Made by a program: the position numbers and the translations under genes. From contig ONHF01000001.1 of NCBI GenBank assembly GCA_900317555.1, forward strand, positions 1 through 64,000: a DNA stretch of 64,000 bases, in the 5' to 3' direction. The notes under the pieces were generated by a model, which searched no databases, had not been told where the DNA came from, and saw nothing but the letters and a program-made list of their open reading frames with translations. Shown piece by piece: positions 1 to 64,000 of this stretch (positions are counted from its first letter, which is position 1; each line of letters starts with the position of its first letter). The DNA comes from an uncultured Lachnospiraceae bacterium. GTDB taxonomy: Bacteria > Bacillota > Clostridia > Lachnospirales > Lachnospiraceae.

Positions 1-1
1 C

Positions 2-634
2 TGTGTATCAACCCAGCATTATACCTTCACGGCAAATGCATTTGTTGAGATGGTTCAGAAGTTCGGACAGGAACGATTTGAGTTTATCCTTAATGAAACC
101 CAGACTCACCAGATATTAGAGGATGTGAAGAATCGATTTTGCGATTTGGGTATTATCTATCTGTGTGATAGAAATAAGACATTTCTACAAAAAACGATGG
201 ATGAGATGGGACTCAGTTTTTATGAATTGTTTTCTGCTGATCCGCACGTTTTTCTCCGGGCAAAGCACCCCCTGGCCGGAAAAAAATCTGTCACGCTGAA
301 AGAGCTGCAGGCATATCCGAGATTGAATTTCCTTCAGGGAAGCTATGAGTCAGCGGATTTTTCCGAAGAACCGTTCAGTACGGAACTTTCGGAGAAGGAA
401 ATCCGTGTCAGCGACCGGGCGGCTATCGTAAATCTGATGATTGGACTTGACGGATACACGATATCAAGCGGAATCTTTCCGAAATACCTGCAGGGACGGC
501 AGATTGTTTCGGTCCCGCTTACAGAGAAGGAAAAGATGCATATTGGATATGTGCTTTGTAAGGGGCAGAGTCTGTCAGAACTTGGAGCGATCTATGTGGA
601 TGCATTGAAAAAGTATACACCACAAAGTATATAG
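2..634 (+). CDS. LysR-family transcriptional regulator, C-terminal part (gene starts before the window)
   Basis: The frame is open from base 2, so the first visible ATG at 50 is probably internal and the DNA-binding helix-turn-helix lies upstream of the window. What remains resembles the periplasmic-binding-protein-like effector domain of LysR regulators: a DLGIIYL strand, then an FLRAKHPLA segment followed by KSVTLKELQAYP, which is the usual hinge region of the family. It would bind a small ligand and control nearby genes. The LysE-type exporter 94 bp downstream on the same strand is a plausible target, by analogy with LysR/LysE pairs, but this is inference. Confidence 0.8.
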   Translation, partial: CVSTQHYTFTANAFVEMVQKFGQERFEFILNETQTHQILEDVKNRFCDLGIIYLCDRNKTFLQKTMDEMGLSFYELFSADPHVFLRAKHPLAGKKSVTLKELQAYPRLNFLQGSYESADFSEEPFSTELSEKEIRVSDRAAIVNLMIGLDGYTISSGIFPKYLQGRQIVSVPLTEKEKMHIGYVLCKGQSLSELGAIYVDALKKYTPQSI

Positions 635-728
635 TCAGAAACTATGTTATAGCATATAAAATAAGTCTTACCTATAAGTCTCTATTCTGCAGTAAGGTAA
701 TATCAATGCTGCAAAAGGAGATTTCGTT

Positions 729-1313
729 ATGCCGGGATATGTACTGACTCATTTTTTTGTTTATGCGATTGTGAATGCATTTACACCGGGACCGGGGAAT
801 ATACTGGCACTTAATACAGTGACCAACTATGGGTGGAAGAAAGGAAAGCCGCTCTTTTTTGGAATACTCACAGGCTACTATGTGGTTCAGATTATCTGTG
901 CCGTTTTTGTGTACGGAGTAGGCACATTTCTTCCTGATGCTTTGCAGGTCATGAAGTATATCGGAGCTGCTTATATCCTTTGGCTTGCGATACATATTGC
1001 TATAAGCAAGCCTGAAGTCAGTGAAGAGCAGGGATCGGCCTCTTTCATAAAAGGATTCCTGCTGCAGTTTGTAAATGTCAAAATCTATATGTTCGGAATC
1101 ACAGCATTGACAGGGTTTATCACTCCATATAGTAAGGCAATGTGGACTCTGATCGGGTTTGAACTTCTGATCGCAACAATCGGGACGATTGCAACTTCAA
1201 CTTGGATTGGTGCCGGAATTTTGATACAGAATTTCTACATAAAGCATTACCGGATTATCAATATCATTCTGGCACTGACTTTACTGGAATGCATATGGAG
1301 CATACTGCGATAG
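729..1313 (+). CDS. LysE/RhtB-family amino acid exporter
   Basis: The 194-residue membrane protein matches the LysE superfamily in length and layout, with about six hydrophobic segments. The family signature near the N-terminus is visible as NAFTPGPGN (residues 16-24). Such proteins export amino acids or related metabolites using the proton gradient. An AAAAGGAG ribosome site sits just before the ATG. The substrate cannot be told from sequence. The LysR regulator upstream probably controls it. Confidence 0.88.
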   Translation: MPGYVLTHFFVYAIVNAFTPGPGNILALNTVTNYGWKKGKPLFFGILTGYYVVQIICAVFVYGVGTFLPDALQVMKYIGAAYILWLAIHIAISKPEVSEEQGSASFIKGFLLQFVNVKIYMFGITALTGFITPYSKAMWTLIGFELLIATIGTIATSTWIGAGILIQNFYIKHYRIINIILALTLLECIWSILR

Positions 1314-1444
1314 CAAAATTCCCGTTTGCAGAACTGAAACAATCATAGCTGATGATACATATCAGTCTTTCACATTTTTCCAGCTCTCATGATCTTCTTT
1401 CATACCTTCGGCGGCGCCAAGAATCTCGCATTTGTCCGGATTAT

Positions 1445-1792
1445 TCAGAATACTGCCTGCAGCAGCACCATATAGGCGGCAGTTCCCAGAGCCATCGCAA
1501 GCATCATGCTGCGGCTTTTCCAGAATGTGCCGCACGTGACGAGGAGCCCTGCAAGCTCCGGAATGCCGTGCGTTCCTCCCTCGGAAAAAGGAGTCAGGAG
1601 ATCTGTGTTCCGAAAACAGTAAACAACCAGCAGGCCGAATACCGCAGGCCCGAGAACTTTACCTAGATATAGAATGAAAGGAGGGATCTTTTTTCCTTCC
1701 GGAAAGGCAATATAGGCAATGAACCGCGTAAAAACAGTTCCGGCGATCACAATCCCCACCGTGATAAAGGACTGAATGACGGTCATGGTCAT
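1445..1792 (-). CDS. azlD: AzlD-family branched-chain amino acid transport subunit
   Basis: A 115-residue protein with three or four hydrophobic segments, typical of AzlD (LIV-E small subunit). It includes the TRFIAYIAFP and FGLLVVYCFRN stretches common in the family. With AzlC it forms an exporter for branched-chain amino acids. The start ATG overlaps the stop of azlC by four bases (1789-1792), so the two are translationally coupled. Confidence 0.85.
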   Translation of the reverse strand: MTMTVIQSFITVGIVIAGTVFTRFIAYIAFPEGKKIPPFILYLGKVLGPAVFGLLVVYCFRNTDLLTPFSEGGTHGIPELAGLLVTCGTFWKSRSMMLAMALGTAAYMVLLQAVF

Positions 1793-2547
1793 GCTTTTTC
1801 TCCTTTCTGCAGTTCATCGGCGGCCGGCTCTATGCGCTTTCTGCCCGCGGAAAGAACCGCAAGAATCAGAATCATGGAAGGAATGATAAAACGTTCGGCT
1901 CCGAAGATGAGAAGGCATACAAGAGAGCAAAACACGCCCGTCAGCTCTCCGGTATGTGCCAGAAAAAGCTTTTCCCATGCAGTCTTTGATCTGTTCTTCT
2001 GACGCAGAAGGTCACTCTCCCGGAGCCACTGGTTTAGAAAGATGCAGAGAAACATTGCTGTCATCACAAAATCAAGGCCTTCTGTGCTGAAGGTAATATA
2101 ACTGCCGGAAAATGCGCCCAGTGCCGCTCCTGCTACCCAGTACATCTGATCGAGGAAAGATATCCAGAGGTAATATTTTGTTTTACTCATTCCCTTTGGA
2201 ATTTCCGCGTCGCAGTTCAGAGCAAATGTTTCATCGCTGGTGGTATAAATCAGGTAAAACTTTGCCTTCCCGGTTCCACGGTATTTTGTCAGCATCGTGA
2301 GTCCGTAAAAGATGTGTCTTGCGCCGACCATCAGGGTTGTGGCAAGCACGGAGAACGGATTAAATGGCGCGAGAAGAATACTGACCAGTAAAAATTCCAT
2401 GGAGCCGGTATAGACGACAAGGGCTGTCAACACCGGCATCCAGGCAGGGAGCCCGGAGGTTACGGCCAGTATTCCATATGTAATGCCGAGAAACAGATAG
2501 CCGGCAAGCACGGGGATGGTTTTGGGAAAAGCTGCTTTCAGTTCCAT
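1789..2547 (-). CDS. azlC: AzlC-family branched-chain amino acid permease
   Basis: The 252-residue multi-span membrane protein carries features of AzlC/YgaZ: an early GYLFLGITYGILA segment, YTGSMEFLLVSIL, and the MVGARHIFYGLTML motif followed by DETFAL. The family exports valine, leucine or isoleucine together with the small AzlD subunit encoded immediately downstream. Gene order and overlap indicate one leftward operon. The region upstream (2548-2610) is AT-rich and probably holds the promoter. Confidence 0.88.
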   Translation of the reverse strand: MELKAAFPKTIPVLAGYLFLGITYGILAVTSGLPAWMPVLTALVVYTGSMEFLLVSILLAPFNPFSVLATTLMVGARHIFYGLTMLTKYRGTGKAKFYLIYTTSDETFALNCDAEIPKGMSKTKYYLWISFLDQMYWVAGAALGAFSGSYITFSTEGLDFVMTAMFLCIFLNQWLRESDLLRQKNRSKTAWEKLFLAHTGELTGVFCSLVCLLIFGAERFIIPSMILILAVLSAGRKRIEPAADELQKGEKA

Positions 2548-2857
2548 GTTCAGACCTTCTTACACAATTTTGGCCTTAATTATAGGGCGTTCTGTCAAGA
2601 AACCCAATGCCAAATCTCTCGAGTTGAAAATGCTAAATCTCTCGAATTGGAATTGCCGGAAGGGTTACTAAAGATACAAAAAGAAATACTGGTTGAAAGG
2701 GATAGAAGGCAATAAAATTAGTTGATGAAGCCGTCACAACGCCTGCAATCCGGACTGCAAGCGGCGCTTGCTCTTGTTTTGCGCGACTGCAAGGGACGCT
2801 TACTTGAGAAATTCTCCTTGGGGAACATAGAGTGTGGTCATGGAAGTTTTGAGATAC

Positions 2858-3472
2858 ATGGATTTCGGAGAACAGATCAAAAAAATCAGGAAGAAGGAAA
2901 ACCTGACACAGGAGCAGTTTGCTGTTAAACTGAATGTCAGCGGACAGGCGCTCTCCAACTGGGAAAACAATAAGAACCTTCCTGATATAGGAATGCTGAT
3001 TCTGATGTCAGATGTATTTCAGATATCTCTGGATCAATTAATCAAAGGAGATAATCAGATGAACAACATGACAGAAAAGGTAATCAGGGACGGAAGCGAA
3101 ACAAGAAGGTCTAGGTATAATATGGTATCCTTTGCGATCGGAGCGGCATTGCTATGGACAGGAATTATCCTGTTAGTAGTAAAGAGCCTGTCCGTAGAGT
3201 ATGGTGATGCAGCGGGAGTACTGCATGAGAATTTCTTCCTGCTGCCGTTAGGTTTCTTGTGCATCTTCTGCGGCATGATCGCTTTTGCTGCGGCGGGAAT
3301 CAGGGCGCTCATTGGCAGGAGGAAAAACAGCGCACGGGAGAGACATATCTTGAGGCAGGCCGTGACATGGAAGAAAGTCAGAAGGCTGCGAAGTTCCTGC
3401 AGGACGCAGGCTAATTTCCGAAGGGAAGATCGCCGGTGCGGGCTTTGCGAGGCAGTTCCTTGCAGATTCTGA
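2858..3472 (+). CDS. XRE-family regulator with C-terminal membrane domain (DUF3955-like)
   Basis: Residues 1-60 form a Cro/C1-type helix-turn-helix (IKKIRKKENLTQEQFA, then SGQALSNWENNKNLPD). A linker and two hydrophobic segments with a GAALLWTGIILL stretch follow, resembling DUF3955. Membrane-tethered XRE regulators of this form are common in Firmicutes. The last 40 or so residues are rich in Arg and Cys and look like out-of-frame readthrough, so the gene may be frameshifted near 3330. An alternative start lies at 2840. The target is unknown. Confidence 0.65.
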   Translation: MDFGEQIKKIRKKENLTQEQFAVKLNVSGQALSNWENNKNLPDIGMLILMSDVFQISLDQLIKGDNQMNNMTEKVIRDGSETRRSRYNMVSFAIGAALLWTGIILLVVKSLSVEYGDAAGVLHENFFLLPLGFLCIFCGMIAFAAAGIRALIGRRKNSARERHILRQAVTWKKVRRLRSSCRTQANFRREDRRCGLCEAVPCRF

Positions 3473-3594
3473 ATGGATTTTGAAGAGGAAGCACACCGCT
3501 TTGACAATATGTGTTTCCGGGATGGGTGTACGGACTTTCAGAATCCGGTATGGATGCATTAAAATCAGGAAGATCACTACCAGAAAGGATTTTC

Positions 3595-4164
3595 ATGGAG
3601 CCGGTAATTACGATCAGAAATGCTACGCTGGACGACGCGGAAGCGATCCTTAAAATCTACGATTATTACGTGCAAAACACAGCCATCACCTTCGAGTATG
3701 AAACTCCGGCTGTCAGTGAGTTCAGGCAGCGGATGATCAATGTAATGAAGCGTTATCCGTATCCCGTAATTCTGCGGGACGACGTCATTTCCGGATACGC
3801 ATATGCGAGACCTTTTGTCGGCAGGGCCGCTTACGACTGGTCTGTCGAAATGACTATCTATCTGGACCATGAGACGCAGAAATGCGGGATGGGAAGGCGG
3901 CTCTATGAAGCCATGGAGAACGCGCTGCGAAAGATGGGAATCCTCAATCTGTATGCCTGCATCGGGTATCCGGTGAAAGAGGATGAATACCTGACGACGA
4001 ACAGCGCGGATTTTCACAGGCATCTCGGTTATGAAACCGTCGGCAGATTTTACAAATGCGGCTATAAGTTCGGCCGGTGGTACGATATGATCTGGATGGA
4101 AAAAATCATCGGCAGACATTTAGATGTGCAGAAAGCGGTCGTCAGCTACGGCAACCTGATGTAA
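3595..4164 (+). CDS. GNAT-family N-acetyltransferase (phosphinothricin acetyltransferase-like)
   Basis: The start at 3595 is chosen because AGAAAGGA precedes it and the protein then begins with the usual ITIRNATLDDAEAILKIY opening. Later parts match the PAT/YncA-like branch of GNAT enzymes: YAYARPFVGRAAYDWSVEMTIYL, the acetyl-CoA loop GMGRRLYEAME, and a C-terminal FHRHLGYETVGRF segment. The enzyme would move an acetyl group from acetyl-CoA to a small amine or amino acid analogue. The physiological substrate is not evident. Confidence 0.85.
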   Translation: MEPVITIRNATLDDAEAILKIYDYYVQNTAITFEYETPAVSEFRQRMINVMKRYPYPVILRDDVISGYAYARPFVGRAAYDWSVEMTIYLDHETQKCGMGRRLYEAMENALRKMGILNLYACIGYPVKEDEYLTTNSADFHRHLGYETVGRFYKCGYKFGRWYDMIWMEKIIGRHLDVQKAVVSYGNLM

Positions 4165-4229
4165 GAATCATGAGGCGGCCGGTGGCGGGGCGGTTTGTTT
4201 TTACATGAAACAGGAAAGGACAAGTCAAA

Positions 4230-4541
4230 ATGGAACTTAAAGATTTCACGGAAAAAGAACAGAAAGAAGTTCGGGAAGGACTCTCTACAGCGGAAATCAG
4301 CGACAAAGAGGCTGCTGATAAAATCCTCGCGCTTGTACCGGAAGAGTGGATCAAAAAGATCCCGTTCTTCGTGAGAAAACATGCCACTACAAAGACGATT
4401 GAGAGAATTGCGAATCAGTATCCTGATCTATATGCTGTAGCCAGAAAATCCGGGGAGCTGCCGGAAAAGGAGAGGGAGGAACTTCGCCGTATCATTACGG
4501 ATATTTTTCAAGAGAAGATGAACAAGCATAATATCAGGTGA
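4230..4541 (+). CDS. Small hypothetical protein
   Basis: A 103-residue, charged and mainly helical protein preceded by a good ribosome site (GGAAAGGA). It has no membrane segment or cysteine cluster. I do not recognise the family. It stands alone between the acetyltransferase and the acyltransferase genes. Codon use looks normal, which supports a real gene. Confidence 0.6.
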   Translation: MELKDFTEKEQKEVREGLSTAEISDKEAADKILALVPEEWIKKIPFFVRKHATTKTIERIANQYPDLYAVARKSGELPEKEREELRRIITDIFQEKMNKHNIR

Positions 4542-4638
4542 GAGCGAGGAAAAGACACCGTACTATGGATACACTTGCCGACGCCTGCTCTACTGACGCC
4601 TGTTCTTGCTTGAATCATCGATTATTAACAGTAAGTAT

Positions 4639-5643
4639 ATGACAGATTTAAAGAATCAAAGCCGCATTGAAATAATTCAGGCTATGCGGCTTTTCGCTGC
4701 TATTGGAATAACAATATTTCATTGCCAGTTTTTAGGAAATCATGGTTATTTTGGCGTAGAGATTTTCAATGTAATCAGCGGTTTCATCGTTGTATATAGT
4801 ACGGAAAACAAAAGACGCTGCTCATGGTTTTTATTGAAAAAATTTATCAGGATCGTACCTCTCTACTGGACTTTTACGTTTTTGTTCTATGGTATTATTT
4901 CTATAATACCATCTATCTCGGTTATGAGTGAAGCTAAGCCGGAATATCTAATTAAATCCATGTTATTTATCCCTTTCACTAATAGCCGTGGATTTGAAAC
5001 GCCTATCTTGGGAGCCGGGTGGACATTAAATTATGAAATGTTTTTTTATCTGATATTCTTTTTAGCAATTCATATCAGTCATAAACATAGAGCATTAATT
5101 TGTGGAACAGTCTTGACTGGGCTTGTAATATTGCATTCTTTCTTTGCAGAGTCATTCATAGCACAATACTATACCAACAGTATTCTTTTAGAATTTGTGA
5201 TGGGACTGATTGCATTTTATATTTTGAAGTTGCTTTCAAGAATAAGAATTCATAAGACTTCTAGATTTATTCTTTCGGTAATAGTAGTGGTCATGGTGAT
5301 TCTGCTAGCTGTTAACGAAACAGCTTATGCGAATGTAGCAAGATGCTTTCGTCTTGGAATCCCCGCGGTTATTCTTTTTACGGTATTGATATGCCTTAAT
5401 AGAGACAAGGAATTTCCAAACATATTTGTTAAACTCGGAAATGCCACGTACTCGATCTATCTTGTTGAATATTTTACATCTGCAGCATACAAATTATTTT
5501 CGGCGAATAAAAATATGGGAATTAGATTTGCGATGTTAATCCTCTGTATTTTGGTTACACTGCTGATCGGATATTTCAGCTATAAAATAGTTGAAATCCG
5601 TTTCGGAGAATGGATAAAAAGAAAACTAAAAGTATCCAGATAG
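4639..5643 (+). CDS. Acyltransferase family 3 membrane protein (OafA/YrhL type)
   Basis: The roughly 334-residue protein has about ten hydrophobic segments and the family opening RIEIIQAMRLFAAIGITIFH, including the conserved histidine of acyltransferase 3 proteins. GYFGVEIFNVISGFI and FIRIVPLYW also match. Such enzymes acylate cell-envelope polysaccharides or lipids at the cytoplasmic membrane. The ORF could start at a TTG at 4606, but the ATG at 4639 fits the family start. The gene is clearly more AT-rich than its neighbours, suggesting separate acquisition. Confidence 0.85.
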   Translation: MTDLKNQSRIEIIQAMRLFAAIGITIFHCQFLGNHGYFGVEIFNVISGFIVVYSTENKRRCSWFLLKKFIRIVPLYWTFTFLFYGIISIIPSISVMSEAKPEYLIKSMLFIPFTNSRGFETPILGAGWTLNYEMFFYLIFFLAIHISHKHRALICGTVLTGLVILHSFFAESFIAQYYTNSILLEFVMGLIAFYILKLLSRIRIHKTSRFILSVIVVVMVILLAVNETAYANVARCFRLGIPAVILFTVLICLNRDKEFPNIFVKLGNATYSIYLVEYFTSAAYKLFSANKNMGIRFAMLILCILVTLLIGYFSYKIVEIRFGEWIKRKLKVSR

Positions 5644-5656
5644 AGAGGTGCCGCCC

Positions 5657-5991
5657 ATAGCAAGACAAAACATTTTTGACATGAAACTTTCCAGAATCTA
5701 CCCGCTTCTTACAGCCAAGGCAATAAAAAGGGTAGAACAAAAGAGGAAGCAGACAGAATTATCTTCTGGCTGACCGGCTGGAATAGGGGCAGCGTCAACA
5801 TGGAAATGACATACGGTGATTTCCTTTCGAACGCGCCTGCCTTCAATCCCCGCGCCGGTTTGATTACAGGCTTTGTATGCGGCGTCAAGGTGGAAGAAAT
5901 TGAAGATCCGCTGACGAAAAGAATTCGCCAGCTGGATAAGCTGATCGATGAGCTTTCTAAAGGAAAGCCAATGGATAAGATTCTGAGGTGA
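5657..5991 (+). pseudogene. DUF2200-family protein, frameshifted
   Basis: Two frames together encode a DUF2200 protein. The first gives ARQNIFDMKLSRIYPLLTAKA and the second gives KKGRTKEEADRIIFWLTGW, continuing through VCGVKVEEIEDPLTKRI to the family C-terminus KPMDKILR. A one-base frame change near 5720 breaks the reading frame, and the expected start codon reads ATA (5657-5659). No alternative start with a ribosome site was seen for the N-terminal part. The gene is probably inactive. DUF2200 proteins have no established function. Confidence 0.7.
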
Positions 5992-5993
5992 TC

Positions 5994-6320
5994 ATGCGAT
6001 ATGAATATGACACGGTCCTTCACGAGCTGCCGGAGAAGGGCGGCGCTTATGTCGTTTTTCCGTGGAACCTAAAAGCAGAAACCGGAAAAGGCCGCATGAA
6101 AGTGCACGCTGAATTTAACGGAATTCCCTATGACGGAAGCATTGTAAATATGGGACTGAAAAATCCGGATGGCCCTGTCTGCTATATTATCGGTGTGCTG
6201 AAATCCATCCGGACACAGCTTGGCATTCATGATGGCAGCGCGGTTCATGTTGTTATCACGGAGCAGGCGGCCGCGCACCCTACAGCATCGCAAAAAACGA
6301 TGCCAGTATCACCGTCATGA
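5994..6320 (+). CDS. DUF1905-domain protein
   Basis: The roughly 108-residue protein begins YEYDTVLHELPEKGGAYVVFPW and continues with GRMKVHAEFNGIPYDGS, the beta-barrel pattern of DUF1905. Its start overlaps the stop of the broken DUF2200 gene, so the two once formed a unit. The last 25 or so residues run over the end of convergent lrgB and may not be native, which suggests a rearrangement at the 3' end. Confidence 0.7.
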   Translation: MRYEYDTVLHELPEKGGAYVVFPWNLKAETGKGRMKVHAEFNGIPYDGSIVNMGLKNPDGPVCYIIGVLKSIRTQLGIHDGSAVHVVITEQAAAHPTASQKTMPVSPS

Positions 6321-6966
6321 GCCCTGACACAACAATAGCCAGCGAACTCATGGCGCCTTCGATTTCGCCCATTGTCATTGCTTTCGCGGTTCCGATCGCG
6401 TGCGATGCCGTACCGATTGCGAGGCCTCGCGAAACCGGGCTCTTAATCCGGAGCAGCCGGCAGAAAGATACCGCAATGACATTTCCGAGAATGCCGGTAA
6501 TGATAATGACAGCGACCGAAATGGTGACGTAACCTCCAAGCTCATGCGAAATACCCATTCCGATGGCTGTCGTTATGCTCTTTGGAAGGAGTGTCACATA
6601 GGTCGAATGATCAAGCCCGAACAGCTTTGACAGCAGCAGGACCGACCCCAGAGAAGTCAGAACGCCGATCAGGATGGCTTTGATATTCTTTTTCAGAATT
6701 TCCAGCTGCTTGTAAAGCGGAATCGCGAGTGCCACTGTTGCCGGTGTCAATAGATAACTCAGTTACTGGGCGCTTTGCTCGTAATTCTTGTAATCTACAT
6801 GGAAAACCAGAAGAAAAACAATGATTGACGCAATGGAAATCAGAAGCGGGTTCAATGCGTCAATTTTTGTCTTGTCGCGAAGCCATACACCGAATCCATA
6901 CATGATGATGGAAAGAACAACGCCGACCGTAGCGGAACATGTTATAACGGAATTGACAGCTTCCAT
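6280..6966 (-). pseudogene. lrgB: LrgB-family protein interrupted by an in-frame stop
   Basis: LrgB works with LrgA in murein hydrolase control and in pyruvate transport. The first 67 codons (6966 down to 6766) end at a TAA (6763-6765). The same frame then continues with LSYLLTPATVALAIPLYKQ and the rest of LrgB, including the GISHELGG and GTASHAIGTAKAM motifs. Nothing else is lost, so a single substitution explains the break. As TAA is not a recoding codon, full-length LrgB is probably not made unless there is readthrough or a sequencing error. Confidence 0.85.
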
Positions 6967-6977
6967 ACAATCTCTCC

Positions 6978-7406
6978 TCAGATTTTAGCTCTATCTGCGG
7001 CCTTCGATACTTCTATGCCGCTGTCCGGCGCTCCGTCCGCAGCCGCGCTTTCGTCCGCAGCCGAAGCTTTTCCGATAACAGCGTCGGTGACTTTCCCGGT
7101 AACCGCCATGACAAGGAAAGTCGTAACGACCGTAATTACGAGTACGGGAAACAGAACCGGACGCAGCTGCTCAAACGAAGTGACAAGACCTACGCCCGCC
7201 GGTATGAACATCATCGGCATGATCTCAACAAGAAAAGTGCCGACGGCATCGACATGCTCGATTTTGACGACATGTGTCACCAGCAGAACCAGCATCAGGA
7301 TCAGTCCGTAAATGCTGGCCGGAACAGGCAGCGGCAGGAAATAATTCAGGAATTCTCCGATACAGGTTACGCCGAAGATAATGGCGATCTGCTTCATATA
7401 CTTCAT
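6978..7406 (-). CDS. lrgA: CidA/LrgA-family holin-like membrane protein
   Basis: The 142-residue protein has four hydrophobic segments and the family motif LPLPVPASIYGLILMLVLL, followed by EIMPMMFIPAGVGL. The C-terminal 35 residues are Ala/Asp rich and longer than in typical LrgA. It lies 11 bp upstream of lrgB in the same operon. A GAGGAAAA ribosome site precedes the start. Because lrgB carries a stop codon, the pair is probably only half functional. Confidence 0.85.
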   Translation of the reverse strand: MKYMKQIAIIFGVTCIGEFLNYFLPLPVPASIYGLILMLVLLVTHVVKIEHVDAVGTFLVEIMPMMFIPAGVGLVTSFEQLRPVLFPVLVITVVTTFLVMAVTGKVTDAVIGKASAADESAAADGAPDSGIEVSKAADRAKI

Positions 7407-7546
7407 AAGTTTTCCTCATTTGATTGCGGCTGAAAAATTCAGCTAATCATAAACCATAGCGCATTGCTCTTCAAGAGTCCGGATAAAAGATGTATAATTT
7501 TATTCTGTATTTCAGCTGAAACAATGACGTGTCGGAGGACAGCAGG

Positions 7547-8914
7547 ATGCGCAAGGACGTGCAGGAAAAAGATTATAACGGCATTACACAGGGCGTAATC
7601 TGGCAGCAGCTCCTGATCTTTTTCTTTCCGCTTCTGTTCGGTACGTTTTTCCAGATGCTCTACAATACAACCGATGCCGTGATTGTCGGCAGATTTGTCG
7701 GCACAGTCGCGCTCTCCGCGATCGGCGGCGCGGCGTCGCAGATCGTCAACGTCATTGTCGGCGCGTTTCTGGGACTTGCTTCGGGCGCATCGGTTGTAAT
7801 TGCGCAGTACTACGGTGCCGGCGATCAGGACAAAACATCCGCGTCCGTACACACGGCAATCGCGATGTCGCTTCTGTTCGGCGTTGTTTTTACGGTGGCA
7901 GGCATTCTCTTCGCGGGGCCTTCCCTGGAAGGACTGAACACGCCGTCAGATTCCTTTGCGGAGTCGAAAATTTATCTGCAGATTTATTTCGCGGGGATGA
8001 TACCGAACCTTATCTACAACATGGGCGCCGGTATTCTGCGCGCGATCGGGGACTCGAAAAGGCCGCTGTATTATCTGATCATTTCATGCCTTGCAAATAT
8101 CGGTCTCGACCTGTTCTTTGTGGCCATTCTGAAAATGGGCGTTTTCGGCGCAGCGCTCGCGACAATTCTGTGCCAGCTGCTTTCGGCGGTTCTTGTGATG
8201 GCCTGCCTTCTCCGGAGCCCGGAATGTTACGGTGTGCGGATCAGCGAGATCCGCATCCGCAGGTTTTACATGCAGAGAATCCTGCAGATCGGCGTGCCGG
8301 CGATGGTGCAGTCACTTTCTTACTCCCTGACAAACGTGATTCTGCAGGCGGCCGTGAATGCCTACGGAACTTCTTACGTGGCTGCCTGGGCAGCCTGCGG
8401 GAAGGCGGATCAGGTTTTCTGGATGACCAGCAATTCCTTCGGCATTGCCGTAACGACATTCATCGGACAGAATTACGGTGCCGGAAAAATGGACCGTGTG
8501 CGGAAATGCATCCGCGAATCGCTGATTATTGATACGATTATTACGGTTTCGCTTTCCCTGTTCCTCTGGTTTATGACGGATATACTGATTGGCATGTTCA
8601 CGACGGACAAAGACGTTATCGCGCTCGGACGGATGATGATGCATTTCTTCGTTCCGTGTTATGTGACATTTATTGCGGTTGAGATCTTCTCTGATGTATT
8701 GCGGGGAATGGGAGACACTTTCGCGCCGATGCTGATCTGCATTTCCGGCATCTGCGTGTTGCGGATTCTGTGGGTGATTCTTGCACGGCCGGTCCGGCCG
8801 CAGTTTTCGACTTTGATGTGGAGCTATCCGGTAAGCTGGGTGCCGACCGGAATTCTGCTGGTTCTGTATTTTATCCTGACATGGGGCAGGAAGGAAAAAC
8901 GGCTGCGCGCGTAA
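7547..8914 (+). CDS. MATE-family multidrug/Na+ efflux transporter
   Basis: A protein of about 455 residues with twelve hydrophobic segments and MATE signatures: LLFGTFFQMLYNTTDAVIVGRFVG near the start, GAGILRAIGDSKRPLYYL in the middle, and DVLRGMGDTFAPM in the C-terminal half. It would export cationic drugs or metabolites using a Na+ or H+ gradient. ATG 7547 is preferred over GTG 7529 because GGAGGA lies seven bases ahead. A second MATE gene follows at 9023. A terminator overlaps its stop codon, so the two are separately transcribed. Confidence 0.92.
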   Translation: MRKDVQEKDYNGITQGVIWQQLLIFFFPLLFGTFFQMLYNTTDAVIVGRFVGTVALSAIGGAASQIVNVIVGAFLGLASGASVVIAQYYGAGDQDKTSASVHTAIAMSLLFGVVFTVAGILFAGPSLEGLNTPSDSFAESKIYLQIYFAGMIPNLIYNMGAGILRAIGDSKRPLYYLIISCLANIGLDLFFVAILKMGVFGAALATILCQLLSAVLVMACLLRSPECYGVRISEIRIRRFYMQRILQIGVPAMVQSLSYSLTNVILQAAVNAYGTSYVAAWAACGKADQVFWMTSNSFGIAVTTFIGQNYGAGKMDRVRKCIRESLIIDTIITVSLSLFLWFMTDILIGMFTTDKDVIALGRMMMHFFVPCYVTFIAVEIFSDVLRGMGDTFAPMLICISGICVLRILWVILARPVRPQFSTLMWSYPVSWVPTGILLVLYFILTWGRKEKRLRA

Positions 8915-8930
8915 ACGCGCAGCCGTTTTT
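8900..8930 (+). terminator. Rho-independent terminator of the first MATE gene
   Basis: A perfect 10-bp inverted repeat (CGGCTGCGCG with CGCGCAGCCG) with a short loop is followed by five T. The stop codon TAA of the upstream gene lies inside the loop. Confidence 0.9.
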
Positions 8931-9022
8931 GGAAACGGGCGCGCCCGGACCGACTGCATAAAAATCAGGGCGTTAGAGAACACGCCGGGTGTCCGCATTC
9001 GCAAGGAAAGGATGTATCTGCA

Positions 9023-10366
9023 ATGGTTCACGACATGACACAGGGACGGATCACGCCAATGCTGATCCGGTTCACGGTACCGCTCGTGCTCGGGAATGTT
9101 TTTCAGCTTCTGTACAACGCGACCGACAGCATCATCGTCGGCAAATTTGTAGGAGAAAAGGCACTCGCTGCTGTCGGCACCAGCAATCCCGTCGTGACGC
9201 TCGCGATTCTTTTCATCACCGGCATGTGTATCGGCGCCGGAATCCTGATGGGCATGTTTTACGGCAGGAAAGACATCGCCTCGCTCAAACGCCAGATTTC
9301 ATCCTCGATGATCGGCGGCCTCATCTTTTCGGTTTGTTTTGCCGCCGTATGCATCCTTTTCGCCCCGCAGCTGCTGCGGCTGATTCAGACGCAGCCTGCC
9401 GTCATGAATGAGGCGGTCGTATATCTGCGGATTGTCCTGACCGGTCTTGTCTTTACCTTTATCTATAATTTCTTCGCGAACACGATGCGTGCGCTCGGAG
9501 ACGCGAACACGCCGCTGCTGTTCCTTGTGATCTCGGCGGCTTTGAATGTTGCCGGCGATTTGTTTTTCGTGATCGTACTGCGCCTCGGAAGCCTTGGCTG
9601 CGGCGTTGCGACAGTCGTTTCGGAGGCATTGTCGGCGCTTTTCTGCGTTCTGTATGTCGCGCGGAAGATCCCGATGTTAAACCTCGGAAAAGAATGGTTT
9701 GTATTTGACAGGCAGCTGTTCCGCAAAACCGTGGCATTCGGCATGACCAGCGCGCTGCAGCAGGCGACCGTACAGGCCGGAAAGATAGCAATGCAGGCCC
9801 TCGCAAATTCGATGAGCGTCACGGTCATGGCGACGTTCGCTGCTGTGAACCGGATTGACGATTTTGCATACACACCGCAGCAAAACATCGGCCACGCCAT
9901 GTCCAGCTTCATGGCTCAGAATGAGGGCGCGGGGAAGGAAGAGCGGGTCAGAAAGGGGTTTCTGGCCGGCATGCGGATCGAGGCAGTCTACGGAATCGCG
10001 ATCGCGCTTGTCTGTTATATCTTCGCAAAACCTTTAATGCGTCTGTTCGTGAACGATGAAGAGGTCATCGGCACCGGCGTCCGGTATCTGCAGCTGATTT
10101 CCTTCATGTATCTTCTGCCCGCCGCGACAAACGGGCTGCAGGGCTTTTTCCGCGGCATCGGGGACATGAAGGTCACTTTGATTTCGAGTATCGTCAACAT
10201 GGGCGCGCGCGTGGCAGCCGGCTTTTTCCTCGTTAGCGCGTTCCATATGCATATTGAAGCCTTTCCATGGGCATATCTGATCGGCTGGGCGGCAATGCTG
10301 ATCGCGGAGATACCACTGCTTCTTCGCAGGTTCAGCCATCCCTTATCCGCGCCAAAACAGTCCTGA
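9023..10366 (+). CDS. MATE-family efflux transporter
   Basis: The 447-residue twelve-span protein starts MVHDMTQGRITPMLIRFTVPLVLGN and has the same family marks as the upstream pump (LLYNATDSIIVGKFVGE, NTMRALGDANTPL, LQGFFRGIGDMKVTL). The two are diverged paralogues rather than a recent duplicate. Expected role is Na+- or H+-coupled efflux of toxic compounds. The region after the stop (10367-10438) has no gene and leads into a truncated gene. Confidence 0.92.
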   Translation: MVHDMTQGRITPMLIRFTVPLVLGNVFQLLYNATDSIIVGKFVGEKALAAVGTSNPVVTLAILFITGMCIGAGILMGMFYGRKDIASLKRQISSSMIGGLIFSVCFAAVCILFAPQLLRLIQTQPAVMNEAVVYLRIVLTGLVFTFIYNFFANTMRALGDANTPLLFLVISAALNVAGDLFFVIVLRLGSLGCGVATVVSEALSALFCVLYVARKIPMLNLGKEWFVFDRQLFRKTVAFGMTSALQQATVQAGKIAMQALANSMSVTVMATFAAVNRIDDFAYTPQQNIGHAMSSFMAQNEGAGKEERVRKGFLAGMRIEAVYGIAIALVCYIFAKPLMRLFVNDEEVIGTGVRYLQLISFMYLLPAATNGLQGFFRGIGDMKVTLISSIVNMGARVAAGFFLVSAFHMHIEAFPWAYLIGWAAMLIAEIPLLLRRFSHPLSAPKQS

Positions 10367-10438
10367 AATAGCCATACCCTATGACAACCGCAAAAAACTA
10401 AATATTTTACAGTGGCAGCGTTTCGAATTAATCTGTAG

Positions 10439-11155
10439 CTCATCAAGCAGAAAGAACTAGGCTACCACGTCATCACCGACGGCGAGTTCAGAAGAAGCTA
10501 CTGGCATCTTGACTTCATGTGGGGGCTGAATGGCATCGAGCACATCGAACTCGATCATGGCTATTACTTCCATGGAGAAGAGACGACACACGGCTCCTGC
10601 CGCAATCTCCAGCTGGACGACTGTACCTGGGGAATGATCGTGGATGAAGGCTACCGGAAGGCGAGGATTTCCGAAGGCGTCTCGCTGGAAGAGGAGGCTG
10701 CAGCCTACTTGAAGGTCAACAATCTCGCGCTCGCGGATCTGCCAGAAGATCTTCGTGTCGCAACGCATATCTGCAGGGGCAATTACCACTCCGCTTACGC
10801 GTGCAGCGGACCGTATGATAAAGCGGCACCATATGTTTTCGCGCAGGAGAATGTAGACGCGTTCTATCTGGAGTTCGACGATGCAAGATCGGGAAGCTTC
10901 GACTGCCTCGCGCAGATTCCTGCCGGCAAGAAGGTCGTACTCGGCCTTGTGACGACAAAGAATCCGGCGCTGGAAAACAAAGAAGATGTGATCCGCCGAA
11001 TCCACGAAGCTGCGGCTTTTGTACCGCTGGAAAACCTGTGCCTGAGCCCGCAGTGCGGTTTTGCCTCCTGCGAGATCGGAAACAAGCTGACACCAGAGGA
11101 GCAGTGGAAGAAAATGGAGCTTGTCAGGGAAATCGCCGAAGAAGTCTGGCAATAG
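10439..11155 (+). pseudogene. Cobalamin-independent methionine synthase-like protein (YxjG/YxjH type), 5'-truncated
   Basis: From 10439 the frame reads KQKELGYHVITDGEFRRSYWH and continues through HICRGNYHSAY, VDAFYLEFDDARSG and LCLSPQCGFASCE to the family end. The last segment carries the Cys of the zinc site. These are the C-terminal two thirds of the MetE_C-like family, normally about 370 residues. The first 100 or more residues are absent: an in-frame TAG sits at 10436-10438 and no start with a ribosome site is visible. It is probably a remnant left by a deletion. Confidence 0.8.
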
Positions 11156-11257
11156 GACCAATATAGTCCGAACACATCACATGTTTCCATTTGAGTAAAA
11201 ACAAGACCGCTTAAGTAATCAATATAGCTTGAAAACTTCTTGTCCTTATAATTAAAA

Positions 11258-13030
11258 GTGATTCACACTAACTGTTTTACCGACATATTGTCCGGTGAAG
11301 GCGGCAGTGTCTCCGCGGAGTCCGAAACCGTAAACCTTTCCGAGGGCGGACAGGCAGCCGGCGCGCAGGCGGCGGCGTATGACGGGTATGTTTTTACGAA
11401 CTGGACAGCGGCGGACGGAACCGTTGTCAGCAGCAGCGACTATTTCGTACCGCTTCTTACGCCTGATATGAAAGGCGAGATTACATATACCGCTCATTTC
11501 GAGAAGAAAGCAGTCGAAGCTCCGGCCACCAGAATGGTGACGGCAGAGTATGTCGCAGGCAAAGGCGGCAGCGTAAGCCGGGCTTCCGAGACCGTGGACG
11601 CACTCGCGGAGGGCGCGTCATTCCTCGGGTCAACAGCGGAGGCTGCGGACGGTTATGCCTTTGTAAACTGGACAGCCGCGGACGGCAGCGAAGCAGGCAC
11701 AGATGCTGCTTTCGTTCCTTCTGTCAGCCCGGAAACTGCGGAGCGGACAGTTTACACTGCGAACTTTAAAAAGATCAATACCAGGCCGGCACAGGATTTC
11801 GAAGGATCTGTGTCGGGCGTCAGCGTGCGCGTTCATGCAGACGAGGGCAGATTCCCCGAAGGAACAACCATGCACCTTGCCCCTGTCTCCAGATCAAGTA
11901 TTCTTTCCAATGACAGCGTACAGGACGCGGTCGGCGAGGACAGGGAAGTTGTCGATGCCATCGCGGTCGACATTACATTCCGGAATAAAAACGGCGATGA
12001 GATCGAGCCTGACGGCGCGATTTCTGTCAGCATGTCTACATCGAGAAGCGTGAACGGCGAGAGCCATCAGGTGCTGCACATCGACGACAGCGGCAATGCG
12101 AGTCAGGTCGCAGGCGCTTCCGCGGACGGCGCGAGCTTTGAGGCGGGCGAGTTCTCGATTTATGTTATTACAGGTTCGGATGAGAATCAGAAGCCGGCGA
12201 TCGCTACGTATATCTTCCATGGCGCGGATGGAAAGGTGATTTCCACGCAGAAGGTGAAGGACGGTGAAACGGTTTATGCGCCCACAACACCGGAAAAAGA
12301 TGACGCTGTTTTTCTTGGATGGTCTTCAGAAGCCGGAAAAACAACAAAGGAAGACGTAACACAGGAGCCGTTCAGCAGTATGGCAGCTGAAGTCACAGGA
12401 ACGGCTGAAATCAACCTGTACCCGGTGTTCGCACAGCAGCTCTATGTCTTCTTCATGGATAAAAATTGCCGCGTCTGGAATACCAGACAGGGAATTTCGG
12501 GTGATAAGATCAGTACTCTTGATATAAGACTGTCGCTGTCTTCAACGGAAAGCGTAACTGGCTGGTATTATGACGAAGCGTTGACGTAGCCTGTTACGGA
12601 TAGTGAAGTCATTTTAGAAGACAAAAATATCACGCTCTGGCCTAAGGTTGAGAATGGACACTATTTGTATTTTGAAACCGGAAAGGGCGCAAGCTATCTG
12701 GAACCGCAGTTTGTTGCGGCGAATGCGGTTTCCGTGGAGCCGAAAAATTCGCCAACAAGGCAGGGGTATGATTTCCAGTATTGGTCGCTGGCGGAGAACG
12801 GAGAGGAATACACCTTCGGTCAGCCGCTCAGCAAGGATATAACACTGCATGCTGTGTGGGACGCAAGAAAAGATACGAAATATACTGTGATTTTCTGGAA
12901 ACAGTCCGTGAGTGACGATCAGAATGCTTCGGACAGTCAGAAAACGTATGATTACGAAGAGTCTGTCACCCGCACGGGAACGACGGGACAAGAGGTGTCT
13001 CCGAACGGGAACGATAGGAAAAAATCTTAT
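11258..13030 (+). pseudogene. Remnant of a large repeat-containing surface protein
   Basis: No signal peptide or ribosome site precedes the frame, so the N-terminus is missing. The visible part has two roughly 75-residue copies of a repeat (GGSVS.ESET, then Y.FVNWTAADG and YTAHFEKK), and later InlB/Flg_new-like repeats (VFLGWSSEAGKT, GYDFQYWSLAENGEEY). A TAG at 12587-12589 interrupts the frame, which then continues in phase (KNITLWPKVENG) to about 13030. There it runs into the antisense of a sensor kinase gene. Such proteins are normally wall-anchored adhesins; this copy is dead. Confidence 0.7.
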
Positions 13031-13897
13031 GTTGGCCAGCATTTCCGCAGTCGAGAGAAAATGCCGCAGATCATGACGCAGACGCCTTGTCTGTTCAATT
13101 CGTTCGCTGATGTACTGGTTCTGGACTGTCTGCAGTTCCAGACGGTAGTTTTCGCTTCTAAGCGCTAGTTTTTCCTCCTGATCCCGCACCAGACGGATAA
13201 CGAGGCCATAGATGAGCAGGAAACCGAAATCAACCGCGGTAATCACGAGCAGGTAATACAGGTGCATCAGCTTGACGACAGCCGGTTCGCCCTCCTGATA
13301 AAACATATACATCCAGACCAGATAGAATGTAGCCGGAACGAGCCAGAGATACCCCCATAAGGAGCGTCTTTCCGGGAGATCGCGGCGGGGGCGGGAGGTG
13401 CTGTTTTGCGCGAAGGAAAGATCATCCGGCAGATCGCTTTGCCGGAAGCTCTTGAAGATCACCTGCCACAGGAACAGTAGAATCAGAACTTCAAAAACAA
13501 GCAGCCAGACCGAAAATGTCCAGTGATAACGTTTCAGGGCGTCGACGGGGGAGATCAGACCTTCCACGTATTTTGCCGCCGAAACGGAAAGATTGCTGAA
13601 ATTGCAGACGACAAGAAGCGCAAACAGAATTCTGCCGTAGTGGTCGCGTACGACAATCAGTAGCAGGAGGACATACAATGCAGGCGAAATCAGATCTGCC
13701 AGACCGATCCAGCGCAGGTACCCGTAGAGCGCGGCAAACTGGATGCAGACCTGCACGGCCGTGAAAGGGATCAGAGCAAGAATCGTCCGATAAACGCTGT
13801 AGCGGAAGCGGTCCTTGAATGTCTTGTAAAACAAAAAGATGAACGGAACGATGGAGACAACCGAGTAGAGAAGGCACTCCCATCTGGAAAACGGCAT
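13031..13897 (-). pseudogene. Sensor histidine kinase (AgrC/LytS-like) lacking its ATPase domain
   Basis: The N-terminal part has six to seven membrane segments, then a coiled linker (VRDQEEKLALRSENYRLELQ) and the H-box RRLRHDLRHFLSTAEML with the phospho-accepting histidine. Directly after this the frame turns into antisense of the neighbouring surface-protein remnant and the GHKL ATPase domain is gone. A deletion near 13030 probably joined the two genes. It lies 32 bp downstream of the response regulator 13930-14643, its natural partner, which remains intact. Confidence 0.75.
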
Positions 13898-13929
13898 ACA
13901 GCTACCTCATGCTTTCTGCTGCCCAGGGG

Positions 13930-14643
13930 TCAGGGCAGATACATATATTCGGCGTAAGCGTCTTTAACGGCGCGAAGCCTGCGGCGGCTTACAGGAACGC
14001 CGCTGCCGTCCTGCAGATACAGAACCGTGTCGGTAAAGCGGCGGATTTTATCGAAATTAACAATGATGCCGCGGGAGCAGGACGCGAAGCCCTGCCTCTC
14101 ACATAGGAGTTTTTCGATTTCCCGCTGTGACATGTAAACTCTGCGAACCTCCTGCGTGCCGCACAGATGAAAATAAACGTAATGATTGTAGTACTCGGTA
14201 AAGACGATGTCGCCGCACGCAACTCGGCTGCCGTCCGGCAGGTTCACAAAGCTCTCTTCCGGCGGCTGCTGCCGCGCCGGCAGAAGCTCCAGAAACATTT
14301 CGTGGAACTGTGCGAAAGTATGCGGCTTCAGCAGATAATGAGCAGCTCTTACCTGATAGCTTTCGGCAGCATAGTCGTTGCTGGAAGTGATAAAAACAAT
14401 TCTGACGTTCCGGTCAGTCTTTCTGATACCCAGTCCTGTGTCAATCCCCGAAGCATCGTCCATACAGATATCCAGAAAAATCAGGTCGAACATTCCTGCT
14501 TCAAACGTTGACAGGAAGTCGTCTCCGCTGTCATATTCATTGTATTCGGCGGGTTCCATACCGCTGCTTTCGAGGCAGCGTTCCATTTCCATTCGGACCA
14601 GTTTTCTGTCTTCCGCCGAATCGTCTACGATTCCGATGCGCAC
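13930..14643 (-). CDS. LytTR-family response regulator
   Basis: The 237-residue protein has an N-terminal receiver domain: acidic pocket VDDSAED, phospho-acceptor region LIFLDICMDD, and LLKPH with the conserved Lys. A C-terminal LytTR DNA-binding domain follows from about residue 135 (VFTEYYNHYVYFHL, ASCSRGIIVNFDKI, VPVSRRRLRAVKDAY). Such regulators respond to peptides or cell-surface stress. Its kinase partner downstream has lost the catalytic domain, so signal input is probably lost or comes from another kinase. Confidence 0.88.
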   Translation of the reverse strand: MRIGIVDDSAEDRKLVRMEMERCLESSGMEPAEYNEYDSGDDFLSTFEAGMFDLIFLDICMDDASGIDTGLGIRKTDRNVRIVFITSSNDYAAESYQVRAAHYLLKPHTFAQFHEMFLELLPARQQPPEESFVNLPDGSRVACGDIVFTEYYNHYVYFHLCGTQEVRRVYMSQREIEKLLCERQGFASCSRGIIVNFDKIRRFTDTVLYLQDGSGVPVSRRRLRAVKDAYAEYMYLP

Positions 14644-15406
14644 GTGGCAATCCTCCGATAAACGGTTATTATATGATTATTATAGCATTGAAAAGGGAGC
14701 GGGAGTTGCATGGATCGATTTTAGCTTGGCAATTTCGGCAAATTCAGCCTATGATTTTTATGGATGAGTTATGGTGTACCCACACCCCTTGGGGTGAGGG
14801 CTCGACACGGACTCGTTTTTTATGTATTGTTTATTATCTGATACATCGGGAATCTTGGTGTGCTAAAAGCAGTCTTTTCTGAGACCTCAACAGACGGGGA
14901 AGTTTGCTGAATCCAGCAACCTAATCAGTATGCCATCATCTGAGAAAGGAAATTTTATATGACGAGGATACTATTTGTTTGCCACGGCAGGAGGGACGAG
15001 TCGGGCGCAAGGTAGAGGATTATCGGGCAGTACCGGGCTTTGTGCGGCGGTGTGTGCCCGATTTTTTGTGTCTTACTACGGGTGAACTACTGAAGCGGGG
15101 AGGTAAAAGAGGAGGTGTACATATTATTCAGAGCCATTTTTCCAGATATTTTCGATTTCGAATGCACTGCTTTCGTAATTGAACTGGACACACTGTCGAC
15201 GGCGGTCGAGGAAAGATCGAATAGCCTGAAACGGAATCCAGAGGACACCAGAATTGTGACGGTAACAATGCCTGGGAAGGAGAGGATTGACTCTAAACCG
15301 AAACATGAAACAGGCGGTTTATACTATAGGTATAATGACAGCTTCAATAATTTGTGTTAAGGTACGATATAGATATTGAAGCGAAAACCTCGGAAAGGAA
15401 AAGACA
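14644..15406 (+). other. Gene-poor junction with a truncated copy of the phosphatase 5' end
   Basis: No convincing gene is seen. At about 14930-14992 lies CATCTGAGAAAGGAAATTTTAT followed in frame by the codons for MTRILFVCHG, matching the start of the phosphatase gene at 23232; homology then stops abruptly. Near 15115-15360 a short ORF follows a GGGGAGG-type site, but its protein is not recognisable. TATAAT-like sequence near 15331 may be the promoter for the tRNA/RtcB cassette downstream. Confidence 0.6.
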
Positions 15407-15538
15407 ATGGCAGCAGTTACATCCATGAGCTATCTCAAAAATGAACGCCACGACGCTCTGCGCGAACACGGACAGAGCGTTAATTTTGCGTGCTCTATTC
15501 GAGATAAGAAATGCCGGATGAACTGCATTCACATATAA
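15407..15538 (+). CDS. Short ORF in the leader of the tRNA-RtcB cassette
   Basis: A 43-codon ORF follows a good ribosome site (GGAAAGGAAA, 5 bases before ATG). The peptide begins MAAVTSMSYLKNERHD and holds four cysteines or CxxxC-like pairs near its end (KKCRMNCIHI). Inside its coding DNA are inverted repeats ACGCTCTG/CAGAGCGT and GCCGGAT/ATCCGGC, so the segment may act as a structured leader as much as a gene. A terminator follows before the tRNA. Function unknown. Confidence 0.4.
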   Translation: MAAVTSMSYLKNERHDALREHGQSVNFACSIRDKKCRMNCIHI

Positions 15539-15572
15539 TCCGGCAGACCGGAACATATTCTTAAGGAATTGA

Positions 15573-15610
15573 CCGCTTATCTTGCACAGAGCAGGATAGG
15601 CGGATTTTTT
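15573..15610 (+). terminator. Terminator or attenuator just ahead of tRNA-Lys
   Basis: Arms CCGC-TATC and GATA-GGCGG fold around an ACAGA loop, with six T following. It ends three bases before the tRNA-Lys gene. This position could make expression of the tRNA and rtcB depend on antitermination, or it may simply end the short leader transcript. Confidence 0.6.
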
Positions 15611-15612
15611 AT

Positions 15613-15685
15613 GCTCCATTAGCTCAACCGGAAGAGCATCCGACTTTTAATCGGAAGGTTGTGAGTTCGAACCTCACATGGGGTA
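15613..15685 (+). tRNA. tRNA-Lys (anticodon TTT)
   Basis: Cloverleaf read by eye. The acceptor is GCTCCAT with ATGGGGT, the anticodon loop is CTTTTAA giving TTT, and the T-arm GTGAG-TTCGAAC-CTCAC is perfect. The acceptor has a G1-U72 and a U3-G70 wobble, unlike ordinary tRNA-Lys. CCA is not encoded. It sits 29 bp upstream of rtcB on the same strand. Confidence 0.85.
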
Positions 15686-15713
15686 GCTATTAATGGAAGG
15701 AAAGGAAAAGACG

Positions 15714-16922
15714 ATGTTTGAGATCAAAGGAAAAAAGTGCACGGCCATCTGTTATGCATCAGTGGTCGAACCGGAAGCAGTCGAGCAGATTCGGAGAATG
15801 TGCGATTACGACTTTGCCGAAGGCTCGAAGGTCAGGATCATGCCGGATGTTCACGCCGGAAAGGGCTGCACAATCGGAACGACCATGACCGTAACAGATA
15901 AAGCGGTGCCGAATGTGGTCGGCGTGGATATTGGCTGCGGAATGTACACGGTGAACCTCGGGAAAGACGATATTGATTTTGAGAAGCTGGATGCAGCAGC
16001 ACATTTTGTGCCGTCCGGCATGAACGTCTGGGATTCCGAGCAGGAGAGCTTCAATCTGGAAGAACTGCGCTGCTTTGAAAAACTCAGGAAGCTGAACTGG
16101 CTCAAATGCAGCCTGGGAACGCTCGGCGGCGGGAACCATTTCATAGAGGTGGATGTTTCTGCTGACGGAACGAAATATCTCGTCATCCACAGCGGGAGCC
16201 GGAATCTCGGCAAGCAGGTCGCAGAGCTTTATCAGGAGATGGCCATAGACCAGCATAAGGGGATTATGGATTACGAGGCAGAGCGAAAGGCAATCGTTGA
16301 GACATACAAGGCCGAGAGCCGCTTTCAGGAAATCCAGCCGGCACTCGACGCGCTCCGCAGAAAGAAAATGAGCTCCGGTGCGGATATGCCGGAAGATCTC
16401 TGCTATCTGAGCGGGCAGGCGTTTGAGGACTATCTTCATGGTGTGGAGATCTGCCAGAAATTCGCGAAGAGAAGCAGGGAACTGATGGCGGAAGTCTTGC
16501 TTGACCATGCAGGTTTGCACGGAGGAGATGCCTTCCATACCATTCACAATTATATTGACACGGACGAGCTGATTCTGCGGAAAGGCTCCATTGCAGCGCA
16601 TGATGGCGAGAGAGTGCTGATCCCGATCAATATGCGTGACGGGAGCATCATCGCGGTTGGTAAAGGCAATCCTGAGTGGAACTTTTCCGCTCCGCACGGC
16701 GCGGGAAGAGTGATGTCCCGTACTAGGGCAAAAAAGGACCTGTCTCTGGAAGAATACAGGGAGAGCATGAAGGATGTCTACACGACATCTGTGAACGAAG
16801 AAACAATTGATGAGGCTCCGATGGCATACAAGTCACTTGGAGACATCATCGGAGATATCAGATCATCGGTGGACGTGATCGAGGTCATGAAGCCGATCTA
16901 TAACTTCAAGGCATCCGGCTGA
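15714..16922 (+). CDS. rtcB: RtcB-family RNA ligase
   Basis: RtcB joins RNA 2',3'-cyclic phosphate or 3'-phosphate ends to 5'-hydroxyl ends using GTP and Mn2+, as in tRNA splicing and RNA repair. The 402-residue protein shows the metal-site motifs VRIMPDVHAGKGCTIG, VVGVDIGCGM, LGTLGGGNHFIE and HSGSRNLGKQV, and the guanylylated histidine context SAPHGAGRVMSR. ATG 15714 follows GGAAAGGAAA. It is embedded between tRNA-Lys and a cluster of four tRNAs, with an XRE regulator directly after it. No archease gene is seen. Confidence 0.93.
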   Translation: MFEIKGKKCTAICYASVVEPEAVEQIRRMCDYDFAEGSKVRIMPDVHAGKGCTIGTTMTVTDKAVPNVVGVDIGCGMYTVNLGKDDIDFEKLDAAAHFVPSGMNVWDSEQESFNLEELRCFEKLRKLNWLKCSLGTLGGGNHFIEVDVSADGTKYLVIHSGSRNLGKQVAELYQEMAIDQHKGIMDYEAERKAIVETYKAESRFQEIQPALDALRRKKMSSGADMPEDLCYLSGQAFEDYLHGVEICQKFAKRSRELMAEVLLDHAGLHGGDAFHTIHNYIDTDELILRKGSIAAHDGERVLIPINMRDGSIIAVGKGNPEWNFSAPHGAGRVMSRTRAKKDLSLEEYRESMKDVYTTSVNEETIDEAPMAYKSLGDIIGDIRSSVDVIEVMKPIYNFKASG

Positions 16923-16970
16923 GGAACGATTCCTGTTACGGAGCCGGTGCCGGAACAGGAGGAAAACGAA

Positions 16971-17228
16971 GTGCCGCAGAATATACCTGCCATAGACATG
17001 GCGGGAACGGGAAAGAGAATATCGGAGCTCAGGACGGCAGCGGGCCTGTCCGTAAAGGACATGCAGGATTACTTCGGATTCGCAACGCCGCAGGCAATCT
17101 ACAAGTGGCAGCACGGAACGGCAATGCCGACGATTGACAATTTCGTAGGCCTGTCGGTGCTGTTTGGAGTTTCGATCAACGACATTCTCGTACTGGAGGA
17201 TGCCAGTTTCATCATGATAAGTGCATAG
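16971..17228 (+). CDS. XRE-family helix-turn-helix regulator of the RtcB-tRNA cassette
   Basis: The GTG at 16971 is chosen because AGGAGG lies seven bases ahead; an upstream GTG at 16947 lacks one. The 85-residue protein is a single Cro/C1-type domain (GKRISELRTAAGLSVKDMQDYFGF, then AIYKWQHGTAMPTIDNF) ending in a short hydrophobic tail. It lies 48 bp after rtcB and 28 bp before tRNA-Glu, all on one strand. It probably regulates the cassette, but no operator was identified. Confidence 0.8.
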   Translation: MPQNIPAIDMAGTGKRISELRTAAGLSVKDMQDYFGFATPQAIYKWQHGTAMPTIDNFVGLSVLFGVSINDILVLEDASFIMISA

Positions 17229-17256
17229 ATACGGGGAGCGGTAAGCTCCCTTATGA

Positions 17257-17330
17257 GGTTCCTTCGTCTAAACGGTCAGGACACAGCCCTTTCAAGGCAG
17301 AAATGCTCGGTTCGAGTCCGGCAGGAACTA
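17257..17330 (+). tRNA. tRNA-Glu (anticodon TTC), degenerate
   Basis: The acceptor GGTTCCT/AGGAACT has a G1-U72 wobble, and the anticodon loop CTTTCAA gives TTC. The anticodon stem has an A-A mismatch (CAGCC/GGCAG) and the T-stem a C-C mismatch at its base (CTCGG/CCGGC). CCA is not encoded. These flaws suggest a mobile-element tRNA under relaxed or altered selection. Confidence 0.75.
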
Positions 17331-17334
17331 TCAT

Positions 17335-17407
17335 GGCTCCTTCGTCTAATGGTGAGGATACCGGCCTCTCAAGCTGGAGATACAGGGCTCAAGTCCCGCA
17401 GGAGCTA
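17335..17407 (+). tRNA. tRNA-Glu (anticodon CTC), degenerate
   Basis: Starts four bases after the preceding tRNA. The acceptor GGCTCCT/AGGAGCT again has G1-U72. Anticodon loop CTCTCAA gives CTC. The T-loop reads CTCAAGT, so the nearly invariant T54 is C, and two T-stem pairs are mismatched. Confidence 0.72.
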
Positions 17408-17409
17408 CT

Positions 17410-17480
17410 GTGGCTGTAGGACAACGGTCAGTCCGGCAGATTGTGGATCTGCACATCAGGGTTCAACTCCCTGCAGTCAC
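17410..17480 (+). tRNA. tRNA-His (anticodon GTG)
   Basis: Anticodon loop TTGTGGA gives GTG. The T-arm CAGGG-TTCAACT-CCCTG is perfect. The first G (17410) can act as the His-specific G-1 paired with C at 17480. It lies two bases after tRNA-Glu. Confidence 0.82.
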
Positions 17481-17485
17481 CCCAT

Positions 17486-17571
17486 GTTTGCGTGACCGAG
17501 AGGCTTATGGTGCTGCCCCGCTAAGGCAGTGTGCGTCATACGCACCGATGGTTCGAATCCACCCGCAAACG
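17486..17571 (+). tRNA. tRNA-Ser (anticodon GCT)
   Basis: Acceptor GTTTGCG/CGCAAAC is perfect. Anticodon stem CTGCC/GGCAG encloses loop CCGCTAA, giving GCT, and the long variable arm (GTGCG/CGCAC) is typical of class II tRNA. It is the last of the four-tRNA cluster. Confidence 0.85.
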
Positions 17572-17734
17572 GTTTTCTATGAATGCATCTGGAATAATAT
17601 GTCCAGGTGCGTTTTTAAATAAAGAGATAACAAAGACCTCAACTGTAAAACGAGATGCAACCCCTCTCGTTCTGGCCGGAGGCCATAGTAGTGATTAAGT
17701 GAATACCTGCCGGGAGGTTGCATCCCGGCTTGCA

Positions 17735-17763
17735 AAGAGATCAGCCAGGGCTGGTCTCTTTTT
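17735..17763 (+). terminator. Terminator after the tRNA cluster
   Basis: Arms AAGAGATCAGC and GCTGGTCTCTT with a short loop, followed by TTT. A second hairpin (GCCGGGA/TCCCGGC) lies just upstream at 17710-17729. The gap 17572-17826 shows no gene; its right part may be the end of the IS30 element. Confidence 0.65.
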
Positions 17764-17826
17764 CTTGTCATCTCTTTTCTCTGTGCGATATCCTCATCCA
17801 GTTGGCGGCCGGATATGGAGGATATC

Positions 17827-19039
17827 ATGGCAAAGTTTTTTACCTATGAAGAACGCTTAATGCTGCAGAGACTCCTGAAGGAGGGAATGTCCTTCAAGAA
17901 GATCGCTGCCCAGATGTATAAGGATCCGGCCACAATCTCCAGAGAAGTCCGAAAGTATGCCGTAGAAATCGCTACCGGAAAGCCCGGATATTCGTTTAAT
18001 GCCTGTAAGAATCGGATGTCCTGCAAGATCAAGTCTCCTTTGCTCTGCGGAAAAGACTGCACGAGAACCGGAGGCCACAACTACTGCCGCTTATGCCGCT
18101 GCAATGAGCATTGCCCGGACTTCGTTGAAGAGGTTTGCGCAGTCAGAGTCCATGTTCCTTATGTCTGCAATGCCTGTCCGACGATTGATAAGTGTACTCT
18201 GCTCAAGACTTTCTACGACGCTGAGAAGACTCATCTGAAATCTCATCAGGTAATCTCCGTGTCCCGGAGCGGCCTGTCGACCAGCGAGGAGGAAATCGCC
18301 AGACTGAACCGGATCATCACACCACTTGTGAAGCAGGGGCATTCGATTCATGAGATCTATATCACACATCAGGACGAGCTGATGTGCAGTGAGAAAACAA
18401 TCTACAACTATATCGATGACTGTCTTCTTGAAGTGCGGAACATCGATCTTCCCAGGAAGGTTCGATTCAGAGCCCGCCGTAAGAAACCGGAATTCAAGGT
18501 CGATAAGGGCTGTCGTCTTGGCCGTTCCTACAAGGAATTCGAGTCATTTATGGAAAAGAACCCTGATACGGCTGTCGTCCAGATGGATTCCGTGATCGGA
18601 ACCGCCGGAGGAAAATGCCTGCTCACGATTCATTTCGTGGAGTCGTCCTTAATGCTGGCTTTCCTTCGTGATGCCAATACATCCAGATCCGTGATCGAAG
18701 TTTTTGAAGACCTTGATGGACGTCTCGGCGGAAAGTTGTTTAACCGACTGTTCCCGGTGATCTTAACGGACTATGCCGAAGAAAAAACTATGCCCAATTC
18801 AGGATAAAACGGACAATGGAAGTGAATTCTCCAATCCAAAGAAAATCGAATGCCGGGACTACGCTGTACCCGGCTATGGATTACGCCGAACCAGCATCTA
18901 CTACTGTGATGCCGGCTGTCCTTACCAGAAAGGGGCAATCGAGGTCAACCACGAATTGATCCGTCGGGTTCTCCCAAAGGGGAGCAGTTTTGACAACCTG
19001 ACACAGGAGGATGTGACCCGAATGATGGGTGATCTCTGA
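17827..19039 (+). pseudogene. IS30-family transposase, disrupted and 3'-truncated
   Basis: The ATG follows GGAGG. The N-terminal helix-turn-helix (FKKIAAQMYKDPATISREVRKY), a Cys-rich middle and the DDE domain (AVVQMDSVIGTAGGKCLLT) match IS30-type transposases. At 18766-18814 a 43-bp segment flanked by two ACGGAC copies breaks the frame exactly between VILTD and NGSEFSNP. After it the frame resumes with the catalytic region and KGAIEVNHELIRRVLPKG. The C-terminus is cut at 19039, where the next gene begins. Inactive. Confidence 0.85.
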
Positions 19040-19596
19040 TGGCGGACGTATTAACGAAGGAACAGCGCCATAAGAATATGTCACACATCCGGGCAAAGGA
19101 TACGAAGCCGGAAATTGTGCTCAGAAAAGCGCTATGGCATAAAGGATACCGATATCGGAAGAACTGGAATAAAATGCCAGGAAAGCCGGACATTGTATTG
19201 ACAAAGTATAAAATCTGCATTTTTGTTGATAGCGAATTCTTTCATGGTAAGGGCTTTTATGGAGGATATGAGAGTGAAAAATACAAGAGTCTGGAAGAAC
19301 AGCTTCAACATAGTAACCATTCTGAATTCTGGCTGACGAAAATAAAAGAAAATATGGATCGCGATGAAAAGGTCAATAAAGAGCTCGGGGAAATGGGATG
19401 GACGGTTTTACGATTTTGGAGTAAGGATATCCAGAAGTGCACGGATGAATGCATAAAAGCAGTAGAAGAAATTGTCTTTGATAGAAAAGTTCAGAAAGAT
19501 GAACCCCTGCCTGCAGAATTCCGGAAAAAGCTACAGCTCGATTCACACTATCCGGGGAGTCTTGCGACCGGCGTTTCAGATGGCGGTAGACGATGA
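19039..19596 (+). CDS. Very-short-patch-repair (Vsr) family endonuclease
   Basis: Residues 1-150 match Vsr endonucleases: the opening KEQRHKNMSHIRAKDTKPEIVLRKALW, then MPGKPDIVLTKYKICIFVDSEFFHGKGF with the catalytic Asp and the metal-binding region, and MGWTVLRFWSKDI near the end. Vsr nicks DNA at T:G mismatches arising from m5C deamination, and variants occur in defence islands. No cytosine methylase is visible nearby, so it is orphan here. The last 30 residues run into the integrase remnant and are probably not native. Its start overlaps the broken transposase stop. Confidence 0.82.
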   Translation: MADVLTKEQRHKNMSHIRAKDTKPEIVLRKALWHKGYRYRKNWNKMPGKPDIVLTKYKICIFVDSEFFHGKGFYGGYESEKYKSLEEQLQHSNHSEFWLTKIKENMDRDEKVNKELGEMGWTVLRFWSKDIQKCTDECIKAVEEIVFDRKVQKDEPLPAEFRKKLQLDSHYPGSLATGVSDGGRR

Positions 19597-20368
19597 AGTG
19601 ATCCGGCTGAATCCTTTCGATTTTCAGGTGGCGTCGGTGCTGATCGATGACCGGGGGAGAAGGGAAGCAATTTCAAAGAAGGAGATGGAAAAGTTCCTTA
19701 AATTTGTCCATGACGATAACTGCTACTACAAATACTACGAAGCCTTTTATATTCTGTTTCATACTGGGCTTCGGATTTCAGAGTTTTGCGGTCTGACTGT
19801 AAAAGACCTTGATATGGAGAAGCAGATTCTGAACGTGGACCATCAGCTGCAGAGAAGGGGCGACAGCAGGTACATCATTGAGACAACGAAGACAAACGCG
19901 GGCACCCGCCGGATCCCGATGACAGGCGATGTGTATGCCTGCTATCAAAGTATACTGGAAAGCCGCAGGCCGTCGAAGCCCGAGCCGATGATAGAGGGAT
20001 ACACCGGTTTTCTTTACTACGACAAGAATGGAAAACCTCTGGTCGCCCTGCACTGGGAGCACTATTTTAGGAATGCGGTCAACCGTTACAATGAGATCTA
20101 CAGAGTACAGATGCCGGCGATTACGCCGCATGTATGCCGCCACACCTACTACTCGAACATGGAAAGGGCGGGGATGAATCCGAAGACGCTGCAGTACCTG
20201 ATGGGCAATTCGGACATCAGCGTAACGATGAATACCTACACGCATCTGGGACTGGAGGATGCGGAAAATGAATTACGGAGACTGTCGGAGATAAACAGCG
20301 CGCGAGAGGAACTTGACCAGATGAATGGAAAGGACTTCAGCATCGAGAGCAATGTGAAATTCGGATAA
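19536..20368 (+). pseudogene. Tn916-type tyrosine integrase, N-terminus missing
   Basis: The frame begins within the Vsr tail with TIRGVLRPAFQMAVDDEV and retains the whole catalytic domain: Arg in HTGLRISEFCGL, TNAGTRRIPM, the HxxR box PHVCRHTYYSNM, and the Tyr in TMNTYTHLGL. The arm-binding and core-binding N-terminal part (about 100 residues) has been replaced by the IS30/Vsr segment. It would have mobilised the surrounding island, which now looks immobilised. Confidence 0.8.
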
Positions 20369-20468
20369 CGAGAATGAGGAATCCGACCGTCCAAAGGCAT
20401 CGGAAAATAGTTGCCGGAGATACATAAAAATCAAATATAAGAAGTGATCAGAATGATCCTGTATTGTT

Positions 20469-20515
20469 AAGACCGGGTGGCAGATGCGATTGTGCAAATG
20501 CTTCCCGGGTCTTTT
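20469..20515 (+). terminator. Terminator after the integrase remnant
   Basis: AAGACC-GGG pairs with CCCGGGTCTT across a loop of about 24 bases, followed by TTT. It ends the rightward transcript of the island. Confidence 0.6.
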
Positions 20516-20551
20516 GTCGTCTCCGGTATCATGGTAAACTGAAAAAACAGA

Positions 20552-20808
20552 TAAAAAATGTATATTTGCCGGGCAGGCACTTTTCCCCCTGCGAAAACGG
20601 CTCTTGAATGTCCGCAGTATGTCACATCCTGCCACACACTGCCGCCCAAGGCCTTACTACCGGAATTTTCGGCTCATGGTGTACATTTGAAAGAGAAGAA
20701 GAAACCCCGCAAAGGAGCGCAGAATACGGCACTTTGCGGCATCTGAGGAAGGAAATATTATATGACGAGGATACTTTTTGTTTGCTCCACGGCAGCATCT
20801 GACTAAAT
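20552..20808 (+). repeat. Long direct repeat, copy B (phosphatase upstream region plus first codons)
   Basis: About 255 bp closely matches 23033-23280. It covers ATGTATATTTGCC, a CGGCTCTTGAATGTCCGCAG block, GGAATTTTCGGCTCATGG, the ribosome site and the first codons for MTRILFVC. A two-base insertion (TGCTCCACGG against TGCCACGG) and an early stop follow. The copies differ at scattered positions, so the duplication is not recent. The copies bracket the AbiE module. From here to 21027 no gene is seen. Confidence 0.85.
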
Positions 20809-21027
20809 GGTCAAAAACCCAGTATTTATGCGGGTTCCAGGCTACTGGGGCAGGACTTTTATCAACGTTTTATCAATATTAGGATTGAGAGCTTTTCGAT
20901 GCGACAAATAACAGAATATATCTTAGTGAAGCCTGGCGTTTACCTGTGAATTCATTGCGAATGAGGGGTAGGCGTCTTTTTTGCTTCAAAACAGACAATC
21001 TATGAATTAGGCCGTCTCCACCTTACC

Positions 21028-21150
21028 ATGCAGTATTGTCAAAAATAACAAAAAGTGACAATACTGCAATTGAAACTGACAATGACATGATGTATAGTAT
21101 ATTTGCAGTTACGACATTTTTATGAAAAAGTGACAAAACTGCAATATACT
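21028..21150 (+). promoter_or_regulatory. AbiE promoter with two inverted-repeat operators
   Basis: A perfect 12-bp inverted repeat GCAGTATTGTCA / TGACAATACTGC (about 21031-21068) lies upstream of a TAGTAT -10 like sequence. A second, imperfect repeat TTGCAGTT / AACTGCAA follows at about 21103-21145, ending just before the ribosome site. AbiEi antitoxins are known to bind such repeats and repress their own operon. Confidence 0.75.
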
Positions 21151-21166
21151 GAAGGAGGTGGCGGGG

Positions 21167-21907
21167 ATGAACGAACAAAATCGAATCACAAGCTTCTTGA
21201 AAGAAAACCCGTCGTTTACCACAAAGGATTTTGTTGGGATGGTAAAAGAATCCCAGGCAGCTTATTCGGACCGGAAGGCATACCGCATGCTGCAGGATCT
21301 TCAGGAAGACGGGCGGATCATGAAGGTTGGACGCGGACATTATTCAAAAACTTTCGTGAAATCGCCTTATCATTTCAAGGCATCCTCCCTGATGGATGAG
21401 TTGGTCGGTTTGATTGATAATGAGTATCCGATGATCACATATCAGACATGGGAGCTTTATCAGTGGAATGAGTTCGTGAACCACCAGCTGGCACATAACG
21501 CTTACTTTATCGAAGTGGAAAGTGGGTTGGAGACAACAGTCTTTGATATGCTGCTGGAAAAGTATCCCCGGGTGCTGCTGGATCCTGGTATGGAGGAGTA
21601 TTACCGGTATCGCGCGGACGATATGATTATCGTCCAGAAATTGATATCCGGAGCTCCGGCACCCCAACCGGGAAGCAAACAGGCTTCACTTGAAAAGCTG
21701 CTGGTGGACATATTCAGCCGGAAGCTGACAGGCCAGTTGATCGAGCGGGCTGAGTATCGACAGATATACGAAGATGCATTTGGCAAATATGCGATCAATG
21801 AATTGGCACTTTTTCGCTATGCCGGAAGGCGTCATATTAAATCTGACATCCGAAAATTTATTGAGGATGAGACTAATATAGAGCTGAGATCGGAGGAATG
21901 GACATGA
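21167..21907 (+). CDS. abiEi: AbiEi antitoxin (type IV toxin-antitoxin)
   Basis: The start follows AAGGAGGTGG. The 246-residue protein has an N-terminal winged helix (FLKENPSFTTKDFVGMV, then AYRMLQDLQEDGRIMKVGRGHY), which binds the operators and represses. A C-terminal domain is needed to neutralise the toxin in this family. The stop overlaps the abiEii start region, as is usual. AbiE modules cause abortive infection or stabilise mobile DNA. The two genes lie between direct repeats B and C. Confidence 0.85.
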   Translation: MNEQNRITSFLKENPSFTTKDFVGMVKESQAAYSDRKAYRMLQDLQEDGRIMKVGRGHYSKTFVKSPYHFKASSLMDELVGLIDNEYPMITYQTWELYQWNEFVNHQLAHNAYFIEVESGLETTVFDMLLEKYPRVLLDPGMEEYYRYRADDMIIVQKLISGAPAPQPGSKQASLEKLLVDIFSRKLTGQLIERAEYRQIYEDAFGKYAINELALFRYAGRRHIKSDIRKFIEDETNIELRSEEWT

Positions 21908-22947
21908 TTGATAAGAAAATCTATGATCTTAACTATATTCGTGAATTGCAGGCGAGGTACAAAACAGATCCGGGCCTATTGGAGAGGGTACTTTACGCAT
22001 TTGGACTTCTTGAGGCGCTAGTTAAGGTAGGGATGAAGTTTACCTTTAAGGGCGGCACAAGCCTGATGCTCCTGTTGGATCATCCGATCAGGCTATCCAC
22101 GGACATCGACATCATTGTGGATCCGGGGACTGATGTGGAGAGCTACATTGAGCAGGCGGGAACCATCTTCCCCTTTCTGCGAAAGGAAGAGGATATCCGT
22201 AAGGGGCGGAACAATATAGAAAAACGCCACTTCAAATTTATCTACTATTCCCCCGTCCGGCAGAGAGAGTTTTACATATTGCTGGATATTGTTTTCATGG
22301 AATCTCCGTATGACCAGGTTGTGACAAAGCCCATTCGTAATGATCTACTTGTCACAGTTCCGGAAGACCTTGTGGTAACCATGCCAACGATGGAATGCAT
22401 TCTGGGTGACAAGCTGACTGCTTTCGCCCCGCATACTACAGGTGTCCTGTTGGGGGAGGGAAAAGAACTGGAGATCGCCAAGCAAATGTTTGATGTAGCC
22501 GCCTTGGCAGAGCGGATGCAGGACCAGAAGCAGTTTCGTGCGACCTATGACAAAGCTGTTGTAGAAGAACTGGCTTTCCGGGGATTAGAATTGGAAAAAG
22601 AGAAAGTCCTGAAAGACACCATCCGGGCCTGTATCAGTATTATCAGCCGTGGCGAATATGATAAAGAGGACTATGTGGAATACCTGAAGGGTATCCGCTC
22701 CCTGACTGATCATATTCTTGGGAAGAAATTTACACCGGAAATCGCTGCTGAGAAAGCATGTTCAGTGATGTGTCTTGCCGCCAGTGCTTTGACACAGACG
22801 GATTATCCGAAGATTGCTGATGCAGCAGGATATGCAAAAGAACGTCTCGCAGACGATCAATACAAGCACCTCGCTTATATCCGGAAGAGAAATCTTGAAG
22901 CTTATGGCTATCTTGTGGAAGCTGCAAGGATGCTCGAAGGAGTTTAA
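21904..22947 (+). CDS. abiEii: AbiEii nucleotidyltransferase toxin
   Basis: The start follows GGAGGAATGGAC. The 347-residue protein carries the nucleotidyltransferase core FKGGTSLMLLLDHPIRLSTDIDIIVD, with the GG-S/T and DxD residues, and the ILGDKLTAFAPHTTG segment typical of AbiEii. Toxins of this family are GTP-binding or tRNA-modifying nucleotidyltransferases that halt growth. The protein appears intact, and the upstream antitoxin is intact too. Confidence 0.88.
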   Translation: MIDKKIYDLNYIRELQARYKTDPGLLERVLYAFGLLEALVKVGMKFTFKGGTSLMLLLDHPIRLSTDIDIIVDPGTDVESYIEQAGTIFPFLRKEEDIRKGRNNIEKRHFKFIYYSPVRQREFYILLDIVFMESPYDQVVTKPIRNDLLVTVPEDLVVTMPTMECILGDKLTAFAPHTTGVLLGEGKELEIAKQMFDVAALAERMQDQKQFRATYDKAVVEELAFRGLELEKEKVLKDTIRACISIISRGEYDKEDYVEYLKGIRSLTDHILGKKFTPEIAAEKACSVMCLAASALTQTDYPKIADAAGYAKERLADDQYKHLAYIRKRNLEAYGYLVEAARMLEGV

Positions 22948-23032
22948 TGTTTATTACATTACATAGCCCGATTATTATGTTCCTTTTATTGAGGCTTCTG
23001 GCATGATAGTGGGTACTCATGCCAGAAGCCTC

Positions 23033-23280
23033 TAAAAAAATGTACATTTGCCAGGCCGGCATTTTTCCCTCTGAGGAAACGGCTCTTGAATGTCCGCAGT
23101 ATACCACATCCTGCCGCCTGGGGCCTTGCTACCGGAATTTTCGGCTCATGGTGTACATTTGAAAGAGAAGAGAAAACCCTGCAAAATAGCGCAGAACACG
23201 GCACTTTGCGGCATCTGAGAAAGGAAATTTTATGACAAGAATACTTTTCGTCTGCCACGGCAATATCTGCCGCTCCGTCG
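23033..23280 (+). repeat. Long direct repeat, copy C (intact phosphatase 5' region)
   Basis: Matches copy B at 20552-20808 over the whole upstream region and the first codons of the phosphatase. This copy leads into the complete gene. Short TGTACATTTG motifs occur at both ends of the upstream portion (about 23042 and 23151). Confidence 0.85.
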
Positions 23281-23711
23281 GAGCACAATATATTCTGCAG
23301 GACATGGTTAACCAAAAGCACATCGCCGGACATTTTCTGGTCGACTCGTCGGCGACATCAGACGAAGAAATTGGAAATCCGATATATCCGCCGATGAAGC
23401 GTGCGCTCGAAGACAGGCATATCCCGGTCGGAAACCACCAGGCAAAACAACTCCGCAAAGCAGACTACGCCAAATACGATCTGATCATTGGAATGGACGA
23501 AGAAAATCTGCGTGTGATGCAGCGGATCTTTGGCGGTGATCCGGATGGAAAGCTGCATTATCTTCTGGAGTACACCGGTCAGCCCGACAGAATGATTGCC
23601 GACCCTTGGTATACCAGAAAGTTCGACAGGTGCGTGGAGGAAATTGCAGAAGGATGCGCTGGACTTCTCCAAAAAGTGATGCGTGGACATTGCCTCCGGC
23701 CTGATGCATAA
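23232..23711 (+). CDS. Low-molecular-weight protein tyrosine phosphatase
   Basis: The 159-residue protein opens with the catalytic P-loop MTRILFVCHGNICRSVGAQ (C-x4-C-R-S) and carries the general-acid Asp in IADPWYTRKFDRCVEEI. It would remove phosphate from tyrosine or arginine residues or small molecules. GAGAAAGGAAA precedes the ATG. It is the only complete copy of a 5' region found three times in 8 kb, which marks this gene as the island integration site. Confidence 0.92.
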   Translation: MTRILFVCHGNICRSVGAQYILQDMVNQKHIAGHFLVDSSATSDEEIGNPIYPPMKRALEDRHIPVGNHQAKQLRKADYAKYDLIIGMDEENLRVMQRIFGGDPDGKLHYLLEYTGQPDRMIADPWYTRKFDRCVEEIAEGCAGLLQKVMRGHCLRPDA

Positions 23712-23777
23712 TATTTGAAGCGGCAAACGGGAGCGCAGAAGTGACCAATACGCTGCCATGGAAGGAGAATCCGGAAG

Positions 23778-24914
23778 ATGGAAAACACAAAAGAAAAATC
23801 AAAAGTTTACTTCACCGATTTCCGCACAAGAATCGGTGTAAGTCTCACGAAGAAGCTGCAGATGCTGATCCGCGCGGCAGGAATCGGCACAATTGATATG
23901 GACGGCAAATTTGTCGCGATCAAGATGCATTTCGGAGAGCTGGGGAATCTTGCGTATCTGCGTCCGAACTACGCGAAGGCAGTGGCGGACGTTGTTAAGG
24001 AACTTGGCGGCATTCCGTTCCTTACCGACTGCAACACGCTCTATCCGGGCAGCCGTAAAAACGCGCTGGAGCATCTGGAATGTGCGCAGATCAACGGCTT
24101 CAATCCGCAGACAACCGGATGCCAGATCCTGATCGGCGACGGCCTGCGCGGTACGGACGACGTTGAAGTACCGGTTCGTAACGGTGAATACTGCAAAACA
24201 GCATACATCGGACGCGCCATCATGGACGCCGACATTGTGATTTCGCTGACGCATTTCAAGGGTCATGAGGCGACCGGTTTTGGCGGAACCCTGAAAAACA
24301 TCGGCATGGGCTGCGGTTCCCGCGGCGGTAAAATGGCGCAGCACAATCAGGGAAAGCCGCATGTTGACCAGGAACTGTGCCGATCCTGCCATCGCTGCGC
24401 GAAAGAGTGCGGTTCAGATGCTATTTCCTATGAAAACGGCAAGGCTTTTATCAATCAGGATCTTTGTAAAGGGTGCGGACGCTGCATCGGCGCGTGCTCT
24501 TATGACGCAATCAGCAATGATAACAGCAACGCGAATGAAATCCTTGGCTGCAAAATCGCGGAGTATACGCAGGCGGTTGTTGACGGCAGGCCGTGTTTTC
24601 ACATCAGTCTGATTACAGACGTTTCACCGAACTGCGACTGCCACGGCGAAAACGACGCGCCGATTCTGCCGAATCTTGGCATGCTGGCGTCGTTCGATCC
24701 GGTTGCGTTGGATCAGGCTTGCGTGGATCTTTGCCAGAAAGCGGAGCCGGTTCGCAACAGTCAGCTGGGCGAGCATCTCGCGGACCCGCATTTCCATCAG
24801 CATCACGATCATTTTATGGACAGCAATCCGAATGTCCGCTGGAAAGAGACGCTGGAGCATGGGGAGAAGATCGGGCTCGGCTCCAGAGAGTATGAGCTGG
24901 TTACGCTGAAATAA
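23778..24914 (+). CDS. DUF362-domain 4Fe-4S protein
   Basis: The 378-residue protein has an N-terminal DUF362 domain (KMHFGELGNLAYLRPNYA, FLTDCNTLYPGSRKNALEH, GHEATGFGGTLKNIGMGCGS). Two ferredoxin-type clusters follow at about residues 195-245 (CRSCHRCAKECGSDAI and CKGCGRCIGACSYDAI, each CxxCxxCxxxC). A C-terminal extension is His-rich (HLADPHFHQHHDHFMD). The role is likely electron transfer or cofactor-related; the exact reaction is unknown. AAGGAG lies before the start. Confidence 0.85.
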   Translation: MENTKEKSKVYFTDFRTRIGVSLTKKLQMLIRAAGIGTIDMDGKFVAIKMHFGELGNLAYLRPNYAKAVADVVKELGGIPFLTDCNTLYPGSRKNALEHLECAQINGFNPQTTGCQILIGDGLRGTDDVEVPVRNGEYCKTAYIGRAIMDADIVISLTHFKGHEATGFGGTLKNIGMGCGSRGGKMAQHNQGKPHVDQELCRSCHRCAKECGSDAISYENGKAFINQDLCKGCGRCIGACSYDAISNDNSNANEILGCKIAEYTQAVVDGRPCFHISLITDVSPNCDCHGENDAPILPNLGMLASFDPVALDQACVDLCQKAEPVRNSQLGEHLADPHFHQHHDHFMDSNPNVRWKETLEHGEKIGLGSREYELVTLK

Positions 24915-25149
24915 AGCTGAGAAGGAAGCAGGCGGCGGAAAACCGCCGCCATGCCTTAGAGACATAGAGACGCGCAAGCTGTAAATTGCAGGAAGTTTTG
25001 TTTTACTGATTGTATTTTTGCTTTCCGGAATCTAACATTATGAGCAGAGAAAAACTTTATCCGTTGGGAAGTTTTCCTCTGTACTCTCTGCCGGTTTCCT
25101 GCCGGCGGAATCCATCATTTCTCAATATCCTGTCTTAAGGAGGAAAGTC

Positions 25150-25980
25150 ATGAATCATCAGATCAGCTATGCACAGTTCTATCAATTTCTCAGAGAGCAG
25201 AAGAAGCAGCTTGCATTCCGGAAAGAAAAATTGCTGGAGGTAACAGATGTCAATGCAGATACGTATCTGTCTTCCTGCAAGGATCACAACACTTATGCTT
25301 ATTACATCAACAATATTCACAGGGGAAGCCGCAGCCGCGTCAGCCTCATCCAGACAAGTACTTCACAGCTTATTCCGCTTGCGGTGAATACAGCGAATAT
25401 TTTTCTGCTGGAGGACATCTGCACAATGCTGGAGATGATCAAAGCCGCGCTCCGGGAAGCGCCTGCCAGCGGCAGCCGGTATGAAAAGAAAATTCTGGAG
25501 AACAGGGGAATGATGTCTCTGCTGTATCAGCACAAACAGCAGGAACAGGAAGTCTGGATCCGCAAATGGGAGGAAACAAAGTTCCCTGAAAACCCAAGTC
25601 ATCCGGAAAATAGAATTGTACCGTCAGTTCTTGGAATGGTCCGCTCAAAATCGGAGGCGCATCTGGTTAACAAGCTTTACGAAATGGGCATTGTTGAGAA
25701 ATATGAGGCTCCGCTGTTTTTGGGCAGGGACACTATCTATCCAGACGTAACGGCTATAGATCCAAGAACAGGCAGATTTATTTATTTTGAGCACATGGGG
25801 ATGATTGACAATAATGATTACTTTAATGCAGCGCTGAAGCGGCTTGCGCTCTATCAAAGGAATCATATTTATCTGAATGTGAATTTGTTTGTTTTTACGG
25901 AAACAAAGGATAATCCCTGCGACTTCCAGTGGATGGACAAGGTGCTGGAGCATATCTTTACGATGCCTTTGCAGGAATAA
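25150..25980 (+). CDS. Hypothetical protein with a possible PD-(D/E)XK nuclease-like C-terminus
   Basis: The 276-residue protein has a coiled N-terminal half and a C-terminal part reading VRSKSEAHLVNKLYEMGI, then YPDVTAIDPRTGRFIYFEHMGM. The order E, PD and xEH in beta strands resembles restriction-like nuclease folds, but the third motif is not a standard ExK. AAGGAGG precedes the start. It stands alone between the DUF362 gene and convergent trpB2. Function is not assigned. Confidence 0.6.
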   Translation: MNHQISYAQFYQFLREQKKQLAFRKEKLLEVTDVNADTYLSSCKDHNTYAYYINNIHRGSRSRVSLIQTSTSQLIPLAVNTANIFLLEDICTMLEMIKAALREAPASGSRYEKKILENRGMMSLLYQHKQQEQEVWIRKWEETKFPENPSHPENRIVPSVLGMVRSKSEAHLVNKLYEMGIVEKYEAPLFLGRDTIYPDVTAIDPRTGRFIYFEHMGMIDNNDYFNAALKRLALYQRNHIYLNVNLFVFTETKDNPCDFQWMDKVLEHIFTMPLQE

Positions 25981-26047
25981 GACTGTTGCTGTGGGCGGAT
26001 GGGAATGATTCTTGGAGAGATTTCTTGCAGATCGGAAGGATTTCAAA

Positions 26048-26162
26048 ATTTGCAAGAAGGCATTCTTTACAAGATCACAAAATCGGAAATTTGCAAGAAG
26101 AATATCGGCAGGCCACAAGTTTGCTTCTTGCAAAAATCGGATATTCTGGAATTTGCAAGAAG
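26048..26162. repeat. Four copies of a TTTGCAAGAAG motif
   Basis: ATTTGCAAGAAG occurs at 26048-26059, 26089-26100 and 26151-26162, and in inverted form CTTCTTGCAAAAAT at 26124-26137. Spacing is 27-41 bp. ATCGG appears beside several copies. The array lies in the 287-bp gap between convergent genes, where no gene is seen. Confidence 0.7.
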
Positions 26163-26178
26163 CTCTTCGTGCAAAACA

Positions 26179-26255
26179 CCTCCGGGGGCCCCGGAGTTAC
26201 TGCCGCGCATACGCGCGAGCCGCCCCGGGCATCCGCCCGGCGCGGCTCACCACAC
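26179..26255. terminator. Two GC-rich hairpins between convergent genes
   Basis: CTCCGGGG/CCCCGGAG at about 26180-26197, then GAGCCGC..GGGC/GCCC..GCGGCTC at about 26217-26250. They lie 13 bp past the trpB2 stop and may end leftward transcription, although a long T run is lacking. Confidence 0.5.
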
Positions 26256-26267
26256 TTATATTAAAGG

Positions 26268-27641
26268 TTAAATGCCAAAATCCGGAATCGAAGCAAAACC
26301 CTTCGCGAGATCCGCATCCGTAGGAATATAGTCTGTCATCATACCATCATTGAACTGCTGGTAAGCAGTCATATCAAAGTATCCAGTTCCTGTAAGGCCG
26401 AAGAGAATGGTTTTCTCCTCGCCGGTCTCCTTACAGCGAAGAGCCTCATCAATTGCGGCCCGGATCGCGTGGCTTGATTCCGGCGCGGGGAGCGTACCTT
26501 CGGTTCTCGCGAACAGTTCCGCCGCCCGGAAAACAGACGTCTGCTCCACCGAAACAGCCCGCATATAGCCGTCATGATAAAGCTGTGAGAGAATCGGGCT
26601 CATACCATGATAGCGGAGGCCGCCGGCATGGTTCGGAGAAGGAATGAAATCATGTCCGAGCGTGTACATCTTCGCGATCGGCGTGACCATGCCGGTATCG
26701 CAGAAGTCATAAACAAATTTCCCTCTGGTCAGTGACGGGCAGGATGCCGGTTCAACCGCGACAATATCATAATCCGCTTCGCCGCGGAGCTTCTCTCCCA
26801 TAAACGGAGCAATCAGTCCGCCCAGATTCGATCCGCCGCCTGCACAGCCGATCACAACGTCGGGCTTGATACCGAGCTTGTCGAGGGCTGTTTTGGCTTC
26901 AAGACCGATGATACTCTGATGCAGAATAACCTGATTCAGCACCGAGCCGAGCACATAGCGATAGCCTTCCGAATGTGTCGCAACTTCAACTGCCTCTGAA
27001 ATCGCGCAGCCGAGCGAGCCGGTCGTGCCGGGGTGCTCCTGCAGAATTTTGCGTCCGATCTCCGTCGTGTCAGACGGCGAAGGAGTTACGGAAGCTCCGT
27101 ACGTTCGCATCACTTCGCGGCGGAACGGCTTCTGTTCGTAGGAGACCTTGACCATGTATACTTTGCAGTCGAGATGGAAAAACGCGCAAGCCATGGACAG
27201 CGCAGTCCCCCACTGGCCGGCACCGGTTTCCGTTGTCACACCCTTAAGGCCCTGCTTCTTCGCGTAATATGCCTGCGCAATCGCGGAGTTCAGCTTATGG
27301 CTGCCGGAAGTATTGTTGCCTTCAAACTTATAGTAAATGTGTGCCGGCGTGTCCAGCGCCTTCTCCAGAAATTCGGCGTGAACGAGCGGCGACGGACGGT
27401 ACATCTTGTAGAAATTGTAGATTTCGTCAGGAATTTCAAACTCTCTGGTTGTGTTGTCCAGTTCCTGTTTTACCAGATCCTCGCAGAAAACGCCCGACAG
27501 CTCCTGTGCCGTCATCGGCTGCAGAGTCCCGGGATTGAGGAGCGGAGCAGGCTTGTTTTTCATATCCGCGCGGAGATTGTACCATGCCTTCGGAATTTCG
27601 TTTTCTTCAAGATAGGTTTTGTAAGGGGTGTTCTGGATCAT
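26268..27641 (-). CDS. trpB2: TrpB2-type tryptophan synthase beta chain
   Basis: The 457-residue protein is longer than TrpB1 and has the TrpB2 layout. The PLP lysine lies in KFEGNNTSGSHKLNSA, the ammonia or indole pocket in TETGAGQWGTALS, and the phosphate-binding loop in IGCAGGGSNLGG. It converts indole and serine to tryptophan. No trpA or other trp gene is near, which suggests salvage of indole. AAAGGAG precedes ATG 27641. A T-box leader upstream links expression to uncharged tRNA, presumably tRNA-Trp. Confidence 0.92.
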   Translation of the reverse strand: MIQNTPYKTYLEENEIPKAWYNLRADMKNKPAPLLNPGTLQPMTAQELSGVFCEDLVKQELDNTTREFEIPDEIYNFYKMYRPSPLVHAEFLEKALDTPAHIYYKFEGNNTSGSHKLNSAIAQAYYAKKQGLKGVTTETGAGQWGTALSMACAFFHLDCKVYMVKVSYEQKPFRREVMRTYGASVTPSPSDTTEIGRKILQEHPGTTGSLGCAISEAVEVATHSEGYRYVLGSVLNQVILHQSIIGLEAKTALDKLGIKPDVVIGCAGGGSNLGGLIAPFMGEKLRGEADYDIVAVEPASCPSLTRGKFVYDFCDTGMVTPIAKMYTLGHDFIPSPNHAGGLRYHGMSPILSQLYHDGYMRAVSVEQTSVFRAAELFARTEGTLPAPESSHAIRAAIDEALRCKETGEEKTILFGLTGTGYFDMTAYQQFNDGMMTDYIPTDADLAKGFASIPDFGI

Positions 27642-27696
27642 GATGGTGCTCCTTTCTTTGTTTTGCCGGCTGTACCGGCGCTGCATCCCGGACGAC

Positions 27697-27960
27697 AAAA
27701 AAGCTCTCGTCCAGCTACGTTTTCGTAGGGACAAGAGCTTGAATACTCCTGCGGTGCCACCCTGGTTGGTGCGTCAAAACACACCCGCTCATGCATACTA
27801 TCATATGCAGGAAGTTGATTACGGAGATCCGCCTCCGTCTCACCTACTGAACGTGCAGCCCAGTTCGGATTGCCCTCGGAAGCCCATTCGGAATACATTT
27901 CCTGCTGCCGTCACACTATCGGCAGCTCCCTGAAAGGAAAGCGGCATTCTTACTATTTCT
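27697..27960 (-). promoter_or_regulatory. T-box leader of trpB2
   Basis: On the minus strand the conserved antiterminator bulge AGGGTGGCACCGC (about 27751-27764) is followed by the terminator AAGCTCTTGTCC..GGACGAGAGCTT and six T (27740-27697). Stem I lies upstream (about 27960-27800). It contains several TGG triplets that could be the Trp specifier, but I could not fix the specifier loop with certainty. Confidence 0.88.
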
Positions 27961-27979
27961 TCCTCAACGGTTTAAAGCG

Positions 27980-28008
27980 ATGATACATTAAAACGATGAT
28001 ACTGTCAA
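27980..28008 (-). promoter_or_regulatory. Promoter of the T-box-trpB2 unit
   Basis: On the minus strand, TTGACA (28008-28003) and TATCAT (27985-27980) are separated by 17 bases. Confidence 0.75.
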
Positions 28009-28030
28009 CCACTTTTTTCCGTGGAAAACA

Positions 28031-28063
28031 AAAAGACATCTGAACAATTACCGTTCAGATGTC
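28031..28063 (-). terminator. Strong terminator on the minus strand at the left edge of the prophage
   Basis: GACATCTGAAC/GTTCAGATGTC form a perfect 11-bp stem, followed on the minus strand by TTTTTG. Before prophage insertion it would have lain just downstream of the tRNA-Val gene now at 63541, so it may be that gene's original terminator (inference). Confidence 0.8.
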
Positions 28064-28091
28064 CTGCCTGCATGGAGCAGTCGGACTGGTA

Positions 28092-28123
28092 TTCGAACAC
28101 CCCGCGTCCCGTTTGTGTTCGAA
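28092..28123. other. Candidate left attachment site (attL) of the prophage
   Basis: A perfect 9-bp dyad, TTCGAACAC / GTGTTCGAA, with a 14-base spacer. GTGTTCG (28115-28121) recurs in the same orientation at 63517-63523 at the other end. Large serine integrases use imperfect dyads with very short shared cores, so this is a reasonable but unproven candidate. The rest of 28064-28200 has no recognisable gene. Confidence 0.35.
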
Positions 28124-28204
28124 GGGTATTATATCCTCGTTGTGCCATATAGTCACGCAGCATAAAAAGGCGGCGGCGAGGTTCCCGGGAGCCATGCCGC
28201 CGCT

Positions 28205-28235
28205 AAAACGCCGGTGCGTCATGCACCGGCGTTTT
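28205..28235 (-). terminator. Terminator of the prophage late operon
   Basis: A perfect 13-bp inverted repeat (AAAACGCCGGTGC / GCACCGGCGTTTT) with a 5-base loop, three bases after the last small gene. Confidence 0.88.
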
Positions 28236-28237
28236 CT

Positions 28238-28342
28238 TCATTTAAGAGCCTCATTGATCGCCTGGGCGAAGACCGCGGCGCCGATCCACGAGACGACGCC
28301 GAGACCGGCAACGATCGCCGCGGCTATAAGCGCCGCGCTCAT
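28238..28342 (-). CDS. Small hydrophobic peptide at the end of the lysis module
   Basis: A 34-codon ORF whose ATG overlaps the endolysin stop (ATGA). The peptide is one hydrophobic span (LIAAAIVAGLGVVSWIGAAVF) with a short polar tail. Its position after endolysin and holin suggests a lysis-related or accessory holin peptide. No clear ribosome site is visible; it would rely on coupling. Confidence 0.5.
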   Translation of the reverse strand: MSAALIAAAIVAGLGVVSWIGAAVFAQAINEALK

Positions 28343-29028
28343 GATTTCAGGAGGCGATTAACCGCCGCCTGCACCGCCGCATAGCTATAGCCTGCTGCCT
28401 CGAGTCTCTTTTTCCTGTCAGACCCGTTTCCCCATTTCCCGGCAATGACTTCCCGGGCTATCGCCTCGACTCCGGATTTTTCCAGCGCGGCCCGGGTAAT
28501 CGGCACGACCGCAGTCCCGTTTGTTAAATTGATTGCGGTATGATGCGCATCGTTGAGCAGAATGTCCCCGCGTCTGAGGTACTTGTCAGACGTGAGATAC
28601 TTGCTCGCCGTGAGTACCTGAAATCCTGCCGTTCGGAATCCGGTCCGCATGTTGCCGGTATAGGTTGCGCTGAGATGCTTGAGGTTATTAACACCCAGTA
28701 GCTCACCCGCGGCCCGCACAATCGAGATCACGCCTGCGGAGCAGTCTGCCTCGCACGGTGTCGTTATCTTCGCCGGTCGGTAGCCGGCTGCCTGGAGCTG
28801 CTTCCAGAAGCTCCATCGCTCGGCCTGATCATAGCCGATGAGATCATTGTGCGCGGCTTCCTCGCCCAGCTGAGCAATCAGCTCGCGCACTGTTTTATCG
28901 GGGTGTCTGAGGATACAAGTCCACGGACGGTTATACCATGGAAGGACGGCCCATTCGGTCCCCGTTTGATCGCCTGCCGTGCCGCCGCTATATTTGCCAT
29001 GCTCGTCGTGTCCGCTGTTTGCGATCAT
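28339..29028 (-). CDS. Phage endolysin with NlpC/P60-like domain and Cpl-7 wall-binding domain
   Basis: ATG 29028 is chosen because it directly follows the holin stop; the longer upstream frame is antisense noise. The roughly 229-residue protein has a catalytic part with Cys in CEADCSAGVISIVRA and His in LLNDAHHTAIN, as in NlpC/P60 peptidases. A C-terminal Cpl-7 (CW_7) domain follows: EVIAGKWGNGSDRKKRLEAAGY, then AVQAAVNRLL. It would cut peptidoglycan at lysis. Confidence 0.85.
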   Translation of the reverse strand: MIANSGHDEHGKYSGGTAGDQTGTEWAVLPWYNRPWTCILRHPDKTVRELIAQLGEEAAHNDLIGYDQAERWSFWKQLQAAGYRPAKITTPCEADCSAGVISIVRAAGELLGVNNLKHLSATYTGNMRTGFRTAGFQVLTASKYLTSDKYLRRGDILLNDAHHTAINLTNGTAVVPITRAALEKSGVEAIAREVIAGKWGNGSDRKKRLEAAGYSYAAVQAAVNRLLKS

Positions 29029-29029
29029 A

Positions 29030-29239
29030 TCAATCACCCACTTCCCTGTTGTAATTTTTGGTTGAGATCCCGAGCAGCGCGCCCAGGAAGACGTCGACCG
29101 CTGAGATCGTGCCGGTGATCTCGGTGCCATGCGGGAGGCCCCAGATTCCGGCGAGAGCAGCGTAAAGTGTAGCCGCTGCCGGCAGCGCGATCTGTGCAAT
29201 CCATTTCAGCTTGTCATAGGTTTCATTTTTCAAGGTCAT
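29030..29239 (-). CDS. Phage holin (Dp-1-like)
   Basis: The 69-residue protein has two hydrophobic spans (IALPAAATLYAALAGIWGLP and ISAVDVFLGALLGIS) and matches small holins found beside Cpl-7 endolysins. It would form membrane lesions that release the endolysin. It overlaps the upstream gene by four bases. Confidence 0.85.
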   Translation of the reverse strand: MTLKNETYDKLKWIAQIALPAAATLYAALAGIWGLPHGTEITGTISAVDVFLGALLGISTKNYNREVGD

Positions 29240-29619
29240 AGCTCATACTCCTTTCGCTTGATCTCAATGTCGCGCCGATCTGCCTCGTCGTCGGCGATGA
29301 TCGGCAGTTTTTCGCAAGCTTCATAGCCGGCTTTCCCGTCTCCATTTCCGCCCATTGCACGGTATGGAGCATATAAGCCGGCAAGGTTTGCCATTTCTGT
29401 TTGTGTGATTCCTCCGCGGCGGATGAACTTGCGCGTGAGGTATGCAATCTTATCGTGGCCTAGAGCAAGGATCATCCGACTTGTCTCGCTCTGGGCTTCT
29501 TCTTCCTTTTGTTTTTTCATATCATGCCGCGATACAAAAAACGTTATGAGCGAGACGACGCCGCCTGAGCTCAGTGCCGAGATGATCGCGATCGTAAGTG
29601 TCTGCCAGAATGGCGTCAT
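29236..29619 (-). CDS. Phage membrane-anchored protein of the lysis region
   Basis: The 127-residue protein has one N-terminal hydrophobic span (ISALSSGGVVSLITFFV), a charged linker (MKKQKEEEAQSE), then a soluble part (GHDKIAYLTRKFIRRGGIT, YAPYRAMGGNGDGKAGYE). Proteins of this form lie directly before the holin in many clostridial siphoviruses. Role unknown; it could be a regulator of lysis. Confidence 0.7.
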   Translation of the reverse strand: MTPFWQTLTIAIISALSSGGVVSLITFFVSRHDMKKQKEEEAQSETSRMILALGHDKIAYLTRKFIRRGGITQTEMANLAGLYAPYRAMGGNGDGKAGYEACEKLPIIADDEADRRDIEIKRKEYEL

Positions 29620-29795
29620 AGGTTGTCCTCCGCGTGATACGCCGCCGCGTATTCTTCCTCGGCCTGAGTAAGCTCGCGGAACATAGCGACCTCGGTAAGC
29701 AGCCGTATGATAACGCGCGACTGCTTACTGATTGTCTCTTGCTGTGTCATCGCGAGCTCGGCGAGGTTAATCCTTGTCGGTGTTTGCGTTGACAT
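29616..29795 (-). CDS. Small phage protein
   Basis: A 59-codon gene. The start is preceded by AGGAGG within the upstream gene, and its stop overlaps the next start (ATGA). The peptide is helical (LLTEVAMFRELTQAEEEYAAAY). Unknown function; tight packing in the late operon supports it as real. Confidence 0.65.
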   Translation of the reverse strand: MSTQTPTRINLAELAMTQQETISKQSRVIIRLLTEVAMFRELTQAEEEYAAAYHAEDNL

Positions 29796-29916
29796 AGTCC
29801 TTTACGGCCTCCTGGAGATTACTGAGCTTCGGAACGTCCTCGAGCGTGCAGTCACCAGCGATGACTCTGCGGCCCCAGATGCGGACAAGGCCGCTATTCT
29901 GTGTGAATGTAATCAT
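29767..29916 (-). CDS. Small phage protein
   Basis: A 49-codon gene with a strong ribosome site (GGGAGG). The peptide starts MITFTQNSGLVRIWGRRVI and has VPKLSNLQEAVKDYV near its end. It resembles XkdX-like small tail-operon proteins only in size and place. It overlaps the next gene by 29 bp. Confidence 0.65.
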   Translation of the reverse strand: MITFTQNSGLVRIWGRRVIAGDCTLEDVPKLSNLQEAVKDYVNANTDKD

Positions 29917-29937
29917 GTTATGCTACCTCCCTTCCTT

Positions 29938-30273
29938 TTACTGTGAGATCGACGCGATGAGCTCGGTGAGCTCGGCGATCGCGTTGTTTGCGTCGGTGAG
30001 CTGAGACTTGAGCGCGGCGGCCTGGATCTCCGCGTCGGTCAGATCGCGGAGGCAGAGCCACCACTTGCCGCCGTCCTGAGTAATCTGAACGAGGCTCATC
30101 TGTCCGTGCTCCTCGACGGATCCGTCGGATCCCTTGACCGTCACCTTGGAGAGCTTACCCTCGATGTCGGCCGCCTTGAGCTCGGTGCTGCTGATAAAGC
30201 TGTTCCCGTTGAGCTCGAGGCTCTTGATCTGTGTGTCATCATCCAAAACAATTGTGAATGTCCTTTTCGCCAT
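29938..30273 (-). CDS. Phage hypothetical protein directly after the DGR reverse transcriptase
   Basis: The 111-residue protein begins MAKRTFTIVLDDDTQIKSLELNG and ends in a coiled coil (AALKSQLTDANNAIAELTELI). GGAAGGAGG precedes the ATG. The upstream reverse transcriptase frame has no stop before this gene, so its first 133 bp lie inside that ORF. Function unknown. Confidence 0.7.
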   Translation of the reverse strand: MAKRTFTIVLDDDTQIKSLELNGNSFISSTELKAADIEGKLSKVTVKGSDGSVEEHGQMSLVQITQDGGKWWLCLRDLTDAEIQAAALKSQLTDANNAIAELTELIASISQ

Positions 30274-31442
30274 GTTGGCCTCCTTCCGAACAATTCATAA
30301 AATAGACCCGCGAGCTTATAAATCTGTCCGTGGGTCATATACTTATAGTGCCCACCGAGCCACGACTTGAAGGCGTTTTCTATCGCGGGGTACTCAAGAC
30401 GACCCGCCTCGAGGAGTCTCTTATATGCCTTGAGTTTTCTCCGCTCCCGGGTGATCGCTTTCGGATTGATCCGGCGCTCGATCCTCCCGGTCTCGGTCAG
30501 TCGGTACGACACCTGGAGGTGTCGGAACGGTTTGCTGATTTTTGTGATCCTTGTCTTTTTCACGTTTACGATGAGCCCTTGCCGGGCGGCGGTGTCTGAG
30601 AGACCCGCACGCAGCTCCTCCAGGTCGTCCCGGTCCTCGTTGATCGCGTAGGAGTCGTCGGTGTACCGGGCGTAGAGCTTTTCGCCCTGGACGATCTTCG
30701 CGTAGTTGTCCCACGGGATCGGGAACGAGATCCCGACGTTCTGAGACGGTTGCGCTCCGATGTCGACGCCCTTTGGTAGATAGCGCCGGCCGGTGAGCTC
30801 GGCGCCGGGCACGTTCGCATTGATGAGCGGGTCGACCTTCTCGGTCATGAACCTCCGGATCTCGTCCTCGGTGAACCGGGAGACGTCGACCTCGTAGGTC
30901 TTGAATATTTTCCGCAAGAGCCGGATCGTGTAGGCCACGGTCTCCGGATCGACATCGGCCTTAATGAGCAGCGTGCCTGTGTCAGCGAGGCACACCGAAT
31001 GCCGGATGTTCGCGTAATAGCCCGAGAAATCAAAGAGCTCGATCCACCCGCCGTTCGTTCCGTGCGTCGCATAATAGCGGCGGAGATGCTCGACGAGGCG
31101 TCGGCGTTCAAAGTCGACGCCCTTGCCCTTTTGGCTTGCCGAGTTGTCAAAGATGAGAAACTTAGCAGCCGCGGGCGTTAGGACGTCATCGCATAAAACG
31201 TGGTAGAGACTTTTGTCCCTCATTACGTTGCTCGATATGTACCGGGCATGGCCTCGTTCACTGATGAGGAACTTGTGCCCGGTTTGTGGCTCGTAGGTTC
31301 CTTTCTCAAGGTCGTCCGCGAGTCGTGCTGTTTCCAGTAATTGATTGCAGCGGTAGCGCTGAGTCGTCTGCTTGAACTTGCTCCCGCGCATCGCCTTTGT
31401 GCCGCCCTCATAGAGGGCATTCATGTCAAAAAATACAATCAT
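30141..31442 (-). CDS. DGR reverse transcriptase
   Basis: It copies the template RNA with errors at adenines and directs the cDNA into the variable repeats. The catalytic palm is visible as ELFDFSGYYANIRHS, the DGR-type motif VDIGAQPSQNVGISFP (SQ where group II introns have QG), and the active site LYARYTDDSYAIN. A C-terminal thumb follows (KPFRHLQVSYRLTETG, NPKAITRERRKLKAYKR). ATG 31442 gives about 433 residues; 31424 and 31391 are alternatives, the last with a GAGGGCGG site. Recognisable RT sequence ends near 30300. The last 44 codons overlap the next gene and look like readthrough. Confidence 0.93.
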   Translation of the reverse strand: MIVFFDMNALYEGGTKAMRGSKFKQTTQRYRCNQLLETARLADDLEKGTYEPQTGHKFLISERGHARYISSNVMRDKSLYHVLCDDVLTPAAAKFLIFDNSASQKGKGVDFERRRLVEHLRRYYATHGTNGGWIELFDFSGYYANIRHSVCLADTGTLLIKADVDPETVAYTIRLLRKIFKTYEVDVSRFTEDEIRRFMTEKVDPLINANVPGAELTGRRYLPKGVDIGAQPSQNVGISFPIPWDNYAKIVQGEKLYARYTDDSYAINEDRDDLEELRAGLSDTAARQGLIVNVKKTRITKISKPFRHLQVSYRLTETGRIERRINPKAITRERRKLKAYKRLLEAGRLEYPAIENAFKSWLGGHYKYMTHGQIYKLAGLFYELFGRRPTWRKGHSQLFWMMTHRSRASSSTGTALSAAPSSRRPTSRVSSPR

Positions 31443-31579
31443 AAAACCATGCTGAGAGCCGCGGCGGTCGTAACCGGCGGCGTCATGATTGAGGTTTATC
31501 GTCTGGAGATCTCCAGGCGAACGGATGCTCTTTCCTTTCCCATTTCCCCGCGTGGAAACTTGCCCAGGTGCGGGGCTGT

Positions 31580-31674
31580 GAAATCCGGCCGGACCCCGAT
31601 GACGTTCGAGGCGTTCCAGTTGTTCGCATTGCCGTTGTTGTTGACATTGCAGAAATTCGTCGAGGACTGCACGT
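31580..31674 (-). repeat. DGR template repeat (TR)
   Basis: A 95-bp non-coding repeat between avd and the reverse transcriptase. Read as protein on the minus strand it gives FCNVNNNGNANNWNASN, with many AAC/AAT codons that expose adenines. It has 25 adenines on that strand. VR1 differs at 14 of them and VR2 at 13, and there is no difference at any other base within the aligned parts. Confidence 0.96.
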
Positions 31675-31694
31675 ACAAAGAGCACCCGCATTAG

Positions 31695-32219
31695 TTACGC
31701 TTTTAAGTGCGGGAGGAACCGGTTGTCCGACTGCCGGATCTTTTTAATCATTTTGTCGAGGTCGTCGATCTCGAGGACGATGCTCTTGTACCGATTTTTG
31801 TCGGCCGGGAGCTGCTCCGCGATGAACTGGAGCTCGCCTTGGAGTCGATCGCAAGCCTTGAGTGCTTCGTTCCATTCCTGACGGCGGTCGTCGTATTCAA
31901 ATTTCCAAACAGGCCAGATCTTATTCGCGCCGCGGATATGTGCTTCAATGTCGCCGGCGAGATCGTCGACGCGGTTCCGATGCCGTTCAATAAACCACGG
32001 AATGAACCCGGCGTACATTTCCCGGATCTTTGACGCGAGGATATCCTTCTCCTCGCCCTGGAGCCCTTTCGTCGCTTTCTTCACGGCCGCGTCGATATGC
32101 TTTTCACTGAGCCCGAAACTTATGAGGAGCTCCCGGCTCAGTTCTCCGCGGATCGTGATCGCCTTGTCGAGGGCCTCGAGCTTAGACCAGGCGCGTTTGC
32201 TTTTTGGTATGTCTGACAT
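31695..32219 (-). CDS. avd: Accessory variability determinant (Avd)-like protein
   Basis: The 174-residue helical protein lies between the first target gene and the TR, the classical avd position. Its C-terminal 100 residues (IRGANKIWPVWKFEYDDRRQEW, CDRLQGELQFIAEQLPADKN, IDDLDKMIKKIRQSDNRFL) resemble the four-helix Avd/S23-type family of clostridial DGRs. It is longer than the typical 110-130 residues because of an N-terminal extension. Avd binds the RT and template RNA and is needed for cDNA synthesis. GGAGGAATT precedes the ATG. Confidence 0.75.
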   Translation of the reverse strand: MSDIPKSKRAWSKLEALDKAITIRGELSRELLISFGLSEKHIDAAVKKATKGLQGEEKDILASKIREMYAGFIPWFIERHRNRVDDLAGDIEAHIRGANKIWPVWKFEYDDRRQEWNEALKACDRLQGELQFIAEQLPADKNRYKSIVLEIDDLDKMIKKIRQSDNRFLPHLKA

Positions 32220-32231
32220 AATTCCTCCACG

Positions 32232-32250
32232 GGGCGGGACAAGCCCGCCC
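32232..32250 (-). other. Hairpin/cruciform downstream of VR1
   Basis: GGGCGGG / CCCGCCC with a five-base loop (ACAAG on the plus strand), three bases past the target gene stop. The same hairpin follows VR2. In characterised DGRs a hairpin just after the VR is needed for target recognition. Confidence 0.85.
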
Positions 32251-32252
32251 GA

Positions 32253-33215
32253 TTATGCGATTAGGAAAGCCGGCCGGACCCCGACGACGTTCGAGGCGCC
32301 CCAGCAGGCCGCATGGCCGTAGGTGTTGACAAGGCAGAAATTCGGCGAGGACTGCACGTCCCTCAGCCACCAGTTTTCGCGGTTTACAATGAGATCCGGG
32401 CGCGCCTGGAAAAGCGCGATCTGAGACTTGTCGCATCCGACGTCGTAGCCATTGCCGGCCCATGCGACATGGCCGTAGACCATGGCCTGATTCATGAGGT
32501 CGATCTGTCTGTCGTACCAGGACCACCCGGAGCTTGCTCCGTTGCTGACCGCGTTCGCAAGCATATTGCGGTAGGTGAGGACGTGGGATTCGCCGAAATC
32601 GGCCTTTACTGTTGCGAGGGCCTGAGTCAGTCCGTTCGAGACCATGTTCGAGCCGTAGTAGGCCCCGGTCGTTACGTTTGTCGAGTTCATGACGTGGTTA
32701 TAAAAAGACTTGTCCGGGAAAACGAGCATGTGGTGTTTCGTGAGCTCAGTGTCTCCGCAATGGAGTCTGTAGTCTGCGTGACCGGCCCAGTACTTGTGGC
32801 CGTTGATTGTCCAGTAGCCGCCTGTGCGGACCTTGTCAAAGGTTCCGGCGGTGATGTCGGCGCTTTGCTCGGCCGTGAAAGACGTCCCGAGATCATACTC
32901 GTAGATAAAAGAGTTCGCTCGGGACGCTCCGGACGCGGTCAGCATTTTCGTGAGTGACTGGAGCGCGGCGATCGCACGGCCGTTGTCTCCGGTTACGCCC
33001 AGAACCTCGTTAATCGCGGCGATGAGCCCGGTCTTGTCGGTCGTTTTGAGCCCGGAGAGGTCGCCTGTCACGAACTTACTGAGGGCGCTTGCCTTGATCG
33101 ACTTGACCCCGTTGTCGTTATGGACGAGCAAAGTCTCAGAGCCGTCGGTCAGCGCGTCGAGCGTCGGCTCGTCGGTAAACTTCCGGCCGTTTGACACGTC
33201 AATAGTGATTGCCAT
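32253..33215 (-). CDS. DGR target protein 1: tail-associated variable protein
   Basis: The 320-residue protein starts like phage tail or fibre proteins (MAITIDVSNGRKFTDEPTLDALTDGS, then a GLIAAINEVLGV helix). It ends in a DUF6273/C-type-lectin-like domain whose last strands are the variable region (SSPNFCLVNTYGHAACW, then GVRPAFLIA). It lies directly after the tail genes and is probably displayed on the tail tip, where variation would change receptor binding. About 12 residue positions are open to DGR change. A hairpin separates it from the tail gene upstream. Confidence 0.9.
   Translation of the reverse strand: MAITIDVSNGRKFTDEPTLDALTDGSETLLVHNDNGVKSIKASALSKFVTGDLSGLKTTDKTGLIAAINEVLGVTGDNGRAIAALQSLTKMLTASGASRANSFIYEYDLGTSFTAEQSADITAGTFDKVRTGGYWTINGHKYWAGHADYRLHCGDTELTKHHMLVFPDKSFYNHVMNSTNVTTGAYYGSNMVSNGLTQALATVKADFGESHVLTYRNMLANAVSNGASSGWSWYDRQIDLMNQAMVYGHVAWAGNGYDVGCDKSQIALFQARPDLIVNRENWWLRDVQSSPNFCLVNTYGHAACWGASNVVGVRPAFLIA
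32265..32359 (-). repeat. DGR variable repeat 1 (VR1)
   Basis: Aligns without gaps to the TR at 31580-31674 (offset 685). There are fourteen substitutions, all at TR adenines of the coding strand. The repeat ends four codons before the stop. Confidence 0.96.
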
Positions 33216-33250
33216 AATTTGCCTCCTTTTTTGGCTTGTACTTAATCAAA

Positions 33251-33279
33251 CGACCGCCCGGGAGAACCCGAGGCGGTCG
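33251..33279 (-). terminator. Hairpin between tail gene and DGR cassette
   Basis: CGACCGCC / GGCGGTCG with inner CGGG/CCCG pairs. On the minus strand it is followed by TTTGATT. It may end the structural transcript or reduce flow into the DGR genes. Confidence 0.6.
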
Positions 33280-33289
33280 ATGTTACCGT

Positions 33290-34189
33290 TTAGGCGTATT
33301 TATATTTCCAGTCCCTCAGGATCGCGAACCCGTCGTCGTCCAGGATCGGGCAGTTGTCGTCGTCGAGGAGCGGAGCGAAAAAGTCGTTCTGGATCGTCAT
33401 GTGCTCCAGAACGTCGAGCCTTTCGTCGTGCTCGACGACCTCGGCGGTCAGCGTCGCGGCGATGCTGTCACTGATCGCGGCCTCGCACTTGCTGAGCCAT
33501 TCAGAGAACGCTTGCCACTGAGTTGTCTGCCAGGTGTCCTGCTCTGACTGTTCGGACGCTTTCCAGTCATCGAGGGCGGCTTTCCATGCGGCCTCATAGG
33601 CTTCGATGCTTGTCGTGTAATTGCCATAGCTCTCGGTGATCTTTGCCGTGTACTGCTCGAAAAAGCTGTCGAACTGAGCAGTCAGTGTACTCGCGTCGAT
33701 CTGAGTAATGACACCGGCGCAGATCCCGCAGAGGCTCGAGTTGTATCGGTCGTCGGTGATCTGTGCCTGGGTGACAGTCGTGAGGCCCTTCGTGACAGAA
33801 ACGTCCGCGAGAGCGATCTCCCAGATGTCGGCGTCCTGAGTAAGCGCCGGCGCTGTTGGAGACTTTGACGGCGATCCGGTGAGGACCGCGAGCTCCATCA
33901 ATCGCTGAGTCAGATCCCACCGCAGCACAACACGGTCGATTCGATCGAGCGATCCGTCGGCATTGCTGATCGTGAGATTGTAGAGCTCCTGATTGCGGAA
34001 TGCGTAGCCATTGATGAAACCGTAGCCGGGTCGGACGCCGATCGTCATGCCGTCGCCGGCGACGACTTGCAGACCGTCCGACGGGGCGGGGAATACGCCG
34101 TTCGAGATGAACGTCGAGAAATACCAGGCCCAGTCCTCCGCTTTATAACGGCGGTCATGGTCTACGCTGTTAAAAGGCATGTAGTTCAT
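33290..34189 (-). CDS. Baseplate/tail fibre protein (BppU-like)
   Basis: The 299-residue protein opens MNYMPFNSVDHDRRYKAEDWAWYF and has a beta-rich N-terminal half (PGYGFINGYAFRNQELYNL, DRIDRVVLRWDL) typical of the baseplate proteins that follow the Gp37-like tail protein in clostridial siphoviruses. A Trp-rich helical region (WKAALDDWKASEQSEQDTW) and a C-terminal strand repeat (PLLDDDNCPILDDDGFAIL) follow. It probably carries or supports the receptor-binding protein. GGAGGTAAATC precedes the ATG. Confidence 0.7.
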   Translation of the reverse strand: MNYMPFNSVDHDRRYKAEDWAWYFSTFISNGVFPAPSDGLQVVAGDGMTIGVRPGYGFINGYAFRNQELYNLTISNADGSLDRIDRVVLRWDLTQRLMELAVLTGSPSKSPTAPALTQDADIWEIALADVSVTKGLTTVTQAQITDDRYNSSLCGICAGVITQIDASTLTAQFDSFFEQYTAKITESYGNYTTSIEAYEAAWKAALDDWKASEQSEQDTWQTTQWQAFSEWLSKCEAAISDSIAATLTAEVVEHDERLDVLEHMTIQNDFFAPLLDDDNCPILDDDGFAILRDWKYKYA

Positions 34190-34192
34190 GAT

Positions 34193-35350
34193 TTACCTCC
34201 TCTTTTTAATCGCCTCGAGAAGCGTAGGCGTAGATTCGCCGAACGTGGCCTCGAGCGTTGTCTTGCCTTTTTCCCAGGTCTGAGAAACCTCTGTAATCCT
34301 TGAATTGATCTTGATGCCCCACCTCTTTTCGATGCACGTCACGCGGTCGCCGAGGTCAAAATCGTCCTTGTAGGCAAGATTCGAGTCGGCGCGGATCGTA
34401 CTCTTGAACGTGTAGGTCTCGATCATGGTCGCAAGGTCCGTCGCGCCGCGATTTTCAAGCATAGTCTTATAAGTCGCGTCCGGGATGTCGGTGCTCGTGC
34501 CGCTGTCACCTTCGACACTCCGCGACATATCCGTCGCGTCGACGAGAACCTCGCACCGGTCAAGACCTGAAGCACCGGCTCCGTCGAAGGTCGCGATCAT
34601 CTGGACGTTGTTGCTGTCTGAGGACCCGCGGACGTAGGCGAAATTTTTATAGTTTTCGACACTGTTCTCGTACTCCTGTTCCGTGACATTATCGAAATCA
34701 CGTGAAAAAATACACGGCGGATTGCCATCGGTGTTTCCGTCGGTGAGATTTCGGCCCGCATAGAGATAAAACCCAAACTGTTTCGTCCGCTCGTTTACGA
34801 GAATGTCATAGCCGAGCTTTCCGTCTTGGCATTGTGCCTTGACCTCGTCGCCGAGGTCCTTGAGATACTCCGGAGAGTAGTCGATGCTCACCCCGCCGAA
34901 ATCGCTCTGCGTGATCGTGATGAACTGAGGAAACTGCCGCGCGGTGTCCGCTTTGCTGCCGATGTTCCGGGTGACGAGCTCGTTGACAATTGCCTGTTTT
35001 GTGCCGGTCGTTGAGAATGTCGGGGCGATGACTCGCTGACTGAGCCACTTGCTCAGACCGTAGCCGGTCGCCTCGATCTGCTCCTGACCGGTCTCGTCTT
35101 TCGTGTAGTGCACGTACTTAATGACCGCGCCGCGCCTCCAGATCGCGCCGTCGGCGTCCGTGTAGTCGGTGTACTTGTCGTGCTTTACGACGACGCGATC
35201 CCGGACGAGGAGCTCCCTGTTATTGTCAGTGATCGGCGCGAGGATCTTGAACTCGCCGACGTCGAAATAGCGGACGGTCCAGATGACGCTCGCCGCCTCG
35301 TCGATGACGCCGAGGGCGTTGAGCTGTTTGTCAAAAATTCTCAGATCCAT
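34193..35350 (-). CDS. Siphovirus Gp37-like tail protein
   Basis: The 385-residue protein resembles the ReqiPepy6 Gp37-like family: MDLRIFDKQLNALGVIDEAASVIW, RRGAVIKYVHYTKDETGQE, EVLVDATDMSRS, and YKDDFDLGDRVTCIEKRWGI near the end. It acts as the tail hub, joining Dit to the baseplate. AGGAG precedes the ATG, and the gene is tightly packed between Dit and the fibre gene. Confidence 0.8.
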   Translation of the reverse strand: MDLRIFDKQLNALGVIDEAASVIWTVRYFDVGEFKILAPITDNNRELLVRDRVVVKHDKYTDYTDADGAIWRRGAVIKYVHYTKDETGQEQIEATGYGLSKWLSQRVIAPTFSTTGTKQAIVNELVTRNIGSKADTARQFPQFITITQSDFGGVSIDYSPEYLKDLGDEVKAQCQDGKLGYDILVNERTKQFGFYLYAGRNLTDGNTDGNPPCIFSRDFDNVTEQEYENSVENYKNFAYVRGSSDSNNVQMIATFDGAGASGLDRCEVLVDATDMSRSVEGDSGTSTDIPDATYKTMLENRGATDLATMIETYTFKSTIRADSNLAYKDDFDLGDRVTCIEKRWGIKINSRITEVSQTWEKGKTTLEATFGESTPTLLEAIKKRR

Positions 35351-35354
35351 TGGC

Positions 35355-36242
35355 TTATACTCCTAGAATTTTCGGGCTGAAATAGATCGAGCACTCGAGA
35401 TTGTCGAGCCCCGTGTCCGCGTTGTATCGGAAAACGTTGTCGCCGACATCGAGCTGCATAAAGGTCGAGTCGACATCGAGATAGCGGTAAACATTGGACA
35501 CGACGCCCTGACGGGTGAGCCTTGCCCTCTTGGATCCGTAGGACGTGTTGATCTCGACAACGTCGCCGGCGACCATCGTATAGTTGAGTTTTATGAACTC
35601 CCGGGTGCTGACGTTTAGGAGCATCGGGTTTGTGAGCTCACCGATTGCCCGGAATACGATCCTCATACCGATCGAGACGTGTCCGCCGTTGTAAACGTCG
35701 ACGATGACGCTGTCCGAACGGCTGCCGAAAATCATGTCCGTTGCGTCGTCCCTGTCGATCTCTGTCGGAAATTCCCAGGCGGCTTCCCACGTCGCGATGT
35801 CCTCGCGGTGCTCGGTTTCTTCTTGCCAGAACGGATCGAGGCACTTGAAATCGACCTCAAACGCCTGAGAGAGATCCCGCGTGAACGTCGGCGTCCCGTC
35901 GACGATCGCCCCGATCTTACGGGCAAAGCTGCCGTAGTAGTAGCGGAGAGTCCCCGCAAGCTCCGGGTTTAAGATCTTGAGCGCGTTCTGTCTCAGATCG
36001 ATCTGTGCTGATTTATCGCGCTCAGTGATCTTGCCCTTGATCTTGATCGGCCTCGGCTCGATCCGGACGCCCGTGTAGGTGTCGCCGTGCTGTCCCATCG
36101 AGGACGTCGAGTAAATCGTGTCGTCGAGGTCGCTGAGCCCCGTCACGTCCTTCGAGACATTGACGTGATATCTGGAGCCGACCCCGAACGTGATCGACTC
36201 GCCCTTTGTGTTTGTGTAGGTTAATATTTCCTGTGTTTTCAT
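35355..36242 (-). CDS. Distal tail protein (Dit-like)
   Basis: The 295-residue protein matches siphovirus Dit/tail component proteins in size and in its place right after the tape measure. Visible features are RIEPRPIKIKGKI with TERDKSAQIDLRQNALKILNP in the first third and FKCLDPFWQEE in the middle. It forms the hexamer at the tail end. Its start overlaps the tape measure stop by four bases. Confidence 0.8.
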   Translation of the reverse strand: MKTQEILTYTNTKGESITFGVGSRYHVNVSKDVTGLSDLDDTIYSTSSMGQHGDTYTGVRIEPRPIKIKGKITERDKSAQIDLRQNALKILNPELAGTLRYYYGSFARKIGAIVDGTPTFTRDLSQAFEVDFKCLDPFWQEETEHREDIATWEAAWEFPTEIDRDDATDMIFGSRSDSVIVDVYNGGHVSIGMRIVFRAIGELTNPMLLNVSTREFIKLNYTMVAGDVVEINTSYGSKRARLTRQGVVSNVYRYLDVDSTFMQLDVGDNVFRYNADTGLDNLECSIYFSPKILGV

Positions 36243-39205
36243 GTCAGCGCCCTCGCAATCCGGCCGAGTTCCTTAGCGGCCTGTTTCTGCTGCCCGACGT
36301 AGCTCGTGTCCTCGGCGTTGATCGTCTGATTGACGGTTATGCCGTGCGGGTTGCCCGCGATCTGGGTAAGCAATTCGACGATCTGATTCAGAGCCGCCGA
36401 GCTTGCGCCGGCAGACTCTTCCCGAACGATTGCGCGGAGATCGTCAAGCGCACCGACAAACTCAGGCCTTTTCTCGCCGACACCGATGACGGTCGGAGAT
36501 GAGAAAATGCCGCCGCGGTCATACCAGTCGACCGCAAAGTGAGGAACACTCGGCGGATTGAGCGAGAACTTGCCCTCGATCGAAAAATGCGGGAGCTTGA
36601 TGTCGGGGAGTTTCCACTCGAAATTAAAAAATCCTTTCATTTTGTCGATTGCGTTCTTGACCGCGTCTCGTGCCGTCTCGATCGGCGTAATGATCGCCGA
36701 CTTGATGCCATTCCAGACCGTTGTGACCGTATTCTTTACGGCATTAAATACCGAGGACACGGTGTCCCGGATACCGTTGACAACGGTCGACACGGCTGTC
36801 TTGATCCCATTCCAGACGGTCGAGGTCACTGTCTTGATACCATTCCAGACCGTTGTGACAACGAGATTGACAGCATTGATCGCGGTCGTGACCGCGTTCT
36901 TGATACCATTCCAGACCGTAGTGATGACCGCGACGATCGCATTCCAGACGGTCGAGGTCACTGTCTTGATCGTATTCCAGACGGTTGTGATGACCGTCGC
37001 GATCGCGTTGATTGTCACTGTGATCGCGTTCTTGATCGTATTCCAGACCGTAGTGACAACGGCGACGATCGCATTCCAGATCGTGACAAAAAAGCTTTGA
37101 ATCGCCGTTAGGACGGTGACGATGACGTTCTTGATATTATTCCAGGTCTCGCTCCATGTAGTGCCGAACCACCCGCAGACCGTGTTGAGGATGCCCTCCA
37201 TGATGTTGAGCACGTTCTGGAACGTGTTCTTGATGAAATCCCAGATCGCGCCGAAAACCTCCTGGACGCCTTGCCATGCCTGATCCCAGTTTCCGGTAAA
37301 AATGCCGATAAAGATGTCGAGGATCCCGACGATGACATCGGTCACGGCTTGGAATACGTTCGCGATCTGCTGGAACACGCCCTCAAAAACCGGCGCGAGG
37401 AGATTGCAGAAACCGTTCCAGATCGCACTCAGCGTGTTCGTGATGTCGGTCATGCTGATCCCGAGAGAGGCGAACCGCTCCTTCACTTCATCGACGAAAC
37501 CGGTAAAAATGCCCTTGATCTGTGTCCAGATCGCGGCCATCGCATTCCGGAAACCCTCGTTTGTGTCCCATAGGTGCTTGAATGCGGCCACGAGAACCGC
37601 AACGACGGCAACGATCGCAAGGATCGGCGCGGCAGCGGCTAACATGGATCCGCTGAGCGCTCCAGTCGCGCCGGAGGCCGCAGAAAGAGCCCCGGAGAGC
37701 TTACCAATGCCGCCAGTAATCGCCCCGACGGCGTGGATTACCTTGCCAACGGCGACAACTACCGGCCCGATCGCGGCAGCAATCGCCGCAATTTTTATGA
37801 TCATCTGTTGCTGTTCCGGGGTCATTTCCTGGAACCGGGCATTTAAGTCCTTGAGCTTCTGGACGACCTTGTCGAGAACCGGTGCGATCATGGTCTGGAG
37901 CGTGGTAAAAAGCTGAGCGCCGACTGCTTTGAGGTTGTTAAGCGCAACGGTAAACTGATCGGCGGGGTCGAGGGTCGCGTTGAATGCGTCGGCCGTGTTT
38001 CCGCTGAAATCGCTCATCGACGTCCCGAGGGCGTCGAGGTTGATCTTTCCGTCATAGATTGCAGCACCGAGAACCGGGCCGGCCTTAGCACCGAAAACCT
38101 CGACAGCGGCCTGCATTGCCTCGGTCTTATCCTTTGAGCCCTTAATTTTGTCGCTGAGCTCTTGCATTGCCTCGCCGGTCGTCTTACCGTCGGCCGTGGC
38201 ATTTTTAAGGGCGGCCTTGAGACCGGTGAGCGCAACGCTTGAGTCGACGCCGGACTTGTCCAGGTTAGCCAGGAACATTGCAGAGTCTGAGGCATTGAAG
38301 CCCATTTCTTGCAAGGCCTCGCTGTTCGTTGTCATGTCGCTCGCGAGCTTTAAGACATCGACGCCGGTGTCCTGTCCGGCCTTGTTCAAGGTGTCGAGCA
38401 TGAGCCCGGCCTGATCGGCGCTCAGACCATAGGCAGCCATCGCCGCCTGGACGGTGTCAATAGAACCGGAGACGTCCTGATTGTTGATTGTTGCGAACTC
38501 GATGAACTGGGTGCTCAGCTGCTCGAGCTGATCGCCGGTAGCGCCGAACCTCGTGTTCACCTCACCGACCGCGTCGCCGGCCGACTGGAAACTCGTCGGG
38601 ATCGTCGTCGCGATGTTCTGGGCTCGTTGCTGCATATCGTCCAGGGCGGCTCCGCTTGCACCGGTTTTAGTGACGATGGTATCCATCGCCGAGTCGACCT
38701 CAGTCCATGCGGCGCCGGCAGCCGCTCCCGCGGCCACGATCGGTCCGGTGACGCCGGCCGTTAATTTCTCGCCGACGCCGCTGATCTTGTCGCCGGTCTC
38801 GCTGATCTTGCTACCGGCAACCTGGAGCGCCTGAGCGCCCGCGCTGCCGAACTCTTTCATCTCGTCATTGAGTCCGTCGAGCTTGCTCTTTGTCGTGTCG
38901 ATCTGGACCTGGAGTTCTTTGTATTCCTCCGAGTTCTTGTCGACACCCTCGGCGTCGAGCTCTTTCTGAGCCTTTTGCAGCGCCTCGAGTTTGTTCTTTG
39001 TCTCGTTGATCTTGTCAGCGAGGAGGACTTGCTTGTCCTTTAACAGATCCGTATTGCCCGGGTCAAATTTCAGAGACCGCTCGACCTCGCTGAGCTGTTT
39101 CTGTGTGTTCTTTAAGGCCTTGTCGGCTTGCGATAGGGCGGACGAGAGCTTGGTAGTGTCGCCGCCGATCTCGATCGTTATGCCTTTAATATTTCCACCG
39201 GCCAT
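36239..39205 (-). CDS. Tape measure protein
   Basis: The 988-residue protein sets tail length. It starts with coiled coils (SQADKALKNTQKQLSEVERSL, then ETKNKLEALQKAQKELDAEG) and a TP901-like core (QNIATTIPTSFQSAGDAVGEVNTRFG). It has a hydrophobic middle and a C-terminal series of eight or so WNxIK-centred repeats (TTVWNTIK, STVWNAIV, TTVWNGIK) between about residues 670 and 850. The ATG follows GGGAGGAGG. It lies directly after the gpG/gpGT frameshift genes, as in most siphoviruses. Confidence 0.93.
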   Translation of the reverse strand: MAGGNIKGITIEIGGDTTKLSSALSQADKALKNTQKQLSEVERSLKFDPGNTDLLKDKQVLLADKINETKNKLEALQKAQKELDAEGVDKNSEEYKELQVQIDTTKSKLDGLNDEMKEFGSAGAQALQVAGSKISETGDKISGVGEKLTAGVTGPIVAAGAAAGAAWTEVDSAMDTIVTKTGASGAALDDMQQRAQNIATTIPTSFQSAGDAVGEVNTRFGATGDQLEQLSTQFIEFATINNQDVSGSIDTVQAAMAAYGLSADQAGLMLDTLNKAGQDTGVDVLKLASDMTTNSEALQEMGFNASDSAMFLANLDKSGVDSSVALTGLKAALKNATADGKTTGEAMQELSDKIKGSKDKTEAMQAAVEVFGAKAGPVLGAAIYDGKINLDALGTSMSDFSGNTADAFNATLDPADQFTVALNNLKAVGAQLFTTLQTMIAPVLDKVVQKLKDLNARFQEMTPEQQQMIIKIAAIAAAIGPVVVAVGKVIHAVGAITGGIGKLSGALSAASGATGALSGSMLAAAAPILAIVAVVAVLVAAFKHLWDTNEGFRNAMAAIWTQIKGIFTGFVDEVKERFASLGISMTDITNTLSAIWNGFCNLLAPVFEGVFQQIANVFQAVTDVIVGILDIFIGIFTGNWDQAWQGVQEVFGAIWDFIKNTFQNVLNIMEGILNTVCGWFGTTWSETWNNIKNVIVTVLTAIQSFFVTIWNAIVAVVTTVWNTIKNAITVTINAIATVITTVWNTIKTVTSTVWNAIVAVITTVWNGIKNAVTTAINAVNLVVTTVWNGIKTVTSTVWNGIKTAVSTVVNGIRDTVSSVFNAVKNTVTTVWNGIKSAIITPIETARDAVKNAIDKMKGFFNFEWKLPDIKLPHFSIEGKFSLNPPSVPHFAVDWYDRGGIFSSPTVIGVGEKRPEFVGALDDLRAIVREESAGASSAALNQIVELLTQIAGNPHGITVNQTINAEDTSYVGQQKQAAKELGRIARALT

Positions 39206-39222
39206 GTCTCTTTCCTCCTCCC

Positions 39223-39510
39223 TTAAAATGCGGCGAACCGATCAATGTCGGCCTGTGTTGCTTTCCTTGTCCGGATTTTCGCCCCGTTTCCAGATTCGGG
39301 CGAGCTTTCCGCTTTTCGGGCTTCCTCGGTCATCTGATTCCACTCGATGATGTAGTCGATCCACCCGCCGATCGTCATGACGTCGGCGTCGGCTCGTGTG
39401 AGCCCGCGCATGAGTCCCGCCGCGAGGATCCGATCCGTTGTTACTTCTTGGTCGTCGTCGCCTTCTTGGCCGTCGGAATCGGGGCTTTCGATTTTTTTGA
39501 GGCAAAGCAT
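39223..39510 (-). CDS. gpT-like extension of the tail assembly chaperone (made by -1 frameshift)
   Basis: This frame has no good ribosome site and overlaps the end of the gpG-like gene. The minus strand has an A-AAA-AAA slippery heptamer at 39498-39492, in the zero frame of gpG (TCA AAA AAA TCG). A -1 slip gives ...KK-IESPDSDGQEG and continues to AQADIDRFAAF-type sequence just before the tape measure gene. The fusion gpGT helps load the tape measure protein. The ATG at 39510 is likely not a real start. Confidence 0.82.
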   Translation of the reverse strand: MLCLKKIESPDSDGQEGDDDQEVTTDRILAAGLMRGLTRADADVMTIGGWIDYIIEWNQMTEEARKAESSPESGNGAKIRTRKATQADIDRFAAF

Positions 39511-39848
39511 GACAAAATCAGATCCGGGAAAAGGTCAGAAATGACGTCGAGCGGCTCAAAGTCGTCGCCGAACGATGCGACCCATGTCAGAGGGTCCGGG
39601 ATGTTGAAGTCCACAAGACGAGCCGCGGACCATGCGATCTCGACGACGCCAGAGAAACCCAGGCGCTCGAGGAAAGTCATCGCAAGCTCGCTCTCGTCGG
39701 GCTTTTTCTTTGTATTTGCTGTCTCGCGGATGATCGGAATGAGGATCGGCAGCGCGTCGCGGCCGAACTGTGATTTATAGATTAGTGTCCAGGCGAACGA
39801 GGTCGAAAACGTGACCGACTTATCGCCGAACTGGAGAGTTTTCAGCAT
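39441..39848 (-). CDS. Tail assembly chaperone (gpG-like)
   Basis: The 135-residue protein begins MLKTLQFGDKSVTFSTSFAWTLIYKSQFG, as in chaperones encoded between the major tail and tape measure genes, and ends with a Lys-rich tail (PIPTAKKATTTKK). It is produced in excess over the frameshift product. GGAGGTAAACA precedes the ATG. Confidence 0.85.
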   Translation of the reverse strand: MLKTLQFGDKSVTFSTSFAWTLIYKSQFGRDALPILIPIIRETANTKKKPDESELAMTFLERLGFSGVVEIAWSAARLVDFNIPDPLTWVASFGDDFEPLDVISDLFPDLILSCFASKKSKAPIPTAKKATTTKK

Positions 39849-39874
39849 TGTTTACCTCCGAAAAACACAAAAAA

Positions 39875-39908
39875 TAAGCGGCTCAGGCATAGCAAGCCGA
39901 GCCGCTTA
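39875..39908 (-). terminator. Terminator between major tail and chaperone genes
   Basis: TAAGCGGCTC / GAGCCGCTTA form a perfect 10-bp stem. On the minus strand it is followed by TTTTTTGTG. A partial terminator here would keep the major tail protein in excess over downstream tail proteins. Confidence 0.88.
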
Positions 39909-39930
39909 CCCTTTTCAAACGTGCGGCCGT

Positions 39931-40521
39931 TTATGATGTGGCCGCGTTAGGATCGACATATTCATAAGGGGCCGTGCCGTACCAGTCGGAATAGGCCGTG
40001 TCCCCTTCCTCCGCTGTCACCTTGACGTATCCGTTATCAATACGAGGGCTTGCGGAGAAATCGAGCGCCGACTTGTTCGGGTCGATCTTGTCCTCTTTGG
40101 TAGAGGACGAAATACCCGGGCGAGTTGCCAGGCAGCGGTAGAACAGGAACCGGCGCTTCTTAACGTCGCCCTTGATCTCGAACGCAATAGCAAACTCGGA
40201 CGGCTGAACGTCGGCGTTCTCAAAGATCGCGCCGTTCTTGTCGACGATTTCCTTGAGGATCTGAGTCCGGAATGCGGAAACCAGATCCGCGACGGTCAGC
40301 TTTCCGGAGTAGCCGGTATTGCTGACCGGTCTGTAATAAATGCCGTCATCGGCATAAAACGGATCACTGGAGCCCTCAGCGTCGAAACTCATTTCTGTCG
40401 CGCCGGGCTGAGCGAAAACCGTGCCATAGGTCGGCTTGCCGGTGTCATCGGTCGAGGTGATCGGCCAGATGTGCACGTTAGACAGGCCAAACGTGACTTT
40501 GTTAGTTGTCTTATCAGACAT
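39931..40521 (-). CDS. Major tail protein (phi13-type)
   Basis: The 196-residue protein begins KVTFGLSNVHIWPITSTDDTGKPTYG and contains MSFDAEGSSDPFYADDGIYY and FVLFEIKGD-like strands, typical of phi13-family major tail proteins that form the tail tube. It has a strong ribosome site (GAGGAGGTAAAGG). A terminator follows. Confidence 0.88.
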   Translation of the reverse strand: MSDKTTNKVTFGLSNVHIWPITSTDDTGKPTYGTVFAQPGATEMSFDAEGSSDPFYADDGIYYRPVSNTGYSGKLTVADLVSAFRTQILKEIVDKNGAIFENADVQPSEFAIAFEIKGDVKKRRFLFYRCLATRPGISSSTKEDKIDPNKSALDFSASPRIDNGYVKVTAEEGDTAYSDWYGTAPYEYVDPNAATS

Positions 40522-40535
40522 TTCCTTTACCTCCT

Positions 40536-40880
40536 CTAAAATTCATAAAGCGATTCGTAGAAGTCCTCATCCTCGATGTAAACGGTGTCCGCCGTTCTCT
40601 CATAGACGAGCTCAGCCGCGTCGGCCTGAGACTCAAAGACCTCCATGATCGTGTCCATTGTGTCCGGATCGTCGGCATAAAACTCGACGTCCTCGCTATC
40701 GTCCCGAACGTAGACCTTATCGTCGGCCTTGAAACCGGGAACCGCAATGCGCCGATAGACGGCAAACGGTGTCGGGATCGGGTCGTCCTGGGTGAAATGG
40801 TCGTAGACGTAGCCCGCAATGATGCCGGCGTCTTTCATTGCCTGGAGGATCGTCTTGATCTCAGTCTCCTTTTTGTGCAA
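40536..40880 (-). CDS. Tail terminator/completion-type phage protein
   Basis: The 114-residue acidic protein has MKDAGIIAGYVYDHFTQDDPIPTPFAVYRR and VEFYADDPDTMDTIMEVFES. Its place between the HK97 gp10-like and major tail genes is that of the tail terminator. The sequence alone is not diagnostic. It overlaps the upstream gene by 20 bp. Confidence 0.65.
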   Translation of the reverse strand: MHKKETEIKTILQAMKDAGIIAGYVYDHFTQDDPIPTPFAVYRRIAVPGFKADDKVYVRDDSEDVEFYADDPDTMDTIMEVFESQADAAELVYERTADTVYIEDEDFYESLYEF

Positions 40881-41256
40881 TTTCTTCCACCCCTTCCTGA
40901 ACCTTCTCGACCGCTGCCTCCTCTGCCGGCTTGATGTGCGCCCGCCCAGGAACTCGGCCGCCTCCTCGTTTTGCGTGTCCTTTTTCGAGGAGGTGGGCGA
41001 TCTGATAACGATCGCGGCTATGCACCGTCGCTATGGTATAGAGCCCGGCGCTCCCTTCCTCGATCTTCACGGACCAGCTCTTTTTATAGCGGCCCGTCCT
41101 CACGGGTGCGCCGTTCTTGACGTCGTCCTTTGCCTCTTTGGCCACCTTCTTTATGAGCTCCCCGGTCGCTTTCCGGACGTTGTCGCCGTACTTGTCGAGG
41201 ATCTTGTTGACGGTTGCGCTGAGGTCGCCGACATCAATCGTCGACGAGTTACTCAT
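40861..41256 (-). CDS. HK97 gp10-like tail completion protein
   Basis: The 131-residue protein has the family pattern: a helical start (TVNKILDKYGDNVRKATGELIKKV), KNGAPVRTGRYKKSWSVK, and YQIAHLLEKGHAKRGGGRVPGRAHI near the end. It forms part of the head-tail joint. Its start overlaps the preceding small gene (ATGA). Confidence 0.85.
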   Translation of the reverse strand: MSNSSTIDVGDLSATVNKILDKYGDNVRKATGELIKKVAKEAKDDVKNGAPVRTGRYKKSWSVKIEEGSAGLYTIATVHSRDRYQIAHLLEKGHAKRGGGRVPGRAHIKPAEEAAVEKVQEGVEEIAQKGD

Positions 41257-41420
41257 TTCTTTTTCGGCTCAGCCGCCTCGGTCTCGGTTTTGTCCTTGAC
41301 CTCAGTCGCGAGCCCATCGGACACGAGCAAGGCGCCGCGAGCGTTTTCAACGTCGAGGATCTGCCCGGGGCTCGCTTCAAAGCGCCCGGAGATGAACCTC
41401 TTTTTTGCTTTTATCTTCAT
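41253..41420 (-). CDS. Small phage head-tail region protein
   Basis: A 55-codon gene with an excellent ribosome site (GGAGGCAAC) and four-base overlaps on both sides. The peptide begins MKIKAKKRFISGRFEASPGQIL and ends in a charged tail (EAAEPKKK). Unknown role. Confidence 0.7.
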   Translation of the reverse strand: MKIKAKKRFISGRFEASPGQILDVENARGALLVSDGLATEVKDKTETEAAEPKKK

Positions 41421-41758
41421 GTTGCCTCCTTAATCTGCACCGTAACGGACTCGAGATCATAAAGATCGACGCCGCTCTCGGGTTTTGCCTGGATGCGGGT
41501 GATCCTATACTGCCGGCCGTCTTTTTGATCGACGGCGATGTCCATCCGGTTTACTTTGTCGGTGTGCGGCACTTTAATCACGCGGTCGATGCGATTGCCG
41601 TCCGCGCTGTTCTCCGCGGAATAGTAACGGACCACGCCGACCGATTGCTCCTGATAGCGGAGCGAGATCTTGAGGTCGCCGAGGCGGCGGTCCTTTGCCG
41701 CGTAGATCTTGACCGCCCCGTCATTAAAGACCTCAACCTGTTGTCTTGGCATTCGCAT
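41417..41758 (-). CDS. Head-closure/head-tail adaptor-like protein
   Basis: The 113-residue beta-rich protein (RRLGDLKISLRYQEQSVGVVRYY, then NRMDIAVDQKDGRQYRITRIQAK) lies between the gp6-like connector and the gp10-like protein, the slot of the head-closure protein. Assignment rests on order more than on motifs. It overlaps the connector gene by 26 bp. Confidence 0.65.
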   Translation of the reverse strand: MRMPRQQVEVFNDGAVKIYAAKDRRLGDLKISLRYQEQSVGVVRYYSAENSADGNRIDRVIKVPHTDKVNRMDIAVDQKDGRQYRITRIQAKPESGVDLYDLESVTVQIKEAT

Positions 41759-42059
41759 AGTCTGTCACCGCTTTCGCGTCCCTCAGGCTGTTAATGTCTG
41801 AGAGGTAATTCGTTTTGAACTGATCGACCGCACCCGCTCGATCGTAGAGCAGATAAGCAAACAAGAGCTCCTGAGCGCTAGGGTCGGCAGAATCGCCAGA
41901 AAAGGCCGACGTTTCGACGCCGGTCTTTCTGACTATAAAGGCGATGCCGCGCCGGATCGAGCCCTTGAGCTTGTTGTCGGTCGTGTCGTCTGCCCAGGTG
42001 ATGTCGAGGTAGTTTTTCGCCTCGCTGAGCAGCTCGTCCGAGACTTCGATTGCGCTCAT
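41733..42059 (-). CDS. gp6-like head-tail connector (DNA packaging protein)
   Basis: The 108-residue helical protein has EAKNYLDITWADDTTDNKLKGSIRRGIAFI and ELLFAYLLYDRAGAVDQFKTNYLSDINSLR, matching the HK97 gp6-like connector family found after the capsid gene. It forms the ring below the portal. Confidence 0.85.
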   Translation of the reverse strand: MSAIEVSDELLSEAKNYLDITWADDTTDNKLKGSIRRGIAFIVRKTGVETSAFSGDSADPSAQELLFAYLLYDRAGAVDQFKTNYLSDINSLRDAKAVTDYANAKTTG

Positions 42060-42081
42060 CGTCTACCTCCTCCCGGTTCTA

Positions 42082-43332
42082 TTAAGCTGTGACGTTCTGA
42101 ACCTTGAGATACTTAGGCTTGAGGCCGGAAATGTCGAGGCGGAGGAATGCGTTGTTATCCTTCGGGCGGCCGTTCGCATAGGCGACGATCTTGTAGTATC
42201 TCTTGTCGTCGAGGAACTTGTAATCGTCGGAGAACTGGATGCCCTTGCTGCCACCGACGCCGAGGAAATAGCGCTTAGCCATACCGAGCTCGGCCTCGCC
42301 CTGAGGTACGGCGATCGACTGAATGACCTGAGTCGGATACGGCAGAACGTCGTTGACATAGGTGCCGTTTGCATTGAGGACGGTAGTACCAGGCATGATG
42401 AGCTTGAAATAATCGAACGGATTGACAACCATGACGAGGTTGCTGACCGCTCTCGGCTTTCCGGTCTGAGTCTTGGCAAGCTGAGCAATCAGATTGCCGT
42501 AGGTGTCAGAGTTGAGATCGGTGATCGCGATCTTGTCCTTGCGAGGATAAACGCCCGCAGTGACAGTGACATCGTCGGCGACGGAACGGTCCATGCCGAT
42601 CGGCATATTGTGACCGGATCCGGTGACGATGCCGATCTCATAGCCGATGGAAAGAGCCTCGGAGAGGCAAGTGCGGATATAAGAGTCGATCCATGCGGGG
42701 CCGAGGTCGAGCATGGCCTCCTCGATCGGCATGAACGCGGAGAGCTTGAACTGTCCGAGGTCGATCGTCTCGAAACCGCTTGTCAGCTCAGCCTCGACGG
42801 CCGCGGTGACATCGCCCCAGGTTGCGGCACCGGTGATTGTGACATCATCGTTTACGGTTGCGCCGTCGGTGCCCTTTACAGAGTAGGCGATGGTCGGCAC
42901 GCCGTCCTTGTTGATAATGAAACGGGTCAGGCCGGTTGTGTTGACAGCGTCAACGGCGGCGAGCAGAGGATGAGACTGCTGCATATCCTCCATGACCTGT
43001 TCAATGATCGTAGTCGGGAAAGTCTTGTCCGCGCCGGTCAGAGCCATCATCGGGTTGCCCTTGTTAGAGCGGGCGGCCTCGATAAAGGTGTTGTAGAACT
43101 TGGTCTCCTCGTTTGTGAGCTGTCTCACACCGCGGCGTGCCAGAACGGCAGCATCGGCATTTGCTCCGACGCTCTGAGCGGATGCGAGGATCTGATCGTT
43201 GATATTCTGGAAAAGATCCTGCAGACCGAGTTCAAAATCCTCGGTATTGCCCTCGCGGGCCGCGTTTGCGATTCGCTGAGCGATCGCCGTCTGGGTCTCG
43301 TTCATCTCATCTTTGTTTCTGAGTGTAGGCAT
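42082..43332 (-). CDS. HK97-type major capsid protein
   Basis: The 416-residue protein has a helical delta-like region (residues 1-110), then the HK97 fold: FPTTIIEQVMEDMQQSHPLLAAVD, WGDVTAAVEAELTSGFETIDLGQFKLSAFMPIEEAML, and SLSIGYEIGIVTGSG-like text before NMPIGM. It assembles the head. The protease directly upstream probably removes the delta part. GGAGGTAACAAG precedes the ATG. Confidence 0.93.
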   Translation of the reverse strand: MPTLRNKDEMNETQTAIAQRIANAAREGNTEDFELGLQDLFQNINDQILASAQSVGANADAAVLARRGVRQLTNEETKFYNTFIEAARSNKGNPMMALTGADKTFPTTIIEQVMEDMQQSHPLLAAVDAVNTTGLTRFIINKDGVPTIAYSVKGTDGATVNDDVTITGAATWGDVTAAVEAELTSGFETIDLGQFKLSAFMPIEEAMLDLGPAWIDSYIRTCLSEALSIGYEIGIVTGSGHNMPIGMDRSVADDVTVTAGVYPRKDKIAITDLNSDTYGNLIAQLAKTQTGKPRAVSNLVMVVNPFDYFKLIMPGTTVLNANGTYVNDVLPYPTQVIQSIAVPQGEAELGMAKRYFLGVGGSKGIQFSDDYKFLDDKRYYKIVAYANGRPKDNNAFLRLDISGLKPKYLKVQNVTA

Positions 43333-43338
43333 ATCTTG

Positions 43339-44349
43339 TTACCTCCTTCTGTGTGCCGGATCCTCCGGCTTTGTGAAATTGAAAAATCCTTTATGCTCAT
43401 CGCGTGCCGGAGATTTCGGCGCGGGATTGCCTAAAAATTTGTTGACGACCGCCGCAGCCCGATCGGCGAGACCGGGATCGGCGGCCAGTGCTGCCTCGAC
43501 TCTTGCAGCCAGAGCGACGAGCTGAGGGCAAGTATCGATAGTGTTCGCGAGTGTCGCAAACGGTGCGAGCGTGTCGTTGAGCTTTCCGGCCAGGTCCTCG
43601 ATATCCTTGAGCCCGGACACGTCGACGTCGATCGTCCCGAAACTCCTATCGTGTGGCCTGGAGACCGCGGCCATGATCGAGCGCATTGCGTCGTTGCTGA
43701 TCGCGGCGACGTCGCCGCCCTCCTCGGGCTCGGATTCCACGTTGGAGACCTCAGTCGCAAAACCCATGCGGACCGCGTCCTCGGGCTTGATCCACGTCTC
43801 AGCCCTGAGCATGTCATCGAGCTCCTCGCGGGAGACATTGACGCCGCTCTCGAGGTAGGCGTTGACGGCCGCGTCCGTGACGGTCCTGAGCGTGTCGGCA
43901 TATTTCTCCAGGTCGTCGGCGTTGCCGTCGACCGATGTATAGGCGGCCTGGTGGATAAATAGCAGAGACGCCGGCTGCATGACTCGGCGGGATCCGGCAG
44001 CAAAGATGATGCTCCCGGCAGACGCCGCGAAACCTTCGCAGATCGTCGTCACGTTCTCGCGATCCTTGAGGGTGTTATAGATGCCGAGGCCCTCTTTGAG
44101 ATCGCCGCCGTTGGAGTTGATGTGGACCGTGATCGCGGTGTCTGCCGGGATCCCGTTGAGCTCCTGGACGAGGCCATACGCGGAGCGCTCCGACGGATCG
44201 CGGAAAAGTCTCCCGAGACCGTGAGCCTCGGGCGCGATGTTGCCGAAAATGTAGACATCGGCGACCTTTGCCTCATCGTCCTCCTCGATGTAGAAATACG
44301 GCGCCGGCTCTTTATTGATCGTCGCCGGTGTCTTGTTGTTCGTTGACAT
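43339..44349 (-). CDS. Head maturation protease, ClpP-like
   Basis: The 336-residue protein has the S14 pattern: HINSNGGDLKEGLGIYNTL, the catalytic Ser in CEGFAASAGSIIFAAG, and His in LLFIHQAAYTSVDGNADD. Phage proteases of this type cleave the scaffold region of the capsid during maturation. The start overlaps the portal gene by 38 bp. A C-terminal extension follows the protease domain. Confidence 0.92.
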   Translation of the reverse strand: MSTNNKTPATINKEPAPYFYIEEDDEAKVADVYIFGNIAPEAHGLGRLFRDPSERSAYGLVQELNGIPADTAITVHINSNGGDLKEGLGIYNTLKDRENVTTICEGFAASAGSIIFAAGSRRVMQPASLLFIHQAAYTSVDGNADDLEKYADTLRTVTDAAVNAYLESGVNVSREELDDMLRAETWIKPEDAVRMGFATEVSNVESEPEEGGDVAAISNDAMRSIMAAVSRPHDRSFGTIDVDVSGLKDIEDLAGKLNDTLAPFATLANTIDTCPQLVALAARVEAALAADPGLADRAAAVVNKFLGNPAPKSPARDEHKGFFNFTKPEDPAHRRR

Positions 44350-45631
44350 TGTTGTTTACCTCCTCTTGTTCCGGATCCGGCTCGTCGTCCGGTTCCTGTT
44401 CTGTGTCTTGGGTGTCCTGATCGGGCCCGGTTCGAGTCGGATCCGTCATCGGATCCGCGCGTGGCTGACCGTCCACGACGCCGTCGAGCTGATCCGCCGC
44501 CGGCGCGTAGTTCTTTGTCATCCAATGCTGCCATGCCCACGACTCGTCAATCACGGCCTCGCCGAGCCTTGCCCTGATCTCGTTAATACAGAACGTGCCG
44601 GACCCGATGAGCTTGTCGATCGGATCGGCGATGTCGAACAGATCGCGGTAGCGGACGTTCGAGTAGTTCGGCACGATGTAAGAGCCGGCGAAAACTCTCG
44701 ACTGACCGTAGAGCTTGCGGTTGAGTTCCTGGACGATCATGCCCGCGAGCGGTTTGATCGTCGTGTTCATGAAATGCGTGAAATCCTGATCGGTGACTCC
44801 CTTTCCTGTCGCGATGCTAGGCGGAACGCCGAGCGCCTCGGCTGTGAGCTCCATGATGTCGTCCATCATTGCACGGACGTCCCTCGTCGACCCCGCTGAG
44901 GTTCCGGAGGTGTCCTGAAACTCGTAGCCGTCGAACACCGGCAGCACGGCATTGTCTGACGTGAAATACTTTTTCATCTTGTCCGTGACGAGATCCGTGT
45001 AGGTGCTCTCGAAATCCGGATCCTGTTCGGCGATCTCGTGAACTCTGAGCACGCCATGACCGCCCGCGTCTCTTACGATCTTTTTGGCCGTTGCCTTGAG
45101 CAGATCGCCCTCGGTGGCCGCGATCGCGTTGACGCTTGTCTGGATCGAACTCCCCTCGATCGTGAAATGCAAGACGGCAGAGGCCCCAAAAACGCCGGGG
45201 ATCGATTGCCCGTCGCTTGTTATGTCTCGGTAGATGTTACCGGTGAGCCGGCGTTCAACGGTGAAACCGTCGGCGACATATCGGCCGCCCGCGTACTCGA
45301 CAACGATCGCCTCCTGGGCGAGATAAAGCTGAGATACGAGATGTCGGAAAAATTCGGCACGGGTTTCGTTCGGATTCGGTGCATAGTTCCACGCCCAGGC
45401 CTCACCGGCCTGGACACGGCGGCCGCGTCGGTATGTGTCCCACTCAACGAGAGAGACGGTCGAACCGATCCGACGCACGCAGCTCCAGAACGCCATATTT
45501 TGCAGATATGAGGCAAGTCCGGCCAGCGCGTCGGCGTCGTAGTCTGTCGAGGCTTCGAGGAAATCCCCGGTCGCGGTCTCTGAGTCGCTGCCTGTTTTTC
45601 GTAAAATCCATTTAAGTAAATTAAAGGCCAT
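44312..45631 (-). CDS. HK97-family portal protein
   Basis: The 439-residue protein has WSCVRRIGSTVSLVEWDTYRR, SQLYLAQEAIVVEYAGGRYV and the typical GVPPSIATGKGVTDQDFTHFMNTTIKPLAGMI block of phage portals. A Pro/Asp/Glu-rich tail follows. It forms the dodecamer through which DNA enters. The ribosome site GGAGGGCGAC lies ahead of the ATG. Confidence 0.92.
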   Translation of the reverse strand: MAFNLLKWILRKTGSDSETATGDFLEASTDYDADALAGLASYLQNMAFWSCVRRIGSTVSLVEWDTYRRGRRVQAGEAWAWNYAPNPNETRAEFFRHLVSQLYLAQEAIVVEYAGGRYVADGFTVERRLTGNIYRDITSDGQSIPGVFGASAVLHFTIEGSSIQTSVNAIAATEGDLLKATAKKIVRDAGGHGVLRVHEIAEQDPDFESTYTDLVTDKMKKYFTSDNAVLPVFDGYEFQDTSGTSAGSTRDVRAMMDDIMELTAEALGVPPSIATGKGVTDQDFTHFMNTTIKPLAGMIVQELNRKLYGQSRVFAGSYIVPNYSNVRYRDLFDIADPIDKLIGSGTFCINEIRARLGEAVIDESWAWQHWMTKNYAPAADQLDGVVDGQPRADPMTDPTRTGPDQDTQDTEQEPDDEPDPEQEEVNNNVNEQQDTGDDQ

Positions 45632-45643
45632 GTGTCGCCCTCC

Positions 45644-47338
45644 TTAAAAGCTGATGACGTCGAGCTTGCGGTGTCCGGCGCGTCGTTCGATGATCCGGTC
45701 CTCAATCGTCATCGCGGCCACGAGGGCCATGAACGGGTCCGTCTTGCGGCTCTTTGCCTCGATCTTGCCGTAGACGTAATTCCCGAGATCCTGATCGTTT
45801 TCTTGTCCGGGCCGTCTGCCGTAGCGGATGAGCTTCGTGTTATTCGTTGCCCATCTCAACTCCGGGGCGTCGTCCCAGGTGAACCACTGATTCGCAAAGC
45901 ATGAGTCGATGACCGGCGCGATCTTCATGATGTCGCTCGGCCGGACGAGCTTGAGGTTCTTGAGGTCCTTCGGATCGTAGCCGATGCCGGCGAGCTGCCG
46001 GGCTAGCAGCGCAAAGCGGAAATCGTCGATCGCGACCGCCCGGATTGAATACTTTTTTCTCATTTCCACGAGGTACGAGGTTATAAGATCCGGATGGATC
46101 TCGACGTCATCGACGACCGTGAGCCGACCGTCGTCGGCCCATTTCCGCCAGGGTGCTTTGATCCTCGGCAGATCTTTCGACCGGGAGCAGACCCACGAGT
46201 GCGTGATGTCGTAACGGTTGTCGCCCTGTTTGAAATGGAGGTCGACACTCACCCAGTCAGTGATCTTTGAAAAGTCGATGCCGGCGACGCAGCTCCACCC
46301 GGTCAGATCCGGGAGCGGGCGGTTCGTCGCCTTGATGTTCTCGTAGTCTGTCACCTTGATGTCATTCGCCTGATCCGGCAGGTTCATTCGCTTTGTCATG
46401 AATGCCGGGAGCCGGTGCGGGTTCGCTTTCCATTCCCGGTACTCTTTTTCTGTCTCAGATCTCAGCGACGGGAGATAGGGGAGCGACGGGTTCGCCTTTT
46501 CCCAGTTCGCCTCGTCGTCGACCTCCTCTTTGGAGTCGAGTCGACAGATGAACGGGAGCAAACCATTGTCCGGACCCCCGCCGAACAGAATGCCCTCAGA
46601 CGTTTCGAGGAGATCGTCGAGCGGTCCCTCGCGGACGTCGCCGTTTGTCGTATAGTAAGACCGGCGCGGATGCGGATGCTTGCCGAGGCCGGTCGTGAAA
46701 ACATTGATGTTTCTGTAGTCCTCGTATTGATGGATCTCATTGAACACGACGATCCCCGACCGCATTCCGTCTTTTCCTTTCGGGTTGTTCGTGCGGCCCT
46801 TGATCTGACCGCCGCCGCGGAGATCCTTGACGCTTTCCGTTTTCCAGGAAAAATAGCGCTTTAGTTTCTTTTGGTACTCGCTATGGTCAAAGGCGTCCAC
46901 GATGTCGAGGACCGGGCGAAGGGCCTGTTCCTCGTTGTTCGCGCAGACGTCGACGTCATAGCCCGGGATCCCGTTGTAAGGCGAGATCAAGGCGACGGAC
47001 TCGAGGGCGATCGTTCCGTCCTTGCCCGCGCCTCGACCGATCATGCAAAACAGGTCTGGCCACCGTGGGAGCTTGCTGTCCCTCCAGTAGGTGCAGTCAT
47101 GGAGGACGATGACGAACTCCTGCCAGGGGAACAGCTGCTCGAACGGGAAATACTTGGCCAGGCCGAGATAATGGTCGGCCTGATCGGTGTCGATATAGAT
47201 GTCCTCATTCTCGAAACAATAGAGGACATGATCGACGAGGGCCTTGACCTCTTTGTCGGTGCGGAGCTTTCCGGACTTAACGAGGTCAATAAAGTTCTGA
47301 ACATGCGGGCATAGCTTAGAGGTCGATGTCTCCGCCAT
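45644..47338 (-). CDS. terL: Terminase large subunit
   Basis: The 564-residue packaging motor has an ATPase domain with a variant Walker A (MIGRGAGKDGTIA), Walker B (SGIVVFNEIHQYED) and a coupling motif. A nuclease domain follows, with Asp residues in VAGIDFSKITDWVSVDL and RAVAIDDFRFALLA. It overlaps the small subunit gene by 23 bp. Confidence 0.93.
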   Translation of the reverse strand: MAETSTSKLCPHVQNFIDLVKSGKLRTDKEVKALVDHVLYCFENEDIYIDTDQADHYLGLAKYFPFEQLFPWQEFVIVLHDCTYWRDSKLPRWPDLFCMIGRGAGKDGTIALESVALISPYNGIPGYDVDVCANNEEQALRPVLDIVDAFDHSEYQKKLKRYFSWKTESVKDLRGGGQIKGRTNNPKGKDGMRSGIVVFNEIHQYEDYRNINVFTTGLGKHPHPRRSYYTTNGDVREGPLDDLLETSEGILFGGGPDNGLLPFICRLDSKEEVDDEANWEKANPSLPYLPSLRSETEKEYREWKANPHRLPAFMTKRMNLPDQANDIKVTDYENIKATNRPLPDLTGWSCVAGIDFSKITDWVSVDLHFKQGDNRYDITHSWVCSRSKDLPRIKAPWRKWADDGRLTVVDDVEIHPDLITSYLVEMRKKYSIRAVAIDDFRFALLARQLAGIGYDPKDLKNLKLVRPSDIMKIAPVIDSCFANQWFTWDDAPELRWATNNTKLIRYGRRPGQENDQDLGNYVYGKIEAKSRKTDPFMALVAAMTIEDRIIERRAGHRKLDVISF

Positions 47339-47687
47339 CGTCTGTCGCTGCTCCTAGCACCGGCCCGTCCGCAAAGGTCGTGATAATCTTGAGGAGCGTC
47401 GCGACGGTCTGATTCGCCGCGGTGCTCGTCTTGTTGTACTCGCCGATCGCGGGGTTCGCGACGATGTTCGGACGCCCTCGGACGTACTCCTTCTCGATGA
47501 GGACATCGCTCTCGTCGATCTCCTTCTGGAGGCGAGTCAACGTGTTTAGCTGTGTCTTGTATCGGCTGAATGTTGTCACAAAAAAGAAATTTTGTTCGAC
47601 GCCTCCGCGCTCGGCCATTTCGATGAGCTGCTTTGCGACCGCGTTGAGGTTATTCTTTTTTGCGGTTTGTTTTTTCGTTGTGGCCAT
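47316..47687 (-). CDS. terS: P27-family terminase small subunit
   Basis: The roughly 123-residue protein has a basic start (ATTKKQTAKKNNLN) and the P27 pattern RYKTQLNTLTRLQKEIDESDVLIEKEY followed by IVANPAIGEYNKTSTAANQTVATLLKI. It recognises the packaging site. It overlaps the end of the ParB-methylase gene by 38 bp. Confidence 0.82.
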   Translation of the reverse strand: MATTKKQTAKKNNLNAVAKQLIEMAERGGVEQNFFFVTTFSRYKTQLNTLTRLQKEIDESDVLIEKEYVRGRPNIVANPAIGEYNKTSTAANQTVATLLKIITTFADGPVLGAATDDGGDIDL

Positions 47688-48960
47688 TGTCTGCACCTTC
47701 TAACGTTTCGATAATCTTCAGTTCCCGCGGAGAGAGAGACCACTTGATCGCGTTCGTTTCTTGCTCCGCTTTGTTTCGCTCCGCTTTGTTTCGCTCCGCT
47801 TTGTTTCGCTCCGCTTTGTTTCGCTCCGCTTTGTTTCGGGCTTCGATCATCGCCGCACGCGGAACGAGGTAGCCGCTGCCGTAGATGCCGCGACCAGAGT
47901 CCTTTTGCGATTCCAGTTCGCGGACGAACTCGGCGCGGTTCTCGCGGTAGTCGACGCCGTAGCCGGACCACTTGCCGAGCATGACCGACGTGACAACGCC
48001 GTCCGGATATTCGTACTTGTCCGGATGGTTCTTGTTCTCCGCGTTGATCTCGTCGTTGACGGCTTTGACCTTTGCAGTGAGATTCGGGGCGGTGCGTATG
48101 AGATCGCCCCGAGAGCAGACGAACGAGGTCCGGACCTCCGCGCCGTTGTCGTATGTGATCGAGACCCTCGCCGCGATGTGCGACGTCGCCGGGCGTAACC
48201 CGAGCAGAGTCAGCGCCGGAGCGAACAGGAAATAGTCGATTTTATGATCCTCATACCATGCGAGAATCTGAGACAGGATCGAAAACGGCGGGTTGTCGAT
48301 GACGACGCACCCGTCGGGATAATTCTCTCGCTGATAATCGCCGCCCGGATAAAACGGACGGACGATCTTGCGATCTTGCCACCCGTATTCCTCAACGGCC
48401 CAGTCTTTCACCGCGTTATAAATAGCGGGCGGGGTGTAACAGTCGTCGGTTGTGAGCTTTGGCTTGAATTTGTCCTCAAACTCGTCGTACTGTTCATCCC
48501 GCTCGCCGTTTGCCTTTGCATTGTCGACGGCCTCGGCGATCTTCTCGTCCTCGTCGACATCCGGATCCAGGAGCTCAGGGTCGTCGAGCTCGAACACGCC
48601 CATATCTGAGCCCTTGAGCTCAATGAGCTCCTCGTCGAGGAGCTGAGCATCCCATGTCGCAAGCTCGGAGACCTTGTTGTCCGCGATCCGGAACTCCCGG
48701 GCCTCCCGCTCGGTCAGATCGTCGGCCACGATGACAGGGACTTCTTTAAGCCCGAGCTTTTTCGCGGCCTTGAATCTCGTGTGTCCGGAGATAATTACGC
48801 CCGAGCCGTCAACGATGATCGGGTTCTTGAACCCATAGCGCTTGATCGACTCCTCCAGAGCCGGGACCGCGGCGTCATTGCGCCGGGGGTTCCGGGCGTA
48901 TGGCTTGAGCTCGTTAATTTTTTTGTATACAATTCCGATCTTTTTCCGATTATTTGACAT
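47650..48960 (-). CDS. ParB-like nuclease domain fused to a DNA methylase-like domain
   Basis: ATG 48960 follows GGGAAG. The N-terminal 110 residues are a ParB/Srx domain (INELKPYARNPRRNDAAVPALEESI, VIISGHTRFKAAKKLG). The later part resembles phage adenine methylases with NPPF in CVVIDNPPFSILSQIL. Before the C-terminus are five tandem NKAER units, encoded by a 15-bp repeat. Such proteins occur next to terminase genes in many phages, perhaps marking packaged DNA. The methyl-donor motif is not obvious, so activity is uncertain. Confidence 0.8.
   Translation of the reverse strand: MSNNRKKIGIVYKKINELKPYARNPRRNDAAVPALEESIKRYGFKNPIIVDGSGVIISGHTRFKAAKKLGLKEVPVIVADDLTEREAREFRIADNKVSELATWDAQLLDEELIELKGSDMGVFELDDPELLDPDVDEDEKIAEAVDNAKANGERDEQYDEFEDKFKPKLTTDDCYTPPAIYNAVKDWAVEEYGWQDRKIVRPFYPGGDYQRENYPDGCVVIDNPPFSILSQILAWYEDHKIDYFLFAPALTLLGLRPATSHIAARVSITYDNGAEVRTSFVCSRGDLIRTAPNLTAKVKAVNDEINAENKNHPDKYEYPDGVVTSVMLGKWSGYGVDYRENRAEFVRELESQKDSGRGIYGSGYLVPRAAMIEARNKAERNKAERNKAERNKAERNKAEQETNAIKWSLSPRELKIIETLEGADNGHNEKTNRKKE
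47764..47838. repeat. Five perfect tandem copies of a 15-bp unit (in coding sequence)
   Basis: The unit CTCCGCTTTGTTTCG occurs five times without a gap and encodes NKAER repeats on the minus strand. Change in copy number would keep the frame. Confidence 0.97.
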
Positions 48961-49104
48961 TTTCTTCCCGCGATTCCCAAAACTTCGCGCGCGTCCGGCT
49001 TTTTTCAAATTGTCGAGGCCCGCACCGGTACCGAGGGAAATGAGAAAAATTTTTATTTTTGACCCGGGGGGTATGATTCTAAAATTCTCACGCGAGAAAA
49101 TTTT

Positions 49105-49458
49105 CTAATCCCACCGTTCCTCGGTGATCGGTTCCGAAATTTTTCTTCTCAGCTTCTCCGGATGCTCCTCGTCGTGGCAAGAGGAGCAGAGGCTCACGAG
49201 ATTCCTCCGCTTTGTATGTGTCGCCGGATCTTTGTACCAGATCTCAAGCGCAAGGTCCGGCCGATCCTTTAAGTGATTGACATGATGAACCGTGTCCGCC
49301 CTGCGGTATCTGTGATAGACCTCCCGACATCTCTGACACTCGTACCGATCGAGCGCCAGGACCTCGGCCCTTTTGCTTAGCCACTTGCTCCACTGATAAA
49401 ACCGGTGCGGATTATTCTGCACGCACCACCGCGCGTATGCTATCTCTGACTCTGTCAT
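49105..49458 (-). CDS. HNH endonuclease
   Basis: The roughly 117-residue protein carries a zinc-ribbon HNH core: CQRCREVYHRYRRADTVHHVNHLKDRPDL, then NLVSLCSSCHDEEHPEK. HNH proteins beside terminase genes support cos-type packaging in many siphoviruses. ATG 49458 gives the usual family length; 49482 is also possible. The stretch 48961-49104 has no gene. Confidence 0.88.
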   Translation of the reverse strand: MTESEIAYARWCVQNNPHRFYQWSKWLSKRAEVLALDRYECQRCREVYHRYRRADTVHHVNHLKDRPDLALEIWYKDPATHTKRRNLVSLCSSCHDEEHPEKLRRKISEPITEERWD

Positions 49459-49546
49459 TGTTTCGCCCACGCAAAAGGGCAAGACCTTGTCGGCCTTGCC
49501 CTCACTACTTCACGGTATTGATTATGCCCCGAAACCATTTTGCAGT

Positions 49547-50092
49547 TTAACCCACTTTTTCATTCTCGGTCTGGAGAACGTCGAGCCGGTAGAAGAACGC
49601 CCGCCTTATCCCGTAGAAATCCGTCGAGCCGAACGGCAGACCGCACCGCCTCATCGTCTGTGTATAGCTCAGACCCTCAGAGACTGAGACAAGCAAAGCT
49701 TTCCAGATGTGACGATAGCCGGCAGCGGCCGCCGCCCACATTGCGGACTCCTCGATGATCCGGCAATCATGCCTCGCCTTCTCGGTTCTCATCGCGTGCC
49801 TGATCGCTGCCGTCTCGGTCGGACTCCCGCCGAAACCTCCGCCGCTGCCGATCTTATCGTAACGGATCGCCGGCGCGCTCGCGTCTGTCAAGCTGTCTGC
49901 CTCTGCCCGCTTGGCTTTGTACTGGAGACAGAAATGTCTCATCTCTTGGTATCTCTCGCGGCTGATCCCGTAGTCGTCCCACGTCAGATCCCTCAGGCGT
50001 TCCCGCGCTTGCCGCTTCTCGAGATCCCTGATCGCACGGAACGCCTCGCCGGCTGTCGGATCGTCGTAGCCCTCGCTGTTCTTGTAGCTCAT
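49547..50092 (-). CDS. ArpU/RinA-like late gene regulator
   Basis: The 181-residue protein begins with phage-specific sequence (DPTAGEAFRAIRDLEKRQARERL). Its C-terminal half is sigma-like or helix-turn-helix-like (VSVSEGLSYTQTMRRCGLPFGSTDFYGIRRAFFYRL). Its place between the replication and packaging modules fits the activators of late transcription in Gram-positive phages. Overlaps the helicase gene by four bases. Confidence 0.65.
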   Translation of the reverse strand: MSYKNSEGYDDPTAGEAFRAIRDLEKRQARERLRDLTWDDYGISRERYQEMRHFCLQYKAKRAEADSLTDASAPAIRYDKIGSGGGFGGSPTETAAIRHAMRTEKARHDCRIIEESAMWAAAAAGYRHIWKALLVSVSEGLSYTQTMRRCGLPFGSTDFYGIRRAFFYRLDVLQTENEKVG

Positions 50093-51453
50093 TGATTCAC
50101 CTCCTCTCGCAAGTCCTTAAGCGCTGTCATGAGCGCCGCCTGACTCGTATCCTTTTTATCGAGACTATCGGCCACCCTCTCGTCGACGGTTCCCGTCGCG
50201 ATGAGCCTGTGAATAATAACCGGCCGCCTTTGGCCTTGCCGGTATAGCCTCGCGTTTGCCTGCTGATATTGATCGAGACTCCACGGCAGAGAATACCAGA
50301 CGATGATGTGCCCGCCGTCCTGGAGATTGAGACCGTACCCGACGGACGCCGGATGCGCAATGAGCACCCGGATCCGTCCGTCATTCCAGTCCTTGATGTC
50401 TGTCTCTGTCTTGAGTTCCCTCGGCTCATACTTGCTGAACGCCTTGAGGATCCGCGCCCGCTCATGTCGATAGCCGTAGAAAATGAGCACCGGCTCAGAG
50501 CTTGCCTCGATGATCTCCGCGAGTGCATCGAGCTTCTCGTGATGAAACTCGACCGCTCCGCCGTTGTCGTCATAGACCGCACCGCCTGAGAGCTGCAGGA
50601 GCTTTCCCATGACGGCCGCAGCATTTGCTGCCGAGATCGCGGTGTCCTCGCTCAGCTCGAGGAGATGTTCGCGCTCGAGCTTTTTGTAGACCGCCCGCTC
50701 CTCGTCGGTGAGCGTGACCCGGACATCCCGGTCGATCCGATCCGGCAGCTCGAGATAGTCCGCCGAGAGCATTGAGATCGTGATGTCGCTGATCTTGTGC
50801 GTGATCGCCGCCTCAGCCCCCTCGACCGGTGTCCAGTCATAAACGACATGGCCGTTTGATTTCCCCGGTCGGAAATATAACTGCCGGAACCTTGTGACCG
50901 TCCGCTCAAGACGTTCGCCGCCGTCAAGGACAAAGATCTCGGCCCAGAGATCCATGAGCCCGTTCGGATCCGGTGACCCAGTGAGCCCGACGATTCTCCG
51001 AAACTTTGGCCGGACCTTTTTCAAGGCCCGGAACCTTGCAGCCGCCGGATTCTTGAAACTCGTCAACTCGTCCACAACGAGCATGTCCCATTTCCACATT
51101 CCGCGGTAGTTATCCACAAGCCAGACCACATTCTCGCGGTTGATAACATAGATGTCCGCGTCCTCCGCGATCGCGGCCTTGCGCTTTGCAGCGGAGCCGA
51201 GGACCTTAGCGACCCGGAGATCTTTGAGATGGTCCCACTTGTCGCACTCCCGGCTCCAGGTATCCTTTGCGACCATGAGCGGAGCAATGACGAGGACCCG
51301 AGTCACGTCGAGCTCGTCATAGATGAGGCGCTTGATCGCGGTGAGCGTGATGACCGACTTGCCGAGGCCCATCTCAAGGAAAAGCCCGACCGACGGCTGT
51401 GTCATGATCTTCTTGATCGCTCGCTTTTGGTATTCGTAGGGCGTGAACTTCAT
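50089..51453 (-). CDS. SNF2-family DNA helicase
   Basis: The 454-residue protein has SNF2 motifs: Q-like FTPYEYQKRAIKKI, Walker A LFLEMGLGKSVITL, motif II LVVDELTSFKN (DELT), motif III VGLTGSPDPNG and motifs V-VI HPASVGYGLNLQDGG and QANARLYRQGQ. It is likely involved in phage replication or recombination, and is commonly next to a VRR-NUC gene as here. Confidence 0.92.
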   Translation of the reverse strand: MKFTPYEYQKRAIKKIMTQPSVGLFLEMGLGKSVITLTAIKRLIYDELDVTRVLVIAPLMVAKDTWSRECDKWDHLKDLRVAKVLGSAAKRKAAIAEDADIYVINRENVVWLVDNYRGMWKWDMLVVDELTSFKNPAAARFRALKKVRPKFRRIVGLTGSPDPNGLMDLWAEIFVLDGGERLERTVTRFRQLYFRPGKSNGHVVYDWTPVEGAEAAITHKISDITISMLSADYLELPDRIDRDVRVTLTDEERAVYKKLEREHLLELSEDTAISAANAAAVMGKLLQLSGGAVYDDNGGAVEFHHEKLDALAEIIEASSEPVLIFYGYRHERARILKAFSKYEPRELKTETDIKDWNDGRIRVLIAHPASVGYGLNLQDGGHIIVWYSLPWSLDQYQQANARLYRQGQRRPVIIHRLIATGTVDERVADSLDKKDTSQAALMTALKDLREEVNQ

Positions 51454-51752
51454 AGTCCTCCCTCCAGGACATCGACTACAAACCGATCGACCTCGTTCGC
51501 GCCGTAAAGAACACGGACGTCTTGCTCGTGCTCTTTAAGCCTCCCGATCTGGAATTTCTGGATCGGTTCCAACTTGCCGCGTTCCGTCTTGAGCTCGACA
51601 AAGATGACCCGGCCTCCAGGCATGACAACAATTCGATCCGGCACCCCGTCATTGCCAGGGCTTACAAACTTATAGACAAGGCACCCCGCTTCTCTGAGCC
51701 GTTTGCAAAAGGACCGCTCGACGTTTGCCTCCCGTCTTATAGATTTCTCCAT
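51450..51752 (-). CDS. VRR-NUC domain nuclease
   Basis: The 100-residue protein is a stand-alone VRR-NUC: ANVERSFCKRLREAGCLVYKFVSPGNDGVPDRIVVMPGGRVIFVELKTERG holds the catalytic E, D and ExK residues. It cuts branched or flap DNA. It is translationally coupled with the SNF2 helicase. Confidence 0.9.
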   Translation of the reverse strand: MEKSIRREANVERSFCKRLREAGCLVYKFVSPGNDGVPDRIVVMPGGRVIFVELKTERGKLEPIQKFQIGRLKEHEQDVRVLYGANEVDRFVVDVLEGGL

Positions 51753-52063
51753 TACATAGCCTCCCGTCTTTTTGTGGGAACAAGCTCCCGCGCGCGTATT
51801 AGAGCATTCAAAATTTACACTTATTTCTTATTTTTCTTGGTAGCAGGTTGTTTTCTCTGTGTAAGTGTTTTGGTCTTATTTCTTGTCCCACTTGTCCCAA
51901 AGAGCAAAGAAAACCTAGTAAAATCAATGTTTTTCTGTAGGACAAGCCGCAGGACAAGCGCCACTTAACTTGTTCCGTTGTCCTATGAAATTTTTTGCTT
52001 CTTTGGGATAAAATCCGGAGCTTGTCCCGCTTGTCCCACAATTTTTAATCGCTTGTCCCACGG
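51753..52063. other. AT-rich gap with repeated CTTGTCC/GGACAAG motifs
   Basis: No convincing gene. CTTGTCC occurs at 51882, 51891, 52021, 52030 and 52052, and its complement GGACAAG at 51940 and 51952. Most copies are followed by C or CAC. The array could be a replication origin (iterons) or an operator for the early operon. Confidence 0.55.
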
Positions 52064-52375
52064 TTAATCGCTTGTTTCAAACTTCACGCCCGTCATTTCG
52101 TAGACGTGATCCTGATAGTCCTTTAAGGTCATCGACGTGCCGTCAAACCGGTTCCACTCGTCGACGAGCGCCTCGCAGAGATCGCCGAGGCGCTTGCGGC
52201 CCCACCCGTAGCGCTCGTGCATGACATCAACGACGAGAGAGTAGAGCAAAGCGACCGCCTCGGAGGAGGCGTCGAGCTCTGCCTGCTGCCGTATCCGGTC
52301 GATGTCGCTCTGTCTCATCATGCGGGCCGGATCCTTGCCGCTGATCCCGGCCGCGCGTCGCTGCTGCCTGTTCAT
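52064..52375 (-). CDS. Phage hypothetical protein
   Basis: The 103-residue protein starts MNRQQRRAAGISGKDPARMM, a motif shared by many small phage proteins, and has a helical middle (LLYSLVVDVMHERYGWGRKRLGDL). The start overlaps the small membrane gene upstream (ATGA). Function unknown. Confidence 0.75.
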   Translation of the reverse strand: MNRQQRRAAGISGKDPARMMRQSDIDRIRQQAELDASSEAVALLYSLVVDVMHERYGWGRKRLGDLCEALVDEWNRFDGTSMTLKDYQDHVYEMTGVKFETSD

Positions 52376-52476
52376 TCGCCCCGCCTCCCGTCGATAATCA
52401 TGACAATAACCATGCCGATCGTAGAGACGACGGTGATCGCGCCGATCACCGCCAAAATGTCGACTAATATTTTCAT
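52372..52476 (-). CDS. Small phage membrane peptide
   Basis: A 34-codon gene following GAGGAGGACTGGCC. The peptide is a single hydrophobic span (ILAVIGAITVVSTIGMVIVMII) with a basic end. It overlaps both neighbours by four bases, so it is a real part of the operon. Role unknown. Confidence 0.65.
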   Translation of the reverse strand: MKILVDILAVIGAITVVSTIGMVIVMIIDGRRGE

Positions 52477-52715
52477 GGCCAGTCCTCCTCGGTGTTGTCT
52501 TCCATGTCCTCGGCGGCCATATCGGCTGCCTGGATGTCCGCGTCGATGTTGTCATTATCTGGTTCATCTGGTTCATCCACGGCCACCGCTTTTAAGACCT
52601 CGATTGCCATGCTCAGCGCTTTCGCGTAGCTCCGGAGCGCCGGATCTTTGGGAAAATAAACCTCGGTAAAGATAACCTGTTTCCGTAGTTCTGATATTGC
52701 CTCTTGCACAGTCAT
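52473..52715 (-). CDS. Small acidic phage protein
   Basis: The 80-residue protein has a helical start (TVQEAISELRKQVIFTEVYF) and an acidic tail (DEPDEPDNDNIDADIQ). It lies directly after the primase-helicase gene. Unknown function. Confidence 0.7.
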   Translation of the reverse strand: MTVQEAISELRKQVIFTEVYFPKDPALRSYAKALSMAIEVLKAVAVDEPDEPDNDNIDADIQAADMAAEDMEDNTEEDWP

Positions 52716-52725
52716 TTCTTTTACC

Positions 52726-55185
52726 TCACTGCTTTATAAAGATTCTCTGCCGGCCATAGTCGGCGATATACCGCCGTTGGCCAGATCGTACCCACCCAAG
52801 CCGCATGAGCATCGCGGCGATGTCGTAGGAGTCCTTGCGTGTGATCCGCGTGGCCGGGTTCCGGAAGCACTCGCACCAGATCTCAATGACCGAGACGGTC
52901 TGACGATCCTCGGTCGCGTCGCTCTTATCCGGCAGGGCCATAAGCGCGTCAGCGTCGCCGTCAAGATATGCGATCCGGGCTTCCCGTCCCATCGTCTGCC
53001 AGTCTTTCGGGAGTTTCTGGGCGAGGAACGCATCGACAAGGCCTTCCCGTTCGTCGCTTTCAAGCGCCTCGGTCTGCTTTTCCTGGGCGATTGCCGCCGC
53101 GTCCTTAGAGAGGAGTAGCGACCGCTCCCCGAGCTCCTTGTAGCGGAAAAACATCTCCGCCCAGATCTGATCGCGCTCGGCGTCAGAGAGATCCCAGGGC
53201 TTTTTAGCCGAGTCTCCCGTGATCTCGATCGGCCAGAACCGGCGGTTCCCGGTGATGTCTTTGAGGTAGCCGTCTGCGTTGTTTACTGTGCCAAAGATGA
53301 CGCACTGTCGCGGATGTTTTTCGACGTTCCGGCCGTAGGCCGCGCGGTAGATGTCGTCCTGCCGGGAGACGAATGCTTTGATGGACTCAACGTCCATCTT
53401 CCGCATACCCTTGAGCTCGCCGATTTCGATGATCCAGTAGCCCTGTAGCTTTTCGGCCGCCGTCTTGTCTTTCATGTCCTCGAAAGTGAGGTTATCGGAA
53501 AACCAACTCCCGGCGAGCCTGGCGATAAGCGTTGATTTCCCCGTTCCAGGCGGTCCGGATAAGATGAGCATGTTGTCAAATTTGCACCCGGGCTCATAGA
53601 CTCTCCGGACCGCCGCGAGCAAAGTCTTTTCCGTCGCTTCCCGCGTGTAGACATTGTCCTCAGCTCCCAGATAGTCGATGAGGAGCGTAGCCGCCCGGGC
53701 GTTGCCGTCCCACTCAAGCCCCTCAAGATACTGCTTGACCGGGTGGAACGACCGCCCCTGTGCCTGGATGATTTTTTGATCGAGGACGTACTGTCGCGGG
53801 AATTCCGCGTAATTGCTCGCGACGTAGGTGTAGAGCTGCGCGTCGTCTGAGTCCGTCCATGATCCGGGACGTCTAGGCCACGGTACCGGGTGCTCTGGGT
53901 CGACCTTGATGTCTCCCGCGAGGAGATCAAAGGTGAGGCCTTTAAGCGCCGGATCAAGCTCAAAAACGCGGCCGCAGTTGATGACCGACTTCTCGACGAC
54001 GCCCTTGCCTGAGCGCTGGAGCTTGAGCCTTACGTCAGACGGTGTCAGTTCTTCCGTTTCACCTTCTTCGAAGTCAGACGCCTCGACACTGTGGTTTTCC
54101 TCGTCATAAAGCCTGAGCGTCTCCTCGTCTTTGAGCGCGAAGGCAGCCATTGCCTGATAACTTGGCCGCTTGTTCGGCGCTATGTCTCCGCGGACGCCGT
54201 CGTCCTCGCCGCCGAACTTATGGATCCGCACGAGGTCCCAGGCGTTGCACTCGATGCCGCCCGCCGGGTCTGTGCCGTGATTGCTGTAGGCGAACTTGCC
54301 GTCATCATAGATGACGAGACCGGCGGTCGTCGATCCGGGGATATAAGTGTAACGATCCTCGTGATCCGTCGGCGCGTAGACGTCGCCGAGGAACTTGTCA
54401 ATCGCCGCGGGCACCGTGTAGGCACGGCAGAACGCGCCTACAATGCCAGGCTTCGTCGTCGGGTCCGCCTGCTTGTCTGCGATCTTCTTGTGCGACTCCA
54501 CCTCGAGCTTTGACGTCGGCCAGAGCGAGGCGTCGTGCCACTCGCCGCGAGGGTAGCGCCTGAGTACGTCATCCGGGTCCAGGAACGGCGCGTCGACGTA
54601 ATCAAAAAAGTACGGCGCATCCTCCGCGTGGCTGGGCCAGTACATGAGCCGCGACGGCTGGAAAGTCGACGGGTCCATGTAGTCCATGCCGATATCGGTC
54701 GCAAGCATACGGGCGACAGCCTCGTACTCGTCGGCGCTCACATCCCGTGAGAGCGGGATGAGCAGCCGGAGCCTTGGCTTTTCCGGCTGGTACTTGTGCG
54801 TCGAATAGCAGGCCGACGCATAAGCTCCGTCAAGTTTTATCCCAGAGTAGAAGTCGACCGGCGCGAAGTCGAGGTCGAACGATATGATCGACCGTGTTTT
54901 AACCGTTTTCGCAGATCGGCGGCCCTCGCTCAGAGTACCGCCGACAAAGCCGCCGACGTCCTTTGCGTCGTCCTGCTCGGCCTTGCTCATGCGCATATAC
55001 TCGGCAAAGGTTTCTGGTGTCGTTGTCGGCTTCTCAAGCCGGGCAAGCAGGGCCGCCCATGTGTACTGCTTGTTTTTCCAGTGCTTGTCGTATCGGTTCT
55101 TGCCCGTCGAGATCCAGAGCCGGCGGTCATGCTCGACCGGAAGCGTCGGAGGGAACGCGATGACCTTATCCTCTGTTTGCTGCAT
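52726..55185 (-). CDS. VapE-type primase-helicase
   Basis: The 819-residue protein joins an N-terminal primase-like part (SIISFDLDFAPVDFYSG, KPRLRLLIPLSRD, FQPSRLMYWPSHAED) to a VapE/SF3-like helicase. The helicase has Walker A SGPPGTGKSTLIARL, Walker B IIEIGELKGM and IFGTVNNADGYLKDITGNRRFWPI. It would start and unwind phage DNA for replication, together with the family A polymerase encoded to its right. Confidence 0.9.
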   Translation of the reverse strand: MQQTEDKVIAFPPTLPVEHDRRLWISTGKNRYDKHWKNKQYTWAALLARLEKPTTTPETFAEYMRMSKAEQDDAKDVGGFVGGTLSEGRRSAKTVKTRSIISFDLDFAPVDFYSGIKLDGAYASACYSTHKYQPEKPRLRLLIPLSRDVSADEYEAVARMLATDIGMDYMDPSTFQPSRLMYWPSHAEDAPYFFDYVDAPFLDPDDVLRRYPRGEWHDASLWPTSKLEVESHKKIADKQADPTTKPGIVGAFCRAYTVPAAIDKFLGDVYAPTDHEDRYTYIPGSTTAGLVIYDDGKFAYSNHGTDPAGGIECNAWDLVRIHKFGGEDDGVRGDIAPNKRPSYQAMAAFALKDEETLRLYDEENHSVEASDFEEGETEELTPSDVRLKLQRSGKGVVEKSVINCGRVFELDPALKGLTFDLLAGDIKVDPEHPVPWPRRPGSWTDSDDAQLYTYVASNYAEFPRQYVLDQKIIQAQGRSFHPVKQYLEGLEWDGNARAATLLIDYLGAEDNVYTREATEKTLLAAVRRVYEPGCKFDNMLILSGPPGTGKSTLIARLAGSWFSDNLTFEDMKDKTAAEKLQGYWIIEIGELKGMRKMDVESIKAFVSRQDDIYRAAYGRNVEKHPRQCVIFGTVNNADGYLKDITGNRRFWPIEITGDSAKKPWDLSDAERDQIWAEMFFRYKELGERSLLLSKDAAAIAQEKQTEALESDEREGLVDAFLAQKLPKDWQTMGREARIAYLDGDADALMALPDKSDATEDRQTVSVIEIWCECFRNPATRITRKDSYDIAAMLMRLGWVRSGQRRYIADYGRQRIFIKQ

Positions 55186-55202
55186 GAAATCCCCTCCCTC
55201 CG

Positions 55203-55556
55203 TTAAATCTCCAGCAGCCGATCGCAGTGCCAGGATGCGTCATACTCATAGATCGGGAGCCCGCGCGCATAGGCCGCGCCGAGCTCCATCTGAGCGCCTC
55301 GGGAATTCTGCCACCCGGGCAGGAGCAGGACAACGTCTGCTGAGCAGACAAGATCGAGACAGTGCTTCATGATGTCGTTGTAGCCGAGCCCGGTGCCCTC
55401 GAACATGAATCGAGGGTTGATGATATTGCAGAACCCGAGCTCGCGGAGATCTTGCTCAGCTCTCGCGAAATGCGCCGCGGAGATTGCTCCAGGGACCCCG
55501 GTTATAGGCCCGGAGATATAGATTTTTTTATTTCTTTTCGTGTTTTCACCCTCCAC
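55203..55556 (-). CDS. DUF4406 protein (nucleoside 2-deoxyribosyltransferase-like)
   Basis: The 117-residue protein has KKIYISGPITGVPGA, LVCSADVVLLLPGWQNSRGAQMELGAAYARGLPIYEY, the DUF4406 pattern related to deoxyribosyltransferases. The frame can start at GTG 55556 inside the VR2 hairpin flank; GGAGGG lies within the first codons, so the true start may be slightly later. Its likely role is in nucleotide handling during phage growth. Confidence 0.82.
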   Translation of the reverse strand: MEGENTKRNKKIYISGPITGVPGAISAAHFARAEQDLRELGFCNIINPRFMFEGTGLGYNDIMKHCLDLVCSADVVLLLPGWQNSRGAQMELGAAYARGLPIYEYDASWHCDRLLEI

Positions 55557-55557
55557 G

Positions 55558-55576
55558 GGGCGGGACGAGCCCGCCC
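55558..55576 (-). other. Hairpin/cruciform downstream of VR2
   Basis: GGGCGGG / CCCGCCC with loop ACGAG. It is identical to the hairpin at 32232-32250 except for one loop base. The flanks from CCTCCAC through the stop codon are shared too. Confidence 0.85.
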
Positions 55577-55578
55577 GA

Positions 55579-56118
55579 TTATGCGATTAGGAAAGCCGGC
55601 CGGACCCCGATGACGCTCGAGGCGTACCAGCCGTACGCAAAGCCGTTGCCGTTGACAAGGCAGAAATCCGTCGAGGACGATTTATCCTTGTTCTGAAGCC
55701 ACCCCCAATCATAATCTCCGCATCTTGAGGCTAATCGGTTGCGTCTGTCCTGCATAAGCGGCCACTGTTCATGGCCGTCCTGTTCGCACCAGCTCGGCAG
55801 CTTCTCAAAAAGTTCGCCGGCAAACGGGATCCGCAGCAGGTCGCCGTTATCAAACGGCACCATGTAGTCGCGGATGTCCGCGAAGACATTCAGCACCTCG
55901 TCGCTTTGCAGAGCTTTCCGCAGGTCGCTCTTTTCATACCCGCCCTCGTTCGTGTCATTCCAGTTCATCGGGAAGGCCTTGTCGAGGTACTGATCGAGGA
56001 AGAATAGCGCGCCCTTTGGCGTGATCTCCTGGCACGTCGCCGTGTAATGATCGACGTGGATCCGGTCGCCAACTTTGATGAATGGTGTCTCAATTTCTGT
56101 CATTCTCTCGATTTTCAT
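55579..56118 (-). CDS. DGR target protein 2: DUF6273-like variable protein in the replication module
   Basis: ATG 56118 follows AAGGAG; the longer frame is antisense to the polymerase end. The 179-residue protein has no tail-like N-terminus or signal peptide. It shows the DUF6273-like fold (IKVGDRIHVDHYTATCQEI, KSDLRKALQSDEVLNVF, RRNRLASRCGDYDWGW) and ends with the variable region (FCLVNGNGFAYGWYASS). The last ten residues are the same as in target 1. It lies between the DNA polymerase and DUF4406 genes, so it is probably made early and acts in the cell rather than on the virion. Confidence 0.88.
   Translation of the reverse strand: MKIERMTEIETPFIKVGDRIHVDHYTATCQEITPKGALFFLDQYLDKAFPMNWNDTNEGGYEKSDLRKALQSDEVLNVFADIRDYMVPFDNGDLLRIPFAGELFEKLPSWCEQDGHEQWPLMQDRRNRLASRCGDYDWGWLQNKDKSSSTDFCLVNGNGFAYGWYASSVIGVRPAFLIA
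55591..55678 (-). repeat. DGR variable repeat 2 (VR2), 24 kb from the TR
   Basis: Aligns without gaps to TR 31580-31667 (offset 24011). There are thirteen substitutions, all at TR adenines of the coding strand. Three of them are shared with VR1 (TR positions 31584, 31647 and 31648). Confidence 0.95.
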
Positions 56119-56129
56119 TTTTTCGCTCC

Positions 56130-58286
56130 TTAGTCTTTTTGGTAGTAGTCGCAGGCGTAGGTTCCACCCTTGAGCGGGAGACCCGGCGCCCAGTCGATCG
56201 GCTCGGCCATGAGCCCGTCGATCTTGGCAAACGCGGCCTCGTCGGCTCGTGGCACGTCGATGATCATCTCGTCGTGGATATGGGCAACGACGTGATAGCC
56301 CATTGCCTCGACCTTTATCATTTTTTCTGCCAGGCAATCCCTCGCGGTCGCCTGGACGATATTTTCTGTGAGCTTGCCGCCGTAGGTCCGGATCGGCGCC
56401 CAGGTGTGTGCTGTATCTGTGCCCCAGTACTCGACCTCTTTGCCATAGTTGCCGTCTTGGAGCGCCGGCCACGGGTAAGCGATCGACCGACCGCTGGGAA
56501 GCCGGACGAACATAAACCGCCGGCCCTCAATTTTGTCCATTGAGAACTCGATTGCGATCGGCTTACCGTCCACGGTCCGCTTGTGGTAGCGCCCGTCCTC
56601 GCCGATCTCCTCGACGTAGGCGTAAGACGGACGGCTCGTCTCGATCGTGGTCTGCGCGCACCGCTCGAAGAGCTTCCAGAGGCGCGTGATCCTGGGCGAT
56701 CTTTCCCGCCACTTTGAAACGATGTCCGGCATGTCTTCCTCCGAGATCGTGTGCGTCGTATCCATGGTCTTCATCGCGCCGACGCCTCCGCCGTAGCCGA
56801 GCGCCAGCTCTGCGACCTTGCCGCGCTGCCGAAGATGCCCGTTGACGCCATGCTTTACCACCGGGACCCCGAACATCTGCGATGCTGACGCGCAGTAGAT
56901 GTCTCCGCCGTTCCGGAATGTGTCAAGTCTCCATTGCTCACCGCCGAGCCACGCAATGACACGCGCCTCGATCGCAGAGAAGTCCGTCACGATAAAATGG
57001 CAGCCCTCCGAGGGGATAAACGCCGTCCGCACGAGCTCGCTGAAAACCTGCGCCGGCTCTCCGTACATAAGCTCGAGGGTCTCAAAGTCCCGATCCGCGA
57101 CGGTCTGCCGCGCAAGATCGAGATCCGGGATGTGATTCTGCGGGAGGTTCTGGAGCTGGACGATCCGCCCAGCCCATCTCCCGGTCCGGTTTGCCCCGTA
57201 GAACTGGAGCATCCCGCGCACCCGTCCGTCTCTGCATACGGAGTCGAGCATGGTCTGATACTTCTTTGTGCTGCTTTTTCCGAGTGCCTGCCGGAGCTGG
57301 AGCATCCGCCGCACTTTAGGCGGGTAGATGTCATCGTGTCCGGGCTTTAAGGCGTCGGCGACTGCTGCCTTGCTCATATCCGTCGATAGCCCAGGAGCGC
57401 CCTGAGACGCAAACCATCCTTTGAGCTGTGCGACACTGTTCGGGTTTTGGAGCCCGGTGATCTCCCTGGCCTCCGCCATGCACTTTTCTATTCGGGTCTT
57501 GTCGTATTCAACGATTCCCTCGACAAAGGGCACGTCGATCCGGATCCCGCGGTCGCTGATCGCCTGATCCACGGACCAGAGCTTCTGTTCTCTCGGGATC
57601 GGCCGGAACCGTCTGAGCCGTTCAAGAATCGCCTGCTCCGTGACAACATCCTGCTTGTTGTACTCGCAGAAAAGACGCCAGCGGTCCGGATCGTCTTTTG
57701 GCATATTCCGGCGGCGTCCGCCGTTCGATTTCGTCGGCGTTACGTACTTGCAGAAATATTGGATGAGCGCCTTGCCTGTTTTCAGTTTTTTCTGGTCCTC
57801 TGGAAGTCCGATCGCTTCGCCCGCGTCTTTTAAGGACCTTGGAAGTCCGAGCGTGGAGGCCAAAACCGCCGTGCACCGCCATTCGTCCGGATTGCACTCC
57901 TCGTCGTAATAGCTCCGGAGCGTTGTCCTTTCGAAGTTGGCATTGTATGCGGTTTTAATGACCGTAAGATCGCGGAGGGCCTGCAGGAACTCGTCTTCAT
58001 CGCCGTCAAGGATTTCCCCGTCTGCTTTGAGCGTTTTAAGCAAATCGTCGCGCCCGAACAGTGTCATCTGTTCGCCGGTGCCGCCCATGTCGACACCCAG
58101 AACGCCCGGCCGCTCAGCGAATCGCCGCGGCATGAACTGCTTGACGGGGCCGTCCCCGATCTTGTACGCGATTAAAATGATTTCAAAGTCCGGCGCGTCT
58201 GCGTAGGCATACGCGCCATTTTTGATGTCGGTCCCCGAAAAGGTCTCCACGTCTACGCCCATCTCAGTCGAGATCGTCATCGGCAT
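56130..58286 (-). CDS. Family A DNA polymerase
   Basis: The roughly 718-residue phage polymerase has an N-terminal 3'-5' exonuclease (GVDVETFSGTDI, YNANFERTTLRSYY, YNKQDVVTEQAIL). The polymerase domain has motif A VTDFSAIEARVIAWLGG, motif B RQRGKVAELALGYGGGVGAM and motif C VAHIHDEMIIDVP. It replicates phage DNA. GAGGAAG precedes the chosen start, and the gene overlaps the DUF2815 gene by 23 bp. Confidence 0.95.
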   Translation of the reverse strand: MPMTISTEMGVDVETFSGTDIKNGAYAYADAPDFEIILIAYKIGDGPVKQFMPRRFAERPGVLGVDMGGTGEQMTLFGRDDLLKTLKADGEILDGDEDEFLQALRDLTVIKTAYNANFERTTLRSYYDEECNPDEWRCTAVLASTLGLPRSLKDAGEAIGLPEDQKKLKTGKALIQYFCKYVTPTKSNGGRRRNMPKDDPDRWRLFCEYNKQDVVTEQAILERLRRFRPIPREQKLWSVDQAISDRGIRIDVPFVEGIVEYDKTRIEKCMAEAREITGLQNPNSVAQLKGWFASQGAPGLSTDMSKAAVADALKPGHDDIYPPKVRRMLQLRQALGKSSTKKYQTMLDSVCRDGRVRGMLQFYGANRTGRWAGRIVQLQNLPQNHIPDLDLARQTVADRDFETLELMYGEPAQVFSELVRTAFIPSEGCHFIVTDFSAIEARVIAWLGGEQWRLDTFRNGGDIYCASASQMFGVPVVKHGVNGHLRQRGKVAELALGYGGGVGAMKTMDTTHTISEEDMPDIVSKWRERSPRITRLWKLFERCAQTTIETSRPSYAYVEEIGEDGRYHKRTVDGKPIAIEFSMDKIEGRRFMFVRLPSGRSIAYPWPALQDGNYGKEVEYWGTDTAHTWAPIRTYGGKLTENIVQATARDCLAEKMIKVEAMGYHVVAHIHDEMIIDVPRADEAAFAKIDGLMAEPIDWAPGLPLKGGTYACDYYQKD

Positions 58287-58809
58287 CGTCGTCTTCCTCA
58301 AAATCGTCCGCGGTCACGTTGTTGCCTCCGCCGAGCGGATCGCCATCCTTAACCTTTTTGATCCCCTTGAGGATGGCGCCGACCCCGTTCTGGCTCGTGT
58401 TATAGGGGTAAAAAGCGACGATCGCTCGAACGTAGCACCCGGGGTAAAGCTCCTCCGGATCAATGACCTCGGCGCCGTCCTCGTCGAAAAGCTTCGGCCG
58501 GGAGCTGCTCCGCGCGCTGAAATAGTAGTTGCCGTCATAAGCTCCGGAGCTGTCGGACGACTCGCTGCCGTCGTGGATCGGCTCAGTCAGCTTTCCCGGG
58601 ATCTTTCCGCCCCATTTCTTACTCTTGCCGTCCTCTTTTGCGAGCTCTACCGCGGCCTCGAGGACCTTGAGGCTCTCCTTGTCATCGCCTGGAATAATCA
58701 GCGATGCGCTGTACTTGTCGCTTGCCTCGTCCTTTTCGAAAAGGTGCGGGTAGGAGAGTCTTACCAGTCCAGTGATGACGTCTCCGTTTTTCTTAATCTT
58801 TGCTACCAT
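58264..58809 (-). CDS. DUF2815 single-stranded-DNA-binding-like protein
   Basis: The 181-residue protein matches DUF2815 (VRLSYPHLFEKDEASDKYSASLIIPG, YDGNYYFSARSSSRPKLFDEDG, ELYPGCYVRAIVAFYPYN). The acidic tail (FEEDDDADDDLD) is like that of SSB proteins. Genes of this family are paired with DUF2800 and a family A polymerase in many phages, as here. Confidence 0.88.
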   Translation of the reverse strand: MVAKIKKNGDVITGLVRLSYPHLFEKDEASDKYSASLIIPGDDKESLKVLEAAVELAKEDGKSKKWGGKIPGKLTEPIHDGSESSDSSGAYDGNYYFSARSSSRPKLFDEDGAEVIDPEELYPGCYVRAIVAFYPYNTSQNGVGAILKGIKKVKDGDPLGGGNNVTADDFEEDDDADDDLD

Positions 58810-58812
58810 AAT

Positions 58813-59034
58813 TCAGTCCTCCTTTATATTGGCGGCCTTCAGTAAGGCCTGTTTAATGATTTCATAGGTTTTTTCAGTGAAGTCGAAACTGTGGCCGGGT
58901 CTTGTATCACCGTCCATGTCGATCCAGCCGTGCTGATATGCTTCCAGGATGACGAGCGCATCGTCTGCGGTTCCTTTTCCGGCATTGATATTTTTCGCTG
59001 CTACATCGATTTCAAATTCCATCGTCATCGTCAA
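58813..59034 (-). CDS. Small phage protein between DUF2800 and DUF2815
   Basis: The 69-73-residue protein (VAAKNINAGKGTADDALVILEAY, then FDFTEKTYEIIKQALLKAANI) overlaps the DUF2800 gene end. GGAGGA lies ahead of two possible ATGs (59034 and 59022). Function unknown. Confidence 0.7.
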   Translation of the reverse strand: MTMTMEFEIDVAAKNINAGKGTADDALVILEAYQHGWIDMDGDTRPGHSFDFTEKTYEIIKQALLKAANIKED

Positions 59035-60229
59035 AGTCCTCCGCCTTTACTGCTGAGACTATGGCCGGACGTTTATCGCTTTCCGGTGCCAGTGTCGGTG
59101 CTCCCTCGGGCTTAAACACGAGTCCGGGCTCCTCGAGCACCTCGTGGAACTCCTTTTTACCCATGAGCTGTGTCATCTTTGTCACACCGAGAAGCTTTTT
59201 CTCGTAGATGAGCGCCGGGTCATAGCCTGCCTTGACGAGCGTTGCCGCGACGATTTCTTCGCTCTTGTATTTCCGCTTGGCGACGGACTCGACGACCTTC
59301 CAGCCGGTCACGGTCTCGCCGCTCTGGGCAAGCTCGAGGGCCTCGTTTTCTAGGTCTTTTGCCCATGCCGTGTACCCCCTCGCGGCGCTTAACGCCTTGC
59401 CCATGTCCTCGCCGGACAAGACCGCGCTGTCTTTGCGCCGGCGCTCGATCATCTCCTCGAACTCGTGCATCTTTGCGGCGCGCGCCTTGCAGGACCCGGC
59501 GGCAGGGCAGAAGTGAGACTTGCACCACGGCCCGGGGTTATACTTCGGGGCATCGCCAAGAGCTCGCCTGGCCGCAGGGGCGATGACTGCCTTGCCCCAT
59601 GAGCGGAGGTCGTCGGCGGTGAGCTCCTCGGATGTCACACTGTCGAGCCTTGGCTGATAGATCACCATCTTGACCCGGTTGAAATCATAGGAGAGGTCGA
59701 AGGCCGCCATTGTGCCGTAGGTATAGAGCCGGATCTGAGGGTTCGCGACCGCGCTGATCGGGACGCCCTTGCCGTACTTGAGGTCGATAACCTCGCAGGT
59801 ATCGTTCCCGATGATGACGACGTCCGACGTCCCGAAGCCTCCCGGGACAATGTCGGAGAAGTCGACATGCTGCTCGGTCATAAGCTCGGCAGCAGGATCC
59901 TTTTTCCGGATCGCCTCGAACTCTTCCAGGACGAAATCGACATACGGCTCGAGGATGCGCTGCATATCGTCAAACGACCCGCTGAGGTCCTTGTGCACCG
60001 AGTAGAATGCATTTACCCTGTCACGTATCATGAGCTCAGTTCCGGAAACAGGTCCCAGATTATCGCGGGCTACTTTGATCATGATCTCGGCGAGTGCGTG
60101 GGCGAGGGTTCCTTCCTCCGCGGCCGGCGAGGTGGTCTCCGGGTAAAGCTCTGCCATGTGCACCGATCCGGGGCAGTTGAGCCAGAGCTCCGCGCCGGAG
60201 GCGGAGAGCCTTGCATGCTTTTTAGGCAT
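59012..60229 (-). CDS. DUF2800 protein (Cas4/RecB-like nuclease fold)
   Basis: ATG 60229 follows GGAGG by eight bases. The 405-residue protein begins HARLSASGAELWLNCPGSVHMAE. It shows restriction-like nuclease residues (GTSDVVIIGNDTCEVIDLKYGKG) and a Cys cluster (WCKSHFCPAAGSCKA) as in Cas4/AddB-type iron-sulfur nucleases. It is probably an exonuclease in phage recombination or replication. Confidence 0.9.
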   Translation of the reverse strand: MPKKHARLSASGAELWLNCPGSVHMAELYPETTSPAAEEGTLAHALAEIMIKVARDNLGPVSGTELMIRDRVNAFYSVHKDLSGSFDDMQRILEPYVDFVLEEFEAIRKKDPAAELMTEQHVDFSDIVPGGFGTSDVVIIGNDTCEVIDLKYGKGVPISAVANPQIRLYTYGTMAAFDLSYDFNRVKMVIYQPRLDSVTSEELTADDLRSWGKAVIAPAARRALGDAPKYNPGPWCKSHFCPAAGSCKARAAKMHEFEEMIERRRKDSAVLSGEDMGKALSAARGYTAWAKDLENEALELAQSGETVTGWKVVESVAKRKYKSEEIVAATLVKAGYDPALIYEKKLLGVTKMTQLMGKKEFHEVLEEPGLVFKPEGAPTLAPESDKRPAIVSAVKAEDFDDDDGI

Positions 60230-60815
60230 TGCCATCGCCTCCGATCTTGTTTGCCTCTGAGACAAACTCGGAGTACTTCTCCGGGGCCAGCGTGCTCACG
60301 TTCTCCGCGCCGAGTTTTGCAAGCAGCGCTTTCATTTCATCCCGGTAGCCTGCTTTGATCTTGGCGTGGAGTACTTTGCGGCACGCCGCGATGTCCACCG
60401 TGTCGGCTTCGACGGGCTTTGGCATGATCCCGGCGGGCTTTTCAGCACCTGCTGAAGCCTCCGGTTTTGCGCTTTCCGGGGCTTTTGCGGTCTCGGTGGA
60501 CACTTTATCGGCCGTTTCCTTTGGCGCGTCCTGCGGCTTCTCAGGAGCTTTTTCCGGGGCATTTTCTACGTATGCGCCGACTTTCTTTGCCGCTTCGATG
60601 ACTCGATCAGCGTCACCAGCCTTGACCAGGTGCTCGCCGCCCGGCCCGATCACCACATCCGGGACGTCGGCTTGGATGTCGATGTCGATGTCGCCGTCCT
60701 TCTTTCCGGTCCGGCTGAACTGCACGAACTGACTCGCGAAGCCGATAACCTTCGCGAACTGCGGGAGCTCTTTCATGAACCGCTCCGCGTCTGTAAACTC
60801 AAGTGTGATCTTCAT
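60222..60815 (-). CDS. Phage early-operon hypothetical protein
   Basis: The 197-residue protein has an N-terminal segment (KITLEFTDAERFMKELPQFAKVIGFA), a long Pro/Ala/Lys/Glu-rich linker (residues 85-135) and a C-terminal helical domain (CRKVLHAKIKAGYRDEMKALLAKLG) resembling small phage rRNA- or DNA-associated domains. It overlaps the DUF2800 gene by eight bases. Function not assigned. Confidence 0.7.
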   Translation of the reverse strand: MKITLEFTDAERFMKELPQFAKVIGFASQFVQFSRTGKKDGDIDIDIQADVPDVVIGPGGEHLVKAGDADRVIEAAKKVGAYVENAPEKAPEKPQDAPKETADKVSTETAKAPESAKPEASAGAEKPAGIMPKPVEADTVDIAACRKVLHAKIKAGYRDEMKALLAKLGAENVSTLAPEKYSEFVSEANKIGGDGNA

Positions 60816-60915
60816 GCTGTTCCTCCTTTGGTTTTTCTTCCGTCTGCTCTTGATCTGCGATGACCGCCTCGAGCAGTGCCGCGGCGAGACGTCTCAGCTC
60901 GGGGTGCCGGTCCAT
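60799..60915 (-). CDS. Small early phage protein
   Basis: A 38-codon gene with AGGTGG ahead of the ATG. The peptide has a helix (HPELRRLAAALLEAVIADQ) and a charged tail. The start overlaps the preceding stop (ATGA) and the end overlaps the next start by 17 bp. Confidence 0.55.
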   Translation of the reverse strand: MDRHPELRRLAAALLEAVIADQEQTEEKPKEEQHEDHT

Positions 60916-61112
60916 CACGACCACCTCGACGCGAAGATCTCGCAGATACCCGCGAGAAGAGCGCTGATTGCCGTGCCGCTCATCGCGATCGTGTAGGCGA
61001 GGCCCTCGCTATCGACAAAGCAGGCGAAGATCATCGCCACAAACAAACACGCGAATGTCCGTGTCTCCCAGGCATCCCTTTTCCTGCGTCTGTATCTTGA
61101 AACTCTGTTCAT
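60915..61112 (-). CDS. Small early phage membrane protein
   Basis: ATG 61112 follows AAAGGAGGATCT. The 65-residue protein has a basic start (NRVSRYRRRKRDAW) and two hydrophobic spans (FACLFVAMIFACFV and IAMSGTAISALLAGI). Unknown; such proteins may act in superinfection exclusion, but nothing shows that here. Confidence 0.65.
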   Translation of the reverse strand: MNRVSRYRRRKRDAWETRTFACLFVAMIFACFVDSEGLAYTIAMSGTAISALLAGICEIFASRWS

Positions 61113-61149
61113 AGATCCTCCTTTGTTCAAAGTTCACTAATGGTTAACT

Positions 61150-61356
61150 TCATGAGGTAAAAAAAATCATATTGACTGATACGTGAAAATACTGGGCTAT
61201 TTTCACTTTCATCTCGTCGGAAGGTACAATTTCCCCGGCTTCATACTTCCAGTACGCCTGTCGCGATACGCCGAGCGCCTGAGCGACTTCTGCCATACCA
61301 CGATCACCTCGCAGTTCTTTCATACGTCTTCCTATCTCTTGGCTAGTTGGTAACAT
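61150..61356 (-). CDS. Cro-like XRE regulator, first gene of the leftward operon
   Basis: The 68-residue protein is a single helix-turn-helix domain (IGRRMKELRGDRGMAEVAQALGVSRQAYWKYEAGEIVPSDEM). AAAGGAGG lies ahead of the start. It is divergent from the repressor gene 61512-61817 across a shared operator region, the lysis-lysogeny switch layout. Confidence 0.85.
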   Translation of the reverse strand: MLPTSQEIGRRMKELRGDRGMAEVAQALGVSRQAYWKYEAGEIVPSDEMKVKIAQYFHVSVNMIFFTS

Positions 61357-61379
61357 TTCCTTTGTTCAGTCCTCCTTTG

Positions 61380-61505
61380 CATTCTTTTTGCTTGAGATGA
61401 GTTAACTGCTTGTTAACAACATACATGGTAGCGCCGCACAATATATTTGTCAACCACCGGTTAACAAAAACTATAAAATCTGCTATAGTAGAGCCACGGG
61501 AGGTC
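61380..61505. promoter_or_regulatory. Divergent promoters and operators of the lysogeny switch
   Basis: GTTAAC palindromes occur at about 61398, 61411 and 61460. Leftward: TTGACA, 17 bases, TACCAT (61457 to about 61429 on the minus strand). Rightward: TTAACA, 17 bases, TATAGT (about 61461-61489) ahead of the repressor. GTTAAC is the probable core of the repressor operators (inference). Confidence 0.65.
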
Positions 61506-61511
61506 GAGGCG

Positions 61512-61817
61512 ATGACTACAGCACAAAGAATCAAAGACTTAAGAACAATGCACCACATGACAATGCAGGCTCTCGCCGATCAATGCAATGTATCCAGAGC
61601 TACGATCTCCATGTGGGAAGCCGGTAAAAGAGAGGTGGGCCGTGATAATCTCCAGCTTCTTGCAGATATTTTCAACGTCTCGCTGGATTACTTAACCGGC
61701 AAGTCTGATGTATCTATGCGGTTTTTGTCACCCGAAGAGCTTCAGATCATCGACACTTTTCGTAGCATGAGTGCCGATCAAAAAGCGCTTGTAAAAACAA
61801 TGTTCAAGATAAACTAG
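61512..61817 (+). CDS. XRE-family prophage repressor
   Basis: ATG 61512 is chosen because GGGAGG precedes it and the protein then starts MTTAQRIKDLRTMHHMTMQALADQCNVSRATISMWEAGKREV, a Cro/C1 helix-turn-helix. The C-terminal part (FLSPEELQIIDTFRSMSADQKALVKTMF) is a short dimerisation-type region without a LexA-like peptidase. Induction must therefore follow a route other than self-cleavage. Confidence 0.85.
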   Translation: MTTAQRIKDLRTMHHMTMQALADQCNVSRATISMWEAGKREVGRDNLQLLADIFNVSLDYLTGKSDVSMRFLSPEELQIIDTFRSMSADQKALVKTMFKIN

Positions 61818-61830
61818 GAGGAAAAAAGCT

Positions 61831-62106
61831 ATGTTTGGAAAGCAGAAAGAGACAAAAGAGGAAAAGCAGGCAAGAAAAGAGCAGGAACTCCTTGAGCGGT
61901 ACGGTCTGCAAGAACTGTCAGACCCGCAGGACGTCGCATCAGTACGTAAAATCGCCCAGGAACTGACAGGAACGGGCTTAATGGAGACCGGCATGGCGTT
62001 ATCGATGGGATCCGCGGCCGATCAGGTCAAAGTAAGCTATCTCCGCGCCCTTGTAGAGCAGAATTTTATCATCATTAGACAGTTAGACAGGATCTCAAAG
62101 AAATGA
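61831..62106 (+). CDS. Small charged phage protein between repressor and integrase
   Basis: The 91-residue protein has a Lys/Glu-rich coiled start (KQKETKEEKQARKEQELLERYGL) and a SHOCT-like helical end. AGGAGG precedes the ATG, and the stop overlaps the integrase start (ATGA). It may aid regulation or excision, which is not shown. Confidence 0.65.
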   Translation: MFGKQKETKEEKQARKEQELLERYGLQELSDPQDVASVRKIAQELTGTGLMETGMALSMGSAADQVKVSYLRALVEQNFIIIRQLDRISKK

Positions 62107-63647
62107 CCGGTGTAATCTATGCGAGGTATAGCGAGGGACCGCATCAGACCGACCAGAGCATCGAGGGACAGGTGGCCGATTGTAAAGCATACGCGGCCAA
62201 AAATGGGATAAATATCCTCGGCGTGTATGCCGATCGGCATATCTCCGGCAAAAGTGCGGCGACGCGGCCGGAGTTCCAGCGGCTGATCGACGATGCCCAG
62301 GCGGGGCGCTTTGAGTGCGTGATCGTCTGGAAAATCGACCGATTCGGACGAAACCGGCAGGACATCGCCCTTTACAAGCTCAAGCTCAAGCGTGCGGGCG
62401 TGAAGCTCTTCTATGCCGCCGAGTCAGTGCCCGAGGGCCCGGAGGGCATCATCCTCGAGAGCGTCCTCGAGGGCATCGCGGAATACTATAGCGAGGACCT
62501 GCGACAAAAGGTCATCCGGGGCCGCCGCGAGACCTTGAAAAAGGGCAAGCTCGCGGGCACGGCGCTCCCGATCGGCTACAAGCGGGTCGATGGGCGTCCT
62601 GTAATTGACGAGAGCACCGCTCCGCTGGTCCGTGAAGTTTATCGAATGTATATCGCCGGCGAGGGTGTCAAAAGTTGCATCGAGTACCTTAACGCGCACG
62701 GCGTGACCGGGAGCCGGGGCGGCAAGATCAGCCAGGCCGTCGTTTACCGTATGCTCAGGAGCAAGAGATATATCGGAATATTTGACGAGAGCGGGATCGA
62801 GCTGCGCGCGGATCCGATCATAGACGAGGCGACTTACGAGGAGGCGCAGAAGATGCACAAAGGGAGCAGGCAAAATGCCGCGGCCAAAGCGAAAGACGAG
62901 TATCTGCTGTCCTGCTGCTGTTTTTGCGGCTACTGCGGGGCAATGCTGGTCGGAGACTCTGGCACCGGGAAATCCGGCAGAACCTACCACTATTACACCT
63001 GCGGGAAAAGAAAACGGAAGGGAAGCAAGGCCTGTCAGCTAAAATCGCTGAATCGTGATTTTCTGGACGACCTTGTGATCTCTGCGACCGTCGAGGACAT
63101 GCTGACAGAGGAGACGATCAAGGCGCTCACCGATGAGGTCATGGACATCCAGGCGGAGGGGCAGAAAGAGTCGCCAGCTGTAGCGCTAAAATCTGCGCTT
63201 GACGGCAACAAGAAAAAACAGGCGAACATTGTCCGCGCGATTGAGCTTGGCAACACCCCGGACATCCTCATATCAAGGCTTCAGGAGCTTCAGAACGAGG
63301 CGACGGATCTCGAGGCAGAGATTCGCCAGGCAGAATATGAGCGGCCGACGGTCTCCCGGGAAGCGGTCGAGGGGTGGCTCCGGTCTTTCAAAATGGGCGA
63401 CAAAAAAGACCCGGCGTTCCGTAAGCGTCTCGTTGAGACGTTCGTTGCCCGGGTCGATGTCTATAAGGATAAGGCTGTAATTTATTACAACATAACAGAA
63501 AAACGGGCCGCATCCGGTGTTCGGATACGACCCGTAACGTGGGCACAGCGGGGCTCGAACCCACGACCTTCTGGTTGTGACCCAGATGCTCTCCCGGCTG
63601 AGCTATGTGCCCGTAACGAAAATTATTATACTCCTGTCCTACTTTAA
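62103..63647 (+). CDS. int: Large serine recombinase (prophage integrase)
   Basis: The 514-residue ORF has an N-terminal resolvase domain (GVIYARYSEGPHQTDQSIEGQ with catalytic Ser, ADRHISGKSAATRPEFQRL, VWKIDRFGRNRQD), a recombinase domain and a zinc ribbon (CCCFCGYCGAMLVGDSGTG with KACQ). A coiled coil and YYNITEKR at the C-terminus complete it. It integrates and excises the prophage. The last 40 codons read antisense through the terminator and tRNA-Val, so they are probably host sequence fused on by integration; the free phage gene would end differently. Confidence 0.92.
   Translation: MTGVIYARYSEGPHQTDQSIEGQVADCKAYAAKNGINILGVYADRHISGKSAATRPEFQRLIDDAQAGRFECVIVWKIDRFGRNRQDIALYKLKLKRAGVKLFYAAESVPEGPEGIILESVLEGIAEYYSEDLRQKVIRGRRETLKKGKLAGTALPIGYKRVDGRPVIDESTAPLVREVYRMYIAGEGVKSCIEYLNAHGVTGSRGGKISQAVVYRMLRSKRYIGIFDESGIELRADPIIDEATYEEAQKMHKGSRQNAAAKAKDEYLLSCCCFCGYCGAMLVGDSGTGKSGRTYHYYTCGKRKRKGSKACQLKSLNRDFLDDLVISATVEDMLTEETIKALTDEVMDIQAEGQKESPAVALKSALDGNKKKQANIVRAIELGNTPDILISRLQELQNEATDLEAEIRQAEYERPTVSREAVEGWLRSFKMGDKKDPAFRKRLVETFVARVDVYKDKAVIYYNITEKRAASGVRIRPVTWAQRGSNPRPSGCDPDALPAELCARNENYYTPVLL
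63504..63534 (-). terminator. Terminator downstream of tRNA-Val, overlapping the candidate right attachment site
   Basis: On the minus strand a 13-bp stem (CGGGTCGTATCCG / CGGATGCGGCCCG, two G-U pairs) with loop AACAC is followed by TTTTTCTG. GTGTTCG at 63517-63523 is also the candidate core of attR. Confidence 0.7.
63541..63612 (-). tRNA. tRNA-Val (anticodon CAC)
   Basis: Acceptor GGGCACA/TGTGCCC is perfect. Anticodon stem TCTGG/CCAGA encloses GTCACAA, giving CAC. T-arm GTGGG-TTCGAGC-CCCGC has one wobble. On the minus strand TATAAT and TTGTGG lie just upstream as a promoter. Its 3' end faces the prophage. CCA is not encoded. Confidence 0.9.
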
Positions 63648-63725
63648 CCACAACAGGAAAACACAAGAGAGACGAAATCATTCACACAAAATGCCATCAG
63701 CCGCCGCCCGGCGAAAAGCGGGCAG

Positions 63726-64000
63726 TCAGCGCCCGCTTTTCCCTGCGGCCGCCTTCTGATACAGAAGTCCGCCGGCAATCAGAATTATACCAATCAGGTC
63801 CGTGAGCGGCTTCGGATCAATCAGCAGGATGCCTCCGGCTGCCATCGCGATGCGGACCAGCGCATTCATATCGCAGAAAACATATCCCTCCAGCGCCGCG
63901 GATACACCAAAGATACCGATCAAAGACGTCGCTGCGATCTGCGCGACCTGCAGCGCATTTGTGTCAATTAGAAGCAGCGCAGGGCTGAAGCAGAACACAT
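63726..64000 (-). CDS. TRAP transporter fused permease, C-terminal part (runs off the window)
   Basis: Only the last 90 residues are visible: hydrophobic spans with VSAALEGYVFCDMNALVRIAMAAGGILLI and TDLIGIILIAGGLL. This is the usual end of large 4TM/12TM TRAP permeases (DUF3394 region), which import C4-dicarboxylates or similar acids using ion gradients. A hairpin AAAGCGGGC/GCCCGCTTT (63714-63740) overlaps the stop and probably terminates it. Confidence 0.75.
   Translation of the reverse strand, partial: VFCFSPALLLIDTNALQVAQIAATSLIGIFGVSAALEGYVFCDMNALVRIAMAAGGILLIDPKPLTDLIGIILIAGGLLYQKAAAGKSGR

Follow-up and report, generated by a model that had tools for sequence, protein, structure and literature searches.

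Why should a prophage place a target of its diversity-generating retroelement (DGR) among its replication genes? Phage DGRs are generally regarded as switches of tropism. In the window, by which we mean the whole analysed stretch of 64,000 nucleotides, a prophage DGR has one variable repeat (VR1) beside its reverse transcriptase (RT) and another (VR2) 23.9 kb from the template repeat (TR). The features involved are as follows.

30141..31442, minus strand: DGR reverse transcriptase (phrog_1423, E 4.7e-38; RVT_1, E 4.6e-6, slightly below the cut-off)
31580..31667, minus strand: TR core, from repeat comparison
31695..32219, minus strand: Avd-like accessory protein (phrog_3206 'Avd protein of DGR', E 1.7e-4)
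32232..32250, minus strand: GC hairpin after VR1 (GGGCGGG-CTTGT-CCCGCCC), with the same stem as after VR2
32253..33215, minus strand: local target gene (320 aa), adjoining the tail genes (weak PHROG matches and a weak DUF6273 match)
32265..32352, minus strand: VR1, local variable repeat (14 differences from the TR, 14/14 at TR A)
52726..55185, minus strand: VapE-type protein (PF05272, E 8.3e-78)
55203..55556, minus strand: DUF4406 protein, directly downstream of the VR2 gene (PF14359, E 1.7e-20)
55558..55576, minus strand: GC hairpin after VR2 (GGGCGGG-CTCGT-CCCGCCC), the expected target-site element
55579..56118, minus strand: remote DGR target gene (179 aa) with a single DUF6273-like / C-type-lectin-like domain (ORF, phrog_21980, AlphaFold2)
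55591..55678, minus strand: VR2, 88-nt variable repeat (13 differences from the TR, 13/13 at TR A)
56130..58301, minus strand: DNA polymerase A (PolA), directly upstream of the VR2 gene (PF00476, E 1.4e-23)
58264..58809, minus strand: ssDNA-binding protein, in the same gene run (PF10991, E 5.2e-51)

The prophage DGR has the canonical order on the minus strand: local target with VR1, Avd-like gene, TR, RT. The RT matches phrog_1423 'Reverse transcriptase', is kin to the RTs of known DGR phages and has the TR directly upstream. We infer its start at about 31442; a longer ORF, to 31691, overlaps the TR. The phrog_3206 match of the Avd-like gene is weak, and its position is as expected. The N-terminal part of the local target weakly matches tail-fibre (E 7.1e-4) and virion (E 8.6e-4) PHROGs, and the DUF6273 match lies at its C-terminus. 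For the remote target, the ATG at 56118 was used as the start; a longer ORF begins upstream at 56472.

Both VRs differ from the TR at adenines only. The TR contains 23 A in 88 bases, and the probability that all 13 of the substitutions in the 88 bases of VR2 fall at A by chance is about 1e-9; a chance match was rejected on these grounds. The sequence-only reading had placed VR2 at 55591-55678, 24 kb from the TR, with 13 substitutions at TR adenines and no others, and recomputation reproduced this exactly. VR1 and VR2 differ from each other at 14 sites, all of them TR adenines. The prophage's own genome (2.29 Mb, 87% complete) contains three matches to the repeat, namely the TR, VR1 and VR2.

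The similarity of the two targets extends beyond the repeat. The next 41 bases are common to both, with one difference, and comprise a stop codon, a GC hairpin (GGGCGGG, five-base loop, CCCGCCC) and then GTGGAGG, which looks like a ribosome-binding site. A hairpin was also looked for on the 3' side of the TR, and none was found. The hairpin of a DGR is expected at exactly this place, after the VR and not after the TR.

Published reports are cited here from the parts of their text that were available. In the DGR of Bordetella phage BPP-1 (mtd), the hairpin is required for efficient homing, the stem by its structure and the loop by its sequence, and the IMH together with the hairpin is enough to send homing to another gene (PMC3240598). 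The window resembles BPP-1 in its RT, Avd, TR, VR, adenine-specific change and hairpin after the VR, but its hairpin loop has five bases (CTTGT or CTCGT) instead of the published four-base GRNA (PMC3240598). Moreover, our scan found in BPP-1 one VR only, beside the RT, whereas the window has two; the BPP-1 target is a tail-fibre protein (PMC10743442).

In a set of 18 phages, which leaves out Bilifractor, nd4, nd12, Lelie, Toutatis and Brigit, GC-rich stems of at least 6 bp follow 14 of the 18 remote VRs and 16 of the 18 local VRs, compared to 1.8% of shuffled sequences. The stems vary among phages, and often between VR1 and VR2 as well; in many the loop is CTTGT, CTCGT or a near variant. In Bilifractor the hairpin is present after both VRs. 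Within 45 bases of either VR, nothing comparable was observed in nd4, nd12, Lelie or Toutatis.

By analogy with the enzymology of BPP-1, a single TR RNA would be copied by the RT with random bases at adenines. The cDNA would then replace one of two repeats: VR1, whose tail-module gene is close to the RT, or VR2, 24 kb off in the replication run. Its 3' match and hairpin, the same as at VR1, would make VR2 accessible to the cDNA. The shared flank could be read in two other ways. VR2 could be a C-terminal segment that was transferred once and has been invariant since, as 41 common bases past the VR are what a copied block would leave. Alternatively, VR2 could be rewritten by recombination with VR1, around which the sequence is common, instead of by TR cDNA.

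The first of these alternatives can be addressed by comparing relatives. Homologues of the VR2 gene were found in three named phage records, two named genomes and IMG/VR, where 12 loci were retrieved at first and 52, including the 12, in a wider search. They occur in four of the 99 genomes around that of the window, its own genome counted and one of the four being weak. The close IMG/VR relatives are mostly fragments without an RT on the contig; the reference for their A sites was the window TR, not their own. Sixteen loci were aligned to a TR, and ten, with 0-5 non-A mismatches each, were kept for comparison in pairs. This leaves out L001, L007, L008, L009 and L012 (6, 15, 30, 5 and 4 non-A mismatches to the window TR) and Fontainebleau, which has its own TR.

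Among pairs of these ten close loci, the non-A sites of the VR are 86-100% identical and the A sites 17-70%, the gene bodies being 62-97% identical. The pair L010/L013 has bodies 97% and A sites 35% identical; in L002/L011 the bodies are 94%, the non-A sites 100% and the A sites 30% identical. Thus in both pairs about two thirds of the adenine sites differ, and the other VR sites are 95-100% identical. The prophage of Bilifractor porci has a TR identical to that of the window (108/108 bases) and an RT 98% identical, and its VR2 has its own set of A-site bases despite the identical TR. A VR2 that never varies is contradicted by the A-site differences in L002/L011 and L010/L013, and by the same relation to differing TRs over the 24 phages described below; we give a one-off transfer almost no credence. 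Variation between genomes supports VR2 as a genuine, repeatedly rewritten second target of the DGR in the replication module.

Two relatives have other arrangements. In the Porcincola genome (L001), the RT is on a contig other than that of the VR2-family gene. In L009 (10001-10537), on an 88-kb contig with no RT match, the VR2-family gene has a stop inside the VR via a non-adenine change, as might be expected after loss of the DGR.

Remote VRs with their own templates were observed in other phages. RT searches matched 18 and 65 phage records, and 24 RT-bearing records were scanned for repeats differing at A only. A remote VR was found in 11 of the 24: Fontainebleau, Shimadzu, Dulem 34, nd12, nd4, Lelie, Toutatis, MT835491, Dulem 37, Brigit and Lagaffe. 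The published remote VRs of Lelie, nd4 and nd12 were reproduced in the scan, and one was found in Toutatis too. No remote VR was found in the other 13, that is MT835552, MT835543, MT835569, MT835664, MT837512 (a record of less than 8 kb), Pioen, Roos and six phages from outside the gut set, including BPP-1. MT835625, with no listed RT match, stood outside the scan. The scan covered 50,000 bases each of Pioen, Roos, Lelie, Toutatis, Dulem 37 and MT835491, 59,600 of the 60,012 bases of phiARM81mr and 39,800 of the 39,873 bases of BalMu-1. The remote targets of Dulem 37 and Lagaffe are FGE-like, not DUF6273-like, and that of Brigit has no Pfam match. In Brigit, a Faecalibacterium phage, the remote VR (L088, 4373-4445) belongs to a 207-aa phrog_9958 gene and is about 41 kb away from the TR; the available text of PMC5883640 does not mention it.

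Among 22 IMG/VR contigs bearing a VR2-family gene, an RT match was obtained for 15 and not for seven. The L132 contig was dropped as a near-duplicate of the L130 contig. On 11 of 14 contigs with an RT region, the VR2-family locus contains a copy of the contig's own TR with 0-1 non-A mismatches, and there is a local VR1; on one of the 11 (L144) the reading frame ends before the VR. On the remaining three (L113, L115, L117; RT regions L164, L162, L165), the VR2-family gene is not matched by the TR, which suggests that the target gene and the DGR can be uncoupled.

Since the scoring and filters of the A-tolerant scan favour A mismatches, the pairs were rescored base-neutrally. Over 24 phages and prophages (the window, Bilifractor, eleven scanned records and eleven IMG/VR contigs), 328 of the 341 mismatches of the remote VRs are at TR A, which makes up 593 of 2,221 TR bases (26.7%). 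The corresponding count for VR1 is 336 of 346.

The same set bears on recombination with VR1. At sites where the same A is changed in both VRs, the bases agree in 78 of 186 cases (42%), somewhat above the 35% expected from the spectrum, and in Toutatis up to 6 of 8 co-mutated sites have the same base in VR1 and VR2. However, under recombination the alleles should move together, yet 58% of the co-mutated sites differ, and five window sites changed in VR1 remain A in VR2. The agreement of 78/186 against 35% expected means that VR2 is not simply copied from VR1. Gene conversion between VR1 and VR2 was judged unlikely from the close-pair variation and the comparison of co-mutated sites, and we consider rewriting by this route very improbable. 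At the level of sequence, the comparisons demonstrate that a replication-module gene differs from the TR adenine-specifically, repeatedly and largely independently, and that the same TR serves a tail-module gene.

The place of the VR2 gene was considered next to its neighbours. It had been described as lying between the DNA polymerase and DUF4406 genes, and ORFs and Pfam matches agree. The spacing from the PolA gene is 11 bases, and the DUF4406, VapE and helicase genes follow. We take the VapE-type protein to be a primase/helicase by function. In the DUF4406 gene, positions 55539-55541 are ACG where relatives (L002, L006, L010) have the ATG start, with the same ribosome-binding-like sequence before it; in the window prophage this start may be weak or shifted. 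None of the window neighbours of the VR2 gene is a proven counter-defence gene. Within 55000-61600, minus-strand promoter-like sites were observed only at 61425-61467, upstream of the gene run. From gene order and strand, it is fair to infer that the VR2 gene is expressed early. Its product would most likely be made alongside the replication proteins and, as a cytoplasmic protein, serve as a diversified binder.

Homologues with VRs at the same locus in related phages were looked for and found. In 22 of the 50 loci compared, which include near-duplicates (L120/L121, L129-L132), a PolA of the window type ends 14-44 bases before the VR2-family gene. The remaining 28 are without such a polymerase; many of them are short, others long. 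Of the 28, five were inspected (L124, L135, L138, L144, L149). The VR2-family gene is flanked by a DUF5906 helicase-like protein and an ssDNA-binding protein (L135), by a D5-type protein and RtcB (L138), or has a primase domain and a cytosine methylase beside it (L149). The gene after it in L138 (10794-11999) encodes an RtcB-type RNA ligase. DUF6353 genes occur nearby in L124 and L144, and an integrase (L112) or terminase genes (L117) a few kilobases away; in L141 the neighbour has no domain match. Among the named phages, Shimadzu has a methyltransferase gene on one side of the remote target and Erf/SSB genes on the other, and Dulem 34 has a methyltransferase ahead of it and a rep gene behind. 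The target precedes a gene annotated as 'DNA polymerase III alpha subunit' in nd4 and lies upstream of one for a replication protein in Toutatis; in Dulem 37, methyltransferase, HTH and restriction-alleviation genes are close by. The surroundings in Lelie and nd12 are annotated as hypothetical; this comparison was made without Brigit, Lagaffe and MT835491.

What does the gene encode? The sequence-only reading had a DUF6273-like gene of 179 residues. The length stands, and the protein belongs nearly end to end to phrog_21980 (residues 1-177, E 2e-32), but its DUF6273 (PF19789) score of 21.6 bits is under the Pfam gathering cut-off of 23.5, and it is therefore named DUF6273-like. The cut-off is passed by Shimadzu (48.9 bits) and Dulem 34 (43.7 bits), both of which also match phrog_21980; a closer homologue, L115, is below it (17.4 bits). 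No NCBIfam model was found for the protein, and a sequence-profile search of solved structures gave no match. An AlphaFold2 run with 11 sequences was poor (pLDDT 63), and a run with 38 sequences was used instead (pLDDT 84, pTM 0.83). The predicted fold superposes on C-type-lectin-like domains, DGR variable proteins among them; in the Foldseek search of PDB, one match has E <0.001 among the 404 matches listed at E up to 10. The VR2 product is predicted to be one free-standing C-type-lectin-like domain with the variable residues near the C-terminus, where 13 residues between 150 and 175 overlap TR adenines.

Two further claims, that the protein has neither a tail-type N-terminus nor a signal peptide, are consistent with the results. 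The PHROG search gave no tail-type match and no tail or head attachment module, the mark of a virion receptor-binding DGR target, and no hydrophobic or signal-like stretch was observed (maximum 19-aa mean hydropathy 1.06).

These results bear on the main rival reading: the virion would carry the VR2 protein, as a second adhesin or as a decoration protein whose gene lies among replication genes, and the DGR would tune two surface proteins. An early gene position does not exclude a virion protein, and the C-type-lectin-like fold is common to known DGR variable proteins. The authors who described nd4 and nd12 suppose that target2 (nd4_tgt2, nd12_tgt2) acts like the Mtd receptor-binding protein (PMC10743442). 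Moreover, when L138 and the remote targets of six named phages were compared with PHROG families, those of nd4, Lelie and Brigit matched phrog_10993 'Hoc-like head decoration' in their C-terminal part. However, this match covers the VR end only, and one local target (MT835491) has it too. The window protein lacks a tail or head module, and the slot in the window's relatives is in the replication run, not in a late module. At its N-terminus the nd12 target2 has DUF3310 (E 2.5e-16), which occurs in early phage genes. On balance, a second adhesin is unlikely, with perhaps a minor share of the probability.

It is also conceivable that the site of action is the lysogen, or is extracellular once the cell has lysed, and that the protein blocks superinfection or rival phages there or serves as a decoy binding receptors or tail tips. 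Such a role would suit a lectin-like binder that is diversified from the TR of a tail-module protein. On the other hand, the protein is without a signal-like segment, and the position in the replication run would argue against expression in the lysogen. The VR1 and VR2 alleles are nearly independent, and therefore the two proteins would have no one common specificity. We hold such a role to be improbable.

The preferred reading, an early intracellular binder, has to be set against known systems. A DGR target away from the tail had been taken as unusual; this is tempered by distal second VRs already published for gut phages, one report placing them near counter-defence genes (PMC12629997, PMC11792537, PMC10743442). 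Four human-gut prophage species have a second VR distal from the RT (PMC12629997). Lelie, Lagaffe_CP and CP11 have two VRs, and in Lelie and CP11 both targets have DUF6273 (PMC11792537). Both VRs of CP11 and Lagaffe_CP vary among cognate genomes, but no peak of read-level variation is reported at the VRs of Lelie, nor at those of CP11 and Lagaffe_CP, for which data are limited (PMC11792537). The Faecalibacterium phages Lelie and CP11 and the phages nd4 and nd12 are like the window in having two VRs for one TR and a small target with a DUF6273 domain (PMC11792537, PMC10743442). They differ in that the VR does not close the gene and no window-like hairpin was found after it; the small targets of nd4 and Lelie match phrog_9958, whereas that of the window matches phrog_21980. 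The available text of these two reports does not discuss a position in the replication module.

The Roseburia phage Shimadzu is like the window in having one TR, a local target of the tail-fibre type and a remote DUF6273 target (orf43, 209 aa), in which 15 of 15 VR2 mismatches are at TR A. The remote target sits among replication and modification genes, as in the window, but the genes around it encode a DNA methyltransferase, Erf recombinase and SSB, not PolA and DUF4406, and the RTs are 29-33% identical. Shimadzu is cited as having two diversified proteins, the second of unknown function (PMC11792537). A DUF6273 gene adjoining the RT is described in a Faecalibacterium phage, and no mention of mass spectrometry was found in the available text (PMC13432834). 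The words retroelement and DGR are absent from the available text of the Fontainebleau paper (PMC10197239). In a full-text literature search, judged by titles and abstracts, no description of a conserved DGR target gene in a replication run was found. Thus the two-target kind is already known, and what is added here is the conserved slot, the upkeep of the hairpin and the recurrence across phages.

The body of the VR2 gene also changes between close relatives. From the RT to 47338, the proteins tested are 98-100% identical between the window and Bilifractor, except the VR1 gene product (91.6%). Identity is 90% for PolA, 89% for DUF4406, 87% for VapE and 67% for the VR2 protein; the gene at 60222-60815 is even less conserved (63.8%). 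In L002/L013 the polymerases are 99.2% identical (dS 0.04) and the adjoining VR2 bodies 75.7% (dS 0.44), which we read as allele replacement by recombination. Strongly different VR2 bodies beside nearly identical polymerase genes were observed in L002, L010 and L013. Conservation is lower in the VR2 body than in PolA for all 25 pairs with the closest polymerases, but for 55 of all 91 pairs, and the median dN/dS values are alike (0.29 for the VR2 body, 0.26 for PolA; 83 pairs). The excess is therefore a feature of close comparisons. The VR2 locus looks like a recombination hot spot besides being a DGR target.

Other features were observed in the prophage region. The tape-measure gene contains a run of approximately 33-nt periodic repeats (36678-37248). 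A T-box leader lies at 27724-27976 on the minus strand (Rfam, 93.9 bits), near the end of the prophage genes. A large serine recombinase, CcrB-like far below the model cut-off, is encoded at 62103-63647 on the plus strand, beside tRNA-Val (63539-63612); together they probably form the integration module.

Taken together, we consider it reasonably likely that the single DGR diversifies both a tail-module protein and an early intracellular binder, the latter probably directed against host defences or rival phages. More tentatively, the purpose of VR2 may be conflict, that is the binding and neutralising of variable host defence proteins or of rival-phage products. The window's relatives retain the second target within their replication run, and divergent phages (Shimadzu, Dulem 34, nd4, Toutatis) have it close to genes of replication or modification, which implies selection for diversity after entry. 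Surveys restricted to the neighbourhood of the RT miss remote targets, as the authors of one survey say of their own pipeline (PMC8144416). The protein family, the loci and the inducible phages (Fontainebleau, PMC10197239; Shimadzu, PMC6563222) are now defined for testing the role of a non-tail DGR target. Clostridia gut phages might hypermutate for two jobs, adsorption via VR1 and an intracellular arms race via VR2. If so, and this we offer as a possibility somewhat short of an even chance, the VR2 proteins would form a phage-encoded class of cytoplasmic binders comparable to antibodies, produced together with the replication proteins and rewritten in each lineage against changing host defence or rival-phage proteins. 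The arrangement, recurring in related gut phages, suggests that targeted hypermutation has a second role as well, probably within infected cells.
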